Positions 1 through 64,000 of a stretch of DNA of 64,000 nt are shown here, piece by piece (positions within the stretch are counted from its first letter, which is position 1; each line of letters starts with the position of its first letter). The stretch comes from Branchipolynoe longqiensis (Eukaryota; Annelida; Polychaeta; Phyllodocida; Polynoidae). The DNA is taken from NCBI GenBank assembly GCA_030323885.1, contig CM059197.1, positions 28,601,178-28,665,177 on the forward strand, given 5' to 3'. The notes under the pieces were generated by a model that worked only from the letters and a program-made list of their open reading frames with translations, searched no databases and was not told the origin of the DNA. The translations under genes were made by a program, and so were the position numbers.

Positions 1-330
1 AAACCTCTGTGAGTTTGTTCATTCTACAATCAGATAATTGTTTGGTTACCAATAGTTAATTTCTCTGAATGTCTTCACCTTGCTGTGTTAGTGGGCATTA
101 GGTTTTGATTTTAAGTTTTAAGTTTACCTTTTGTATGTACCACACCTAGCATCTATACCCTCTAAAACTGTCCTTGAATTATCAGTGTATTTTCTATTAT
201 TGATTTATCTATCTTTCTTTTTCTTTTTTAATTCATTTTATGTGTTGGTGTCATTAGACTAGCAGTGCATTTAGCTCTTTTTTGAGTAATGGTTTATAAG
301 TTTCTATTGTCCCTGTACTTCTTTCTTGTA
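1..330. repeat. Dispersed repeat, LINE 3'-UTR-like
   Basis: The plus strand here is recognisably similar to the minus strand of 53330-53650: both share CCTCTGTGAGT, TAGTTAAT, a TGTTTACC-like block, ATTATCAGTG and CTGTACTTCTTTC in the same order. It is therefore a dispersed repeat. It adjoins a minus-strand reading frame that looks like a LINE C-terminus, so I infer a 3' UTR, with the element running off the left edge. Confidence 0.5.
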
Positions 331-598
331 CTTCCAGTGTATTCCATTGCCTTGCCTTCATGTACTCGATACTCCTCTCATATGATCTGTTTTTTACTCT
401 GTTTATTATCAGTCTGGGGCCACCACTACCTCTTGTTGCCTGTTTTGTTATATGCACATTCCCAGGCTTCCTTGTCTCCCTGAATGCTGCACTGGCAGGT
501 TGCGGATTTTCACACGCTGGGTTTGAACTCGGACTGAGTGAAAACAGTGGATTAAGATAACATTGATATGTATCCCTACATATCCTCTGGCTGGGCAT
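254..598 (-). pseudogene. Possible LINE reverse transcriptase C-terminal remnant
   Basis: A 114-codon open frame. Its second half has R-x-K-N-R-S-Y-E-R-S, then W-N-x-L about ten residues later, then a lysine-rich FK/LK-like end. This is the pattern at the C-terminus of CR1/L2/Jockey-group reverse transcriptases, where R..SF....WN.LP is followed by FK..L. The first half resembles nothing I know. No catalytic domain is present. A chance open frame is the alternative. Confidence 0.35.
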
Positions 599-1165
599 TA
601 ATAGGTTAGAGCAAAGGCCAGTGGAATGAGGAAGACCGATTCTTTAGTGATTGAAATATCTTAATGCTTACACTACTAATGCACCCCCCCCCCCCCCCGC
701 CAAAGAAAAGAAAATAATACCCAAAGCAAAATCCCTGATGGAACAACATAAAGGAAATTGGATTCTTCCTATTTAGGCAATGCCAATTACTTTGGCAAAA
801 TAGAATAGGACTTCCTTCGGTTATAACCAGAATAACATCACCCTATCTTTGGTGGCCCAAAATGATTAGGTAAATGTCATCCCTTTTCAATTATCTCTGC
901 AATTTAATTGGTATTCCCTGTGTTCAATGGTGAACAATTTATGGCATGCATTCAATTATTGAATGGAGTCGCGGAAGCAGATCTATTTAATAAACCCTGT
1001 TCCCTGAGCATGTGTGGTGAGCTGCTACAAAGAGAATTATGTATAGACTAATGCCATCAGATGTCGGATGTTTAGTCGAAATTATCTATTGCTATCTTTC
1101 TTCCGACTACTGAATGTTCTGACCGAATTGATGAAAGTGCTGGCTTCCCATTTGGGTGTTCAGAT
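599..1165. other. No gene seen; C homopolymer
   Basis: No convincing frame, RNA gene or repeat copy. A run of 15 C residues lies at 684-698. Confidence 0.6.
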
Positions 1166-1432
1166 TATGGACGAGTCAAACCAATGACTTACACAATTGA
1201 CACTTATCACTACCTAGGCTAGCACTTGGCATTATTGGGATAGAGCAATGATTGGTTAGCTTAGTATCATGATAATGAGACTTATTGGGATATTGGGTCA
1301 TGCTGCCAGAGGCCTGATTGGAAAGTGGGACAGCACTATAAAGTCGCCATGTGTGTATACTATCACAAGTCGGTAGCCATCTTGATATAACCTTAGCTGT
1401 TGCTCGGATGCCAAACTTAAACACGCAAACAT
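1166..1432 (+). mobile_element. SINE-A, head degraded
   Basis: Begins near the GAGTCAAACCAATGACTTA block that follows the tRNA-like head in better copies. It runs through GACAGCACTATAAAGTCGCC to the CTTGATATAACCTTAG 3' domain and an A/C-rich tail. The B box and head are decayed, and divergence from the other copies suggests age. Confidence 0.85.
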
Positions 1433-2079
1433 TCTTTCTCTCTCAAAAACACCGATGCCACCACATATCCATCGCGTGCCCTAATTACTCACTTCATTGC
1501 CTATGTTTAAATATTATTTTAATGAACCATGCATTGTATGTGTCTATGGGATCCCACAATTTTAGGCAAAAAATTAAGAGAAGAAACCCAATTGACATGC
1601 TCCGATATGCGTTTAGCGAAGGTGTGTTGAACCTGCTAAATTGTCCACATGGATGTCTTGACCCTATGCAAGCAACTATCATTTAAGTCAATGACCTTTG
1701 CATTTCTCTACAGGTCTCTCTATCGATTCGCGTACAGCATATTCATATATAATATAGCCGGGCATGCGTATCATATATGTTGTGTCACATATGTTGAATA
1801 TGCCAATATCATGACCAACTTAGTGGTACTGCTTATTCGATTATGCCGTACATCTCAGGTTTCACCCGGGCACGTCCATGATTTTAACTATGGATGCCTG
1901 TAATTCCAGGAAAGAGGGTGATTCCAGTGGTCCTCACTAGGTGGCGCCACGTTGTTCTTAGGCGTCGCTCATTGCTCTATATATATGCTGGTATTCAGAC
2001 AGAACAAAATAAGTGTGATGTTTAAAGCATTATGCAAGTATGTAGCTATATAAAGCAATTATTATTATATTGATATACT
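1433..2079. other. No gene seen; one CTCF-like motif
   Basis: No feature apart from a CACTAGGTGGCGCC sequence inside 1933-1950 that fits the vertebrate/insect CTCF core apart from the first base. The open frames here are short and compositionally random. Confidence 0.5.
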
Positions 2080-2252
2080 GAATGGCACCAAAGGGAGAGG
2101 GAGACGAAGAACATCATGGTTTACAAATATTTCACAGTGGACAGGCTTGAATTATTCACAGTCTATCAGAACAGCACACCATCGGGACAAGTGGAGAACC
2201 ATTGCATCCAACCCTTGACTAGAGGACGGAACTATTGATTGACTGATTGATT
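2080..2252 (+). mobile_element. 5'-truncated RTE-like LINE 3' end
   Basis: Nearly identical to the 3' end of the minus-strand LINE at 23522-24285 (GAGGGAGACGAAGAACATC, GGACAAGTGGAGAACCATTG). It ends in an ATTGATTGACTGATTGAT tail. Only the last ~50 codons are present, corresponding to a region with G-R-G-R-x-R-T-S-W in the longer copy. A dead-on-arrival 5' truncation. Confidence 0.8.
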
Positions 2253-2950
2253 TACTCTGTAAGACCCAACACTGAACCGGTGGCGCCACCTATGGCCATC
2301 TTCACCTCCACCGCATGTTAGTCGCATTGGAGAATTTTGTTCTGGGAAAGCCAGATGTTTGCTACCCGACAGTTACATGAGACAAACTTACTTTATTGAA
2401 ATGTGGCTAACCAATGACAGGGATTCGTCGATTCTCAATGGATAATTCTCCATGCAGACCAATGCAGTAGTGACATAGCCGGTCCCTGATCATCAGAGGG
2501 GCAGGGAAATGAGACAAGAACATGTGCGACACTGAAAGATTGCTGCATGTGTGCCTGAGGATAGCAGGATAGGTATCACTGCATGTGGATATATCTTTGA
2601 GCCCCGACTGAACAGGATGCCGTCTGAGATTAGTGTGGTAGGGACACGTTGAGGGCGCCACCAGTCATAAATAATTACTCATTTACAGAGTGAATAGAAA
2701 TGGTGCTAGATATTTCGTTAATCTATTTATATGTGAATACATCTTATACCTCGCGTACACACATATATATTACATACATTTATAGGGTAGGATCATCACC
2801 CATACAGCGCAAAGCGTGTATGGGTGATCCTGATCATGACAGCCATTTGTATGGGAGTGATTAAAATGATATGTAGATATATAAATATATATATATGTAT
2901 ATATATATATGTAACAGTGCATTTCCACTAATATGTAAATGTAAACATTA
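2253..2950. other. No gene seen; AT-rich with a hairpin
   Basis: Contains GGTGGCGCCACC near 2280, short AT microsatellites near 2885-2912 and the stem-loop listed separately at 2790-2830. No coding signal. Confidence 0.5.
2790..2830. other. Strong short stem-loop
   Basis: GGATC and ACCCATACA at 2790-2806 pair with TGTATGGGT and GATCC at 2817-2830. CGC/GCG pairs flank an AAA loop, giving 17 base pairs with a 3-nt and a 1-nt bulge. Too short for an obvious RNA family; no function assigned. Confidence 0.6.
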
Positions 2951-3195
2951 AGTGACTTATGGACATAAAACCATTTAAGAGACAGATCATTTTAGGGGAT
3001 GACTGTAGTACTACTGAATAGGGTAGTCTACTAATAGTCTGAATTGACCTCTCAGACAAGGAACCAGTTGGGCAGATGGGTGTACATAGGGTGATTGAAT
3101 CAGGGAACCTAGGTAGTGTCACGTTTAACTCGCTAACCCTGTAATGACAAGAAGTGGGGGCTTGGAAACTCTGCTCTAGGCACAACATTTCCTAG
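2951..3195 (+). mobile_element. SINE-C copy
   Basis: Shares an ordered set of blocks with 52355-52580: CTTATGGACATAAA, CATTTAA, CTCTCAGACAAGG, TAGGGTGATT, CCTAGGTAGTGT and the tRNA-like AACTCGCTAACCCTG. The tRNA-like part lies at the 3' side. The B box is eroded in this copy. Confidence 0.6.
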
Positions 3196-3949
3196 TTTTC
3201 ATCATCCCACATGGCATGTATATATATATATATATATATAAATGCCGATGGAATCGGGAGCCCAGCGTCTTGCACAGTGGACCACTGTTGTGAAGTGGGA
3301 TTGGCTACACTCGTTAGGGAATTAGATTACCCACAAAAGCACCCAATTCAGACAGCAGCACTTGGGGATTTGTCGCTTGTTGTTATAGAATTATCTCCAG
3401 ATAATGAACTGTTCCCAGCAGCTCATGGCGTCCTTAGCAGCGAATCGGATTCTGCTGTACCCAAAATGTGCCTTGTCTAGTTCGCGGGAATCCCGCCGCA
3501 AGCATCAGCGCCGTTGGTATGAGAGCGGGCTATGCAATACTTATATTCTAGACACGATGGCTCGAATAGGTTTCTAACCTATTCTCACTATTTAACTGTT
3601 TAAGAAGACGTCAAATGTTATCGGTTGTATGTTGATAATTCCGTGTTGTGCTTATCATGTAATAGATTTGAAGAGGACTTTGAGCATGGGAAGGTAAATA
3701 GCGTAAATACTGTATATTGAAATGACCAGAATACCACTCCCTCTATAGTGAAAACTTACCTTTTCTGATGAATATACATTGGAATTCGTTCTTGGCTAAT
3801 TCCACCGTTTTCAGGGGTTTTCTAAGCCTCATATTTCCGCAAACAAGATAATCATCTCACATGTGTAATCTTAGAGGGATATTCCAATCATTTGGACAGT
3901 TTCCCCACGCCACACCCCATCCTTTAGGCCCACAACCCCAACACCCAAG
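3196..3949. other. No assigned feature; (TA)n and a short open frame
   Basis: (TA)n at 3217-3240 is followed by an open plus frame to 3480 with no recognisable domain. The rest shows nothing I can name. Confidence 0.4.
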
Positions 3950-4142
3950 ATATAACCCTTCTAAATCCATTAGCCATGGGACCGACTTTAAGCTGTTTAC
4001 TAAGGTGGGTGGTTTAGAGCGCATTTAAACAAAAATCATATTAATGGCCTCCTATAGGCGAACATTTGGGACCCAAATAATGGGATCAATATCGGGATAT
4101 GGTCGATATGTGGAGGTCATAGGTTAGAGAGGTTTTACTGTC
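3950..4142. mobile_element. MITE-4 copy
   Basis: Same layout as 17701-17892. The left end resembles ACAGTAAAACCTCT, followed by CCATGGGACCGA, ACCAAATAATGGGATC-like sequence and GGTTAGAGAGGTTTTACTGT at the right. Terminal inverted repeats and ~190 bp length suggest a non-autonomous pogo/Tc1-type element (inference). Confidence 0.65.
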
Positions 4143-4960
4143 ATCATCATGCTGTCGGTCGCAATGCAACAAAGACTGCTTTCATTACTTGACTGCCGCT
4201 CTCCATTTAGCTCTCTTCTATGAGAGTTGCATCCATGAGTCGGTCTTAATGTCTCTCAGCTTCAGGTTTCTAACATTTCAGGAAAGCTGCCTGCAAAAGT
4301 TTTGAAGTGCTGCTGGCTTTTGCAAGTTACCAGCGCCACTCTCTCGGGGAGCAAATAGAGGTTTCACACCGGCAACAACTGTAATTAAAACAATACCAGA
4401 CTTCATATATCATGGGGGGGGTAAAAACACATGTGAAATGCCACTCTGGAAAATGGCGGATTAACAGTGTCCACCGCTAATCACCCAATCTCAGATGCTG
4501 TGAAATTAGCTGCGTCGGCCGCCTCTCGGTGCTGCCCCCTGTAAACAAACAGACACATTACGCAACATACCGCCACTGATAAGCTTCCAGCATCCCGCAC
4601 CAGGTGGCACCGCGTCACTCAGCGGCAGTACACGCAAGAAACACATGGGGGCGCCACTGTAGCCAGCTTCTGGAAGCTCTATGTCTCTGAGTCGGCTTAT
4701 GTTAATTACCCAGCGTGTTGACAGCGCCCCTGTCGGTGATCACCGTTGGGACTTACCAACACACGGTGCCAATGGGAATTTCTACAAGGCTGTGTTGTAT
4801 TATGATATAGGAATATGGCACTCAAGAGAAATATGTTGGATCAGATATTTTCCAATTGTATGTTAGTCACTCTAATGTCAACCTTTATTTAAAAAAAAAA
4901 AAAAGTAAATGTTGGTGTTATTAACATGTTTCACAAGGCACTACCCCCTAATTCTTAGTA
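4143..4960. other. No gene seen; one CTCF-like motif
   Basis: No frame or repeat recognised. GCACCAGGTGGCACCG at 4598-4613 fits the CTCF core. A poly-A tract lies at about 4890-4903. Confidence 0.5.
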
Positions 4961-5060
4961 AGACCGCGGCGGGAAACCGGAAGTAGACACGCGCGCACTG
5001 CACCATGGGAGAATCCAAATTGCCTCATTGTCTGGTTTGTCTCTCGTATATCTGCAAGTA
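4961..5060. promoter_or_regulatory. GC-rich patch with abutting E2F-like and ETS-like motifs
   Basis: GGCGGGAAA (4968-4976, E2F-type) directly abuts CCGGAAGT (4977-4984, ETS consensus), followed by GACACGCGCGCACTGCACC. Such pairs are common in animal housekeeping promoters. No adjacent first exon was found, so this is motif evidence only. Confidence 0.3.
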
Positions 5061-5220
5061 GTCTCGCGTGAACAGCAGCCCATATTCTCACGGGAAGCAT
5101 TCCGCAATTAATGCAAGCTACTTATAGGCTATATCAGTGCTGTATGTCACGTTGATGATGATGATGAACAATGATGAGGTTGATTATGGGGTACTATGTA
5201 TGTGTGCACATGGCTATGTG

Positions 5221-5338
5221 TTTGTTTGTTGTTGTTTTACGTCTTAGCAACATTTAAGGTCATATCAGGACGGGTACCGACTTGTGACAGTGCACACTCA
5301 TGGCGACTTTATAGTGCTGCCCCACTGGAATACCAGGT
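5221..5338 (-). mobile_element. SINE-A 3' fragment
   Basis: Minus-strand 3' end: (GTT)n-like tail, GTCTTAGCAACATTTAAGG, CAGGACGGGTACCGACTTG and GACTTTATAGTGCTGCCCCA. Truncated after the GGAATACCAGG block. Confidence 0.85.
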
Positions 5339-5630
5339 GTTGTATTAAGATGAGTTGTATGAAGGAGTTTTCTAAATAGACCATTCAAATAATTTGTTGT
5401 TTGATGATCACATTTAATGTAAGGAGTCGGTTGATTGGCTTCCATGGACTGATGGGTGTGGCAACCAGATGGTAGAGCCAATTTACAGTTCGGGGCGGAG
5501 AGTCGTAGTCTAGTGTCGATTACTATGGACTATAATGTGATCATTACCATGTATGTATTATATATTTACATATATCAGTGCATATATCCCTGTATATAGC
5601 AGTAAATAAAAACCACAAGTTGAAGCTGTG

Positions 5631-5667
<37 letters not shown>

Positions 5668-6237
5668 TAGTGAGACCGTTGGCGTCGGTTCCCAGGAAAG
5701 CGGAAGCAGAGAGTGCCCGGTTACAAGGGGGCCTGGTTACAGGGGGGGCCTGCTGAGAATAAAGGGTGTTGGGAAGCGAGAGGTGCCCAGAAGGAGCACT
5801 GAAAACATTAGGGACTATTCATTATTTATATTCACATAATACATTATATAACACATATATATATATATATATATACATATTAACAGTGTTTCGCAAAAAC
5901 ATATCCCTCTGCTAACAAATAATGTAGCATTGGTCGATGCTTAATGTATGACGGGCCCTCAACTCATTCGGCATTACTCCAATGCTACGACCTATTATCT
6001 GCAGTGTATTAATGCAGATAGGTGTTGGTGTTCATGGCTGTGGTTGTGAAAATGTTAGTGTAACTGTTCTTTAATGGTAGGAATAGTCTTTAAATCAACT
6101 AAATATTATGTTGCATGCTTCAGTCTTAGATTCATCTTTCTGAAGCATGTTGCCACGATGATATATATCGAATGAGTAATAGCGTCGGAACAGGTCCTTT
6201 TCATGAGAAACAAAGCGGGGTTAGAATGAACAGCTGC
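5339..6237. other. No gene seen; TA microsatellites
   Basis: (TA)n tracts at about 5635-5662 and 5853-5875, and a short G-rich stretch around 5725-5750. No coding or RNA signal. Confidence 0.5.
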
Positions 6238-6294
6238 TTGGTTGGTTGTTGGAGTTTTACCTCCTAGCAACATATAATGTCATATCCGAACGGG
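6238..6294 (-). mobile_element. SINE-A 3' end fragment
   Basis: Only the last ~57 bp: GGTTGGTTGTTGGAGTTTTA, CTCCTAGCAACATATAATG, CATATCCGAACGGG. Confidence 0.75.
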
Positions 6295-6532
6295 AGAATG
6301 AATAGTTAATCAGAATGTGGTGAACGATACCCTGTACCATTCAAAACGTGGGACACCTGACTTTATTAAATCAGACAGTGGCATCCAAACAGGTTCGAAT
6401 CCCACCCAGCAGGAGCAGCATGTCGCCGTTGGTGTGAGATCCAGCTCGCTCAACGGCTCCCCACTATCACTATCCTATTATTAGCTGAGGTGGGTGGGGT
6501 GGCGAAAACAAGGCTGGGACTATCACCACGCG

Positions 6533-6857
6533 TTGGTTCGGATGGCCGAACGAGTTAGAGCGTCCATCTCCCATGCTGTTAGATCGTGGTGTCGTGGGTT
6601 CAAACCCTGGTCGAGTCAAACCAATGACTTAAAAATTGATACTTGTCGCTTCCTAGCCAGGCGCTTGCCATTATTAGGACAGCGCAAGAAATGGTGTGCT
6701 CACTGTCAGGATAATGTGACTGAGTGGGATACCAGGTCAAGGTGCCAATGGCCAGTGGGACAGCACAATAAAGTCGGCATGAGTGCGCACTGTCACAATC
6801 TGATATGACCTTAGATGTTGCTAGGACGTAAAACAACAACAAACAACCAAACAAAGA
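6533..6857 (+). mobile_element. SINE-A, near full length
   Basis: tRNA-like head with A box GATGGCCGAACGAG and B box GGGTTCAAACCC. It continues through GAGTCAAACCAATGACTTA, GGATAATGTGACTGAGTGGG, GACAGCACAATAAAGTC and GATATGACCTTAGATGTTGC to an (AAC)n tail. One of the best copies to define the family. Confidence 0.9.
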
Positions 6858-7156
6858 TGATGTAGGAGGTCAGGCTGTGAACCTGCGGGTTCGATCCGGC
6901 CGTCTAGGAGTAGGTCTACTAGCTCCTATACCACGCCCAGTGTTTGGGTGATGGGATGACATGTTGTGGCCGAGATCCGCTAGATGGCGCTAAAGATGAG
7001 CGTCAATAGTTACCGACAGGACGGTGGTCAGTCTCTCTGATGCGCCCTGAATTAACCATATTTCCGGTGCAACATGGGCAATTCACTGATTTGTTGCGTT
7101 AGACTTTCAAAATGATATTCTTCCCTGTAAATGACTAGACATGGCACCGACTGCTG
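6858..7156. other. tRNA-like B-box fragment and unique sequence
   Basis: GGGTTCGATCCGGCC at about 6888-6902 looks like a tRNA-derived B box without a clear A box. It is probably a SINE remnant of another family. The rest is unassigned. Confidence 0.35.
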
Positions 7157-7788
7157 AAAGTTTGAGTTTCTGTCATTTGTTTAGCTGAATATATTAAATT
7201 GATCGGTATAAAATGTATCTTACTTCAGGTTGAAGTGAATTCGATTTTAAATTAAGTTTTAGAGTTATTTGATATCGAAACAAGCAACATCAAGTTTGAT
7301 ATGCAGGTACAAATTCTTGCACCATAGGCTTCAACAGTAATAGGTTATATTGTATTCGATTGACTTAATATTCCCTTATATTTAGCAACCCATGCTTAAA
7401 GCTGCATAGTCTGATGACTTCATTAAATTTTCAAAATCAAAACAATGATCTAAATTTGATTCTACATATCTAACTTAGATACTGATGCAGTTATTAAGCA
7501 TTTGTTTCTGCGTAGAAGGCAATACTGAATAAAGTTAACAGAAGCTGTTACTGTAGACATCTATGGTGTCAGAGTTTTGTCAAGCATGCCAAAATTAGTG
7601 TTACCTTTTAAACTAGGGATCAATCTCACATATTTATCTCAGAAAAAATACAGAAATTTAAAACCATCCGACTATGCAACTTTAACATATACACCTTTAT
7701 AAAGGTTGAACATCTAAGATCAAATCTAGATGAGTGTTTTGGTTTTGAAAAGTTGATACCTTCAATGGATCATGTAGCTTTAACATAA
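7157..7788 (-). mobile_element. MITE-1, outer copy split by another MITE-1
   Basis: A minus-oriented copy with GCACCATAGGCTTCAACAGT and TTTTAAATTAAGTTTTAGAG. It is interrupted at 7396-7685 and resumes with AAATCTAGATGAGTGTTTTG and ATGTAGCTTTAA at its right end. The left terminal repeat is decayed. Confidence 0.75.
7396..7685 (+). mobile_element. MITE-1, inner copy
   Basis: 290 bp bounded by TTAAAGCTGCATAGTC and GACTATGCAACTTTAA, imperfect ~20-bp inverted ends. TTAA lies at both outer edges, as expected for a TTAA-targeting element. No coding capacity. It sits inside another copy of its own family. Confidence 0.85.
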
Positions 7789-8275
7789 TGACTATTGTCA
7801 ATTAAGAGGTTTGTAATTCAGGACTTGTCCACATGATTGGAATAAAGATCAGGTTATGCGTATGAGATGATTATATTATTTGCGGAAATAGTAGGCGATG
7901 TGAGCCACAAAGAAACAGTGGAATTAGCAATGAACCAATTACACATTTTCATTCCTTCAAATTATAAATTAGAGCAAGGAGTCCAGAGATTGGCCTCATT
8001 ATTAAATCTAGGACGGCAGTTGTAGTCGCGGCCTCTGGGTTAAGCTATCATCTGGTTATACACATTCGATGTGTTGTATGGCTAGCAAGGGGTGGGATGG
8101 CAGAGCTGATAGAGTGTTCATTCCTCCTGCCACAAGTGATCGGTGCACTTCCCAGCTCATGGACTCGACTGTATAAGTAAGAAAAGGACAAGGACTTCCA
8201 AAGTGCTACTTTTGTACAAAGTTAAATAAAGACGAAGGGTATATATAAGACCTTTCTGTCTGAGTGGCATTTACC
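7789..8275. other. No gene seen
   Basis: AT-rich unique-looking sequence. No domain, RNA or family copy recognised. Confidence 0.5.
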
Positions 8276-8646
8276 TTAAAGCTGCATAGTCCGATGAAAT
8301 ATCAAATTTTCAAAAACAAATCAATTATCTAGAATTGATTCTACATATCTACCTTAGATACTGATGCACTTATCTTATTAAGCATTTGTTTCTGCCAAGA
8401 AGGCAATACTGAGTCAAGTTAACAGAACCTGTTACTGCAGAAGTCTATGGTGTTAGAGTTTTGGCAAGCATGCCAAAACTAATTTTCCATGTTTGCCCTC
8501 AAAATATCTCACAAGTTTACCATTTAAAATAAAAGTAACTTTGAACTAATGTAAATTATATACTAGCAATCGATCTAATATATTTATCTCAGAAAAAATA
8601 CAGAAACAATACAGAAATTCAAAACCATCAGACTATGCAACTTTAA
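8276..8646 (+). mobile_element. MITE-1, full length
   Basis: 371 bp with TTAA at both edges (8276-8279 and 8643-8646) and inverted ends TTAAAGCTGCATAGTCCGAT and CAGACTATGCAACTTTAA. The longest clean copy here. The internal sequence carries no open frame, so the transposase must act in trans. Confidence 0.9.
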
Positions 8647-8721
8647 TATTCCCGTCAGAATGTTCTCAGAAGAGTCGTTCGCCTGTTCTTTATTCACCGT
8701 ATCACTACATGCTAGATTGTC

Positions 8722-8766
8722 AGTCCTGATATGACCTTAGATGTTGCTAGGACATAAAATAACAAG
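8722..8766 (+). mobile_element. SINE-A 3' tip
   Basis: TCCTGATATGACCTTAGATG, TTGCTAGGACATAAAATAAC only. Confidence 0.75.
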
Positions 8767-8920
8767 CACACTAACATATGTTAACTAATACATAATTAAG
8801 TAATGTATATATAGTATATGTGAATTAATACAGGAACGGACACAGTGGCCGAATTGGTAGGGCACAGGCTTCCTCTGTGGAAGGTCGGGAGTTTGAATCC
8901 CACCCGAGGCAAACCAATAT

Positions 8921-10150
8921 CTTTTGGACTGACTGGCTGGATCATGGCCTGGCATGGGACACCATCTATCTGAACTTCTCCAAAGCCTTTGATAGTGTGC
9001 CTCACAAAAGACTATTAAACAAAATCAAAGCTCTGGGAATATCCAGCTCAATTTCTGAATGGACACAGGACTTCCTGTCTGAGAGAAAGCAAAGGGTAGT
9101 CGTAGGTAATACAAAATCTTCCTTTAAGAATGTCACCTCAGGGAAGTGTGCTGGGACCAATATTATTTATAATATTTATAAATGACCTGCCAGGTAGTGT
9201 TTCATCAAACCTACAAATATTTGCGGATGACACAAAAGTCTTTCGAGCCATAAAAGATGTAAGAGATAAAAATCTCTTGCAAGAGGATATTCTGAAACTC
9301 GCACAATGGTCCGAGAAATGACTATTGCCCTTCAATGAAAAGAAGTGCAAAATTATTCATTACGGGAAAAATAATCCTTGTTATGCCTATAATATGAAAA
9401 ACACTGTCCTGCAACAAGACAGCTATGAAAAGGACTTGGGCGTACCCTTCGACTCCCAACTCTCCTTTCAGAAACATGTGAGGACTATCCTCTCAAATGC
9501 TAACCAGAGAGTAGGAATAATTAAAAGAACTTTCCATCGCCTCAACAAGAACAGTTTTCTCATTCTATTTAAGTCTCTTGTTAGGCCAATTTTGGAATAC
9601 TGTCCACAAATTTGGAGCACAATTTTTTGGAAATATATTCTGGAGATCAAAAAGGTTCAGAGACATGCAACAAAATTAGTTGCAGTTATAAAGGACTTAC
9701 CCTGTGAACAAAGGCTTAGGGAATTGAAACTTCCTACCCTTTCCTACAGAAAGAAAAGAAGTGACATAATTGAAGTATTTGAAATTATGAAAGGTTTTGA
9801 TCAAATAGATATGAACCAATTTTTCACCTTGAATAAAAGAGAATGCAGTCGGGGCCATACTCTCAAACTAGTAAAACCCAGAGCCATTTCAAAGTCAAGG
9901 CAACACAGTTTCTCAAACAGGATCATAAATATCTGGAACAGTCTCCCACAACATGTTATTGATGCCGAGTCAATAAAATCATTCAAGAACAAATTAGAAA
10001 AAGCATGGGCTGATGATCCAGGGAAATTTGATTCCTTATTCACCACATGCTACTAATTATTCCTTGTGTTGCTTATTTACTTGCACTCAAGCAAAAATGA
10101 GAGACAAATAAATGTTCACACTTCCTGTCTACCGTTCGCTATTTCGCTAT
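8921..10150 (+). mobile_element. 5'-truncated CR1/L2-like LINE
   Basis: Contains the 3' part of a reverse transcriptase and a short 3' UTR with no poly-A. It is inserted between two SINE-A segments. Its 5' end lies within the RT domain, so endonuclease and ORF1 are missing. The 3' boundary is inferred from where SINE-A sequence resumes. Confidence 0.8.
8925..10056 (+). pseudogene. CR1/L2-like reverse transcriptase remnant
   Basis: Reverse transcriptase that would copy LINE RNA at a nicked target. Visible blocks in order: Y-L-N-F-S-K-A-F-D-S-V-P-H (first catalytic aspartate) near 8967-9005; [11 protein letters not shown] near 9133-9165; the F-A-D-D active-site box at 9220-9231; and the WNSLP-type C-terminus near 9930-9950. 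A one-base frame change lies between 9120 and 9185. An in-frame TGA at 9319-9321 falls where relatives have tryptophan. The frame then stays open to TAA near 10056. Upstream RT motifs and the endonuclease are absent, so it is inactive. Confidence 0.85.
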
Positions 10151-10209
10151 TTTGTCACTACCTAGCCGGGTGCATGACATTACATGTATTAGGCTATGAC
10201 AAGGACTGG

Positions 10210-10530
10210 TTAAAGTTTTCTGGGATAAATATATTCAATTGATTGGCATAGCCTCCCTTACTTTGGTTTGAAGTAACTTTTATTTTAAATGGCTAAGTTT
10301 TGAGATATTTGAAGTGAAAATATGTCAAATTAATTTTGGCAAGCTTGCCAACACTCTGACACCATAGACTTCAGCAGTAACAGGTTCTATTAAATTGCCT
10401 CTGGATTCTATTTTATGTGGCAAGACATCTTTAATAAGTGCATCATTATCTAAGTTGGATATGTCAAATCAATTTGAGATAATTGCTTTGGTTTTAAAAA
10501 CTTGATGCTTCATCGGACTATGCAGCTTTA
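10210..10530 (-). mobile_element. MITE-1 inside SINE-A
   Basis: Left edge TTAA at 10210-10213. The right end reads CATCGGACTATGCAGCTTTA. Internal GACACCATAGACTTCAGCAG and CAAATTAATTTTGGCAAGC match the minus strand of 8276-8646. It splits SINE-A between GGACTGGT and CCTCAG. Confidence 0.85.
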
Positions 10531-10797
10531 CCTCAGTAGCAAGATAATGTGACTGACTGAAATTGGGTAAATATACTGGCATGACTTCTATGAGTGCACC
10601 CTGTCACAAGTCAGTACCCATCCTGATATGACCTTAGATGTTACCAGGACGTGAATCTCCAACAAACAAACAAATAGTGCACCTACTCTTTCGGGACAAC
10701 AATGCTTTGTCTGCAGATGTGTTCTCTGAAGATAGGTAACACTCTAATACTATTTCATCGTGCTATGGACGTAGAATCAGAAATCGGTTTGGGCGAT

Positions 10798-10985
10798 GGA
10801 ATCATGTTTGAATTTCGTATCAATACAGATATGTACATGTCTATCAGGATTATTGGTGGGGTGGGAAACATATTTCAATTCAATGACAACACAGCTAGCT
10901 ACATCCTTTCCAGACTGATTGGTGGAATGGGAATCATATTTGAATTGAGTAGCAACACACATATTTACATACCTTACGGCTGTCT
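10798..10985 (+). repeat. Three tandem 66-bp units in one open frame
   Basis: Three adjacent 66-bp units begin at about 10799, 10865 and 10931. Each starts GGAATCAT/GAAACAT-ATTT and ends near ATTGGTGGG. Because 66 is a multiple of 3, the plus frame reads 22-residue repeats (G-I-x-F-E-x-x-x-N-T ... I-G-G). They run directly into the G-rich array. A short minisatellite is the simplest reading. Confidence 0.6.
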
Positions 10986-12475
10986 AGGTGGGTTGCGGGG
11001 TTTGTTGAGGGTGGGTTGGCAAGTTGGTTGGGTGTTGAGTGTGGGGTTGGTGGGGGCAGGCTGGGGGTGGGGGTGGGTTGGAGGTGGGTTTGGGGTGGGT
11101 TGTGGGTGGGGTGGGTGGGTTAGGGGTTGTGTGTTTGAGGGTTGGGGTGGGTTGGCAGTGGGTTGGAGGTGGGGTGGGTGGGTTAAGGATTGTGTGTTTG
11201 AGGGTTGGGGGTGGTTGGGGGTGGCTGTGGGTGAATTGTAGGTAAGTGGGGGTTGGATGGGTTGGGGGGTTGGGGTGAGGAGGTTGAGGGGTGTGTTAGA
11301 GGTGGGTTGGGAGTTGGGTTTTAGGGGTGGGTTGGGGTTGGGCTGGAGCTTGGTTGGGTTGGGGGTATGGTGGGTGGGTTGGGGTTGGGTGGGTGGGTTG
11401 AGCGGTGGATTAGATGTGTTTTTTGGGGGTGGGGGTGGGTGGATTGGAGGTGAGTTGGGATTGGTTGGGTGTGGGTCGGTTGGGACATGGGTGATTGGGT
11501 GAGGGGTGGGTTAGAGGTGGTATTGGGGGTGGGGGTGGGTGGATTGGATGTGAGGTGGGTGTTGGTGGGTTGGGATATGGGTGAATAGGGTGAGGGGTGG
11601 GTTAGAGGTGGGTTGGGGAGGGGTTGGGTTGTGGGTGGGTTGGGGTTGCTTGGGTGTGGGTGGGTTGGGGAGGGGTTTGTAGCTTGATGGGTGGGGTAGA
11701 TGTGGGTTGGAGTTGGGTTGAAGGGTGGGTTGGGGGTTGTGTGTAGGTGGGTTAGCGGTGGGTTGGGGGTTGTGTGTGTGTGGGTTGGGGTGGGTAGTGA
11801 GTTGTGTGTGGGTAGGTTAGGGATCGGGTGGGGGTTGTGTGTGGGTGGGTTAGGGGTGAGTTGGGGGTTGTGGGTTCGGGTGGGTGGGTGTTGTGTGGGG
11901 GTTTGGTTGAGGGGTAGGTTGGGGTTGTGTGTGTGGGTTGGGGTAGGTTGGCCTTGTGTGTGGGTTAGGGGTCGGGTGGGGGTTGTGTGTGGTTGGGTTA
12001 GTGGTGAGTTGAGGGTTGTGTATGGGTGGGTTGCGGTGGGTGGGTTGGGGATGGGTTGGCGTTGTGTGTGGGTTTGGTTGAGGGGTGGGTTGGGGGTTGT
12101 GTGTGCGTGTGGGTTGGGGTGGGTAGTGAGTTGTGTGTGTGTAGGTCAGGGATCGGGTGGGGGTTGTGTGTGGGTGGGTTAGTGGTGAGTTAGGGTTGTG
12201 TGTGGGTGGGTTGGGGATGGCTTGGCGTTGTGTGTGGGTTTGGTTGAGGGGTGGGTTGGGGGTTGTGTGTGTGGGTTGGGGTGGGTAGTGACTTGTGTGT
12301 GGGTAGGTTAGGGATCGGGTGGGGGTTGTGTGTGGGTGGGTTAGGGGTGAGTTGAGGGTTGTATGTGGGTGGGTTTGGGGTGAGTTGGGGGTTGTGTGCG
12401 GGTTTGGTTGAGGGGCGGGTTGGGGGTTGTGTGTGTGTGTGGGTTGGGGGTGGGTAGTGAGTTGTGTGTGAGTCT
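10985..12475 (+). repeat. G/T-rich tandem array with G-quadruplex potential
   Basis: About 1.5 kb of GGGTTGGGGTGGG-type sequence, almost free of A and C on this strand. A longer period is visible: GGGATCGGGTGGGGG or a close variant recurs near 11820, 11967, 12149 and 12311, about 145-180 bp apart. Long glycine/tryptophan/valine frames here are by-products of the composition. Confidence 0.9.
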
Positions 12476-13155
12476 GCTACCTCTGCCTCTGTCCTCCACC
12501 TCAGAGCGGAAGGCGGTGGGTCCCGACGTATGGGTCGGTGGGGTGGAGATCCATGGCTTGAATCCCTGACGACGCCCTCGGGTACGGCCCGCCCATTACC
12601 CGCTGGATTACCCCCCGCCTAACCGAATTAAGCACTCTAGATCCCCGCGGGGTCATTGGATCGCTCGTCTCCCTTCACTAACAATTCACCGAGCATTTCC
12701 GGTTAAAAATAATAAAAATCTAAATAGAAGTCCATTTCTGCGAAAACACCCTACGAATTATTTTCGGCATTTATGAGGTATTTGTGTGTGTACTTCTCAT
12801 GAACTAACTAATAATCAATCGAAATTATATGCCGCACTACAATAATATTGTCACGATTTGTTTGTGCTCCTCCATTGTTGCTCTCCGCGTCTCCGATTTT
12901 GCCCGGAAATTGTTAACGCCTCAAAGGGCACAATTCTCGCCTCCAGTTGTGCGTAAAAGCCAGAATCCACCGCTCCGCAACGCTCACATCCGGGCACGGT
13001 TATACATTGTATTCTGTCCCCGACGAAAGGGGACAAAAAAGACTTCAGCGATTTAATTCAGCAATCAATAAAATATGATGCCGCGACTCGATACCGGCAT
13101 TTCTCATAAATAAAACAGCTCAACTGTCCAGTGGTTCTTACGGACAGTGGGTTCT
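12476..13155. other. Moderately GC-rich unique sequence, no gene assigned
   Basis: Follows the G-rich array. CpG-containing patches lie at 12500-12700 and 12870-13040. Short open frames exist on both strands but none shows a domain or clean splice signals. Confidence 0.4.
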
Positions 13156-13433
13156 GGTCGGTTGTTGGGGTTTTACGTCCTAGCACGCATGGCTGCTTTA
13201 TAGTGCTACCCTAGTAGGAGACCAGGCTGCCAGTACCTTGCTCTACATAGTCACATTATCCTGATAATGTGCTAACCAGTCCTTGTCCCATCATATTATT
13301 ATCAATGCTGAGTGGCGGGCTACGTAGTGCCAATTATCAATTTTATAAATCATTGGCTTGACTTGGCTGGAATTCTCGACGTTCTGCACGGGAAGCCTGC
13401 GCTCTACCGACTCGGCCACCGCGTCCGGTGACC
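13156..13433 (-). mobile_element. SINE-A, near full length
   Basis: Minus strand: GGTTGTTGGGGTTTTACG tail side at the left; CACATTATCCTGATAATGTG; CATTGGCTTGACTTGG; and a head ending CTACCGACTCGGCCACCGCG at the right. The 3' domain has an internal deletion after CCTAGCA. Confidence 0.85.
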
Positions 13434-13499
13434 AGCGATTTCTAATTTTCAATATCTATTGCGAATGTATCTAACTACCCCGGTTTCGATATGTCGAAT

Positions 13500-13690
13500 A
13501 ATATATATGTGTGTAGTCATCTGCAATGATCTGTCAGGCAATGAGCCACTAGACAGGTTGGTGTGGCTATCGTGATTGCTTTAGGTAGCCTAGGTAGTGT
13601 AATCCTTTGCACACTAGCTTCGAAATAGCAAAAGGTGTGGTTCGACTTCTCCTATAGGCACAATATTTACCATGTGTATTACCTCCCAGA
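13500..13690 (+). mobile_element. SINE-C copy
   Basis: TGTAGTCATCTGCAATG, GTCAGGCAATGAGCCACTAG, GCCTAGGTAGTGTAAT, then GTGTGGTTCGACTTCTCC as B box and CACAATATTTACC. Same order as 52410-52565. Confidence 0.65.
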
Positions 13691-14159
13691 CATAATTATT
13701 ATTAATAGAGTTCCCGCAGTAGCAGCAGGCATTAGACATCTCTGAAAATACAAACATGGCATGACCTATTTCGAACCTTTCATTTGTTAAATTGTATTTA
13801 CCGTAAAAAGCATTTTGAGTCTTGATGGAAGAATTCTTCAAAGATTGTGCATTTCTTACATCCTCTAGTTAGCTGTTTCGTGAAATGGGACCTGTACATG
13901 AGATTGCACTTTTCAGACATTCCCTGGCAACCTATTCCCTAAAGTGTGACTCGCCACACAGGAAGTAAAACCGCCATATGCAATTTGAGTACAGGCACAG
14001 GGACATCTAATACTATCCGACTGTCTGATCTGAGGGACACTTCATAGCACAGTTATTCTGGTGTTTAGCATATTTTAATGGAGACCTTTATGGGTATGGA
14101 ATGCTACGCAATTGTTCAGATATCATTCATCAATGTGCCAGCAGTTGAGAATTGCAACT
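13691..14159. other. No gene seen
   Basis: No domain, RNA gene or repeat copy recognised. Confidence 0.5.
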
Positions 14160-14384
14160 GGGTGAGATGGCAGTGTGGTTAGGCCGTCCGCTTACTGGGT
14201 TCCAGGTCATGGAATCCCCCCCTCCCCAACTGAGTGGTATGTAAGGTCATGGTGCTGGCGGCCTGGTCTTCCAGTGGGGCACCACTATAAAGTCGCCATG
14301 AGTTCGCACTGTCACAAGTCGGTACCCGTAGTGATATGACCGTAGATGTGGCTAGGACGTAAAACAACAACAAACAAACAAACC
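14160..14384 (+). mobile_element. SINE-A with internal deletion
   Basis: Degraded tRNA-like head (GTGAGATGGCAGTGTGG) joined almost directly to CAGTGGGGCACCACTATAAA and the 3' domain, ending in (AAC)n. The middle third is missing. Confidence 0.8.
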
Positions 14385-14432
14385 CAACCGAGTCAAGCTA
14401 AGAACTTACAAAGGTTATACATTCCCAGTGCA

Positions 14433-14712
14433 CCAGATGGGTTGGCTGAATGAGTTGAGCGTCTGTCTACCGTTTTCACACTGGTCGAGTCAAGTCAGGA
14501 TAATGTGACTGAGTGGGATATCAGCTCATGGTGCTGGCAGCCTAGTCTCCCAGAGGGGCAGTCGCCATGAGTGTGCACTGTCACAAGTGAGCACCCGTCC
14601 TGATATAACCTTAGATGTGGTCAGGATGTAAAACTCCAACAACCAAGCAACGGACTGTCCCACTGCTCACAGTTATTGGCAAAGATTGGCTCAGGATAAT
14701 ATGACTGAGGCA
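14433..14712 (+). mobile_element. SINE-A with internal deletion, plus a second fragment
   Basis: Head GATGGGTTGGCTGAATGAG, GGTCGAGTCAAGT fused to CAGGATAATGTGACTGAGTG, then the 3' domain to about 14650. A further body fragment (GTTATTGGCAAAGATTGG, CAGGATAATATGACTGAGG) lies at 14662-14712. Confidence 0.8.
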
Positions 14713-14732
14713 TCTCTCCACAAAGCATGTTC

Positions 14733-15095
14733 CACAATGACCTGCTACTGCGACCACTAGTTCTTACCACTAACACCAGAGGGCAGGTTGGTAGTGAATA
14801 TCGTCCCCTTTCCCACTGAGCCTAGAGAATGGTGAGTTGCTACTTCCACAACAAGTTGTTACCACTACCACCAGAGGGCAGGATTATAGTAGTTATCATT
14901 TATAAGCCGTTTTCCACAGAGCAAACAGTATAGTAAGATGTGACTCCCAGCACCAGATAGAATATTAGTAGTGGAAATCGTGTATTAGCCCTTTACCACA
15001 CAGTACACTATATATTGAGCTGTTAGTCCCACAACTATTTCTCACCACTACCACCAGAGGGAGATTTATTGGTGGAAATCCTCTATAGCACCCAA
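14733..15095. repeat. REP-3: diverged ~110-bp tandem units
   Basis: Four loose units share TTACCACTACCACCAGAGGG, GTGGAAATCGT/CTA and a TTTACCACA-like block. A single related unit is at 21695-21785 (CAGAGGGCAGGTT, GGTGGAAATCATCTATTG). No class recognised. Confidence 0.55.
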
Positions 15096-15371
15096 CGAAG
15101 GGTCATCCTGGAACGCACTTGCTCGCTTCTAGTGCCAGAATGCATATATCATCAATGCTGTCGGTCGCCCAGACCCTGACACCGAGGACTAGCAGGCCCA
15201 ACCTTGTCCCCGTACCTGACTTGACACCACTACCAACTATCCACTAATTTTCACCAACAAATAACAGCTAACCCCAACCCACTGCCTAACTAATACCATC
15301 CTCACTTCACTTCTTCCCCTGGCTTTGGATGGACTTACTGTCCATAGTGGTGAATCTGAAGGGACTGAAGT

Positions 15372-15588
15372 TTGGATCCTGGTTGAGTCAAGCCAATGAC
15401 TTATAAAATAGGCACACAGTGTTAGGATAATGTGAGTGTGTGGGACATCAGGGCATGGTGCCGGTGGTCTGATTTCCCAGTGGGGCAGCACTGTAAAGTT
15501 GCCATGAGTGCCCACTCTCACAAGTTGGTGCACATCCTGGTATGGCCTAGGGTCTTACTGAGGGGTAAAACTACACCAACTACCCAGC
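15372..15588 (+). mobile_element. SINE-A with head loss and internal deletion
   Basis: GGTTGAGTCAAGCCAATGAC, GGATAATGTGAGTGTGTGGG, CAGTGGGGCAGCACTGTAAA, TCCTGGTATGGCCTAGGG. Confidence 0.8.
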
Positions 15589-16179
15589 CTCCCCCAGCGC
15601 TCTCGGAGGACTGTGGATGGGCTCTTAGGCTGCCTTTTTCCTTCCTCCCCCCCCCAATTTCTCTGACCACTACCCATTGGACGTCAACCCCTGACCACGT
15701 GGGACCACTTTCAGGGGTGCCCATACAGTGCTGCAGATTTGCAGCCTTCAGCGCACCAATGCGACTGAAAACTCTCCAAAAACAAAAACCAACGAAAGAT
15801 GTCACCCATTGAGGCCACCGGAAGTAGCAGCATTAACGCCTTGCCCTGGTGCCTCGTCCAGTCACGTGACCGCAGGGACCATTATATCACAGGCCGGTGC
15901 CCAAAATGGGTGCGCGCGGACCACAATCACGCCTCCCTCGGGGGAGAGTTCCACTGGGTGGCATAAAGGTCCCGTGCTTCTGGCTCTCCTTGGGCAGGGA
16001 AGGCATGCCGGGGTCCGGCAGGGTGAAGGAGGTCGGGGGCGGTGGGAGGGGAATTATTTTGCCGAAGTCGGCAAAGGCATCTCCAGCAAACAATTCTCCC
16101 AGGGTTCTAGGTTTAGAACACAGCAATGTGTGTGGTTCCAGCTGTGTGTCAAAGTGTGTTTTATTTCATGACACCCCTA
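15589..16179. promoter_or_regulatory. GC-rich region with ETS-like and E-box motifs
   Basis: Higher GC than its surroundings. CACCGGAAGTAG (ETS-type, about 15818) and the palindrome GTCACGTGAC (about 15863, USF-type E-box) lie 45 bp apart, a combination common in animal housekeeping promoters. Short open frames occur on both strands, with no recognised domain. No first exon can be shown. It could equally be an unrecognised repeat. Confidence 0.25.
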
Positions 16180-16450
16180 GAGTACATTGATTTTTATCAT
16201 TGGCTATTGGACATCAAACATTTGGTCATTCTGATGCATTTCATTAGAGGAAACCTGCTGCCGCTACACATTCCGACAAGCAGCAAGGGGTCTTTTATAT
16301 GCACTTTCCCACAGACAGGACAGCACATACCACAACCTTTGATGAACCACTTGTGGACCATTGGTTGGAATGGAATATGGGCCAAGTTGCAAATAGGTCC
16401 ACTTAGCTGTGAGCAGGATCGATCGGTTGACCCATCAGACGTGCTTCCAC
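16180..16450 (-). mobile_element. SINE-D, V-SINE-like family I recall from molluscs
   Basis: GGCTATTGGACATCAAACAT, AGAGGAAACCTGCTGCCGCT, GGGGTCTTTTATATGCACTT, CCACAGACAGGACAGCACAT and CAACCTTTGATGAACCAC occur in the order I remember for a SINE very common in gastropod and bivalve sequences. A tRNA-like head is only faintly visible at the right (GGATCGATCGG). The family name is from memory, not a search. Confidence 0.65.
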
Positions 16451-16651
16451 TTCCATTACATGGTAATTTGTGAGAGATGTGGATTGTACAGGGTAAATGG
16501 ATTGTGGGCAAATTAGAGCTAATTCATTACTATGTGATGGACTGGGTTCGATGTGGGGGTACAGAATGAGGAATGACCCACCGCAGTTGCTTCAATCTTT
16601 GGTGTCGCATCCTTGTTTATTCCCCCGAGATCTCCAAGTAGAAGAATACTG

Positions 16652-16984
16652 GGTGCGGTGGCCGAATCGGTAGAGTGTGGGCCTAGCTTGCCGAAGGTCG
16701 GGAGTTCTGTTCCCGGTCGAGTCAAACCAATGACTTATACAATTGATACTTGTCGCTTCATAGCCTGGCGCTCAGCATTATTAGGAGAAGGCAAGGACTG
16801 GTTGGCTCAGTGTAATGTGACTGGGTGGGATATAGGGTCATGCTGCTGGCAGCCTGATATCCCAGCGGGCAGCACTATCACATTTCCATGAGTGTGTACT
16901 GTTACAAGCCAGTACCAGTCTTGATATGACCTTAGATGTTGCCAGGACATAAAACTCCAACCAGCCAGCAAGCAACTAACCAAG
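16652..16984 (+). mobile_element. SINE-A, full length
   Basis: Head GTGCGGTGGCCGAATCGGTA with degraded B box (GAGTTCTGTTCCCGG), GAGTCAAACCAATGACTTAT, body, GATATGACCTTAGATGTTGC, A/C-rich tail. A good reference copy. Confidence 0.9.
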
Positions 16985-17127
16985 TGGAAGTGACCAACCA
17001 CTGCATGGTTGGGCGATACATAACATTCCTTTTCCCATGCGGTGAGTAGCTAGGAGTGGACAAATCCACCATTTGGACGATCCTCCTAACCTAGTAAGGG
17101 TCATCATAAGTGAGAACGCCACCAGGG

Positions 17128-17436
17128 CCGTTTTCAGGGTGCATCTCGGAGGCGCGGTGGAGACATCTCCACAACGATTTTTGGCCTATTTGCGTTCAGG
17201 GTGCGTCTCGGAGACATCTCTGAGATGCCTCCCATTTCAGACAGGAGACAAACGTGCCTCGAAAATGGCCGGCGTATTCAGTGGTTTCAGCGAATCACAG
17301 CACAACTTTTCCATTGCAAATGGCTGCCACCTATGGGGTTGGCCGTTTTCGAGGCGACAAACGGCTTTTGTCGTTCAGACTAGCATGACATCAGGGATTT
17401 CCCCAAGACATCTCTGAGGCGCACCCTGAATGCGAC
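17128..17436. mobile_element. Foldback element with two-part inverted arms
   Basis: CGTTCAGGGTGCGTCTCGG (from 17191) is inverted as CTGAGGCGCACCCTGAATGC (to 17434). Further in, GCCTCGAAAATGGCCGG (from 17256) is inverted as GGCCGTTTTCGAGGCGAC (from 17342). A third, diverged arm copy, TTCAGGGTGCATCTCGGAGG, starts at 17133. The transcript would fold into a long hairpin. No coding sequence. Confidence 0.7.
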
Positions 17437-17700
17437 CCAGGTGGTGCTAGATCCGGTGTGCGACTGCTGCACCATAATGTATGTGTACTGAACATCTGGT
17501 TGCATAATATGTATAATTCGGCCAGACCTACTGTAGATAAATTGAAGTCAAAGTGTATTTTGTATATTGACCCCTGACTCTACTCTGATTCCCTTAGAAT
17601 AACAATGGTGTTATAGCATTCACATATTTAAATATCCAAACGTAATGCCCTCTGCCATGTATGTCAATACTTTATCTAAAAACTCATGTACTATCATATG

Positions 17701-17892
17701 CACAGTAAAACCTCTTTAAGTCGATCGACCATGGGACCGAATTTAAATGGTCCATTTAGGGAGGTGGTCGGTTTAAGGAGTTTTATTTAATATTACAATA
17801 GTATAGTCTGGGCGATCGTTTGGGAGCCAAATAAAGCGATCGATATTTGTGAATGGTCGATGAGTGGAGGTGGTCGGTTAGAGAGGTTTTAT
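17701..17892. mobile_element. MITE-4 copy
   Basis: ACAGTAAAACCTCTTTAAG at the left, GGTCGGTTAGAGAGGTTTTA at the right, with CGACCATGGGACCGAAT and GGGAGCCAAATAAAGCGATC inside. The clean inverted ends make this the better copy. Confidence 0.75.
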
Positions 17893-18089
17893 CATATATT
17901 ATACCGGCACAGTTCGGAATACAAATTGGCGCTAATTAGCTGCATCGTGGGTGGAATGAAGAAACGCAGATATACACTCGAAATAATACAGCAGCTATTT
18001 CATTTGAACAGACCGTATGTATTGAGTCTCTGCCTTTTTTTTCTGTATGGGTGAATATATTATAATGTAAGTCCCTTGTAATATAGGTT

Positions 18090-18371
18090 CCTTGTTATAA
18101 TTGACCGTACTATATTCACTGATCTGACTTTTATTACGCATAACTAAATTGGAGTTATTTGAAAAGCGAAAAAATGCACAATCATTTTTAGATTGTACGC
18201 CAATGTGCTGACGCCATAGGTTTCAACAGTAATGGGTTCCATTTCAATGATTTACTATTCCATTTTTGGACTGACAACATGTAATGCTTAATAAGCGTAC
18301 CACTGTCAAAGTTGGAGTTCTGCGATTAAATTTAGGTAACTGTTTCGCTTTCGCCTATTTGATACTAGTTC
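18090..18371 (-). mobile_element. MITE-1, old copy
   Basis: CTGACGCCATAGGTTTCAAC, GCTTAATAAGCGTACCACTG and AAGTTGGAGTTCTGCGAT match the minus strand of 8276-8646 at low similarity. Terminal repeats are not recognisable. Confidence 0.6.
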
Positions 18372-18679
18372 TGAATAGATAGTTATTTAATGCCAGCAGG
18401 TAGAAGATAATAAGCGTGGTAGTATCATCATACTCCCATGGTTATTACGAACAAGACCTGCAGGCGCTCACCAGCGGCCTGATCCTCTGTGACGCGGATC
18501 GCGCTCACCACCGTCCACTTGGAACGCAGTAACATAAGCGGAACGGGTGGGATCGGGATTCGGCGAAATACAATAATAATAATAATATAACAAATCGGGC
18601 AACAAGTAATAATAATAATAACAATTCAATATAATCGAGAAACGATTAACTATTCCTCCGCACTTTTATATTCGTATTT
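18372..18679. other. CpG-containing stretch with a short minus-strand open frame; (AAT)n
   Basis: A minus-strand frame with an ATG at 18535 stays open to TGA at 18428. It has balanced coding-like codon use and a possible donor (CTG-GTGAGC) at 18474. No homolog recognised, so it may be a short exon, an LTR or chance. (AAT)n microsatellites occupy about 18571-18625. Confidence 0.25.
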
Positions 18680-18984
18680 TGTTGTTGTTGTTGAAGATTT
18701 ATACTGCCTATCATGGATAAGCCTGAATAGGCTTGTTTTCACCATTAGACAGTTTTTCGATAGAAAGCCCGAGCCTACACTTTTACCGACCCAAGGGATT
18801 TTTAACCTCCCACACCACATAGACATGGTATGAGAGCAACTGGCCTTTGATGACGCTGTAAGTTATACACAGCGGTGGAAATCCAAATTGGCAGAGATGG
18901 GGGCACGGGGAATCGAACCACCAACCTTCAGATTAGGGAGTCCGACCTAGAAAAAAGTCAGACACTCTAACCACTCCGCCAAAT
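18680..18984 (-). mobile_element. SINE-B, full length
   Basis: Read on the minus strand, the head TGGCGGAGTGGTTAGAGTGT with variable-arm-like CTAGGTCGGACTCC and B box GGTTCGATTCC resembles a Ser/Leu-type tRNA. The body contains GCCTATCATGGATAAGCC in plus orientation and ends in (GTT)n. A nearly identical copy is at 53902-54195. Confidence 0.85.
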
Positions 18985-19029
18985 AAGTGTATATGTCTCT
19001 ATTTATATGTATATATATATATATATATG

Positions 19030-19292
19030 TATATGAGACTGTCTCAAAAGGTGCTAGGCAATATGGGACAAAGCTTTGTCCATTGTAACGATCAACATAT
19101 TATCTGCTTATACATTTGCTCAGGATAAACTGATTTGTTTTTGTACACGGTGTTCCAAAATCCTAATAGAATACATATTGATTTGAAGCAAATGTCCTTG
19201 TGTTTTCAGTTTAACCATTTATGTGCTCTTTTGTATCCATCGTTACAATGGACACAAAAAAGGAGTTATCAACTGTTGAGACGGGCTCATAT
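19030..19292 (+). mobile_element. MITE-3 copy
   Basis: Inverted ends TATATGAGACTGTCTCA and GACGGGCTCATATA bracket ~260 bp. Inside, TTTGTCCATTGTAACGATCA and GCTCAGGATAAACTGATTTG match the minus strand of 26209-26455. TA-rich edges suggest a TA-targeting Tc1/mariner-type derivative (inference). Confidence 0.75.
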
Positions 19293-19748
19293 ATATTTAT
19301 GTATACATGTATATGAGTAAATATTTATATATTTATACATATTATATAGAATCATCGAGAAGATATCATAGCGTAGTTTAAATGATGTTCTCTCATTCAC
19401 CCTGCCGCTGATCTAGTGTCGACTTGAGCTACCAGGGGGCGTAGCACTGGCAGCGGCGTTAGTTCCTAGCTTCCACACACGGCGGCGCTTCAGCTTGTAG
19501 TCAGCACCGTTGGAGGCTTACGTTGGAAGGGAATCCTTCCGAGAGATATTGCCACAGTGAATTTGATTAGGATTATGATGATTTTATATAGGCTGCAGGA
19601 TGGTGACAATGTACTAGATGAGCTGAATTAAATGTGTAGTAATATCCATCTAAGGGATGATGGAATAACTCAGCGAGCCAGCTTCATGAACCCGAAGAAA
19701 TCAAAGAAAGGATAGTTTCCAAACACAATACTTGTTCTTCACATATCT
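19293..19748. other. No gene seen; one CTCF-like motif
   Basis: GCTACCAGGGGGCGTAG at 19429-19445 fits the CTCF core well. Nothing else assigned. Confidence 0.5.
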
Positions 19749-19963
19749 GTTGTTGTTGAGGCTGTATGTCCTATCAACATATAAGGTCATGTCAGGATGG
19801 GTACCTACAGAGATGTGGCAATCTTAAGGGTTTTATTTTGTAATGCTGGTCTCATGGGGGACGACGCACCAGCCGGCACCATGACCCGAGATTCCACTCA
19901 ACATATTATCCTGATACTGAGCTAACCAGTCCTTACCCTATCCTATTAACAACGCAATGCTTG
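19749..19963 (-). mobile_element. SINE-A, head-truncated
   Basis: TGTTGTTGAGGCTGTATGTC tail side, AAGGTCATGTCAGGATGGG, ACATATTATCCTGATACTG, CCTTACCCTATCCTATTAA. Head lost. Confidence 0.8.
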
Positions 19964-19994
19964 CTCAATCATGTCACTTTGTTTAGATATGTAT

Positions 19995-20250
19995 TGGGTG
20001 TTTGCATCTTAGCAACATCTAAGGTAATATCAGGACGGGTAAGGACCAGTGGTAGTCCGCATTCCTGCTTACTTTATAGTGCTGCCCAACTGGGAGAATG
20101 GGCCACTGCAACACTGCCCTGATATCCGACTCTGGCACATTATTCTGATTCTGAGCAAACCAGTATTTGGCATTTCCTACTATAGTACTAACGCTAAGTG
20201 TCAGACTTGATAGCTACTCATGTACATTTTGTAGATCATGATCATTGTTT
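19995..20250 (-). mobile_element. SINE-A, head-truncated
   Basis: GGTGTTTGCATCTTAGCAAC, TATAGTGCTGCCCAACTGGG, CACATTATTCTGATTCTGAG. The last part is decayed. It lies in tandem with the previous copy, same orientation. Confidence 0.75.
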
Positions 20251-20384
20251 TGAGTATGTGAGAATTCTGAGGCAGGGAGAGCCTGTCAGCGTTCTTACTG
20301 ATTTGTTCATCTCACCCCTTCTCAATCTGATAAAAATGGGAAGCATCTGTAACGACCTGCTTCTTTTGGTTTTGGTTTTATGTT

Positions 20385-20421
20385 TGGTTTGTTGGGGGTT
20401 TTAGGTCCTAGCAACATAATC
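20385..20421 (-). mobile_element. SINE-A 3' tip
   Basis: TTGGTTTGTTGGGGGTTTTA, GGTCCTAGCAACATAAT only. Confidence 0.65.
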
Positions 20422-20607
20422 GTTAAGTGCATGTATCAATCACGTAGGCTCTTCTATGCTTTTACATTATATGCAAAAGCGCTGGTTGAGTAAAGTACAA
20501 ACAATTCCGGTTATGAATATGGCCTATGCTACCACCAATCAATCAATCAGCCGTCATGTAATGGGAACAGGTGTGTTTGATATTCAATTTCATGCTTTCA
20601 ATTCCAG

Positions 20608-20700
20608 ATGCGGTGAAACTATATTTCAATGTCAAGAACGACAATAACGTCGTCACCAAGCAGTGGACTCAGAAGAACGGGACGGTGCTCAACATGTTTG
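20608..20700 (+). CDS. Candidate internal exon of an unidentified host gene
   Basis: A 93-nt segment bounded by a good acceptor (CTTTCAATTCCAG, ending 20607) and a consensus donor (GTGAGT from 20701). Only one plus frame is open throughout: 2 nt, 30 codons, 1 nt. Both introns would therefore be phase 1, the symmetrical pattern typical of exons in extracellular modular proteins. Codons are strongly G/C-ending (GTC AAG AAC GAC ... AAC GTC GTC ACC AAG CAG), unlike the AT-rich surroundings. The peptide begins A-V-K-L-Y-F-N-V-K and ends G-T-V-L-N-M-F. I do not recognise the family. No partner exon was found nearby, so the gene may span much of this window as intron. An alternative start at the ATG at 20608 stops after two codons. 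Confidence 0.5.
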
Positions 20701-21694
20701 GTGAGTGCTACTCATCATACTTCTCCTTCTTGGTTGTCCATCAGTAGCAACAGTGACATCAACTCATCATTTCTTGTGAACTCGTCGATGACCGATGAGT
20801 CCAATTTGTGCTCAGAATGTGCGGTGGCACGTTGGACATGCATGTGTAGCTGACGTCAGAGAGTCTGCTAGATGATATTTTCTCTGCTGATGTATTGTTT
20901 GACTTGAGATATACACATGTCATCTTACTAATACCTGTCTGTGTGTGCTGACTGGGAGGGGGGGGGGGCTCGCCATAATAAGGTCTGATGTACATGACAC
21001 GATAACTTTAACACAGGCTGCTGGACACAATGCACAGCAGTGAATGTGAAACAGTGCCTCGATGTCCTCAGGTGGGGCTGCCCTATCAGCAGGGACAGTA
21101 GAATCTGCATTATCGCAGAAATTCGCAGTTGGTATTTTAATCCCAGTTTGATTTCCGCTTTCATCTTGAATTGTGCAGCACAGTACCCCTTCAACTAGAT
21201 AAAAGATTCACCCATACTTATAGTACATGGGATGAACCCTAACATAGTCTAAATACAGGCGAAAATAGCTTTAGTATGGAACAGGAAGTAGAAACTCTGG
21301 CTCCAGGATCAAATGGCTACCCATATCGGCACAGAGTTGTTGAAATGGGTGAGAATACAAAAAGACAAGATGGTGACGATAAAACACCATCGGTTTTATT
21401 TTTAAAACCCTTAAACTACATGTTTTATTATATATTTCAAATCAAAAGTAGCGGATAAATCTGAAGATTTATGTGAAGAATATACTTTGCTTCTTAAATT
21501 AAGAATTTACGTGTGCAATCAATTTCCCCACCATGTCGAAATTCTTTGCCCGTTTTTCTAATATGTTGGTTGTCACCCCTGTACTGGATGTACGGGGTGA
21601 ATGCTTTATCTACCATTCAACATGACTGAGAGTGCCAGAATAATTGCACGTAGACCTTTTCCATACACCAGGTATCGTGAACTGCTACCTACAA
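20701..21694. other. No gene seen; presumptive intron
   Basis: Nothing coding recognised. A run of G residues lies near 20958-20968. If 20608-20700 is an exon, this is the start of its downstream intron. Confidence 0.4.
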
Positions 21695-21782
21695 CATTTA
21701 TTGTTGATACTGCCATCAGAGGGCAGGTTCAACGTAGACTATCTTTTTCGCAAAAGGAAACTTGGTGGTGGAAATCATCTAT
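21695..21782. repeat. REP-3-like unit
   Basis: GCCATCAGAGGGCAGGTT and GGTGGTGGAAATCATCTATT match the tandem units at 14733-15095. Confidence 0.5.
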
Positions 21783-21981
21783 TGCATGATAAGGCAAGGA
21801 GCGGTTCACTCAGTCTCAGGATAGTGTGAGTGACTGGAAAATCAGTGTCATGGTGCTGCAAGCCTGGGGGGTAGCAGCTAGCACTATAAAGTGACAATGA
21901 ATGTACATCGCCATAAGTCGCTACCAAACTTAATGTCAGCTTAGATGTTGCCAGGACATAAACCTCCAACAATCAAACACA
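21783..21981 (+). mobile_element. SINE-A, head-truncated
   Basis: AAGGCAAGGAGCGGTTCACT, CAGGATAGTGTGAGTGACTG, AGCACTATAAAGTGACAATG, CAGCTTAGATGTTGCCAGG, then an A/C-rich tail. Confidence 0.8.
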
Positions 21982-22179
21982 TTTATTACAGAATCCCTTA
22001 GTTACCTCTGTAAACCTAAACCAAAAGCAGCCTAGTTTCTTTCCTGTCTCCACCGCTGCATTCTTAATAAAAGAGTTTGCTTTTCTGACTCCACATGCCA
22101 CTGTGCCACTCTAACTAACCACGCTACTCCACCACATCTTGGAATTTCTTCATCTCGGCTCCTACCAGTGCCGGATGAT

Positions 22180-22370
22180 TAGAGCGCGCATGAGCCGCTA
22201 TGACGGCGCTGTCTCACTCGCTCAGCCAATCAGCGACGCGCGAAGGGAGGGGCGCCTCTAGCGGCGCCAGTGGCGGAGTGCTCTCCGCGTTTTGTTCCCG
22301 GTCGGCACGTGATAAATAGCTGGCACTTCCAAGGACACGCCTCACCAGCAGTCCACCGAGCATCGCTCGG
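22180..22370 (+). promoter_or_regulatory. Candidate RNA polymerase II promoter
   Basis: A CpG-rich island in an AT-rich neighbourhood. It contains a CCAAT box (AGCCAATCAG, core 22226-22230), GGAGGGGCGCC, an E-box CACGTG (22306-22311) and a TATA-like GATAAATAGC (22311-22320). These sit in the order and spacing of a focused promoter firing on the plus strand near 22345. The downstream side is interrupted at 22371 by a SINE-A, so no coding exon can be read. Motif-based inference only. Confidence 0.35.
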
Positions 22371-22694
22371 TGGGTTGATGGAGTTTTATGTCTGGCAACA
22401 TCTAGGGTCATATCAGGATGGGTGCTGACTTGTGACAGTGCATACTCATGGTGACTTTATAGTGTTTCCCCACTGGGAAATATGGTCACCGGCACCATGA
22501 TCTGATATCCTACTCAGCCACATTATCCTGACACTGAGCTAACCTGTCCTTGGCCTATCCTATTAATGCCAAGCGTCAGGCTAGGAAGCAACACATGGTA
22601 ATTTGATTAGTCATTGCTTTGCCTCGACTGGGAATCGAACTCCCGATCTCCCGCACGAGAAGCGCGCGCTCTACTGATTCGGTCACTGCTTCCG
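22371..22694 (-). mobile_element. SINE-A, full length
   Basis: TTATGTCTGGCAACATCTAG on the tail side, CACATTATCCTGACACTGAG, and head-side GGGAATCGAACTCCCGATCT with CTACTGATTCGGTCACTGC. The B box is well preserved. Confidence 0.9.
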
Positions 22695-22829
22695 GTGATC
22701 CTATCCTAGGAATGATGCCCCTTTTGGATTAACTTGTCTGATCCATACGTTGATACATACTGACATAAGCCTGAGTATCTATACATGCATTGATAAGAGG
22801 GATCATATCTGCACATGATGTACAGTTAG

Positions 22830-23141
22830 TTAATCTGATGTCACACATCACTGGTTTGGGGGAAACGGACAGAAACCGAACAAAGGCCGGTTTGTGTCCG
22901 TTCAAGTTTTGAACATGCACAAAACTAGGAACAGATGCTGCCGGATTGACAGCTATGGTTCTTGTCCGGTTTGAGTTTGTTTTGTCCGTTGGCTGACCAT
23001 TTCCTGTCCGTTTCCTGTCTGTTTTATGTCTGTTTCATGTTGCAACACTTTGACACATTTTAATACATTTTTATTCTTATCACCACCGGACTGGACAATT
23101 CTGTCCGTTACTCAATTCGGTGATGTGTGACAGCCGCATTA
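22830..23141 (+). mobile_element. MITE-2 copy
   Basis: Left end CTGATGTCACACATCAC, right end GGTGATGTGTGACAGCCGC, imperfect inverted repeats. Inside are AACCGAACAAAGGCCGG, AGTTTTGAACATGCACAAAA and about four units of the TTCATGTCCGT-type 11-mer. Confidence 0.8.
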
Positions 23142-23342
23142 GGGACATGTTATGACACTTTGAAACGTCGACCCTGCAGAAATTATGGGGTATAAATGTT
23201 GTCAAGCGTTTTCATTTGTTGCAAGGGTACTTTGGCACATGAAATAGTGAAGCAAACAATTCATTTTGATTTCGCTTTTATTTCTATTTTCTACCCAGCT
23301 TAAGCATCATCTCTGCAGAGTATATAATATATACCTTCATAT

Positions 23343-23520
23343 ATGTGGATACATACATATACATATATATTATATATATTTTATATATTATATATATTAT
23401 ATATATTATATGTATTATATATATTATATATATTATATATATTATATATATTATATATATTATATATATTATATATATTATATATATTATATATATTATA
23501 TATATATATATATATATTAT
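23343..23520. repeat. AT microsatellite, mostly 9-bp TATATATTA units
   Basis: Runs directly into the 3' tail of a minus-strand LINE at 23522. Tyrosine/isoleucine frames are composition artefacts. Confidence 0.9.
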
Positions 23521-23521
23521 A

Positions 23522-24285
23522 TCAATCAATCAATCAATAGTTCCGTCCTCTAGTCGAGGGTTGGATGCAATGGTTCTCCACTTGTCCCGATGGTGTGCTG
23601 TTCTGATAGACTGTGAATAATTCAAGCCTGTCCACTGTGAAATATTTGTAAACCATGATGTTCTTGGTCTCCCTCTCCCTCTGCTGCCATTCACCTTCCC
23701 TTCCAACAATGTATGGTATATTGAACTCTGACGAATGATGTGGCCAAAATAAATAAGTTTCTTTGTCTGTATAGTGGCAAACAAGCTTTTCTTATTTTTA
23801 CTTTTTCTGAGAACTTCTTTGTTGGTGATCTTCGTTGTCCATGATATTTTCATCATCCTTCGATAAGTCCACATCTCAAATGCTGTTAAACGTTTGTACA
23901 TTTTCTTAGAGATTGTCCATGTCTCAGGCCCCATACATTAGAGTAGACCACACATAACACTGAAGAATATGCTTCCTTGTTTGTATTAATATCTTACTTG
24001 ATGTTAACACTCTATACATTTTGGAGAATGTTGGTCGGGCTATTGTTATCCTACTTTTAATTTCTTCCTCACATCTCCCATCATTTGTAATCTTTTGTCC
24101 GAGATATATGAATTCGGCTACTTGTTCTATGTTTGTGCCATCTATGGTTATATTGACATTTGGTTTATCTGTCTTTTTACTTATAACCATTGTTTTGGTC
24201 TTCCTGGCATTCATCTTCATGTTGGATAGTATTCCAGTTTTATTGATTCTATTCACTATATCTTGTAGGTTTTTCTCACTATATA
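23522..24285 (-). mobile_element. 5'-truncated RTE-like LINE
   Basis: The minus strand encodes the C-terminal part of the endonuclease-reverse transcriptase type that annotators often see in RTE-like elements. Blocks in order: M-N-x-x-K-T-K-x-M, F-I-Y-L-G (24131-24145), Y-V-W-S-T-L-M-Y-G, E-T-W-T, Y-F-G-H and G-R-P-R-T-S-W near the end. One frame change lies at about 23925-23934. The tail is (ATTG)n at 23522-23538. AT-rich sequence resembling the microsatellite continues beyond the 5' end near 24285, so insertion into an AT tract is likely. RT catalytic motifs are missing; inactive. Confidence 0.85.
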
Positions 24286-24690
24286 TTATATATATTATGT
24301 GTATTATAATAACATTATAATTATATAAATAACGGAGCTCAAATATAGGTTGTATTGTATTTATTATTGTCCGAACTTGCTATTTGTTGAATTGGAGTCG
24401 CGCGCCAACCTCCTTTGGCACGCGCGCCTATGGGGCGCCACCTGTATTGCGCCATATTGGATTCACTTTGTCGATGTGTGGTGCCTCGTTGGAGAAGATA
24501 CGTACAAGAGGGGACTGGAGTAGTAATGCAGTTTTTGAGTATTTAAAAACACCATTGACTACAAGGATAATGGATGACATGAGAGTGGCAGCAAGGTTAG
24601 CGGATGAAGTTATTTGAGTTGGCCTTTATATATATATATGTGTAGTTATTCAGCTAGACAACGATAGAGGGGATCGGACCAACTCTGTAC
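24286..24690. other. No gene seen
   Basis: AT tract, then a short CpG-bearing patch (GAGTCGCGCGCCAACCTCC, GGGGCGCCACCTG) near 24397-24443, and (TA)n near 24629. Confidence 0.5.
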
Positions 24691-24935
24691 GTCGAGTCAA
24701 ACCAGTGACTTACTTGGTACAACCTAGCCTGGCTAGTATTACTAGGATAGGGCACTCAGTATTACGAGGATAGTTTCGTATCAGGATAATGTGACTGAGT
24801 GGGAAATTGGTGGCCTGGTCTCCCAGTGGAAAAGCACTATAGAGTTGCCATGAGTGTGCACCATCACAAGGTGGTGCCTATCCTCATATGACCATAGATG
24901 TTCCCAGGACTTCAACCCCAACAAACAACCAAACA
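24691..24935 (+). mobile_element. SINE-A, head-truncated
   Basis: GTCGAGTCAAACCAGTGACT, GGATAATGTGACTGAGTGGG, CATATGACCATAGATGTTCC, (AAC)n-like tail. Confidence 0.85.
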
Positions 24936-25283
24936 GAAAGGATATGAATGCCTGGTGACCAACTGGGGGTTAGGAAGATGGACTCTCCCATCAACCCAAA
25001 GAAGAGTCCAAAGCACAGCAGTGAGGGGAGGCCGCCTGGTCCTGTCGTTCCTATCGAATCAGCAGCAATTAGAAATAGGGAATAATTCTGTCCACAATAA
25101 AAGCGCAATCTATTCGGTAATACGATTTGGTATAATTACAAACAGGTGCTCTAAATATAGATTGATGCATCAGTTTGTCCATCTGATTGCTTGAATACTC
25201 ATGTTGGAGTTCATCATTCGTAACGAGGTTATGGCAATTATGCCATTGTGCTATAAATAGAAGTTTGGATGTCCGATTTACCA

Positions 25284-25558
25284 GGCCGGGACGGCTAAAT
25301 CGGTTAGAACACTGGATTATTTCCTTTCCAGAAGGTCGTGGGTTCGAACCCCACTTTAGTCAAACCAATGATTTACAATGTTAATGTTTGTCGCGATCTA
25401 GCCTGGTACTTGGTGTAACTAGGATAAAGCAAGGACTGATTTGCCCAGAATCAGTCTGCCCTACTTGGATATTGGGTCATTGTACCAGTGGCCTGCTGTC
25501 CCAGTGAGGCAGCACTATAAAGTCGCAATGAAGCTGCACTGCCACAGGTGGGTACAAT
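25284..25558 (+). mobile_element. SINE-A, 3'-truncated
   Basis: Good head: GGACGGCTAAATCGGTTAGA and GTGGGTTCGAACCCCAC. Body follows to CACTGCCACAGGTGGGTACA, then stops before the GATATGACC domain. Confidence 0.85.
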
Positions 25559-26208
25559 ACGCAAAGCAGCAAACACATTGGTCTCTTCATAAGGTGTATT
25601 TCTCTCACCTGATTGCGATCACATTCAATTCATTGTCAATATCAAATCTACCAGACTCTTACCGTTAACTAGGTGTAACCCTGAGCTGTTAAACACTCCT
25701 ATCATAATTCATAGGGGCATCTCTGACTGATTGTCCACTTAATTATGCATCCAGTTGCTGATGAGGTCGAGCCGAATGCAGTCATTAGGATGCCTGGTCC
25801 TGGCGTTATGATAGCCAGTGCCTTTCGCCCAATTCATGCCCGATGCCCAGAATTATTGCGCATACACGTAGGAAGTAAGAGGGCTCAAGGCGTTCCGGGT
25901 GCATCTGAACACCAGGGATGATAGATCTCCGCGATTTCGCGGATTTCCGCTATTGTTAATATTCACTAATTAACGTTTGCAAAATATAAATATATAACAT
26001 TTGACCCTCCAAACGGGTCTATAGGCGACAACGGCCAGACGCAGCTAGCATACAGTGCTTATAGCCCCTCACAGGTGGCGCCCGTGTGGCCAATACTGTA
26101 AATGCACATGGCCAGTTAGATAGGATATAGTTAGTATACTATAACATACGGAACTGAAGATAGACTGTGTACTTGTTGATATTTCCATAATAGTTTATAG
26201 AGCACATA
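25559..26208. other. No gene seen; one CTCF-like motif
   Basis: CTCACAGGTGGCGCCCG at 26068-26084 fits the CTCF core loosely. The rest is unassigned. Confidence 0.45.
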
Positions 26209-26455
26209 TATAAGCCTGTCTGAAAAGGTGATAACTAATTGTTTGTTGTTCTTGTAACGATTGACACAAAGCAGTAAAGAAACGGTTACTCTGAACACAC
26301 AAGGACATCTGTTTCAAGTCAGAATGTATTCTTTTTGGATTATGAAACACCATGTAAAAAACAAATCAGTTCATCCTGAGCAAATGCATATGTTGATTGT
26401 TACAATGGACAAAGTGTTGTCCCATTTTACATATCACCTTTTGAGAGTCTCATAT
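26209..26455 (-). mobile_element. MITE-3 copy
   Basis: Inverted copy of 19030-19292: TATAAGCCTGTCTGAAAAGG at the left, CACCTTTTGAGAGTCTCATA at the right, with TTGATTGTTACAATGGACAA inside. Confidence 0.75.
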
Positions 26456-26489
26456 GTATATAGCAATTGATTAGTTTGAATTCCGTTCG

Positions 26490-26542
26490 TATATGACTTT
26501 AGATGTTGCGAGAACATACAATCCAAACAAAAAAGGGTTTGG
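26490..26542 (+). mobile_element. SINE-A 3' tip
   Basis: ATATGACTTTAGATGTTGCG followed by an A/C-rich tail. Confidence 0.65.
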
Positions 26543-26569
26543 TATGTGCGAGAATATAGTCACAACAAG

Positions 26570-26960
26570 GACAGGTGAAAGCTGACTTCCGGCATTTCCC
26601 CCCGATTCTCTGACAGTGCTAATCCTATGGGGGAAATGCTGCGTTTTCCCGTGAATTCGCCGTTGGCGCCGCCAAGGTCTCTGCTTGATTTCCGCGTTTT
26701 TTTGTCGGAAACTACTTTCATCCCTGGAACACTCTTCACTCCCGCGCATGCCTGCCATGCTACCCCGCGCATGCGCAGTCCTTCGTAAAGACTAGACTTT
26801 GGCAGCAAGGCGAACATTGAGCAAAAACCCCAACCCAGTAAGTGTGTGCCATTGTCCATGATGTGCGCAACATGGGTAATTGAGAGCGCGAGACTGTATA
26901 TTCTCAGTAGATTTGAAAGCGACGGTTGGCGCCGACTATATTGTTCTTTTTGAACTAACA
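26570..26960. promoter_or_regulatory. Candidate CpG-type promoter: ETS, E2F-like and NRF1-like motifs
   Basis: ACTTCCGG (ETS, about 26583), TTGGCGCC (E2F-like, about 26664 and 26926) and CGCGCATGCGCA (NRF1-type palindrome, 26766-26777) fall within 350 bp. This trio is characteristic of animal housekeeping promoters. No attached exon was identified on either strand. Confidence 0.3.
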
Positions 26961-27165
26961 AAATTGGCCGCCGATCGATGCCCCACCTACTGTAATCTAT
27001 AAGAAACGGTTATTATGCAGTTAAGCGAATATCCGCAGTAGAATTAAAATGAGACGATTGGCACCATCTATATTGTCCTTTTGTACTAACAAATGGTCGC
27101 CGATCGATGTGTCACCTACTGTAAATTCCCAACAATGGCTATGACGCAGTTAGCGAATCTAGACA
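26916..27165. repeat. Two diverged ~130-bp direct repeats
   Basis: ACTATATTGTTC, ACTAACAAAATTGGCCGCCG, ATCGATGCCCCACCTACTGT and GCAGTTAAGCGAAT recur in order as CTATATTGTCC, ACTAACAAATGGTCGCCG, ATCGATGTGTCACCTACTGT and GCAGTTAGCGAAT. Confidence 0.7.
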
Positions 27166-27375
27166 CTTTGACCAGAACTTTTAACTGATCGGACGTGTTT
27201 CCTTAGCACAGACTTCCCGTCCCACCCACCCAACTAATATATAGATCGATAGGGTTAAGTGGCTGAAATCCTTGAAACATCTAAAATCATTAATATCATG
27301 AATCTAACTGTAACAAGCTTAAATAGAAAGAATAAATGCCACTTCATACTACTGTCTCTCGTTTGTTCAATTATA
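27160..27375. repeat. REP-4 copy
   Basis: CGTCCCACCCACCCAACTA, GTGGCTGAAATCCTTGAAA and AAAGAATAAATGCCACTTCA match 56930-57150 in the same order and orientation. The AATAAA could be coincidental. Class unknown. Confidence 0.6.
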
Positions 27376-27539
27376 TGAAGTTTGCGGTTGTAATTAAGTG
27401 AAAAATGAATGATGATATAAACACGACGCAAAGGAAGCAATTTTAAATTTTAAGTGCACACCAGCATGCTTAGATTTCCAGGAAAGAATGGCATGAATCT
27501 CCAGCACGTTCCTAGTAAGCGACCATTAACTCTATTCTC

Positions 27540-28790
27540 GTCACAATACCACCACCTCAACACCTCACCACCTCGCCACATCATTATATCATCACATCAC
27601 AAAACCAATTCACCACCTCCCAACGTCCATATCACAAAACCAACTCACGACCTCACCACATCATTATATCATCACATCACAAAACCAACTCACCACAACC
27701 CAACGTCCATATTACAAAACAAACTCCCCACCTGACCACATCATTATATCAGCACACAACAAAACCAACTCACCACCTCCCAACGTCCATATCACAAAAC
27801 CAACTCACCACCTCACCACATCATTATATCATCACGCAACAACACCAACTCACCACCTCACCACATCATTATATCATCACATCATCACACAACAAAACCA
27901 AGTCACCAACTCACCACCTCCCAACGTCCATATCACAAAGCCAAACCACAAGCTTATCACATCATTATGTCATCACATCAGAAAACCAACTCACCACATC
28001 CCAACGTCCATATCACAAAACCAACTCACCACCTCACCACATCATTATATCATTACACAACAAAACCAACTCACCACCTGCCAACATCACCACCTCACCA
28101 CCTCACCAGCTCACCACATCGTTATATCATCATCTCACAAAACCAACTCACCAAATCACCATCTCCCCCACCTCCCCCACCTCCCCACATCATCACCTCA
28201 CCATATCATCATATCATCAAAACTTTACAAAACCACCTCAGGACACCACCACATAACCACATGACCACAAAGCCAACTCCCCACCTCCCCACCTCCCGAC
28301 CTCCCCACCTCCCCACCTCATCACCTCACCACCTCACCACCTCACCACCTCACCACCTCACCACCTCACCACCTCACCACCTCACCACCTCACCACCTCA
28401 CCACCTCACCACCTCACCACCTCACCACCTCACCACCTCACCACCTCACCACCTCACCACCTCACAACCTCACCACCTCACCACGTCACCACATCATCAT
28501 CTCACCACCTCACCACCTCACCACCTCACCACCCTATCACCTCAGAACCTCACCACTTCACCACCTCACCACATCACCACCTCATCACCTCACCACCTCA
28601 GAACCTTACCACCTCACCACGTCACCACATCATCATCTCACCACCTCACCACTTCACCACCTCACCACCTCACCACCTCACCACCTCACCACCTCACCAC
28701 CTCACCACCTCACCACCTCACCACCTCACCACCCTGTCACCTCAGAACATCACCAGCTCACCACGTCACAATACCGTTTGCACATGTCCC
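27540..28790 (+). repeat. (CCACCTCA)n satellite with a longer-unit flank
   Basis: 27540-28290 has longer units built from CATCATTATATCATCACA, ACAAAACCAACTCACC and CAACGTCCATATCAC. 28326-28464 is an almost pure 8-bp CCACCTCA array of about 17 units, with further arrays to 28735. A-C composition is extreme. The His/Thr/Pro/Ser open frame is an artefact of an array lacking stop codons. Confidence 0.95.
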
Positions 28791-28823
28791 ATACCTTTAG
28801 GAACTTTTCAGATGGACGAAACC

Positions 28824-29110
28824 TTAAAGTTGTGTGGTGTAATTTTATTGAGTTACTGCCATTTTCCTAGATACATATATTAGATTGATTGCTATAATTG
28901 ACTGTGCTCTATTTTAGAGTAACTTTTAGCTTAAACGACTAAATGTGCAGATCTTTTGATGTGAAGACATACAACATTAACGTTGATGCGCGCATCGAAA
29001 TTCTGATGGCATATGCTTCACCAGTAACATCCTCTATTAAATGTAATTGAATATGAATAAGCATTGAATATGAGGTTACACTGTTAGTAGAATTGGATAC
29101 GGTTATGTAA
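28824..29110 (-). mobile_element. MITE-1, right part decayed
   Basis: TTAAAGTTGTGTGG at the left (TTAA 28824-28827), TCTGATGGCATATGCTTCAC and AGTAACATCCTCTATTAAAT inside. The right terminal repeat was not found. Confidence 0.6.
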
Positions 29111-29218
29111 CATTACATATTGCTATGACTCTCCTTAAATCCCAGATTAACAAACAAACAAAAGCTGCAAGATGTATCTGTTCGAGGGCCCTAGGGTGTA
29201 CTGGACGCCTGTAAGTTG

Positions 29219-29538
29219 ATTGGTTGTTGGGGTTTTACGTATTGGCAACATCTAAGGTCATATCAGGACGGGTACCTAGTTGTTACAGGCACACTCATGG
29301 CGACTTTATAGTGCTGCCCCACTGGAAAATCAGGCCGCCGGCACCATGCCCGATATCCCAGTCAGTCACATTTTCCTGACACTGAGCTAACCAGTTCTTG
29401 CCATATCCTGTTAATGCTGAGCGCCAAGCTAGGGAATGACAAGTATCAATTGAAAATCATTGGTTTGACTCGACTGTGAACTGAACTGCCGACCTTCTGC
29501 ATGGGAGGCCTGCGCTCTACCACTTCGGCCACTGCTGC
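29219..29538 (-). mobile_element. SINE-A, full length
   Basis: GGTTGTTGGGGTTTTACG tail side, GGCGACTTTATAGTGCTGCC, CACATTTTCCTGACACTGAG, CATTGGTTTGACTCGACTG, and head CTCTACCACTTCGGCCACTG. It lies just outside duplicated block A. Confidence 0.9.
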
Positions 29539-29618
29539 ATGTAAGTGCAGACCAGTGATGGGTTGCAAAGTCAGGCATGTACCAACACCTCTACTCCTTA
29601 TTCTACTGAGTTGTGCCT

Positions 29619-29998
29619 AAAGGCCCTGTCACATATCACCAGCTTGGGGGAAACAGAAAGAAACCGAACAAAGTCTGTTGATATCCGGCAAAGTCCGGTT
29701 TGTGTCTGTACAAGTTTTGAACATGCATAAAACTTGGAATGGATGCCGCCATATTGACGGCTACGTTTCTTGTCCAGTTTGAGCCCATTTACTCTGCTTA
29801 CTGTCCATTGGCTATCCGTTCATGTCCGTTTCATATCCGTTTCATGTCCTTTTCATGTCCGTTCGTCCAGCGCCCATTGACCCGATCTCGCAACATTTTG
29901 ACACATTTTAATACATTTTGATACTTATCATGCCGAATACCATCGGACTAGACAATTCTGTCCGTTGCTCAATCCGGCAAAGTGTGACAGGCACTTTA
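29619..29998 (+). mobile_element. MITE-2 copy, block A
   Basis: AAAGGCCCTGTCACATATCA at the left, GGCAAAGTGTGACAGGCAC at the right, with about four TTCATGTCCGT-type 11-mers and a TTTTGACACATTTTAATACA block. The orthologous or paralogous copy is 39305-39687. Confidence 0.85.
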
Positions 29999-30057
29999 CC
30001 AAGAGACACGCTGGCAGTAATTGGACAGCTAGATGGAGAACACAACTAGCAAATAGC

Positions 30058-30675
30058 TTGTTTGTTGTTTTTACCTCCTAGCAACAGCTACGGTCATATT
30101 GGGACATGTACCAAATTGGTACAGTGCACACTTTCAATGACTTTATAGTGCTGCCCCACTGGGGATCAAGTCACCAGCATCATGACCCAATTTTGCATAC
30201 ATTATCCTAATACTGTGCTATTAGTTGTTTTTACCAAACCTGACGATTTTCATTCAAGACATAACTCTTCAAATAGCCCCACTGGGGGATCAAGTCACCA
30301 GTATCATGACCCAATTGTGCATACACTATCCTTATACTGTGCTATTCGTTGTCGTTACCAAACCTGACGACTGTCATTCAAGACATAACTCTTCAAATAA
30401 CCTCATACCCCAACCTCACAAAGCCACAGCGTAAACTGAGTATCCCTACTAAAATTAGCGCACAGGGTATGTATATACCAAGATGTCGCAAACATAGCAA
30501 CAACAAAACTATCGCATCCATTATCCTGATACTGTGCTGTCCTGTTAATGCCTAGCGCCAGGTTTGGTAATGACAACTTATAATTTTGTGAGTCATTGGT
30601 TGGACTAGGCTGCGATTCTCACTCCCGACCTTCCATACGGGAAGCCTGCGCTCTACCAATTCACCCACTGCATCC
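30058..30675 (-). mobile_element. SINE-A interrupted by a 121-bp tandem duplication and other sequence
   Basis: The 3' domain at 30058-30197 (CTCCTAGCAACAGCTACGG) and head side at 30508-30675 (CATTATCCTGATACTGTGCT, CTCTACCAATTCACCCACTG) flank foreign DNA. From CCCCACTGGG to ACTCTTCAAATAG, a ~121-bp unit starting near 30158 is repeated at about 30279. The same structure is in block B, so it predates the duplication. Confidence 0.75.
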
Positions 30676-30894
30676 TCTCGACTAGCAAATAAGCAGCACT
30701 GTGATGTCTGCCAATGTTATCTGGCCATGTTGATAATCTACATAATGATCTATTCACATGTGATAACCAACACTGCGCAGCACGCCAAACAGGTGACACT
30801 GAGTGTGGCGCATGTGCACCAAGAGCCGTCGTTTGGTAACCATTTGCAAATTGACACATACATAATTTATACATCTTGTGCACATATATCATGT

Positions 30895-30990
30895 GTTATT
30901 GTTATTGCGAGAGTTGTGGCAGTTGATCTTTCAGATGTTGTGGTTTGTCATTTGGAATTAGAGAACTGATCAGTTTCAGTGCATCCGAAT
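30895..30990 (-). pseudogene. LINE C-terminal relic
   Basis: The minus strand reads a decayed C-H-N-S-R-N-N motif, matching the start of the WNALP-type LINE remnant at 40139-40390. Only the edge of the RT C-terminus is present. Confidence 0.45.
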
Positions 30991-31734
30991 AAATGATGAC
31001 TGTCATTCAAGACATAACTCTTCAAATAACCTCATACCCCAACCTCACAAAGTCACAGCATAAACTGAGTATCCCTACTAAGACTAGCTCATGGTGTATG
31101 TACGTACCAAAATGTTGCAAACATGACAACAACAAAACTAACATCATTATGGCTAGCCACTAACACCTAAGATGGCAAGGCAACTAGAAAATTGAGACTA
31201 TTGCTGTTCAGCGATGAAAACAAACCGCAATGTGACGTACTGATTATGGACAGCGTCAATACGCCATCACCCACAAAAAGATGACATTCATGACCATCCC
31301 GGTCTCTGACGTCAGTCGCAAGACTTAATGTTGTGAGCAGCAGCTCACTATGCACTTTGTTCCCTAGACCTCTGGGACATGCGCAGAGGGCCCTGACCTT
31401 AATGGCAGCGGCGTAGATAGATTACCTCTCTCCATCTAGGTAGGGGACGGCGACGAGAGATTCTGGGCAGCTGTTCGGGGTGTGCTCGGAGTGCTGGGCG
31501 TGGTGCGGGGGGGTGCGGGTGGGGGTGCTGGGAAGTGATGTTGGGATGCCGGAGCACGTGGGTGGGAGGTGCCGGGAGGTGAGCCGCCATTATCCCTTTC
31601 CTTGGTTATATTTAACACATTGTCAACATCTTACTTAGTGTTAGGAGTAGTGGTTGCAACTTAACTTGTTTGCCAGTATGGTCGCACCTACAAATCAGGG
31701 TCATTGAACCTCACAGGTGAGTCCTCCTTACAGA

Positions 31735-31830
31735 GTATGTGGATGGGATGGTCCTTGTGGTTAGAACACCCATAGTACCTGCCCTTATAGCAGGTCATGA
31801 GATAAATCCCTGGCCGAGGTCAAGTTGCAT
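31735..31830 (+). mobile_element. tRNA-like SINE head
   Basis: GGGATGGTCCTTGTGGTTAG then CAGGTCATGAGATAAATCCC resemble A and B boxes at tRNA spacing. The equivalent in block B is at 41758-41848. No body was recognised. Confidence 0.4.
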
Positions 31831-31947
31831 AATCTGATAGATTTTACTGTCTGTCTAATTATTTACATAAATATATTAGCGAATCGATATGACTATTTAA
31901 TTACATCTAATTTAGCAGGTTTATTTTCTTAGAAGTATATTTAACGT

Positions 31948-32560
31948 AATCTTGGAGCAGGTAGGGTCATTTGTGTATCTGGGCCATTTAATAACTAGTG
32001 ATGGCGGATGTGAAAGAGAGATTAAACGGAGAATAAACATTGCCAAAACAACATTTCTAAAGATGCAGAAAGTACTAACATCTAGAGACATAAATATAAA
32101 AACAAGACTCCGACTGCTAAAATGCTATGTGTGGTCTACACTTTTATATTGCTGCGAGACATGGACTTTGAAAAAAAGCAATAACAACAAAGCTCGAGGC
32201 ATTTGAAATGTGGCAATACAGAAGAATGTTAAAAATTCCATGGACAGCAATGATAAGCAATGTGGAGGTCCGAACAAGAATGAAAATAAAGAGAAAGATA
32301 ATACAAATGATCAAAAAACAGAAAAATTAAATACTTTGGCCACATGATACAACTCCAGGAATCACAGAGAAGAATACTTGAAGGGAAGATAGAAGGGAAA
32401 AGACCAAGAGGGAGAAGGAGAACAACATGGATGGACAACATCACTGAGTGGACACCAATGAGCTATGTGGAATGCGTGAGAGGAACGAATGACAGGAAGA
32501 GATGGAGGTCCTTGCAGCCAACCTTCTTCGAGTAGCCGGCACCCATTGATTGATTGATTG
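31948..32560 (+). mobile_element. 5'-truncated RTE-like LINE with target-site duplication
   Basis: A 613-bp insertion flanked by the 11-bp direct repeat ATATTTAACGT (31937-31947 and 32561-32571). Block B has a single ATATTTAACGT at about 41956 and no insert, so this is an empty-site/filled-site pair. The insert encodes the C-terminal part of an RTE-like polyprotein: F-V-Y-L-G-H, C-Y-V-W-S-T-L, C-E-T-W-T, Y-F-G-H and G-R-R-R-T-T-W-M-D. Frame changes lie near 32190 and 32340. It ends in (TTGA)n. Dead on arrival but relatively young. Confidence 0.9.
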
Positions 32561-32782
32561 ATATTTAACGTGGAGTCATGCAAAATTAATACAGTGGTAG
32601 ATATTTGTTGTTTGTTAACCCTTATTCAAACAACATATTGAGATGGGTATGTGACATCGGTGACTAGAACTGATATTGTGAGTTACAGGTCACTTTGCCG
32701 CTTACTTTGTTTAACAGATCTTATCAAGAATTCCCACCAGTGACCCGCCACCTTATAAAGTCCATGGCTGGCATCTATGGTT

Positions 32783-33290
32783 GTGTAGGCAGGCTACAGT
32801 GAAATCAATACAAGGAAAAAGAGAAAGGAAGAATATAAAGAGTAAAGGTAGCGAGAGGGCCAAGCCCTCAGGTTTATTATTTATAGTGGTACATGCATCT
32901 GGTATGGAATACCACCTGACCATATTCTCCAATGAGAATCAAGCATCTAGAGCTCTCCCAATGAACATCAAGCATTCCTGTGTCCCCAGGGTTACAGTGC
33001 ACTGCCCACCACCACCATGCAGCATGGCTCCCTTGGCCACCACCTGCCCTGAGCTGAGTGTGTTGGTGATCCATGACTAACAGAGTGGGGAGGGGGTAGT
33101 GAGTAGAGCTCCAAGTGCCCCTTACACACTATCTGACTAACACACAATGAATATTTACCATGATTAAACTATCACCAGCAACTACATAAACACATTCATG
33201 CACCTGGCCCTATATACCTTTTACACCAATAGACCATTTGCATTCCCCCACCAATGCGTTTTATCAGAATATTTTACTACCTGACGTCAA
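32783..33290. repeat. REP-2 copy, block A
   Basis: GTGTAGGCAGGCTACAGTGA, AAGCCCTCAGGTTTATTAT, CCAATGAGAATCAAGCATC, CCCACCACCACCATGCAGC. A third, diverged copy outside the duplication is at 62391-62880, so this is a dispersed family. No coding sequence or terminal repeats recognised. Confidence 0.7.
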
Positions 33291-33362
33291 TGCTAAGAAC
33301 TAATGTTGTGGTTAGCAGGTCACTACTCATCCCGTGTTGGTGTCCGGCATATCACTATGAAT

Positions 33363-33475
33363 GCCAAAACTAATTTGACATGTTTCAACAATTATATCCA
33401 AAGGTCTTTATTTATGTTAATGTTATTTCAAACTAAAGTAAAGTAGATCATACAAATTATCCCAACACGTTTATC
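33363..33475 (+). mobile_element. MITE-1 fragment
   Basis: GCCAAAACTAATTTGACATG, TTATTTCAAACTAAAGTAAA match the right half of 8276-8646. Also in block B at about 42756-42868. Confidence 0.5.
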
Positions 33476-34934
33476 ATAGATGTATTTTACATCTCAACGT
33501 ATATGATAATGTAATTTTAAGTGAATAATATATGTTATTAAGAAAGAATATGGTATACGTGTCTAGGAGTTTTGTGCGGTTATATAGTTGTTGAGTTTTA
33601 TTTGTGGAAGCGCTGAAGTGAAATGACCTTAAAGGGTACCAGGGTGCAACACCAAACAAACAAACAATACAGCATATTATAAACCTTTTTCATTAGTAAG
33701 AACCTCATCATCTCTTGACATACTTAAAAAGGTCCTCAAGGCTCCTCTGTTCAAACCAGCTTTTTATGATGACTGTCATTTCTCCATATTTTAATTGTTT
33801 TAATGAAGTTGTAAAATATGTCAAATCATGATTTTTTTATTGCACATAGTCTGAGACTAACTGCTCCTAGTAAGGCCGCTGTATTAAATTGTCATTATTA
33901 TTAATAGCATTGTTATTAGTTTAATATGATGCACAATGAAGAAAGTACACATGCGCACACACATAAAGAGCCAGCATTGCAGGTATATCAACAGAATCAA
34001 GGCGGGAAAATATTAGTACATTTATGCTATGACTAAGGTATGCAGAATACCTTCATATCCTACATCTTATGTTATCTTCCTTTAGTTTTCTTCTCATAAC
34101 TATTTGACTGAAACAGAAGTCAGTTTGACCAGCACAATAATATCATTTATTTCGGGGATTAGTCCTCTGATTTACATATATACACAATATTTTACCTCGG
34201 TAAACAGCCTCAGGCTAGGGACAGGTAAGCACGTCCGGTACCAGCAATTAGCATATACAACTCACGACTGGATAACGTGTCGTTGGGTTGCTCCGGCAAA
34301 ATTAGTCTACATACAAGCAAATACGCAGTAAGTATTATAAAAACTGTGGTTAGCTTAATTATGATGCATTAGAGCATCAATATGGAAAGTTTAGACTTTC
34401 GTTGGTCCAATTTGGACGAGTTATTTGGTTATAAACAACCAAGGATAGAACACTCGAGTGGGTTTCGCGACAGGAACCAAACCGGTCATTAGCGGTTATG
34501 TCAACACCCGGGTCACCGTGTGACTATGGGTAGAGATGTGGGTTTCGCCCTATCTCATGTGGAAATTCTCTCGTACTCTAATAGAGAGTAATGTTGGAGA
34601 TGCTCCTGGGTTTCTTTTATAGACTCCCCTAGACAAAACTTTTTCAGGCGTTTCTCCGAGTTTCGTAGCATTTTCTCCAACTTGTTGACGTAGTAGTCAC
34701 AGGTGGGAGAAGTGTGCGGAACAGAGGGATGGGCGGGCCGATACACTGGTCCCGACCCCGCGTAAGGTTTGGCTTGACCCACAACCCACGCACAAATTTA
34801 GCTTATTACGCCTGTGTTATAACGGTATAAAACACGTTCTTTAACACCAATAGATGTCCAAATGAGTTTGAAACAACCATATTGTGACATATATATATAC
34901 CGGGACTGACCAAAAATGTTTGTTTCAGTTCCCG

Positions 34935-36277
34935 ATGGCCACGAAGCGGAGTAAGCGCGGTGGCAGCAGCAGCCGAGGGGCGTGTTCCGAGTGGGAGTGG
35001 ACGAGGAGTACGACTCCTCACCTGTGTTGTCGGCAGGGCCGTCGACACAGCCCCGGGCGCATATCCTCTCCGACCCGGACGAGGACGCAGTGCCTGATGT
35101 GCCTGCGCCTCCAGATTGGGAGGCTCGCTTTGCAAGATTGGAAAGCCACATCTTGACTGCCAAATCGCCTGTGTCTCGGAAGCGGCGTAGGCCGAGTGTC
35201 CAAGAGGATTCGTTTGAGGATTTCTTGGACACAGACTCGGCGGTGGAGCTTAAGGCTCCTCCTCCTCCTTCTCCTAAACGGAGGAAGAAGAAGAAACAGG
35301 TGATTTCTTCGGGTGATGAATTCACCAAGGAGCGGGCAGAGTCTGGTTTGCGCAAAAAGCGGAAGACTAAGTCCAAAAAGAAGAAGAGGAAGAGGAAATA
35401 TTCTTCTTCTGAGTCGTCCACTGAGTCTACTTCTACGGAATCAGACTCAGACACCGTATATGAAGGGGTCTATGCGGACATTGGCACTAAAGTGGCTAAG
35501 AAGGTGGAGAAGCCAAAGGCTAAGCGGGTTAAAACCACTACGCTTATGCGCGAGACCGTGAATGGTCATTTTCGCACGTTCAAACCGGCGGAGGTTATCT
35601 CCAAGTTAGGAGATGAGTTAACAGGCATAAAGGGTGTTCCCAACTCCATCATTAAAGAAATGGATCGGGATGTCAATATGACGGATGACCGTAAGAAGTT
35701 TGAGGATGTGTTGCACACAGTGCATAAGGCAGTGTTGGCTACCCTAACAGCTATTGTTCCTGTGGCTAATAGGATGCAGAGTGAAAATAAGTTCTCGTCT
35801 TTGGCTAAGACAATGGACAAAGGCATTGCAGTACTAGCGGCGGCAGGTAATTACCTGTCGTTTCGAAGATATGAAAATGTCTTCAAGTCAGTTTGCACAG
35901 ATGCTGGCAAAGAAGTGGCTCGCTCTAAGAAGGTTACCGATAATGAGGGGAAGGAGTTTACGCTTTATCTTGCTCCAGAGCCGATTAAAGGGAAACCTTT
36001 AGATAACACCAAGATGTTTGGCGGTCAACTACAATACCTCTATAAAGAGGTAGAGACTGCAGCCAAGAGTGGCAAAAACATGGATGGCAAGAAGAAACAG
36101 GAAGCTCCTCGTTTCAAAAAGTCACGAGGGGATTTTCGTCCACGACGGTTCACCAGAGGAACCAGACCGAGTTCAAACTTCGGTCAAGGGTTTCGGGGCT
36201 GGACCGACAACACCGCACGGCCAATAGGCCGAGGGTTCAACTCGTCGAGACCTTTCCCCAGGGGCGGGTCCAAGTAG
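34935..36277 (+). pseudogene. DIRS Gag-like protein, one frame change near the start
   Basis: Inferred RNA-binding structural protein of the DIRS particle. A plausible ATG at 34935 gives M-A-T-K-R-S-K-R, but its frame is one base off the long frame, which opens after TAA at 34952-34954 and runs to TAG at 36275-36277. A single indel between 34950 and 34982 would reconcile them. The N-terminal third is acidic then strongly basic (K/R runs from about 35275 and 35365) with an S/T/E stretch (35400-35455). The middle is predicted globular. The C-terminus is R/G/F-rich (from about 36115), an RGG-like RNA-binding tail. Length (~430 aa) suits DIRS Gag. The reverse transcriptase frame overlaps its end. 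Confidence 0.7.
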
Positions 36278-36342
36278 AGGTCCAAACACAAACTTTACAA
36301 GTCCCTGCAGCCTCTAAAAACACACAAACTGTAAGCAACTTT

Positions 36343-36938
36343 GTGGCTGGTAATATTAGTAATCATATTTCTGAGTGGCACAAAATTACTAGTGACCAAG
36401 AAATTATAGAAATAGTTAGGGGTGTTCAAATTCCTTTTACACAAATTCCTGTACAAAGTATAATACCTTTTCCATATAACATTCAACCAGTTGAACGAGA
36501 CGCACTAACTAAACAGGTACATAAATTCTTTGAGAAAGGAATTATACAAAAAGTGACACACTGTTCAGGACAGTTTATTTCAAACATTTTCTCGAGACCG
36601 AAGCCTAATGGTGATGTTCGAATGATCCTGGATTTAACAATCCTTAATAAAAGGGTGGAATATCGACATTTTAAAATGTTCTCTCTAGATACGGCACGAG
36701 ATCTGATTACACCAGATGCGTGGATGGCTAGTGTTGATTTACAGGATGCATATTATACGCTTCCCATAATGGAACAATACCGAAAATTTCTTCGATTTAT
36801 TTGGGATAACCAACTCTATGAGTTTACCTGTATGCCGAATGGCTTAGCTTGTGCGCCACGTTTATTTACTAAATTGCTTAAACCTGTTTTCTCGGTAATG
36901 GCGAGGAAGGGTCATATAATGTTTCCATACATAGAGGA
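36343..36938 (+). CDS. DIRS-type reverse transcriptase, N-terminal half, truncated by gap
   Basis: Copies the element's RNA into DNA. Blocks in order: F-F-E-K-G-I-I-Q-K-V (about 36520); F-S-R-P-K-P-N-G-D-V-R-M-I-L-D-L (36590-36640); A-S-V-D-L-Q-D-A-Y-Y (about 36727-36760), with the first catalytic Asp; and C-M-P-N-G-L-A-C-A-P-R-L-F-T-K-L-L-K (about 36829-36885), the DIRS form of RT block B'. The frame reaches Y-I-E at 36930, just where the Y-x-D-D active site is expected, and is then lost in Ns. The frame is open upstream across the Gag stop for at least 60 nt in the -1 phase relative to Gag, so it may be expressed by frameshifting. No ATG is evident: 36343 is GTG. Confidence 0.85.
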
Positions 36939-37435
36939 NNNNNNNNNNNNNNNNNNNNNNNNNNNNNNNNNNNNNNNNNNNNNNNNNNNNNNNNNNNNNN
37001 NNNNNNNNNNNNNNNNNNNNNNNNNNNNNNNNNNNNNNNNNNNNNNNNNNNNNNNNNNNNNNNNNNNNNNNNNNNNNNNNNNNNNNNNNNNNNNNNNNNN
37101 NNNNNNNNNNNNNNNNNNNNNNNNNNNNNNNNNNNNNNNNNNNNNNNNNNNNNNNNNNNNNNNNNNNNNNNNNNNNNNNNNNNNNNNNNNNNNNNNNNNN
37201 NNNNNNNNNNNNNNNNNNNNNNNNNNNNNNNNNNNNNNNNNNNNNNNNNNNNNNNNNNNNNNNNNNNNNNNNNNNNNNNNNNNNNNNNNNNNNNNNNNNN
37301 NNNNNNNNNNNNNNNNNNNNNNNNNNNNNNNNNNNNNNNNNNNNNNNNNNNNNNNNNNNNNNNNNNNNNNNNNNNNNNNNNNNNNNNNNNNNNNNNNNNN
37401 NNNNNNNNNNNNNNNNNNNNNNNNNNNNNNNNNNN
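36939..37435. other. Assembly gap, 497 Ns
   Basis: Sequence unknown. A DIRS element enters from the left and an unrelated I-like LINE leaves on the right, so any open frame drawn across the gap is an artificial chimera. Confidence 1.
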
Positions 37436-39279
37436 TCGATGGTCAGTTCTGAACGGTTTCAAATTTTCCAAGACCAAAACAGTCTGCATGCACTTCTGCC
37501 TGCTGCGTAGAATACATGCGGAACCGGAGCTGACCCTGGATGGGGATCCCATTAAAGTCGTTGAGAAAACCAAATTTCTGGGCCTCATTCTCGATGCAAA
37601 ACTGTCTTTTGTGCCACATATAAAGTACCTGAAAACAAGATGCCTGAAAGCGCTGGATATTCTGAGGGTGCTGTCCAGCTCAGAGTGGGGAGCGGACAGA
37701 GATGTTCTGCTCTCCGTGTACAGAACCTTGGTTTGTTCACGAGTGGATTACGGCAGCATAGTATATGGTTCCGCAAGGAAATCATATATTGGGCTGCTAG
37801 ACACGATCCACCACCAGGGACTGCGCTTGGCCCTTGGGGCCTTCCGCACCTCACCAGTTCAGAGCCTTTATGTCGAAGCCAATGAACCATCACTTAATAA
37901 CAGGAGAATCAAACTGGCCATGCAATATGTAGTCAAGATAAAAACTAATGCATTGAATCCTGCACACAATTGTCTATTCGAGCAACATGACGAATCCAGG
38001 TATGAAGCCAGGCCAAATTACATCCGGCCACTGAGGCTCCGAATGAAACCTCATTTGGAGGCCTTAGGCGTGGATTTGGACGTGTTGGAGGATGCCAAAG
38101 TCCCAGAACATCCCCCGTGGTCGTTGAGAAAGCCATCGGTTATCCTCCGACTCACGGAACTGAGGAAATCTGGGACACATCCACTCGAGTACAAAGGACT
38201 GCATGCAGAGATTCAAGGCCAGTTTGCAGACCACCTCTCCATATACACTGATGGTTCGAAAGACCAAAGCCGGGTAGCTGCTGCGGCAGTCTGCCGACGG
38301 GAAAAATTTGGTGTACGTTTGCCCGATCAGAGCTCGATTTTCACTGCAGAGGCCCGAGCACTCCTTCTCGCTTTGGAGTGTATCGAGGTATCCAACCACA
38401 CTAACTATGTTATATACAGTGATTCCTTCTCTTGCCTCCTGGCTGTTGCTGGACTGAAAACGAATCACCCTATTCTAGCAACGGTCATTTATAAAATGAA
38501 CCAACTGACAACAGATGGGTATGATATCCACCTGTGCTGGGTGCCTGGCCATGCTGGCATACAAGGAAACGAACGAGCTGATCGGGCTGCGAAGAAGGCC
38601 CTGAACTGTGATCTTGAACCGTGTCTGATCCCTCACTCTGATCTGAAACCACTAATAGCCACCCACATAAAATCCAAATGGCAACATGAGTGGGATGAAA
38701 ACATTAATAAACTTAAAGAAATTGAACCATCTGTGGGAAAGCCACCACAGACTCATGCGGGAGGTCGGCGGGACCAAGTGGTCCTTAGCCGCTGCCGTAT
38801 TGGCCACTCGTGGCTTACACATGCTTTTCTGCTCAAGGGGGAACCTCCCCCTGAATGTATTGGGTGTCAGTCCCCACTGACACTCAAACACATTTTACTA
38901 AGTTGCGTTGATTTTTTGGCCCTGCGCCAACGGTTCTACACTGCAGGCAGTATGCATGACCTTTTTACTAAGGTAAAACAGGAAAACATTTTAGCCTTTT
39001 TGAGGGCAGCTGGACTGTACCACCTTATATAGTTTACTAAATGGATTCTATTAATTATTAATGAAACTTTTCTTTTTCTATGGGAATTTGTTTCCCTTGA
39101 CCACAGATATATGATTGTGAGCTTTCTAATTTAATTAGTGTCTATTGGCACATAATTGATTGTCTGCTTTTACATGTAAAAGCGATGGTTTGAACAAAAA
39201 ACAAACATTTCTCGCCGTGAATATGGCCTATGCTGCCGACACGGCGTAAAGCAACCACCAATCAATCAATCAATCAATC
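37436..39279 (+). mobile_element. I/Nimb-like LINE, 3' part
   Basis: Enters from the gap inside the RT domain, carries RNase H, a C-terminal zinc knuckle and a ~240-bp 3' UTR, and ends in an (AATC)n tail at about 39256-39278. Block B begins 5 bp later. Same family as the minus-strand fragment at 48503-49083. Confidence 0.85.
37437..39032 (+). CDS. I-like LINE polyprotein C-terminus: RT thumb, RNase H, zinc knuckle
   Basis: Open from the gap edge to TAG at 39032. It starts with the post-catalytic RT motif N-G-F-K-F-S-K-T-K-T at about 37452, then F-L-G-L-I-L-D (about 37578). RNase H is intact: Y-T-D-G-S (38243-38257), A-E-A-R-A-L (about 38346), S-D-S (38418-38426) and G-H-A-G-I-Q-G-N-E-R-A-D (about 38548-38583) supply the D-E-D-D residues. 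RNase H would remove RNA from the RNA:DNA hybrid. A C-x2-C-x7-H-x4-C knuckle lies at 38857-38907. No internal stops or frame changes in ~530 codons, so this copy is recent. The upstream RT catalytic core, endonuclease and ORF1 are not visible. Confidence 0.9.
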   Translation, partial: RWSVLNGFKFSKTKTVCMHFCLLRRIHAEPELTLDGDPIKVVEKTKFLGLILDAKLSFVPHIKYLKTRCLKALDILRVLSSSEWGADRDVLLSVYRTLVCSRVDYGSIVYGSARKSYIGLLDTIHHQGLRLALGAFRTSPVQSLYVEANEPSLNNRRIKLAMQYVVKIKTNALNPAHNCLFEQHDESRYEARPNYIRPLRLRMKPHLEALGVDLDVLEDAKVPEHPPWSLRKPSVILRLTELRKSGTHPLEYKGLHAEIQGQFADHLSIYTDGSKDQSRVAAAAVCRREKFGVRLPDQSSIFTAEARALLLALECIEVSNHTNYVIYSDSFSCLLAVAGLKTNHPILATVIYKMNQLTTDGYDIHLCWVPGHAGIQGNERADRAAKKALNCDLEPCLIPHSDLKPLIATHIKSKWQHEWDENINKLKEIEPSVGKPPQTHAGGRRDQVVLSRCRIGHSWLTHAFLLKGEPPPECIGCQSPLTLKHILLSCVDFLALRQRFYTAGSMHDLFTKVKQENILAFLRAAGLYHLI

Positions 39280-39304
39280 AAACCTTATTCTCCTGAGTTG
39301 TGCC

Positions 39305-39687
39305 TAAAGGCCCTGTCACACATCACCAGCTTGGGGGAAACAGAAAGAAACTGAACAAAGTCTGTTGATATCCGGCAAAGTCTGGTTTGTGTATGTACAA
39401 GTTTTGAACATGCATAAAACTTGGAATGGATGCCGCCATATTGACAGCTACATTTCTTTTCCAGTTTGAGCCCATTTAGTCTGCTTACTGTCCATTGGCT
39501 ATCCGTTCATGTCCGTTTCATATCCGTTTCATGTCCTTTTCATGTCTGTTCGTCCAGCGCCCATCGACCCGATATCGCAACATTTTGACACATTTTAATA
39601 CATTTTGATACTTATCATGCCGAATACCATCGGACTAGACAATTCTGTCCGTTGCTCAATCCGGCAAAGTGTGACAGGCACTTTACC
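39305..39687 (+). mobile_element. MITE-2 copy, block B
   Basis: Counterpart of 29619-29998 with scattered substitutions and the same termini and four 11-mer units. Confidence 0.85.
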
Positions 39688-39742
39688 AAGAGACACGCTG
39701 GCAGTAATTGGACAGCTAGATGGAGAACACGACTACCAAATA

Positions 39743-40704
39743 GCTTGTTTGTTGTTTTTACCTCCTAGCAACAGCTACGGTCATATTGGGACAGGTACCA
39801 AATTGGTACAGTGCACACTTTCAATGACTTTATAGTGCTGCACCACTGGGGGATCACGTCACCAGCATCATGCCCCAATTTTGCATACATTATCCTAATT
39901 CTGTGCTATTAGTTGTTTTTACCAAACCTGACGATTGTCATTCAAGACATAACTCTTCAAATAGCCCCACTGGGGGATCAAGTCACCAGCATCATGACCC
40001 AATTTTGCAAACATTATCCTGATACTGTGCTATTCGTTGTCGTTACCAGACCTGACGACTGTCATTCAAGACCTAACTCTTCAAATAATCTCATACCCCA
40101 ACCTCACAAAGTCACAGCATGTCAACATTTGATTTACTTTGATTAAGCGCATCGAGTACCGGATGTATGCAATATTGCAGCCCCCTCCAATGCTTATCCA
40201 GTCTGCCTTTGAAGGCGTTGATAGAAGGGGCTTCTATCACATGTTTAGGCAGTGCATTCCAGGCATTTACTATCCTGTTACAGGCATTTACTATCCTGTT
40301 ATTGCGAGAGTTGTGGCAGTTGTTCTGTCAGATGTTGTGGTGTATCATTTGGAATTTAGAGAACTGATCGGTTTAAGTGCATCCGAATAAATGACGACTG
40401 TCATTCAAGACCTAACTCTTTAAATAACCTCATACCCCAACCTCACAAAATCACAGCGTAAACTGAGTATCCCTACTAAAATTAGCGCACAGGGTATGTA
40501 TATACCAAGATGTCGCAAACATGGCAACAAAAAAACTATCACATACATTATCCTGATACTGTGCTATCCTGTTAATGCCTAGCGCCAGGTTTGGTAATGA
40601 CAACTTATAATTTTGTGAGTCATTGGTTGGACTAGGCTGTGATTCTCACTCCCGACCTTCCATACGGGAAGCCTGCGCTCTACCAATTCACCCACTGCAT
40701 CCTC
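39743..40704 (-). mobile_element. SINE-A interrupted, block B
   Basis: 3' domain at 39743-39890 and head side at 40546-40704, as in block A. Between them are the 121-bp tandem duplication and an additional B-only segment. Confidence 0.75.
40139..40390 (-). pseudogene. CR1/L2-like LINE C-terminal relic, block B only
   Basis: The minus strand reads C-H-N-S-R-N-N-R-I-V-N-A-W-N-A-L-P-K-H-V, then I-E-A-P and F-K-G-R-L: the canonical C-terminus of a CR1/L2-group reverse transcriptase, similar to the end of the 8925-10056 remnant. It includes a small internal duplication (GGCATTTACTATCCTGTT twice, about 40262 and 40284). The catalytic domain is absent. Confidence 0.75.
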
Positions 40705-41523
40705 TCGACTAGCAAATAAGCAGCACTGTGCTGTCTGCCAATGTTATCTGGCCATGTTGGTAATCTACGTAATGATCTATTCACATGTGATAACCAACAC
40801 TGCGCAGCACGCCAAACAGGTGACACTGAGTGTGGTGCATGTGCACCAACAGCCGTTGTTTGGTAACCATTTGCAAATTGATGCATACATAATTTATATG
40901 TCTTGTGCACATGTATCATGTGTTATTGTTATTGCGAGAGTTGTGGCAGTTGATCTTTCAGATGTTGTGGTTTGTCATTTGGAATTAGAGAACTGATCAG
41001 TTTCAGTGCATCCGAATAAATGATGACTGTCATTCAAGACATAACTCTTCAAATAACCTCATACCCCAACCTCACAAAGTCACAGCATAAACTGAGTATC
41101 CCTACTAAGACTAGCTCATGGTGTATGTACGTACCAAAATGTTGCAAACATGACAACAACAAAACTAACATCATTATGGCTAGCCACTAACACCTAAGAT
41201 GGCAAGGCAACTAGAAAATTGAGACTATTGCTGTTCAGTGATGAAAACAAACCGCAAACAGCGTCAATAAGCCATCACCCAAAAAAAGATGACATTCATG
41301 ACCATCCCGGTCTCTGACGTCAGTCGCAAGACTTAATGTTGTGAGTAGCAGCTCACTATGCACTTTGTTCCCTAGACCTCTGGGACATGCGCAGAGGGCC
41401 CTGACCTTAATGGCAGCGGCGTAGATAGATTACCTCTCTCCATCTAGGTACGGGACGGCAACGAGAGATTCTGGGCAGGTGTTCGGGGTGTGCTAGGAGT
41501 GCTGGTGTGGGGAGGGGTGTGCT

Positions 41524-41550
41524 GGGGGGGGGGGGGGGGGGGGGGGGGGG
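41524..41550 (+). repeat. 27-nt G homopolymer
   Basis: Lies in block B. The matching place in block A (about 31500-31535) has interrupted G-rich sequence. Length may be unreliable in the assembly. Confidence 0.9.
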
Positions 41551-42175
41551 TGCTGGGAAGTGATGTTGCGATGCCGGGACGAGTGGGTGGGAGGTGCCGG
41601 GAGGTGACCCGCCATTATCCCTTTCCTTGATTATATTTAACAAATTGTAAACAGCCTACTTAGTGTTACGAGGAGTTGTTGCAAAACCTTAACTTGTTTG
41701 CCAGTATGGTCGCTCCTACAAATCAGGGTCATTGAAACTGACAGGTGAGTCCTCCCTACAGGGTTTGTGGAGGGGATGGTCCTTGTGGTTAGTACACCCA
41801 TAGTACCTGCCCTTATAGCAGGTCATGGGATCAATCCCTGGGGAGGTCAAGTTGATGGATTTTACTTTATGTCTAATTATTTACATAAATATATTAGCGG
41901 ATCGATATGACTATTTAATTACATCTAATTTAGCAGGTTTATTTTCTTAGAAGTATATTTAACGTGGAGACATGCGAAATTAATACAGTGGTATATATGT
42001 GTTTTTTGTTAACCTTTATTCAAACAACAGATTGAGATGGGTACGTGACATCGGTGACTATAACTGATATTGTGAGTTACAGGTCACTTTGCCGCATACT
42101 TTGTTTAACAAATCTTATCAAGAATTCCCACCAGCAACCCGCTACCTTATAAAGTCCACAGCTGGAATCTGTGGT

Positions 42176-42680
42176 TGTGTAGGCAGGCTATGGTGAAATC
42201 AATACAGGCAAAAAGGGAAAGGAAGAGTATAAAGAGTGAAAGTAGAGAGAGAGAGCCAAGCCCTCAGGTTTATTATTTATAGTGGTCCATGGATCTGGTA
42301 TGGCATACCACCTGACCGTATTCTCCAATGAGAATCAAGCATCTACACCTCTAGCAATGAACATCAAGCATTCCTGTGTCCCCATGGTTACAGTGCTCTG
42401 CCCTCCACCACCATGCGGCGTGGCTCCCTTGGCCAGCACCTGCCCTGAGCTGAGTGTGTGGTGATCTGTGACTAACAGATGGGGGAGAGGGAGTGAGTAG
42501 AGCTTGAAGTGCCCCATACACACTATCTGACTAACACACAATGACTATTGACCATGAGTAAACTATCACCAGCAACTACATAAACACATTCATGCACCTG
42601 TCCATATATACCTTTTACACCAATAGACCATTTGCATTCCTCCACCAAAGCGTTTTATTGGAATATTTTACAACCTGACG
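42176..42680. repeat. REP-2 copy, block B
   Basis: Counterpart of 32783-33290 (GTGTAGGCAGGCTATGGTGA, AAGCCCTCAGGTTTATTAT). Confidence 0.7.
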
Positions 42681-43603
42681 TCAATGCTAAGAACTAATGT
42701 TGTGGTTAGCAGCTCACTGATCATCCCATTTTGGCGTCCGGCATATCACTATGTATGCTAAAACTAATTTGACTTGTTTCAACAATTATATCCAAAGGTC
42801 TTTATTTATGTTAATGTTATTTCAAACTAAAGTAAAGTAGATCATGCAAATTATCCCAACACGCTTATTATAGATGTATTATACATCTCAAAGTATATGA
42901 CAAGGTCATTTTAAGTGAATAATATATGTTATTAAGAAAGAATATGGTATATATGTCTAGGAGTTTTGTGCGGTTATATAGTTGTTGAGTTTTATTTGTG
43001 GAAGCGCTGAAGTGAGATGACCTTAAAGGGTGCCAGGGTGTAACACCAAACAAACAAACAATACAGCATATTATAAACCTGTTTCATTAGTAAGAACCTC
43101 ATCATCTCTTAAGGTAGTTAAAAAGGTCCTCAAGGCTCCTCTGTTCAAACCAGCTTTTTATGATGACTGTCATTTCTCCATATTTTAATTGTTTTAATGA
43201 AGTTGTAAAATATGTCAAATCATGATTTTTTTATTGCACATAGTCTGAGACTAACTGCTCCTAGTAAGGCCGCTGTATTAAATTGTCATTATTATTAATA
43301 GCATTGTTATTAGTTTAATATGATGCGCAATGAAGAAAGTACACATGCGCACAGACATAAAGAGCCATCATTGCAGGTATATCAACAGAATCAAGTCGGG
43401 AAAATATTAGTACATTTATGCTATGACTACGGTATGCAGAATACCTTCATATCCTACATCTTATGTTATCTTCCTTTAGTTTTCTTCTCATAACTATTTG
43501 ACTGAAACTGAAGTCAGTTTGACCAGCACAATAATATCATTTATTTCGGGGATTAGTCCTCTGATTTACATATATACACAATATATATTCACATATATAC
43601 ATA

Positions 43604-43882
43604 TGTGGCAGCCTAGGTATGGCCCAGTATTGAATCAGGCTGAGGTAGGGGTTCCCCCAGGTACTCTTATGGGCACAAGCCTGCTGTGCCTACAAGACTC
43701 TTAGGTGCCTGAGTGCCCCATGTGATAAAGAGCAGTTAGCCAGGACCCCTGTGTAGATGACCAGGGGAGGTGGCTGGACTTCTGGAGAATGGACATGTCC
43801 ACACAACCTATAAACTAGGAATTAGACTCATCCTTCCCAGCCCTGGAGTGAACTACACCAGGACTACAGGTGAGTCACAACA
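43604..43882 (+). repeat. REP-1 copy
   Basis: GGGGTTCCCCCAGGTACTCT, AGGACCCCTGTGTAGATGAC, CTATAAACTAGGAATTAGAC and CACCAGGACTACAGGTGAG recur inverted at 55466-55737. It starts about 20 bp after the end of block B. Class unknown. Confidence 0.75.
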
Positions 43883-43905
43883 CATACATATTTTCGGCAG
43901 TACAG

Positions 43906-44262
43906 CAAAAACCCTATAATACTAAGATGGCATCAATTTTGCAGTGCCACCTTGTGGTGGGTTTGATCAGCACGGCTGCTGGTTGGTCTTTCACATGTAG
44001 ACACATACAATTATATTATACACGAGATAGGTAAGTATGAATACACATCAATATGAAATTGCTATGAACAAATACCCATCATCATCAGCATCATCATCAG
44101 CATTGCCATCATCAGACATCTTTCACATTCATATATACATTTATACATATAATATAGAACCTGTTTAACCAAGAGAACAGCCAGTGCACCAAGTGGTGGG
44201 TTTGATCATTTTGATTACAGAGTACAGGCTGAGTGAGCCATCTTAGTATAATAGGGTATTTG
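43906..44262. mobile_element. MITE-5, 26-bp terminal inverted repeats
   Basis: CAAAAACCCTATAATACTAA... (43906-43931) is inverted at 44237-44262 with two mismatches in 26. The 357-bp body holds two similar internal blocks (CACCTTGTGGTGGGTTTG near 43952; CACCAAGTGGTGGGTTTG near 44187) and (ATC)n-like sequence. No coding capacity. Confidence 0.8.
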
Positions 44263-44707
44263 AGTACAGTGAGTGTAGGTGGGAGGGGTAGTGGTGCGTG
44301 CACATATGGGTGGCGCCCCCCCAACGGATATGAGTGTGAGTAGGATGGAAGTTTAGGTGAATAGATAGGCTCCTCCAGTCGATGACTGAGGGAGGAGTTA
44401 GGACTGAGGAGCAGATGGAAGCTTCCGGCCTTATTATACTCGTATAATGGCTTTTACAGCATATATAGCTTGTATATATAGCGTATCAATTATGGCTATG
44501 TAAACCAAGGACGGGACACAGACAAAATTAGGCATTCCTAGTAAAACCGTTCTAAAAAATGCAGGATGGTAAACATCTCTATCATTTGCAAAACATTACA
44601 ACAAACGGATAGAGAAAAACAAAAGCATGGCTTAAATATATAGTTAATACTAAGCCGAAATGTCTCACTGGGCTATAAATAGCCAAGAGGTTGAGGACGA
44701 GGTAAAA

Positions 44708-45190
44708 TAGGATAATTATGTGAGACTTACCTTGGTACAGTTGACACATAATTGTTGTTTTACCGAGTCCGAGGCCTCGGATATTTGTATTCAAGTCCCA
44801 CCCTCCCTTCCCATTATGTTGGAGGTTTCTGGGCTTCGGTTTCCAAAGGAGATTTGAGCAAAATTGTTATAGCAGCTAATATCACATAGGAAACACTGGT
44901 TCTCATCTGATCACCAAAGTTAAGCAACGCTTGAGCCCCGTCAGTACTTGGATGGGCGACGACATTGGAACATGACGTGATGTAGAGATCCTGATAGAGG
45001 CTGATCGCCTCTGGCAAATTTGCTGAAGATTTTGTTAAAAAAGGAGATAGCCATAATTTCGGTAGGTTAGTTAAAGATCGATCGAGCGGGAGTGCTATAT
45101 CTCACAGGACTACAAATATCCGAGGCCTCAGACTTGGTAAAACAACAATTATGTGTCAACTGTACCAAGGTAAGTCTCACATAATTATCC

Positions 45191-45192
<2 letters not shown>
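44708..45192. mobile_element. TIR element enclosing a 5S rRNA-like sequence
   Basis: The arms at 44708-44798 and 45107-45192 are inverted copies with two substitutions and one 5-nt difference, including CCGAGGCCTCGG/CCGAGGCCTCAG and AACAACAATTATGTGTCAAC. Both outer edges read TAGGATAATTATG inward, compatible with a TA target. The central ~308 bp contains a full-length 5S-like sequence. A transcript would form an ~86-bp stem. No protein coding sequence. Confidence 0.85.
44870..44988 (+). rRNA. 5S rRNA-derived sequence (pseudogene or SINE3-type head)
   Basis: Colinear with animal 5S rRNA over its whole ~119 nt: ACACTGGTTCTCATCTGATC, CACCAAAGTTAAGCAACG (box A region) and AGTACTTGGATGGGCGAC (box C region) are near-consensus, while both ends are diverged (ending GATGTAGAGA). 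The internal polymerase III promoter may therefore survive while helix I pairing does not. It sits inside a TIR element, so it is not a member of an rDNA array. Known precedent: 5S-derived SINE3 families. Confidence 0.85.
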
Positions 45193-45242
<50 letters not shown>

Positions 45243-45596
45243 CATGGACTAACCATGGGAAATGAGCGGAAGTTAGGACAAGCTTTTCACACTCGGACTC
45301 TTCGCACACTTTGAATGACTATATGCCCACCAGTGACACCCACCAGTGTCACCCACCAGTGTCACCCCGTTCTTGTTCGCTGTTGAATCAATCACGTGAT
45401 TGTGAGGTTTTTGCGCCGTGGCTTCCACCATTGGATTTCAGTTAGGATTGATGCGAAGTGAATTACAAAATGTTAAAGGTAAAAAAAACAGGCAGCAACG
45501 ACTCATGCATCTCCAGAACAGCGGTGTCGGGGTTTAATTTCACTAATGGCCTTACATTGAGTTCATCCTGTTCAACTTATGGCACAGGGAGAATTG
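45193..45596. other. TA microsatellite and small tandem repeat
   Basis: (TA)n at about 45189-45243. Three 14-bp ACCAGTGTCACCC-type units lie near 45330-45366. The perfect palindrome CAATCACGTGATTG is at 45389-45402. No gene. Confidence 0.6.
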
Positions 45597-46060
45597 TTCA
45601 TGCTACCGTATTGCTCATACGTTCTTGATGCATCATTTTATTTTGGCCGGGGACCATCCACCTCAGTGTGAGCACTGCGGGTGCATACTGACAGTGTATC
45701 ACATTTTGGTGAGATGTCCTCATGTACAACCAGTTAGAGATGATGTATTTGGAAATGAGGGTGTGATGCAGTCATTCCGATTCCATCCACAACTCGTTAT
45801 TAAATCTTTGAGGGAAACTGGATTTTCCCAACAATTAATTTCCATTTTTAACTTGAAAAGTCGTTTACTGTTGATTTTATTCATCATATACCACTTGTGA
45901 TTTGACCACAGTTGTATGTTCTTTTGGCATACATTGATGTGCTCTATTTTACCTGTTTGAAATGTAATATCTTAGTTAGATATGTGTAACCACTGTATGA
46001 TCCTCCACAGCCAGTGTTTAGTTTGTGTGTTGGGTTGTCATTCCACAAATAAACAAACAA
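45597..46060 (+). pseudogene. I/Nimb-like LINE C-terminal remnant
   Basis: Reads R-I-A-H-T-F-L-M-H-H-F (compare R-I-G-H-S-W-L-T-H-A-F in the 37437-39032 protein), then a knuckle C-E-H-C-x7-H-x4-C at about 45673-45718, then a short C-terminus ending TGA at 45900. A 3' UTR ends in (AAAC)n-like sequence near 46060. A different family from the 37436 element. 5'-truncated; upstream frame closed. Confidence 0.8.
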
Positions 46061-46320
46061 AGGCATTGTTGAAGTGCCCGATAATCAAGAAGACACCACA
46101 CTGGAAAGCTATCAGAACCATCCGCCTCCCCATCCTCCCATCCTCCTATCCTCCCATCATCACACCCAGCTTCCCATCTCCCCGCCGTCCCACGCTCTCA
46201 TTCTCCCACCCACACATACACCTGCACCCACTCACCTGCACCCTACTCTGACAAAAACTGACCCTCCTCAGCTGTCTACAGTTGCATAACAACAAATATA
46301 GGCATGGGGATATTTACAGC

Positions 46321-46983
46321 CTTTAAGGGCTGTCACACTACGACGTATGGCCTTAGCATATGCCAACGTATGCGATTTTCGACCAACACGTCAACACGTC
46401 GGCATACTGTGTCATACGTTACGTATACATTGGGCATACATTGAGTACACTGGGGATATGGCATCATAGGTTGTCATAGGTTGGTGTAGGTCAAGCCACT
46501 AAAATATGTTTGTGCATGTTCAAAAATGTCAATGTATGTCACAATATGGCTCATACCTTTCTCATATGCTTGGTGTGCACTCGGTGTGTGTCAGCATACG
46601 TTATGCACACATTAGGGGTAGGTCGGGATAGGTTGGAACACGTTAGCCATACGTTCATCCTGTTGGGAATCTGCAGTCCGCATACAGCCAACAGATGCAT
46701 AACATACTTAGAAAGTATGCCTGCAGTATCTCCAGCATACTTTAATGTGTATGCCATGCTTCTAGCGATGAAGTAACATACATAATGCTGGTCAGCACAC
46801 TGTGAGCGTATGTGAGCATTTTGTAAATGTTTTGCGAACGGTTTGCGAGGCACATGAACGTTTTCATACGCTAGCAATAGGTCAGACATAGGTTCTGCAT
46901 ATGTTACGTTCTCTGTACATTGTGTGTATGCCAGCATGGTCAGCATATCAATATGTACCAGTATGTTACATTTTGCGGCATTA
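46321..46983 (+). mobile_element. MITE-2-like element rich in CGTATG motifs, right end missing
   Basis: Left end CTTTAAGGGCTGTCACACTA resembles the MITE-2 end. The interior is full of CATACGTT/GCATAC variants in both orientations. No matching right terminus before the SINE-A at 46988, which may have truncated it. Confidence 0.45.
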
Positions 46984-46987
46984 CAGA

Positions 46988-47322
46988 CCAGATGGGATGG
47001 CCAAATGAGTTAGAGCGTCTGTCTCCCGTGTTGGTAGAGTGTGGGGTCGTGGGTTCAAACCCGGGTTGAGTCAAACCAATGAGTTACAAATTGATACGTG
47101 TTGCTTCCTAGCCTGGCGCTCGGCATTATTAGGATAGGTCTAGGACTGGTTGGCTCAGTGTCAGGATAATGTGACTGAGTGGGATAGCAGGACATGGTGC
47201 TGGCAGCCTGGTCTTCCAGTGGGGCAGCACTATAAAATCGCCAGGCGTGCGCACTGTCACAAGTCAGTATCCATCCTGATATGACCTTCGATGTTTCTAG
47301 GACATAAAACAACAACAAACAA
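46988..47322 (+). mobile_element. SINE-A, full length
   Basis: Best-preserved copy: GGGATGGCCAAATGAGTTAG (A box), GTGGGTTCAAACCCGGG (B box), GAGTCAAACCAATGAGTTAC, TCAGGATAATGTGACTGAG, GGGGCAGCACTATAAAATCG, CTGATATGACCTTCGATG, (AAC)n. Possible imperfect flanking repeats: GCGGCATTACA upstream and GCGGTATTACA downstream. Confidence 0.92.
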
Positions 47323-47357
47323 GCGGTATTACACTTACAGACCCCACTGCTATGTTG

Positions 47358-47518
47358 TGATAGTGTTTTGAACTTGGAGAGTGTTTTGGATGTATGTAGG
47401 GGTAGTGTTTTGAACTTAACAGTAGTGTTTTCAGCTTAAGTTGAAAACACTACCATAGTGTTTTGTACTTAGGTTGAAAACACTACCGTAGTGTTTTCAA
47501 CAGGGTAGTGTTTTGAAC
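47358..47518. repeat. Cluster of direct and inverted TAGTGTTTTGAAC units with palindromes
   Basis: About eight copies of GTAGTGTTTTGAAC-like 14-mers alternate in orientation. 47422-47433 pairs with 47442-47453 (12/12; loop contains CTTAAG). 47473-47486 pairs with 47488-47501 (14/14 around a single C), a perfect 29-bp palindrome. Possible foldback element; class unknown. Confidence 0.8.
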
Positions 47519-48502
47519 GTCCTACACCAGCAGGGGGAGGAGTGCCAAGCGCAGCCTTCGTTGCAAAGCAATCATGTTTGAGCCGACATGGCCAAAAATC
47601 TGGTACTTTGACAATGTGAGGAGGGTGAATTGCAAGATTAATTACATTTGGATACAAATCTGTGAGTTTCGGTTCCAATGGAAATGAGCAAGCATCGAGT
47701 GTCTGTATGTATGGATTTAACCATGTGGTATGCAGTGGTGCATCTCTTCAACGGACGATTCGGCATACAGACCAATGTTGTCCTCTTTTTTTTGTTCTTC
47801 TTTTTTTTTTATTGAGGCTGTATTTATACTGTCCATATCATGTAAGCCCGGGTACCCAGGCTTGTTTTCAATGCTGGCCAGCTGCAGTGTTGGTGTTGTC
47901 TTACCAAGCAGTAGCTGCTAATAAGTTATTTGATTGTCTGCATTTCAGTTGCAGATAGATAGTATGTTGGTACGTTTAGTAGCCTATGATAGTTTTTTGG
48001 GGCCCTCTTGGCATTGTATATTTGTTCTATTCTTATTACTATGTTAGTTTTGTTCTTAAGGTTCTATGTTAGTGTTTTGGGGTTTTCTTGGGAAGAGTTT
48101 TTCCGCTTTTTTCTACTTAATTCTATACTAGCCTCCTCTCATCGAAAAGACAAGCCACTTTTATTATGCCTAGATTTGTTTGCTGGTTTAATTCCCCAAT
48201 ACTTAATTAATAATACATATAATAGTTTTGAATGAAACTTAGTAAATAGGGAAATATATATAGAGCCAGTGTATTGTTCCCTAAGGGTGTCATCTAGAGG
48301 ATTGTTGATGAGTAAGCGTCAGTCGCGCTAATGTATTGGTTATCAGATACGTGGACTTGTAAATGGATTACTACTAATTCAATGTGGGTATTATGCTGAG
48401 TTGTTCCGACATTGGAGGGACAAGGACATGAAACAAAGATTGGTCATATGTGGCAGAGCTTTTCTACTCACAAAGGTGGCTGGATATATCCAGCACTGAT
48501 TG
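47519..48502. other. No gene seen; SINE-B fragment and CTCF-like motif
   Basis: CACCAGCAGGGGGAGG (47525-47540) fits the CTCF core. 47812-47875 (TTTATACTGTCCATATCATG, CAGGCTTGTTTTCAATG) is a SINE-B 3' fragment. The rest is unassigned. Confidence 0.5.
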
Positions 48503-49083
48503 TTTTTTGTTGTTGTTTTTTGTTGTTGTTGCTTTACGCCGTGTCGGCAGCATAGGCCATATTCACGGCGAGAAATGTTTATTTTTTGTTCAAACCATCG
48601 CTTTTACAGACAATCAATTATGTGCCAATAGACACTCATTAAATTAGAAAGCTCACAGTCATATATTTGTGGTCAAGGGAAACAAATTCCCATAGAAAAA
48701 GAAAAGTTTTATTAATAATTGATAGAATCTATTTAGTAAACTATATGAGGTGGTACAGTCCAGCTGCCCTCAAAAAGGCTAACATGTTTTGCTGTTTTAC
48801 CTTAGTAAAAAGGTCATGCATACTGTCTGCAGTGTAGAACCATTGGCGCAGGGCCAAACAATCAACGCAACTTAGTAAAATGTGTTTGAGTGTCAGCGGG
48901 GACTGACACCCAATACATTCAGGGGGAGGTTCCCCCTTGAGCAGAAAAGCATGTGTAAGCCACGAGTGGCCAATACGGCAGCGGCTAAGGACCACTTGGT
49001 CCCGCCAACCTCCCGCATGAGTCTGTGGTGGCTTTCCCACAGATGGTTCAATTTCTTTAAGTTTATTAATGTTTTCATCCCAC
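48503..49083 (-). mobile_element. 5'-truncated I/Nimb-like LINE, second copy
   Basis: Minus-strand copy of the last ~580 bp of the 37436-39279 family. The coding part, from D-E-N-I-N-K-L-K (about 49080) through the C-x2-C-x7-H-x4-C knuckle to the stop near 48741, is intact. The 3' UTR follows and the tail on this strand is (CAA)n-like rather than (AATC)n. 5' truncation at about 49083. Confidence 0.88.
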
Positions 49084-49139
49084 TGAATAATAACAGGTTC
49101 ATTATCTTTCTTAAAGCCTCGTAGTCCCAAAACAAGTGC

Positions 49140-49376
49140 CTTGATTTGATTCTACATACATAACGTAGATAATGGTGCAGTTATTAAAACATTGAAAACA
49201 TCAAATGTTCAGCCCCAAAACAAGTGCCTTGATTTGATTCTATATACATAACGTAGATAATGGTGCAGTTAGTAAAACATTTGGCACCACATATAAGGGA
49301 ATACTGAGGCAATGTAATAAAGCCTATTACTACAGAAACCTATGGTGTCAGAGTTTGGGCAAGCTTGCCAAAGGGA
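49140..49376 (+). mobile_element. MITE-1 fragment with an 80-bp internal tandem duplication
   Basis: CAAGTGCCTTGATTTGATTC ... GGTGCAGTTA occurs twice (about 49133 and 49213), then CCTATGGTGTCAGAGTTTGG, CAAGCTTGCCAAA. Terminal repeats absent. Confidence 0.65.
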
Positions 49377-49734
49377 AACTCCACACGTGTTCTCCACAGG
49401 TATCCTAAGCGCATTCAGGAAACGGAAAAAGAAAAACAGAAACCCTAATGCCAAATGTTCCAGCATGTTTTATTTGTAAGCGAGTGGTACAGGCGAGAGG
49501 CTGAGGCGTGACAGCTGAATAGGCCAGGTGGCAGCACGACGCAAGGAGGGGAGCCTGTCCAGTCTGCTTGAGTTGTTAAGTGTCAGTAGTTGAGAAGTGT
49601 CAGAACATGGTGCAATCAGGGGCACACTTAGAGGAAAATCAGTTTATGGATAATTTTACTCGTATAATGCTTATACAGCACATATATTTATGTATATATA
49701 TATATGAATATATATATATATGAATGTCTACATA

Positions 49735-50068
49735 CGGGCTGGGCAAAGCAATGAGAGCGCTAGCTGGCTGCCTTTCCGTGGATGTCGTTGAGGGTTTGAG
49801 CACCGACTGCGTCAAACCAGTGCTTTAGAAAATTGATGATTTTCGCTAGCTAACCTGGTGATCGACATTACCATGATAGAGCAATGACTGGTTTGCTCAG
49901 AATCAGGATAATGTGACTTACTGGGAGGTCGGGTCATGCAGCCAACCGCACGGTCTCCCAGTTGGGCAGCACTATTAAGTCGCCACGGCTGTTCTCTGCA
50001 TACAAATTGCTAGCAATCATAGTATGACCTTAGATGTTGCTAGGAAGAAAACCCAAAACAAAAGCCAA
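49735..50068 (+). mobile_element. SINE-A, full length, diverged head
   Basis: GGGCAAAGCAATGAGAGCG, GAGGGTTTGAGCACCG, GCGTCAAACCAGTGCTTTAG, CAGGATAATGTGACTTACTG, GTATGACCTTAGATGTTGCT. Confidence 0.82.
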
Positions 50069-50574
50069 TAAACCATGACATATCAGCAATACCACACATA
50101 TACCACGCGCCCATTGCAACGTTATCCCTATTTATAATTTGTCCCCTGCCCTTATTTATTGCATCATATTTCAAATAAGCCAGTTCCTTTATCGTCACAG
50201 ATATCTCGTCGTGAATGTATCCTTGGCCGCTTACACAGCGTAACGTGGCCACCAATAAATCAATAACCCATTAATATCAACAGCTGAATTAGCTGATAAC
50301 AAATCCGTATGTTATGTGTACCCCCCCCCCCTCCCCCCATCACACTAGCCAGACCTCACCCTTCCCCACACCCACTTCAATGTCTCCCGCACCTGCTTGA
50401 GTGACGGAGGACCCCAGACCACCTCTCCTATCCCCGCCCCCCTCCTCCCTCCTCCCTTGGCCTGACCTAACTTATTAATGCAGGCTCCTTTTCCGTGAGT
50501 GGGCCTGCTTATTATCAAGCCTATTGTATTACATGGATGCTGACTGCGTTATTCATAGTGTGCTAGTCAGTACC
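50069..50574. other. No gene seen; C-rich tracts
   Basis: Poly-C-rich stretch at about 50322-50338 and pyrimidine-rich sequence to 50460. No coding signal. Confidence 0.5.
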
Positions 50575-51036
50575 TTAAGGCCCTGTCACATCATCTCACC
50601 GGATTGGGTGAAACTGACAGAAAACGAACAATGTCCGGTTTGTGTCCGTACAAGTTTTGAACATACACAAAACTAGGAATGGATGCCGCCGGATTGACGT
50701 CTAATGTTTGGGTTCGGTTTGAGTTTGTTTCGTCCATTGGCTATCCGTTCATGTCCGTTTCATGTCCGTTCATGTCCGTTTCATGTCCGTTTCATGTCCG
50801 TTTCATGTCCGTTTCATATCCGTGTCATGTCCGTTTCATGTCCGTTTCATGTCCGGTTCATGTCCGTTTCATATCCGTTTCATGTCCGTTTCATGTGCAT
50901 TATGTCCGTTCGTCCAGTGACCATTGACCCTAGAGCGCAAGATTTTGACACATTTTAATACATTTTCATACTTCTCACCACCGGACTAGACATTTCTCTC
51001 CGTTGCTCAATCCGGCTAGATGTGACAGCCGCTTAA
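50575..51036 (+). mobile_element. MITE-2, full length, expanded internal array
   Basis: TTAA at both edges (50575-50578 and 51033-51036), left end TTAAGGCCCTGTCACAT, right end ATGTGACAGCCGCTTAA. About 14 units of the 11-mer TTCATGTCCGT lie at about 50747-50910, against about four in the other copies. Overlapping Ser/Phe/His frames come from the repeat. Confidence 0.9.
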
Positions 51037-51189
51037 CACCTGGCAGAGACATTAAGCAGATAGCTTAATTGGTGGTCGCACTCTTAGTTACTCACCGTGT
51101 TATACCTGCTTATAGAACATGTTGAATGGGCAGAATGGCGACTGTGGATGTGTCTGATGGGCTGACGTTGTTTTTCTTCTTTTATTTTT

Positions 51190-51480
51190 TTTTATCCTGA
51201 CAACATATAGGGTCATATCAGGATGGATACTCACTTGTGTCCATGCGCGCCCACGCCGAATGTATAGTGCTGCCCCACTGTGAGACTAGGCTGCCAGTGC
51301 CAGCACCGTGACCCAATTTCCCACTCACTCAAATTATCCTGATATTGAGCTAACCAGTCCTTGTCCTATCCTATTAATGCTGGGTGATGTGTTTAGTAGT
51401 GTATCACTTGTTTAAGTCATTGGTTTGAGCCGACAGGGCGTTGAACCCAGGACCAATCTGAGGGCTTGGTTGTGCGCTTC
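51190..51480 (-). mobile_element. SINE-A
   Basis: TATCCTGACAACATATAGGG, ATAGTGCTGCCCCACTGTGA, CAAATTATCCTGATATTGAG, GTCATTGGTTTGAGCCGAC. The head is decayed. Confidence 0.85.
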
Positions 51481-51659
51481 TGTTGCTGGGAAATAGCTTG
51501 GAGAAGCAATGCATGAAGTATATTACCAGCGATCACCGCTAGGTGGTGCTATATGTATATCATTATATGCAGTTGTTTGAACAGAAACACTTACAAGTGA
51601 CACGTTGTGTGGTTGTTGAACCTACTCTGTATATGTGTATGTGTATGTGAACACATAAG

Positions 51660-51750
51660 GGCGCCTAGGTAGTGTAATGGTGAGCACACCAGCCCTAGAA
51701 TGGCAATCAGTGTGGGTTCGAATCCTGCTCTCGCCGCAATAGCACCAATT
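51660..51750 (+). mobile_element. SINE-C tRNA-like head
   Basis: GCCTAGGTAGTGTAATGGTG (A box) and GTGTGGGTTCGAATCCTGC (B box) at tRNA spacing, then CGCCGCAATAG. Resembles the 52486-52565 segment. Better explained as a SINE head than as a tRNA gene. Confidence 0.7.
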
Positions 51751-51809
51751 GTCCTCACCCTCACAACAGTAACTTAGCAACCATCACAGCTAGGGGGCGT
51801 TATCTAATG

Positions 51810-51864
51810 GATGGTTGTTGGAGTTTTACCTCCTAGCAACATTTAAGGTCAAATCAAGACGGGC
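51810..51864 (-). mobile_element. SINE-A 3' tip
   Basis: GGATGGTTGTTGGAGTTTTA, CTCCTAGCAACATTTAAGGT, CAAGACGGG. Confidence 0.75.
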
Positions 51865-51999
51865 TATCCAATGGGAATATGTATATGTTTTTGTTTTTTT
51901 TGTGAACAGGACAATGTACAGGTTAAATATATGGTTTGTGAACCTAGCCTGTGTATGCATATGTGAGTGCCTTTGCTTATATGTATGGAACTGTAATCA

Positions 52000-52351
52000 T
52001 TAAAGGTCCTGTCACACCTCAGCGGATTGGGGGAAATGGACAGGAACCGAACAAAGTCCGGTTTGTGTCCGTACAAGTTTTGAACATACACAAAATAGGA
52101 ATGGATGCTGCCAGATTGACGTCTACAGTTCTTGTACGGTTTGAGTTTGTTTCCTCCGTTGGCGATCCGTTTCTGTCCGTTTCATGTCCTTGTCATGTCC
52201 GTTTCATATCCGTTTCATGTCCATTCGTCCAGTGGTCAGTGACCCGATAGCGCAACATTTTGATACATTTTAATACATTTTGATACTTATCACCACCGGA
52301 CTAGACAATTCTGTCGGTCGCTCAATCCGGCGAGGTGTGATAGCCGCTTAA
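52000..52351 (+). mobile_element. MITE-2, full length
   Basis: TTAA at both edges (52000-52003, 52348-52351), ends TTAAAGGTCCTGTCACACC and GGTGTGATAGCCGCTTAA, about five to six 11-mer units, TTTTGATACATTTTAATACA block. Confidence 0.9.
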
Positions 52352-52354
52352 ACA

Positions 52355-52580
52355 ACTTATGGACATAAACCATTTAACAGAAGTACTATTCCAGACGGAT
52401 TAGTGTAGTCATATACACTATCTCTCAGGCAGCGAGCCACATAGACAGGTAGCCATGGATAGGGTGATTCCATCACGGATCCTGGGTAGTGTAATGGTTA
52501 GGACGCTATCCCTGGAATGGCAACAAGTGTGCGTTTGAATCCTGTCCTAGCTGCAATATTTCCCGTTGCCACATCTCCAT
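52355..52580 (+). mobile_element. SINE-C, longest copy
   Basis: CTTATGGACATAAACCATTT, CTCTCAGGCAGCGAGCCAC, ATAGACAGGTAGCC, then the tRNA-like CCTGGGTAGTGTAATGGTTA and GTGCGTTTGAATCCTGTCC, CAATATTTCCC. The tRNA-like part follows a ~130-bp leader shared with 2951 and 13500, an unusual order for a SINE. Confidence 0.65.
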
Positions 52581-53043
52581 GACAAATGGAATGTCAGTAA
52601 CTATGTCTACTCTCCTTGTCTACACACTACCTCAGTTAGTTACACACCTAGAGAGGTGCATGGTATTTAATGTAAAAGCTAACCTTCAGTTTCCCTAATT
52701 ATATCAGCCCCTTGTGGGATTGTGTTCGCTGTCCGAGTGAACGATGTAATGGACGTTAACGTGGCAACATGATTATAGGTTATGCACAATTAGTCTCAAT
52801 TAGTCTGTAATGGACAACCGGTGTAGATCGTGTTGATTTTATGGCACGATTACGATGATGTGTGTGTGTGCAATGTGCAGAATGATGAAAACAACTGATT
52901 GTCTAAATCCACAGACAAATGACTAGCTATCTTAAGATGTCGATTTCCGCTCTCTAAAAAATACATTCCTTAGACAATATGCTCCTAATTGATATACTGT
53001 AGGACATAGGATCTGCCCTCAATATTCAATATAGCAGTGGTTA
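52581..53043. other. No gene seen
   Basis: No domain, RNA or repeat copy recognised. Confidence 0.5.
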
Positions 53044-53323
53044 ACATTTGTACACGGTTCGAATCCTGCTCGAGTCAAACCAATGAATAACAAATTGATA
53101 CTTGTCACTTCCTAGCCAGGCGCTCAGCATTATTAGGATATGGCAATGACTGGTGTGCTCAGTGTCAGGATAATGTGACTGAGTGGGATATCAGGTCATG
53201 GTGGCCTGGTCTCCCAGTAGGACAGCCCTATAAAGTTGCCATGAGTGCGCACTGTCACAAGTCGGTACCCATCTTGATATGACCTTAGATGTTGCCAGGA
53301 TGTAAAACAACAACAGACAAACA
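53044..53323 (+). mobile_element. SINE-A, 5' end within the head
   Basis: Starts at the B box ACGGTTCGAATCCTGC, then GAGTCAAACCAATGAATAAC, full body, GATATGACCTTAGATGTTGC, (AAC)n. Confidence 0.9.
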
Positions 53324-53329
53324 TTCGTA

Positions 53330-53880
53330 CACTACGCATGGTCTATGCACGGGGGTAGAAAGAAGTACATAAACCTTGGAAACATATACAAATTTAAACA
53401 AAACGGACTTCAATTCACTGCTAGACTCTACTAAAATAATGATAATGAAGAACAAGATATAACAATAAGAATGCACTGATAATCCAAGAGAATTCCTAGC
53501 AGATATATATGCTATGCATGGTATACCCGGGAGGTAAACATTAAACCTTTACAAAAACTCTAATGACCACTGAGTGAAGGCAGGGAGGGACATTAACTAT
53601 AGCTAACCAGGGGGTGATCAGTTGTAGAACTAACAGACTCACAGAGGGTAGGGAGGTGTGGGAGAATGCTTACAAACAGAGACGGGATGTATGCAGTAGA
53701 CGGATACATGACAACTGATAGTAACGCAACAAGGTGAACCACAAGAATATCACTGTCTAACGGCGAAAATAAGTCGTTAGACTTAACTGCTATGGGAAGC
53801 ATAACTAGAGCATAATTCAACAAAATAATCGCTGTGGTCCTTGTAGTGGTCGCTATGACACATGTACCAAACAGGTTCAT
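53330..53880. repeat. Repeat shared with 1-330; hydrophobic open frame on minus strand
   Basis: 53330-53650 (minus strand) matches 1-330. The minus frame from an ATG at 53880 to 53593 encodes 95 residues with two hydrophobic segments, but it reads into the repeat and has no recognised homolog. If 1-330 is a LINE 3' UTR, this frame is antisense to one and probably meaningless. Confidence 0.45.
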
Positions 53881-53901
53881 AAATATGTTTCTGTTTTTTT
53901 T

Positions 53902-54195
53902 TGTGTTGAAGATTCATACTGCCTATCATGGATAAGCCTGAATAGGCTTGTTTTCACCATTAGACAGTTTGTCGACAGAAAGCCTGAGTCTACACTTTTA
54001 CCGACTCAAGGGATTTTTAACCTCCCACACCACATAGACATGGTATGAGAGCAACTGGCCTTTGATGACGCTGTAAGTTATACACAGCGGTGGAAATCCA
54101 AATTGGTAGAGCTGGGGGTACAGGGAATCGAACCACTGACCTTCAGATTAGGAGTCCGACCTAGAAAAAAGTCAGACACCCTAACCACTCCGCCA
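53902..54195 (-). mobile_element. SINE-B, full length
   Basis: Very similar to 18680-18984: GCCTATCATGGATAAGCCTG, ACCTCCCACACCACATAGAC, GGGAATCGAACCACTGACC (B box, inverted), CTAACCACTCCGCCA (A box, inverted). Confidence 0.88.
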
Positions 54196-54806
54196 CAGAG
54201 AACACCTTTCCTTTCCTGTGGAATGTAGCATTAACTGTGCGTGACCTGATGAGACTTCTAGGGTTGGGTGCAAACTATCAATTGAAATGGATCACCAATG
54301 ATAGGTTTTGTGGCTGGGGTCGGCAGCGATTGGGGTAGGAAGGGTGGGGGTTTGGGAGCAGTTAATTCATGAGGGTGAGTAGGGTTGGTCAGTTTTGCCT
54401 CTACACAGTGTTGCTAGATTGGAAACCCCAAGTGAGCCAAGCCAATCACTACAAACATGGGTAGTACCTGAGGGATTTGAGGATTTGAAGAGAAGTATCG
54501 TTTTTCTCTTTTCTACAAATTAATAAGTCATGGTAGCAGCCAATATGGTGATTCATGGCAACAGATGTCGTGTATAATTAAAAAATATATGTCCATGTTT
54601 GGCCACCTTCAGAGTCACATGACTGAGCACCGGAAATTTGCGTATAAGGTAATTCGCAGCCTAGGGAGGCCATCATCTCCAACGATATGTTGATCCGAAC
54701 CATTTAGATTAGACCAGGTCAAATTACTCTTCCCACCCACACAACCCTCACGATCAAGGTTATACGATACTTGAGCACAATTGGGTATGTCAATTACTGC
54801 AGCTAT
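54196..54806. other. No gene seen
   Basis: No feature recognised. Confidence 0.5.
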
Positions 54807-55356
54807 TCTAGAGTTGCATAGTCTGATGGCGTTTGAATTTGTATCTTATTTTCCAGATAAATACACCAAATTGATTGTTATCGCCTACTAATCATGAAAC
54901 ATGGCTAGTTTCGACGCAATTTGAGCTGAAATAACGCAAAATACTTTCGTGAACCTTTCCACACCCTATTGCTATGACCCATATTGAGATGTCGCGATGA
55001 CCATGTGATATGGGATGACCTCAATCAAAAATAACCTGACTTGGTTCTTGGAATGAGGGTCACGGCTAATGAGGCCACAAGAATGACCTAATTGGTTAAT
55101 GGTGTTCCTCCTTGATATCTGTCTCAAAGTAGGTGTCCAAATGAATGGGGTAATATTATTCCGTATGTGCTGTCACATATCCTGAACTAATGCTCCAGTA
55201 TCTAAGTTGGATATATACAGAATCAAATTTGAGTAAATGTTTTGGTTCAAACAACAATCTGTCCTGATGTGACCTTAGATGTTGCTAGGACGTAAAACAA
55301 CAACAAACAAACAAAATCAAACAAAAATATGTTTCACCAGACCATGCAACTCTTAA
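54807..55356 (-). mobile_element. MITE-1 with a SINE-A 3' tip and extra sequence inside
   Basis: Ends GAGTTGCATAGTCTGATG at the left and CCAGACCATGCAACTCTTAA at the right (TTAA 55353-55356). A SINE-A tail (CTGATGTGACCTTAGATGTT, (AAC)n) occupies about 55257-55320. The middle (54940-55190) has no match to other copies. Confidence 0.7.
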
Positions 55357-55465
55357 GTCCCTCACGGTCAAGCTTCTGTCGGGTCATCTGAATTTCTCAG
55401 GTATCTGCATCCCATATCCCATATTTACTTTCATTTGTAAAATGGCCTTTGTAATACATGACATT

Positions 55466-55737
55466 GTTGTGACTCATCTATAGTCCTGGTGTAGTTCGCT
55501 TCAGGGTTGGGAAGGATGAGTTTAATTCCTAGTTTATAGGTTGTGTGGACATGTTGTCCATTCCCTAGAAGTCCAGTTACCTAGCCCCCCCCTTGGTCTA
55601 CACAGGGGTCCTGGCTAACTGCCCTTTATCACACGGGGCCCTCATGCACCTACGAGTCTTGTAGGCACGGCAGGCTCGAGCCTATAAGAGTACCTGGGGG
55701 AACCCCTGCCTCAGCCTGATGAAATACTGGGCCACAA
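55466..55737 (-). repeat. REP-1 copy
   Basis: Inverted counterpart of 43604-43882: TGTTGTGACTCATCTATAGT, GTCTACACAGGGGTCCTGG, AGTACCTGGGGGAACCCC. Confidence 0.75.
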
Positions 55738-55753
55738 AATTACGCTGTATGGA

Positions 55754-55925
55754 CCGGATGACGTGGCCAAATTGGCAAAAGCGCAGCCTTCCCATGCAGA
55801 ATTTTGAATTGCAGCCGAGTCATTCCAATGACTTACAAAATTTATACTTATCACTACCGAGTCTGGCGCTCGGTATTAGTAGAATAGAACAAGGGCTCGT
55901 GAGCTCAGGATCAGGACATCTGCAA
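55754..55925 (+). mobile_element. SINE-A, 3'-truncated
   Basis: CGGATGACGTGGCCAAATTG (A box), GCCGAGTCATTCCAATGACT, CTGGCGCTCGGTATTAGTAG. Stops after about 170 bp. Confidence 0.75.
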
Positions 55926-56080
55926 AATGTTGCGCGCTATTTTCATTGAGGCGACAAGGGCACACATCACCAAGTCATACTGCACCGGATGCCTGGTGTG
56001 ACTGCCATGTTATTGTCACATCACAGGCTGATGGCAAATGGAAGCGCTGACTGATCAGACTGACGTGAGCAGATTCCGTA

Positions 56081-56647
56081 TCTAAAGCTGCATAGTCCGA
56101 TGCAAATAGAACATTTCCAAAGAAAACCACTTATCCAGATTTGCTTCTAAATGGCCAACTTAGATAATGTTGCACTTAGTAAGTCTTACTCCATCGTAGG
56201 GAATACTGAGTCAATTTCATAAAACCCGTTATTGCTTAAGCCTACGGTGTTGGAATTTTCTGTTTTTTGTTCCTTTTATTTTGTACATTAATTGATAAAA
56301 GAGGGGAAAATATAAATCCTCATTACATTCCATCTTGCCCTATCCTAATAATGCGAAACGTCCGGCTCAGTAGTGATTAAGTATCAATGGTTAAGTCATT
56401 GGTTTCACCCTATCAGGGTTCCAAACTGGGTGTTCGAATCCCACGACCTAGCAAAGCTGGAGGCGCGCGCTAAACATGTATGCAATGATTAATTGTGCCT
56501 GCTGCCACTTCCAATATATCTACATTTAGCTATTTAAAAGAAAGGGTACTTCAATCTAAAGTCAAATAGATCAAGTTAGTCGACGTAAAAGGTTTATCTA
56601 AACAAAGATTGGCAAACATCCAATACCATTGGACCATGCACATTTAA
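56081..56647 (+). mobile_element. MITE-1 split by a SINE-A fragment
   Basis: TAAAGCTGCATAGTCCGATG at the left and CATTGGACCATGCACATTTA at the right. A minus-strand SINE-A piece (GCCCTATCCTAATAATGCG, GTCATTGGTTTCACCC) lies inside at about 56333-56450. Confidence 0.75.
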
Positions 56648-56929
56648 TATCTTATAATAACTACGTCAGGAAAGCCGTGGTTGAGTTTTAGGGTGATTCT
56701 GATCACTACTCCTCTATACCTTTTCCATTGAGTATGCTGCACAATGAACTCATCGTTAGAACATTGCTTCTGACATTGCAAACATAGGCTGCATTGATTG
56801 CTGGTGGAAATCATCTATAACACCGTTTCAACAGAACACACCCCTCTATAATGTATTTCTTAATAATAAATTCTCCGACTGTGGTGCCATCTTCTGTAAA
56901 TTTGCATTATGAGATCTGACCCAGTTTCA

Positions 56930-57150
56930 TTATAGACACTTCGACCAGAGTATTTCGATCGATAGGACGTGTTCTCTCCTTTGGAGTTACCGTCCCACCC
57001 ACCCAACTACAAGTGACAGTCATAAGGCTACGTGCCTGAAATCCTCGAAATCTTAATAAATCAAACATCTCATGACTTAAATGTAACAATGGAATAGTAA
57101 GAATAAATGCCACTTTATACTGTACTTGTCTTGCGTTGGTTGAATTAGTT
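56930..57150. repeat. REP-4 copy
   Basis: CGTCCCACCCACCCAACTA, GTGCCTGAAATCCTCGAAA and GTAAGAATAAATGCCACTTT match 27160-27375 in order and orientation. Confidence 0.6.
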
Positions 57151-57206
57151 GTTTAAGCAGGGGAAATTTCAGTCGCGGAAGATTGGTCTTCCTCATTCCA
57201 CTGCTC

Positions 57207-57362
57207 CTTGCCCTATCCTAATAATGCCAAGCACCTGGCTAGGAAGTGACAAGTATCAATTTATAAGTCATCGGTTTGACTTGACCAGGATTCGAACCCA
57301 CGACCCCACGATCTACCACACGTGAGAGGTACGCTCTAACTCATTTGGCCATCCCATCTGGT
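57207..57362 (-). mobile_element. SINE-A, 5' half
   Basis: GCCCTATCCTAATAATGCC, GACAAGTATCAATTTATAAG, GGATTCGAACCCACGACCC (B box, inverted), CTAACTCATTTGGCCATCCC (A box, inverted). The 3' domain is missing. Confidence 0.85.
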
Positions 57363-57439
57363 TATTACTTATTCCATTGCCGTCAAAGCTGGCCTGCTTT
57401 GTTTACGGTGAACATTCTCTATTCGCTGGTTCTTCATTT

Positions 57440-57760
57440 GCCTCCAGATACCGACTGCACAGCTATTGCCCCACAGCCCATGCCATTGCGCATGCGCGGG
57501 AGCAATAAGAGGCCCAGACCCCTACTGAGTGGTCCCCCGTTAGGCAGGGCCCGAAGGTGAATGAGGAGAAAAATATAATACAATGAACATTGCCACTTGG
57601 TGACCTCATAACGTCCCGGGGCAGCCTGCGCACCGCGGCGTATTGATATATGCATGCGCCGGCCGCGATATAGTTCCCGCGATATTAATACAGGACCGAG
57701 CCGCTAGGTGGGGCGGCGCACTGATCAGGCCGACGTAACCTTATTAGGGCACGGCGGAGC
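57440..57760. promoter_or_regulatory. CpG-rich patch with NRF1-like palindrome
   Basis: TGCGCATGCGCG (57487-57498), GGGCGGCGC, TTCCCGCGATATT and GCCGCTAGGTGGGGCGG (57700-57716, CTCF-like). CpG density exceeds the flanks. No exon shown. Confidence 0.3.
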
Positions 57761-57949
57761 AGTATGTTGCAGGCTATTCTGGTATGGAAGCTGAGGGCTC
57801 AGCCATGATGGTGAAGGAGGAAGTGTGGGGATGGTGTTCGGGTGGGAGTTGGGGTGGGTAGGGGTTGGGATGGGTGGGGGAGTTGGTGGCAGTTGAGTGA
57901 TAGACCGGAAGAGATTGCGAAGGAGAGGAGGAGATGGGGTATGTGGGAA

Positions 57950-59540
57950 GGATGGTAGATGAGAATGTGTTTGGACAGGAAGTGGGATAAAGGATGGTAG
58001 ATGAGAATATGTTTGGAGAGTGAAGTAGGTTAAAGGATGGTAGATCAGAATGTGTTTGGAGAGAGAAGTAGGTTAATGGATGGTAGATGAGAATATGTTT
58101 GGAGAGTGAAGTAGGTTAAAGGATGGTAGATGAGAATATGTTTGGAGAGCGAACTAGGTTAAGGCATGGTAGATAAGAATGTGTTTCGAGAGAGAAGTAT
58201 GTTAATGGATGGTAGATGAGAATATGTTTGGAGAGTGAAGTAGGTTAAAGAATGGTAGATGAGAATGTGTTTGGAGAGTGAAGTAGGTTAAAGGATGGTA
58301 GATGAGAATATGTTTGGAGAGAAAAGTAGGCTAATGGATGGTACATGAGAATATGTTTGGAGAGTAAAGTAGGTTAAAGGATGGTAGATGAGAATATGTT
58401 GGGAGAGTGAAGTAGGTTAAGGGGTGGTAGATTAGAATGTGTTTAGAGAGAGAAGTATGTTAATGGTTGGTAGATGAGAATATGTTTGGAGGGTGAAGTA
58501 GGTTAAAGGATGGTAGATGAGAATATGTTTGGAGAGCCAACTAGGTTAAGGCATGCTAGATAAGAATGTGTTTAGAGAGAGAAGTATGTTAAGGGATGGT
58601 AGATGAGAATATGTTTGGAGAGTGAAGTAGGTTAAAGGATGGTAGATGAGAATATGTTTGGAGAGCGAACTAGGTTAAGGCATGGTAGATAAGAATGTGT
58701 TTCGAGAGAGAAGTATGTTAATGGATGGTAGATGAGAATATGTTTGGAGAGTGAAGTAGGTTAAAGGATGGTAGATGAGAATGTGTTTGGAGAGTGAAGT
58801 AGGTTAAAGGATGGTAGATGAGAATATGTTTGGAGAGAAAAGTAGGCTAATGGATGGTACATGAGAATATGTTTGGAGAGTAAAGTAGGTTAAATGATGG
58901 TAGATGAGAATATGTTGGCAGAGTGAAGTAGGTTAAGCGGTGGTAGATTAGAATGTGTTTAGAGAGAGAAGTATGTTAATGGTTGGTAGATGAGAATATG
59001 TTTGGAGAGTGAAGTAGGTTAAAGGATGGTAGATGAGAATATGTTTGGAGAGCGAACTAGGTTAAGGCATGCTAGATAAGAATGTCTTTAGAGAGAGAAG
59101 TATGTTAAGGGATGGTAGATGAGAATATGTTTGGAGAGTGAAGTAGGTTAAAGGATGGTAGATGAGAATGTGTTTGGAGAGTGAAGTAGGTTAAAGGATG
59201 GTAGATGATAATATGTTTGGAGAGTGAAGTAGGTTAATGGATGGTAGATGAGAATATGTCTGGAGAGTAAAGTAGGTTAAAGGATGGCAGATGAGAATAT
59301 GTTTGGAGAGTGAAGTAGGTTAAGGGGTGGTAGATTAGAATGTGTTTGGAGAGTGAAGTAGGTTAATGGATGGTATATGAGAATATGTATGGAGAGTGAA
59401 GTAGGCTAAATGATGATAGATGAGAATGTGTTTGATCAGTGAAGTAGGTTAATGGATGGTAGATGAGAATATGTTTGGAGAGTGAAGAAGGCTAAAGGAT
59501 GGTAGATGATAATGTGTTTGGAGAGCAAAGTAGCTTAAAG
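57950..59540. repeat. 43-bp minisatellite with 516-bp higher-order period
   Basis: Unit GGATGGTAGATGAGAATATG + TTTGGAGAGTGAAGTAGGTT + AAA, about 37 copies. Diagnostic variants recur 516 bp (12 x 43) apart: the AAGGCATGGTAGATAAG unit at 58161 and 58677, and the GCATGCTAGATAAG unit at 58551 and 59067. Blocks of 12 units have therefore been copied as a whole. Confidence 0.95.
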
Positions 59541-59664
59541 GAGGAGAGAGAAGTTCCAGGAAAAGGGACGCGGATTGGTATCTAGGACGAAGCAGGCAAA
59601 TAGCCCACACTGTGCTACGCCATTAATATTCTCGTAGCCTTCGGTCATATTGGCGCCAATATGC

Positions 59665-59975
59665 TTAACGCTGCATATTCTGAAGTAAACATCAAATTGT
59701 CTAAGCCAAAACACTTTCCTAGATTTGATTCTGTATATCCAAGTCAGATACTGGTGCACTTATTATGCATGTGTTTTTGCATGGGAGGGAACACTAAGTT
59801 AATATAATATAACATGTTCCTGCTGTCATATATATGGTGTCACAGTTTTGATGTACATGCCAAATGTAATCGTGAATGATTGCGCTTCGAATATCTTCAA
59901 AGATAGCAACTTAAAATACAAATTGACTTCAAAGAACATGAAACTAGATTATAACGATCACCTAATCTATAGAAA
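59665..59975 (+). mobile_element. MITE-1, right end decayed
   Basis: TTAACGCTGCATATTCTGAA at the left (TTAA 59665-59668), CCTAGATTTGATTCTGTATA, TATGGTGTCACAGTTTTGAT. No right terminal repeat. Confidence 0.7.
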
Positions 59976-59982
59976 TAACAGT

Positions 59983-60070
59983 GGGGGTAGGTGGAGTAAT
60001 GGTTAGCACACTGGCCCGGAATGCAAAATATGTGGGTTCGATTCCCATTGTAGGCTAATATTTCCCATTT
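59983..60070 (+). mobile_element. SINE-C tRNA-like head
   Basis: GGGTAGGTGGAGTAATGGTT, AGCACACTGGCCCGGAATG, GTGGGTTCGATTCCCATTG, CTAATATTTCCC. Best B box of the family. Confidence 0.7.
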
Positions 60071-60375
60071 TCATCACCCTACGACAAAAGAATAAATATT
60101 GAATAAATGATCTCTTGAACCAACTTTTATAATGATTTCCTCCACCAATCCTACATGTGATGACAGTTGCAAGAACTAATGTTAGACTCTAGAACTAATA
60201 CGGTGGATAGAATCAATGCCATAGAAGTTAGAAACAACTTTATCCTTTAATAAAAAAAAGTATGTTCCCAACGAGGATGGAATGATGGAACGGATTAATT
60301 CATCGATATATATAATATATAACATTAGAAATAGAACACATACCTCCCAAAGCTTGTATACAACAATAGCGAAAC
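60071..60375. other. No gene seen
   Basis: AT-rich; nothing assigned. Confidence 0.5.
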
Positions 60376-61446
60376 ACTTACCCTCTAATAATAGCACATT
60401 CTCTGGATATCCCTAGCCTTACTTCTACTAATAACACTTTATCTGGATATGGCTGGCATTATCTCTAATAATAACACTTCATCTGGATATTGCTGGCCTT
60501 ATCTCTAATAATAACACTTTATCTGGATATCGCTGGCCTTATCTCTAATAATAGCACTTTACCTGGATATCGCTGGCCTTACCTCTAATAATAAGACTTT
60601 ATCTAGATATCACTGGCCTTACCTCTAATAATAACACATTCTCTGGATATCCCTGGCCTTATCTCTACTAATAACACATTCTCTGGATATCCCTGGCCTT
60701 ATCTCTAATCATAACACATTATCGGGATATCCCTGGTCTTATCTCTAATAATAACACAATATCTGGATATCCCTGGCCTTATCTCTAATAATAACACATT
60801 ACCTGGATATCCCTGGCCTTATCTCTAATAATAACACATTATCTGGATATCCCTGGCCTTATCTCTAATAATAACGCATTATCTGGATATCCCTGGCCTT
60901 ATCTCTAATATCCCTGGCCTTACCTCAAATAATACCACATTCTTTGGATATCTCTGGCCTTACATCTAATACTAACACATTATCTGGATATTCCTGACAT
61001 TACCGGTAAAAGCAACACATTCTCTGGATATCTCTTACCTTACCTCTAATAATACCACATTCTCTGGATATCCCCGGTCTTTCATCTAATACTAACACAT
61101 TATCGGGATATTCCTGACCTTACCTGTAATAACAACACATTCTCTGGATATCACATGCCTTACCTGTAATAATAACACATTATCTGGATATCCCTGGCCA
61201 TACCTCTAATAATAACACATTCTCTGGATATTGCTGGCCTTACCTCTAATAATAACACATTCTCTGGATATCGCTGGCCGTACCTCTAATAATAACACAT
61301 TATCTGGATATCGCTGGCCATACCTCTAATGAGAACACATTCTCTGGATATCCCTAGCCATACATCTAATAATCACACATTATCTGGATATCGCTGGCCT
61401 TACCTCTAATAATAACACATTCTCTGGATATTCCTTTCCGTACCTC
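60376..61446. repeat. 40-bp minisatellite with recurrent GATATC
   Basis: Unit ATCTCTAATAATAACACATT + ATCTGGATATCCCTGGCCTT, exactly 40 bp between 60781 and 60821, about 26-27 copies. One unit at about 60901 is shortened by ~20 bp. Most units keep GGATATC, part of the palindrome GGATATCC. Unrelated to the 43-bp array 850 bp away. Confidence 0.95.
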
Positions 61447-61689
61447 GGCAATGTATATAAACCTATCTTGTCACTGAGGGTTGAATAAAATCTAGGCACC
61501 ACTGCTTACGAGCAGTACTTTTGTTTGATCCCTGCTGTTGGTTTGATCTCTGCAGGCGAGGGCTGCATCCCGTCTGACACCTTAGACCCTGCTGTAGATG
61601 ACCCAGTAATGGCTTGCTCTAGACGCGGTGGTACTGCCACCTATGGGCGGTCCAGGGTCCTCACCGCAAACACATACAAGCTACCCAAA

Positions 61690-61888
61690 ATAGGGCATGA
61701 ACTGGCCAGTCTGGTCATCAGTAAAGTATGTCCACTATGTGATTGGATATCAGGCCATGGTGACGGCATGCTGGCATCCCTCTGGGATAACACTATTAAG
61801 TCGCAACGAGTGCAGACTGTCACATGTCGCTACCCATCCTGATATAACTTTAGATGTTGCCAGGATGTAAAGCCCCAACAAACATACA
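61690..61888 (+). mobile_element. SINE-A, head-truncated
   Basis: GATTGGATATCAGGCCATGG, TAACACTATTAAGTCGCAAC, CTGATATAACTTTAGATGTT, then an A/C-rich tail. Confidence 0.8.
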
Positions 61889-62390
61889 AAAGTTCACTGT
61901 GTGTCAGGTATATTTGTATGTGTGTTGGGGTGGGCGGGTTAGGCGAGAGACTGGCAGGTATACTGTGGGTTTACCTGATGAGTCGCTCTTAAGGCGGTGT
62001 TCGCTAGGAACAGTGATAGCTAATCCAAAAGTGACTAGTGCTCGATTGAAGAGATCTCCAATAGCGGTTGGCCTCGTGGCCTAATTACCAACATAATTGG
62101 TGCTACTTTTGCAAGTGGAAATCTACCCGAAGGCTCTGTCTCCTTTCCGATATTGACCTTAAATGGTGCCAGGATGTAAACCCCAACTAACAAACTCCTC
62201 CCAGTACTCGGCGGCCCGAAAGGGAAGGAGGCTGTCCGTTCATATGTGTCAGAGAGCTGGCTTATAATGTCATAAAAATGTAAAATGATCTTTAAAAAAA
62301 ACAACACACAAACAATACTTGGCCTGCATTAGCAGTGTGTGACATGTGGATGTTGAGTGCATAGTGTTGTAACATTTCTAAAGCTTGGAT
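61889..62390. other. No gene seen; SINE-A tip
   Basis: 62145-62196 (GATATTGACCTTAAATGGTG, CCAGGATGTAAACCCC) is a SINE-A 3' tip. The rest is unassigned. Confidence 0.5.
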
Positions 62391-62880
62391 ATGTGGCTGT
62401 GTAGGCAGGCTATAGTGAAATCAATACAGACAAAGAGAATGGAAGAGTATAAAGTGTGAACAAGGAGAGAGAGTAAAGCCCTCTGGTTGATTATTTATAT
62501 GGTTATGTGGGTTCATAGTTGAGTATCACCCCACCCATTTCCCCCAATGGAAAACAAGCATTATGGATCCAGCATTCATGGTCCCCATGGCTACCAGTGG
62601 TCTGCCCACCACCACCAAGCTGTATGGCCCCATGGCCACCACCAACCTTGACCTTTGAGTGTGGTGATCACTATCCCAGCAGAGGGGGTAGGCCATGAGT
62701 GTATTCACACCCAGACCTGCCAGCACCACTATGTCTATTTACATCCCACTCAGGCACCACCAGCCCTTACATATATACACATACATGCAGCTGGTCATGT
62801 ACACTGATCAGTAATATAACATTTCCATTCCCCCCTATGCCATTTATCAGAATAATTTACACTGTGATAGCTCGGTACCC
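62391..62880. repeat. REP-2 copy, diverged
   Basis: GTGTAGGCAGGCTATAGTGA, AAAGCCCTCTGGTTGATTAT, CCACCACCACCAAGCTGTA match 32783-33290 and 42176-42680, so REP-2 exists outside the duplicated block. Confidence 0.7.
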
Positions 62881-63284
62881 ATCTGAATTATTGTGTGCAC
62901 GAAAATACACTGAGCGCTGCCAAGGGACCGATTCACTTTGACACATTATGCGTAGCTCATCCAATAAGGGTTAGATTCAATCACCCTGATAGCACCACCG
63001 ATATGTGTGTGTTGTAATGTTCACACATTACCCACGTCATGAGGTGATTCCACAACCTAGAAATAAGGAGAACACATTGGGCAACTCGATTAATGGATGC
63101 TGGAGGAGGGGCTGTCTAAATTATTGAAACATTGGTACTGTTGTAGTCCATACACAAACATCACCACCAAGCTGCGGTGGCAGGAACTGCTCTGAGCTTA
63201 CCCTCTGTACCGGCAAGTGGCAACAAGCTAGCAAGGCATTGCTGGGAGACGGGCTGATTCCACTCTACTCAAAGTCCCCAAGCC
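62881..63284. other. No gene seen
   Basis: No feature recognised. Confidence 0.5.
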
Positions 63285-63440
63285 TTCGACAAACAAACTA
63301 ATTAAAGCACCAATTTACAAAGGCAGCATGATGTGGAACAACCTCCCAACCAGAACCAGGGCAGCGTCCTCTTACCTAGAATTTAAAAACTCACTAAGAG
63401 TACATCGGATTGGGCAGGCCCTTATGCAGTTGCAGTAAAG
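63285..63440 (+). pseudogene. LINE reverse transcriptase C-terminal remnant
   Basis: The plus frame reads T-N-K-L-I-K-A-P-I-Y-K-G-S-M-M-W-N-N-L-P, then R-T-R-A-A-S-S-Y and F-K-N-S-L-R before a stop at 63437-63439. This is the WN.LP...FK..L signature ending Jockey/CR1/L2-group enzymes. The catalytic domain is absent. Confidence 0.7.
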
Positions 63441-64000
63441 TATGTTCCATGGCATCACCATACCGTAAGTGGCAGAACACCAAACCCTCAGCTTCGGTTT
63501 CTCCCCCCCCCCCCACCCCCCTAGCCCCCACTTTTTTAATTTGTTGCTGTTCCTCTGTTATCTCCAGTCAACCATATACGATGACAGAGACAGTCCAGGT
63601 AAAAATGTAAAATGTAAGACCTAAATACACTGGGATTGGTCCCACTGCTTCACTGGTCACAGATGGTCCAGTGTATTATTAACAACCCCACCCCAACAAC
63701 ATAATTCATAAACTCACATAACTAGCTACATTAGAGTTACACTAGAATTTTCCAAACAAACCAACATTTATATACCGCTTGCCTAACTGCAACTGAACAT
63801 TCAAACTTAATACAGAAGATAACTTCTGCTTACATTCTAAATACTATGTAAATACTCACATTGATCTGACTAATATTGATCTGGTTATATGACACTACTG
63901 TACCATATTGTTATGGAACTTTTGGGTTTCAGAATTTCATTGTGTTACATGGTGCAAATTGTCTATTCAACAGGTATTGTACACCTTATTCTATATACCT
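63441..64000. other. Probable LINE 3' flank; C homopolymer
   Basis: Poly-C-rich run at about 63505-63530. The rest is AT-rich and may be the 3' UTR of the preceding LINE. No gene. Confidence 0.4.

What the first reader, a model, noticed from the sequence alone, without database searches (positions are those of the whole stretch)
29597..43584. Tandem 4.3-kb blocks that look like two alleles assembled in series
Blocks A and B are collinear direct copies with a few percent mismatch by eye. Between them lie only a DIRS element, a 497-N gap and a LINE. The left flank of B is a LINE tail and the right flank of A is a DIRS start, so each contig seems to end inside a retroelement absent from the other copy. 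That is what two heterozygous haplotypes, each broken at its own insertion, would give if scaffolded end to end. A true tandem duplication needs two extra coincident retroelement insertions at the breakpoints.
Basis: partly seen in the sequence, partly recalled or inferred. Interest (0 to 1): 0.8.

Follow-up and report, generated by a model that had tools for sequence, protein, structure and literature searches.

The report
Probable allele pair misassembled in tandem
A 4-kb stretch appears twice in a row in this draft animal-type genome, most likely because the assembler laid the two parental versions end to end, so it is probably an ordinary assembly error rather than a real duplication.

Summary
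The two collinear blocks are real: A 29596-34190 and B 39283-43584, with 3,942 aligned bases, 187 mismatches (4.7%) and 11 indels. The copies part at the 3' end of a LINE on the left of B, and at the start of a DIRS-like element on the right of A. The contigs end inside those two elements, at a 497-N gap.

Order and orientation are what two haplotypes give if each contig breaks in its own insertion: left-A-DIRS and LINE-B-right. Block A also holds a third insertion with an 11-bp target-site duplication; B keeps the empty site. Divergence is mosaic (2.7, 7.7 and 2.4% in three segments).

The best explanation is a "tandem allele misassembly", a named and well-documented assembly error (Small et al. 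2007, PMC1868934). A true duplication is not excluded. No reads or genome could be examined: the own-genome search did not complete (ten calls). The positive 497-bp gap is evidence against the allele model, and selective constraint or gene conversion could also make the mosaic. The species was not identified.

The parts
29596..34190 (+). Block A (putative haplotype 1 copy), 4,595 bp
39283..43584 (+). Block B (putative haplotype 2 copy), 4,302 bp
34191..36938 (+). 5' part of a DIRS-like retroelement, cut off by the gap in mid reverse transcriptase; starts where A/B homology stops
   Evidence: RVT_1 profile 2-144/205 in window:36046-36938; boundary; DIRS name inferred from layout and recalled RT motifs; no second copy in the window to confirm its left end
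36939..37435 (.). 497-N scaffold gap between the two contigs
37436..39282 (+). 3' part of a LINE with RNase H, ending in an (AATC)n-type tail that directly abuts block B
   Evidence: RNase_H E 1.6e-15; aligns to P0002 from residue 332 of 861; the 3' end agrees with a second copy at 48525-49084, whose tail differs
31948..32560 (+). 613-bp insertion inside A, absent from B, probably a 5'-truncated retroelement, ending in an (ATTG)n tail
   Evidence: only a sub-threshold Pfam match (DUF7392); retroelement nature inferred from tail and target-site duplication
31937..31947 (+). 11-bp target-site duplication, left copy (ATATTTAACGT)
32561..32571 (+). 11-bp target-site duplication, right copy; B has a single copy within 41935-41980
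40083..40421 (+). 339 bp present in B and missing from A, bounded by near-identical direct repeats (likely a repeat-mediated deletion in A; inferred)

Best explanation
This is a tandem allele misassembly. One contig carries haplotype 1 (left flank, block A, then a haplotype-1-only DIRS-like insertion). The next contig carries haplotype 2 (a haplotype-2-only LINE insertion, block B, then right flank). Each contig broke inside its own retroelement, and the scaffolder placed both in series with a 497-N gap. In the animal there would be one copy of the block per chromosome. Shown: the blocks, their boundaries, the insertions, the target-site duplication and the mosaic divergence. Inferred: that A and B are alleles at one locus, and the scaffolding step.
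For: (1) Homology begins at the LINE 3' end (A ...CTCTACT|CCTTATTCT; B ...AATCAAA|CCTTATTCT) and ends at the start of the DIRS-like element (shared ...ACACAATAT, then TTTACC in A and ATATTC in B). The LINE's 3' end is independently fixed by a second copy. (2) The order left-A-DIRS / LINE-B-right is the order that allelic contigs with private insertions must give. (3) The left flank of A (28500-29596) shares nothing longer than 15 bp with the LINE contig, the DIRS-like part nothing longer than 13 bp with 43585-46500, and the two outer flanks nothing longer than 10 bp with each other. (4) A third private insertion lies in A, with an 11-bp target-site duplication and a clean empty site in B. (5) Mismatches are clustered: variance/mean 3.3 per 200 columns, reached by none of 2,000 random placements; longest identical run 325 columns against a maximum of 264 in those placements. 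Segments diverge by 2.7%, 7.7% and 2.4%, as expected of recombining alleles. (6) The 4.7% divergence is near the 4.39% SNP rate between lancelet haplotypes (PMC4284660, passages). (7) The 497-bp gap cannot hold the rest of both elements if they are complete: the DIRS-like RT stops at profile position 144 of 205, and some 330 residues of the related protein P0002 lie before the part of the LINE that is present.
Against: No reads, depth, long reads, map or second assembly were available. A positive gap estimate is atypical: Small et al. state that read pairs leapfrogging a misplaced allele force a predicted overlap. They removed tandem misassemblies from 395 of 1,496 contig pairs with a predicted overlap (26%), 581 of 12,434 with gap zero (5%), 436 of 4,124 without estimate (11%), but only 148 of 16,747 with a positive gap (1%) (PMC1868934). 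By my arithmetic, 13,492 known bases plus the gap exceed what either allele would span unless its retroelement is longer than about 9 kb. The blocks lie 2.7 and 1.8 kb inside the contig ends, outside the screen of Kelley and Salzberg, and their identity is borderline for it (95.3% of aligned columns; BLAST pieces 93.0-96.4%). Gene conversion between true tandem copies, or uneven constraint, would also make a mosaic: mismatch counts by phase are weakly uneven in the two low-divergence segments (21/19/10 and 4/8/1; P 0.13 and 0.06) though not in the high one (41/39/44; P 0.86).
Confidence: 0.74

Rival explanations
1. True tandem duplication of a region containing the block, followed by independent insertion of a DIRS-like element beside copy A and a LINE beside copy B, and a 624-bp insertion in A.
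For: The copies are collinear, in the same orientation, on one scaffold, with a positive gap. Divergence of 4.7% fits a duplication of moderate age. Insertions after a duplication are as easy as insertions in a haplotype.
Against: If the duplicated unit is just the block, both elements must have landed at its two ends, and the remainder of a DIRS-like element must fit with LINE sequence in about 497 bp. If the unit is larger, the rest of the unit must be hidden in a gap sized at 497. No repeat longer than 10 bp is shared by 28500-29596 and 43585-44700; microhomology at the junction itself cannot be tested, as it would lie in the gap. Breakpoints inside pre-existing LINE and DIRS copies are unlikely, because A lacks the LINE on its left and B lacks the DIRS on its right.
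Confidence: 0.15
2. A and B are paralogous segments at two different loci, and the contigs were misjoined through repeats.
For: Repeat-rich contig ends favour false joins. No gene was found that ties the left and right flanks to one locus: Pfam scans of 151 of 206 ORFs found no host gene.
Against: Scaffold adjacency itself. The homology limits coincide with two insertions, one per copy, rather than with ordinary duplication ends; a paralogy would need its ends hidden beyond the insertions.
Confidence: 0.09
3. The block is itself a mobile element present in two copies.
For: It contains repeat pieces (a MITE-like element at its left end and SINE-like pieces with relatives elsewhere in the window).
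Against: No repeat longer than 9 bp between its first and last 200 bases, no Pfam domain above cut-off in the ORFs of the block that were scanned, no other full-length copy in the window, and ends set by other elements.
Confidence: 0.02

Closest known systems
Tandem allele misassembly, Ciona savignyi genome (Small et al. 2007, Genome Biol 8:R41, PMC1868934; passages seen; authors recalled)
   Same: Two alleles of a region placed next to each other in one supercontig; direct orientation; kb scale (reported median 3.5 kb in the predicted-overlap class, 1.4 kb in the positive-gap class).
   Different: Here the gap is positive and each copy is separated from its contig end by a private retroelement insertion; read pairs could not be checked.
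Mis-assembled duplicated overlapping contigs (Kelley and Salzberg 2010, Genome Biol 11:R28, PMC2864568; outline, Background, Genomes section and part 1 of 2 of Methods read)
   Same: Adjacent contigs with matching heterozygous sequence at facing ends and different outer flanks.
   Different: The alignments stop 2.7 and 1.8 kb from the contig ends instead of within 300 bp; identity is borderline for their >95% cut-off (median of their cases 98.1%).
Tandem misassemblies corrected by HaploMerger in the Chinese lancelet (PMC4284660; passages seen)
   Same: Same kind of error named, in a genome with 4.39% SNP polymorphism between haplotypes.
   Different: No individual case is described in the passages seen; the species of the window is unknown.

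Membership tests
Tandem allele misassembly (Small et al. 2007) | Two similar copies adjacent, same orientation, on adjacent contigs of one scaffold | tested here: met
Tandem allele misassembly (Small et al. 2007) | Sequence absent elsewhere in its own haplome and fewer than two hits in the other | not tested
   Own-genome search did not complete
Tandem allele misassembly (Small et al. 2007) | Paired reads leapfrog the extra allele, forcing a predicted overlap | tested here: inconclusive
   No read pairs available; the gap is +497 N, which is not the expected sign
Duplicated overlapping contigs (Kelley and Salzberg 2010) | Alignment of more than 300 bp within 300 bp of both contig ends | tested here: not met
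   Block ends lie 2,748 and 1,847 bp from the gap
Duplicated overlapping contigs (Kelley and Salzberg 2010) | Identity above 95% | tested here: inconclusive
   95.3% of aligned columns without gaps; BLAST pieces 96.4, 93.0 and 94.1%
Duplicated overlapping contigs (Kelley and Salzberg 2010) | Mate-pair distances improve when the copies are merged | not testable with these tools
   No reads
DIRS retrotransposon (for 34191-36938; features recalled) | Reverse transcriptase plus tyrosine recombinase, inverted terminal repeats, no target-site duplication | tested here: inconclusive
   RT found; recombinase, right terminus and right-hand target junction lie beyond the gap
True tandem segmental duplication | Both copies on one chromosome, with full depth | not testable with these tools
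   No reads or long reads

The most novel reading that the evidence does not exclude
The arrangement is physically real: a tandem duplication whose junction consists of a truncated DIRS-like element and a LINE, one starting and the other ending exactly at the duplication breakpoint, as if the two retroelements had mediated or repaired the duplication.
Probability: 0.07. Interest if true: 0.45.

Novelty: already known. Interest (0 to 1): 0.12.

Why it matters
If read as a real duplication, the locus would inflate copy-number and segmental-duplication counts and hide heterozygous differences: about 4.7% mismatches, three private insertions and a 339-bp indel over one 4-kb stretch. The practical lesson is small: a screen that requires homology close to the contig ends, such as that of Kelley and Salzberg, would pass over this sort of pair, because private insertions separate the homology from the ends.

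Tried and rejected
Duplication with breakpoints inside pre-existing LINE and DIRS copies: rejected, since A has no LINE on its left and B no DIRS on its right. LINE inserted inside the DIRS-like element: rejected, since the LINE 3' end is followed by block B, not by the rest of the DIRS. Block as a transposon: rejected for want of terminal repeats and of Pfam domains above cut-off.

Finding a host gene spanning the gap to prove one locus: 151 of the 206 stop-to-stop ORFs of at least 66 aa were scanned against Pfam in two batches (77 and 74). Of the 55 not given, 18 lie in the DIRS/LINE stretch (searched apart), 36 are frames of 66-89 aa, and one is a 201-aa frame in a tandem array at 28265-28867 (its by-sequence listing shows 61, but six of those were in the batches by reference). 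The batches gave two RVT_1 matches, traced to 8829-9182 (below cut-off) and 9106-9318 (above cut-off), and one sub-threshold DUF7392 match (31916-32203); no host gene.

Species identification through proteins: the LINE search found 1,390 proteins, 120 listed, highest identity among those 60%; the DIRS-like ORF1 search found 10, unnamed; the RT search found 195, 120 listed. Most have no name; named ones were bivalve-symbiont records and 'ribonuclease HI' for the LINE, and a Stylophora pistillata record and one 'hypothetical protein' for the RT. So the species is unknown.

Paper searches: six; apart from the three papers named above only listings were seen.
Full report
What is there. The window is repeat-rich DNA of animal type (inferred from its retroelements), about 43% G+C, with one run of 497 N at 36939-37435. 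Self-comparison finds one collinear pair over 1 kb apart from local tandem arrays: block A 29596-34190 and block B 39283-43584. Aligned end to end they have 3,942 shared columns, 187 mismatches (4.74%, K2P 0.049, 85 transitions and 102 transversions) and 11 indels. Leaving out a G-rich tract the mismatch rate is 4.48% (173 of 3,861). Block A is 4.6 kb and B 4.3 kb; the difference is mostly two large indels.

The boundaries. On the left, A reads ...CACCTCTACT|CCTTATTCTACTGAG and B reads ...AATCAATCAAA|CCTTATTCTCCTGAG. On the right, both read ...CATATATACACAATAT, then TTTACCTCGGTAAACAG in A and ATATTCACATATATAC in B. What precedes B is the 3' end of a LINE: an open frame with an RNase H domain (E 1.6e-15), a 3' untranslated part and an (AATC)n tail. 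A second, 5'-truncated copy at 48525-49084 on the minus strand (95.4% identical) ends at the same place with a different tail, so the end is the element's own. What follows A starts a retroelement with a 440-aa open frame and a second frame with a reverse transcriptase that the gap cuts in mid-domain (RVT_1 profile positions 2-144 of 205). I call it DIRS-like from its layout and from recalled RT motifs. The recombinase and right terminus that would prove it are not present, and its left terminus has no second copy in the window to confirm it.

Differences between the copies. A carries a 624-bp insertion relative to B: 613 bp ending in (ATTG)n, flanked by an 11-bp duplication ATATTTAACGT at 31937-31947 and 32561-32571, where B has the sequence once. 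This looks like a retroelement insertion after the two copies parted. Its identity is unproven: the only Pfam match is a sub-threshold DUF7392, and a 67% DNA relative lies at 23822-24091. B has 339 bp not in A, bounded by near-identical direct repeats, so A probably lost it by repeat-mediated deletion (inferred). Mismatches are clustered: per 200 columns the variance/mean ratio is 3.3, reached by none of 2,000 random placements, and the longest identical run is 325 columns against at most 264 in the same placements. The three segments, whose limits I chose after seeing the counts, differ by 50 of 1,825 (2.7%), 125 of 1,614 (7.7%) and 12 of 503 (2.4%). Mismatches by phase are even in the divergent segment (41/39/44, P 0.86) and weakly uneven in the other two (21/19/10, P 0.13; 4/8/1, P 0.06), so constraint on the conserved segments is not excluded.

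Explanation. If haplotype 1 carries a DIRS-like insertion at the right limit and haplotype 2 a LINE at the left limit, contigs that break inside these elements are left-A-DIRS and LINE-B-right, which is what is seen. The homology must then run from one insertion point to the other, and it does. A true duplication of just the block needs both elements to have landed on its ends, and needs the rest of a DIRS-like element (missing RT end and, by general knowledge of the family, RNase H, recombinase and right terminus) to share about 497 bp with the LINE's 5' part. About 330 residues of the related protein P0002 lie before the part of the LINE present here, though LINEs are often 5'-truncated (general knowledge). 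A larger duplication removes the coincidence but hides its middle in a gap sized at 497. Breakpoints inside pre-existing elements are made unlikely by the outer flanks. No shared repeat longer than 10 bp was found between 28500-29596 and 43585-44700 that could have driven a duplication; the junction itself cannot be inspected.

Evidence against, and limits. Small et al. state that read pairs leapfrog a misplaced allele, so the assembler is forced to predict an overlap. They removed tandem misassemblies from 395 of 1,496 contig pairs with a predicted overlap and 581 of 12,434 with gap zero, but from only 148 of 16,747 with a positive gap. Here the gap is positive; this lowers my confidence. The pair also falls outside the Kelley and Salzberg screen by its distance from the contig ends, and its identity (95.3% of aligned columns; BLAST pieces 93.0 to 96.4%) is borderline for it. 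No host gene was found that ties both flanks to one locus (151 of 206 ORFs in the batches). The own-genome search did not complete in ten calls, so copy number, the missing element ends and the species' heterozygosity could not be measured. The species is unknown; the figure of 4.39% SNPs in the Chinese lancelet is a yardstick, not an identification.

Known kind. The phenomenon has a name, "tandem allele misassembly", and a literature: Ciona savignyi (PMC1868934, passages); vertebrate drafts, with 13,159 of 13,571 overlapping contigs judged mis-assembled in chimpanzee (PMC2864568, Table 1); and the lancelet, whose Figure 1 legend lists tandem misassemblies among the errors corrected (PMC4284660). 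The only twist is that private insertions sit between the homology and the contig ends. I file it as already known and score it low.

Noticed in passing
57948-59542: Tandem array, 43-bp unit (about 37 copies, 86% matches); self-BLAST offsets suggest a higher-order period near 129 bp.
   Followed up: no
60383-61435: Second tandem array with a 40-bp unit, about 26 copies.
   Followed up: no
27539-28770: Degenerate tandem array (8- and 80-bp periods) that leaves long open frames; those scanned have no Pfam match. It ends about 0.8 kb left of block A.
   Followed up: partly
44868-44988 +, 25293-25362 +, 51663-51737 +: Full-length 5S rRNA match (53 bits) and a tRNA match (32 bits), and an ARAGORN tRNA-Ser(AGA) call; possibly parts of SINEs rather than genes.
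   Followed up: no
29619-29997 and 39306-39684; relatives at 22839-23141, 50570-51037, 52001-52355: MITE-like repeat with short inverted ends (AAAGGCCCTGTCACA / TGTGACAGGCACTTT, seen by eye), five places in the window counting A and B.
   Followed up: partly
34191-34204: The DIRS-like element starts with a short perfect inverted repeat TTTACC-TC-GGTAAA at its first base, which could be a recombinase site; seen by eye, not tested.
   Followed up: no
8829-9318 +: Remnant of another reverse transcriptase, in two frames (RVT_1, 23.5 bits and 31.3 bits).
   Followed up: no
30153-30399 and 39843-40087: A 124-bp tandem duplication shared by A and B, hence older than their split.
   Followed up: no
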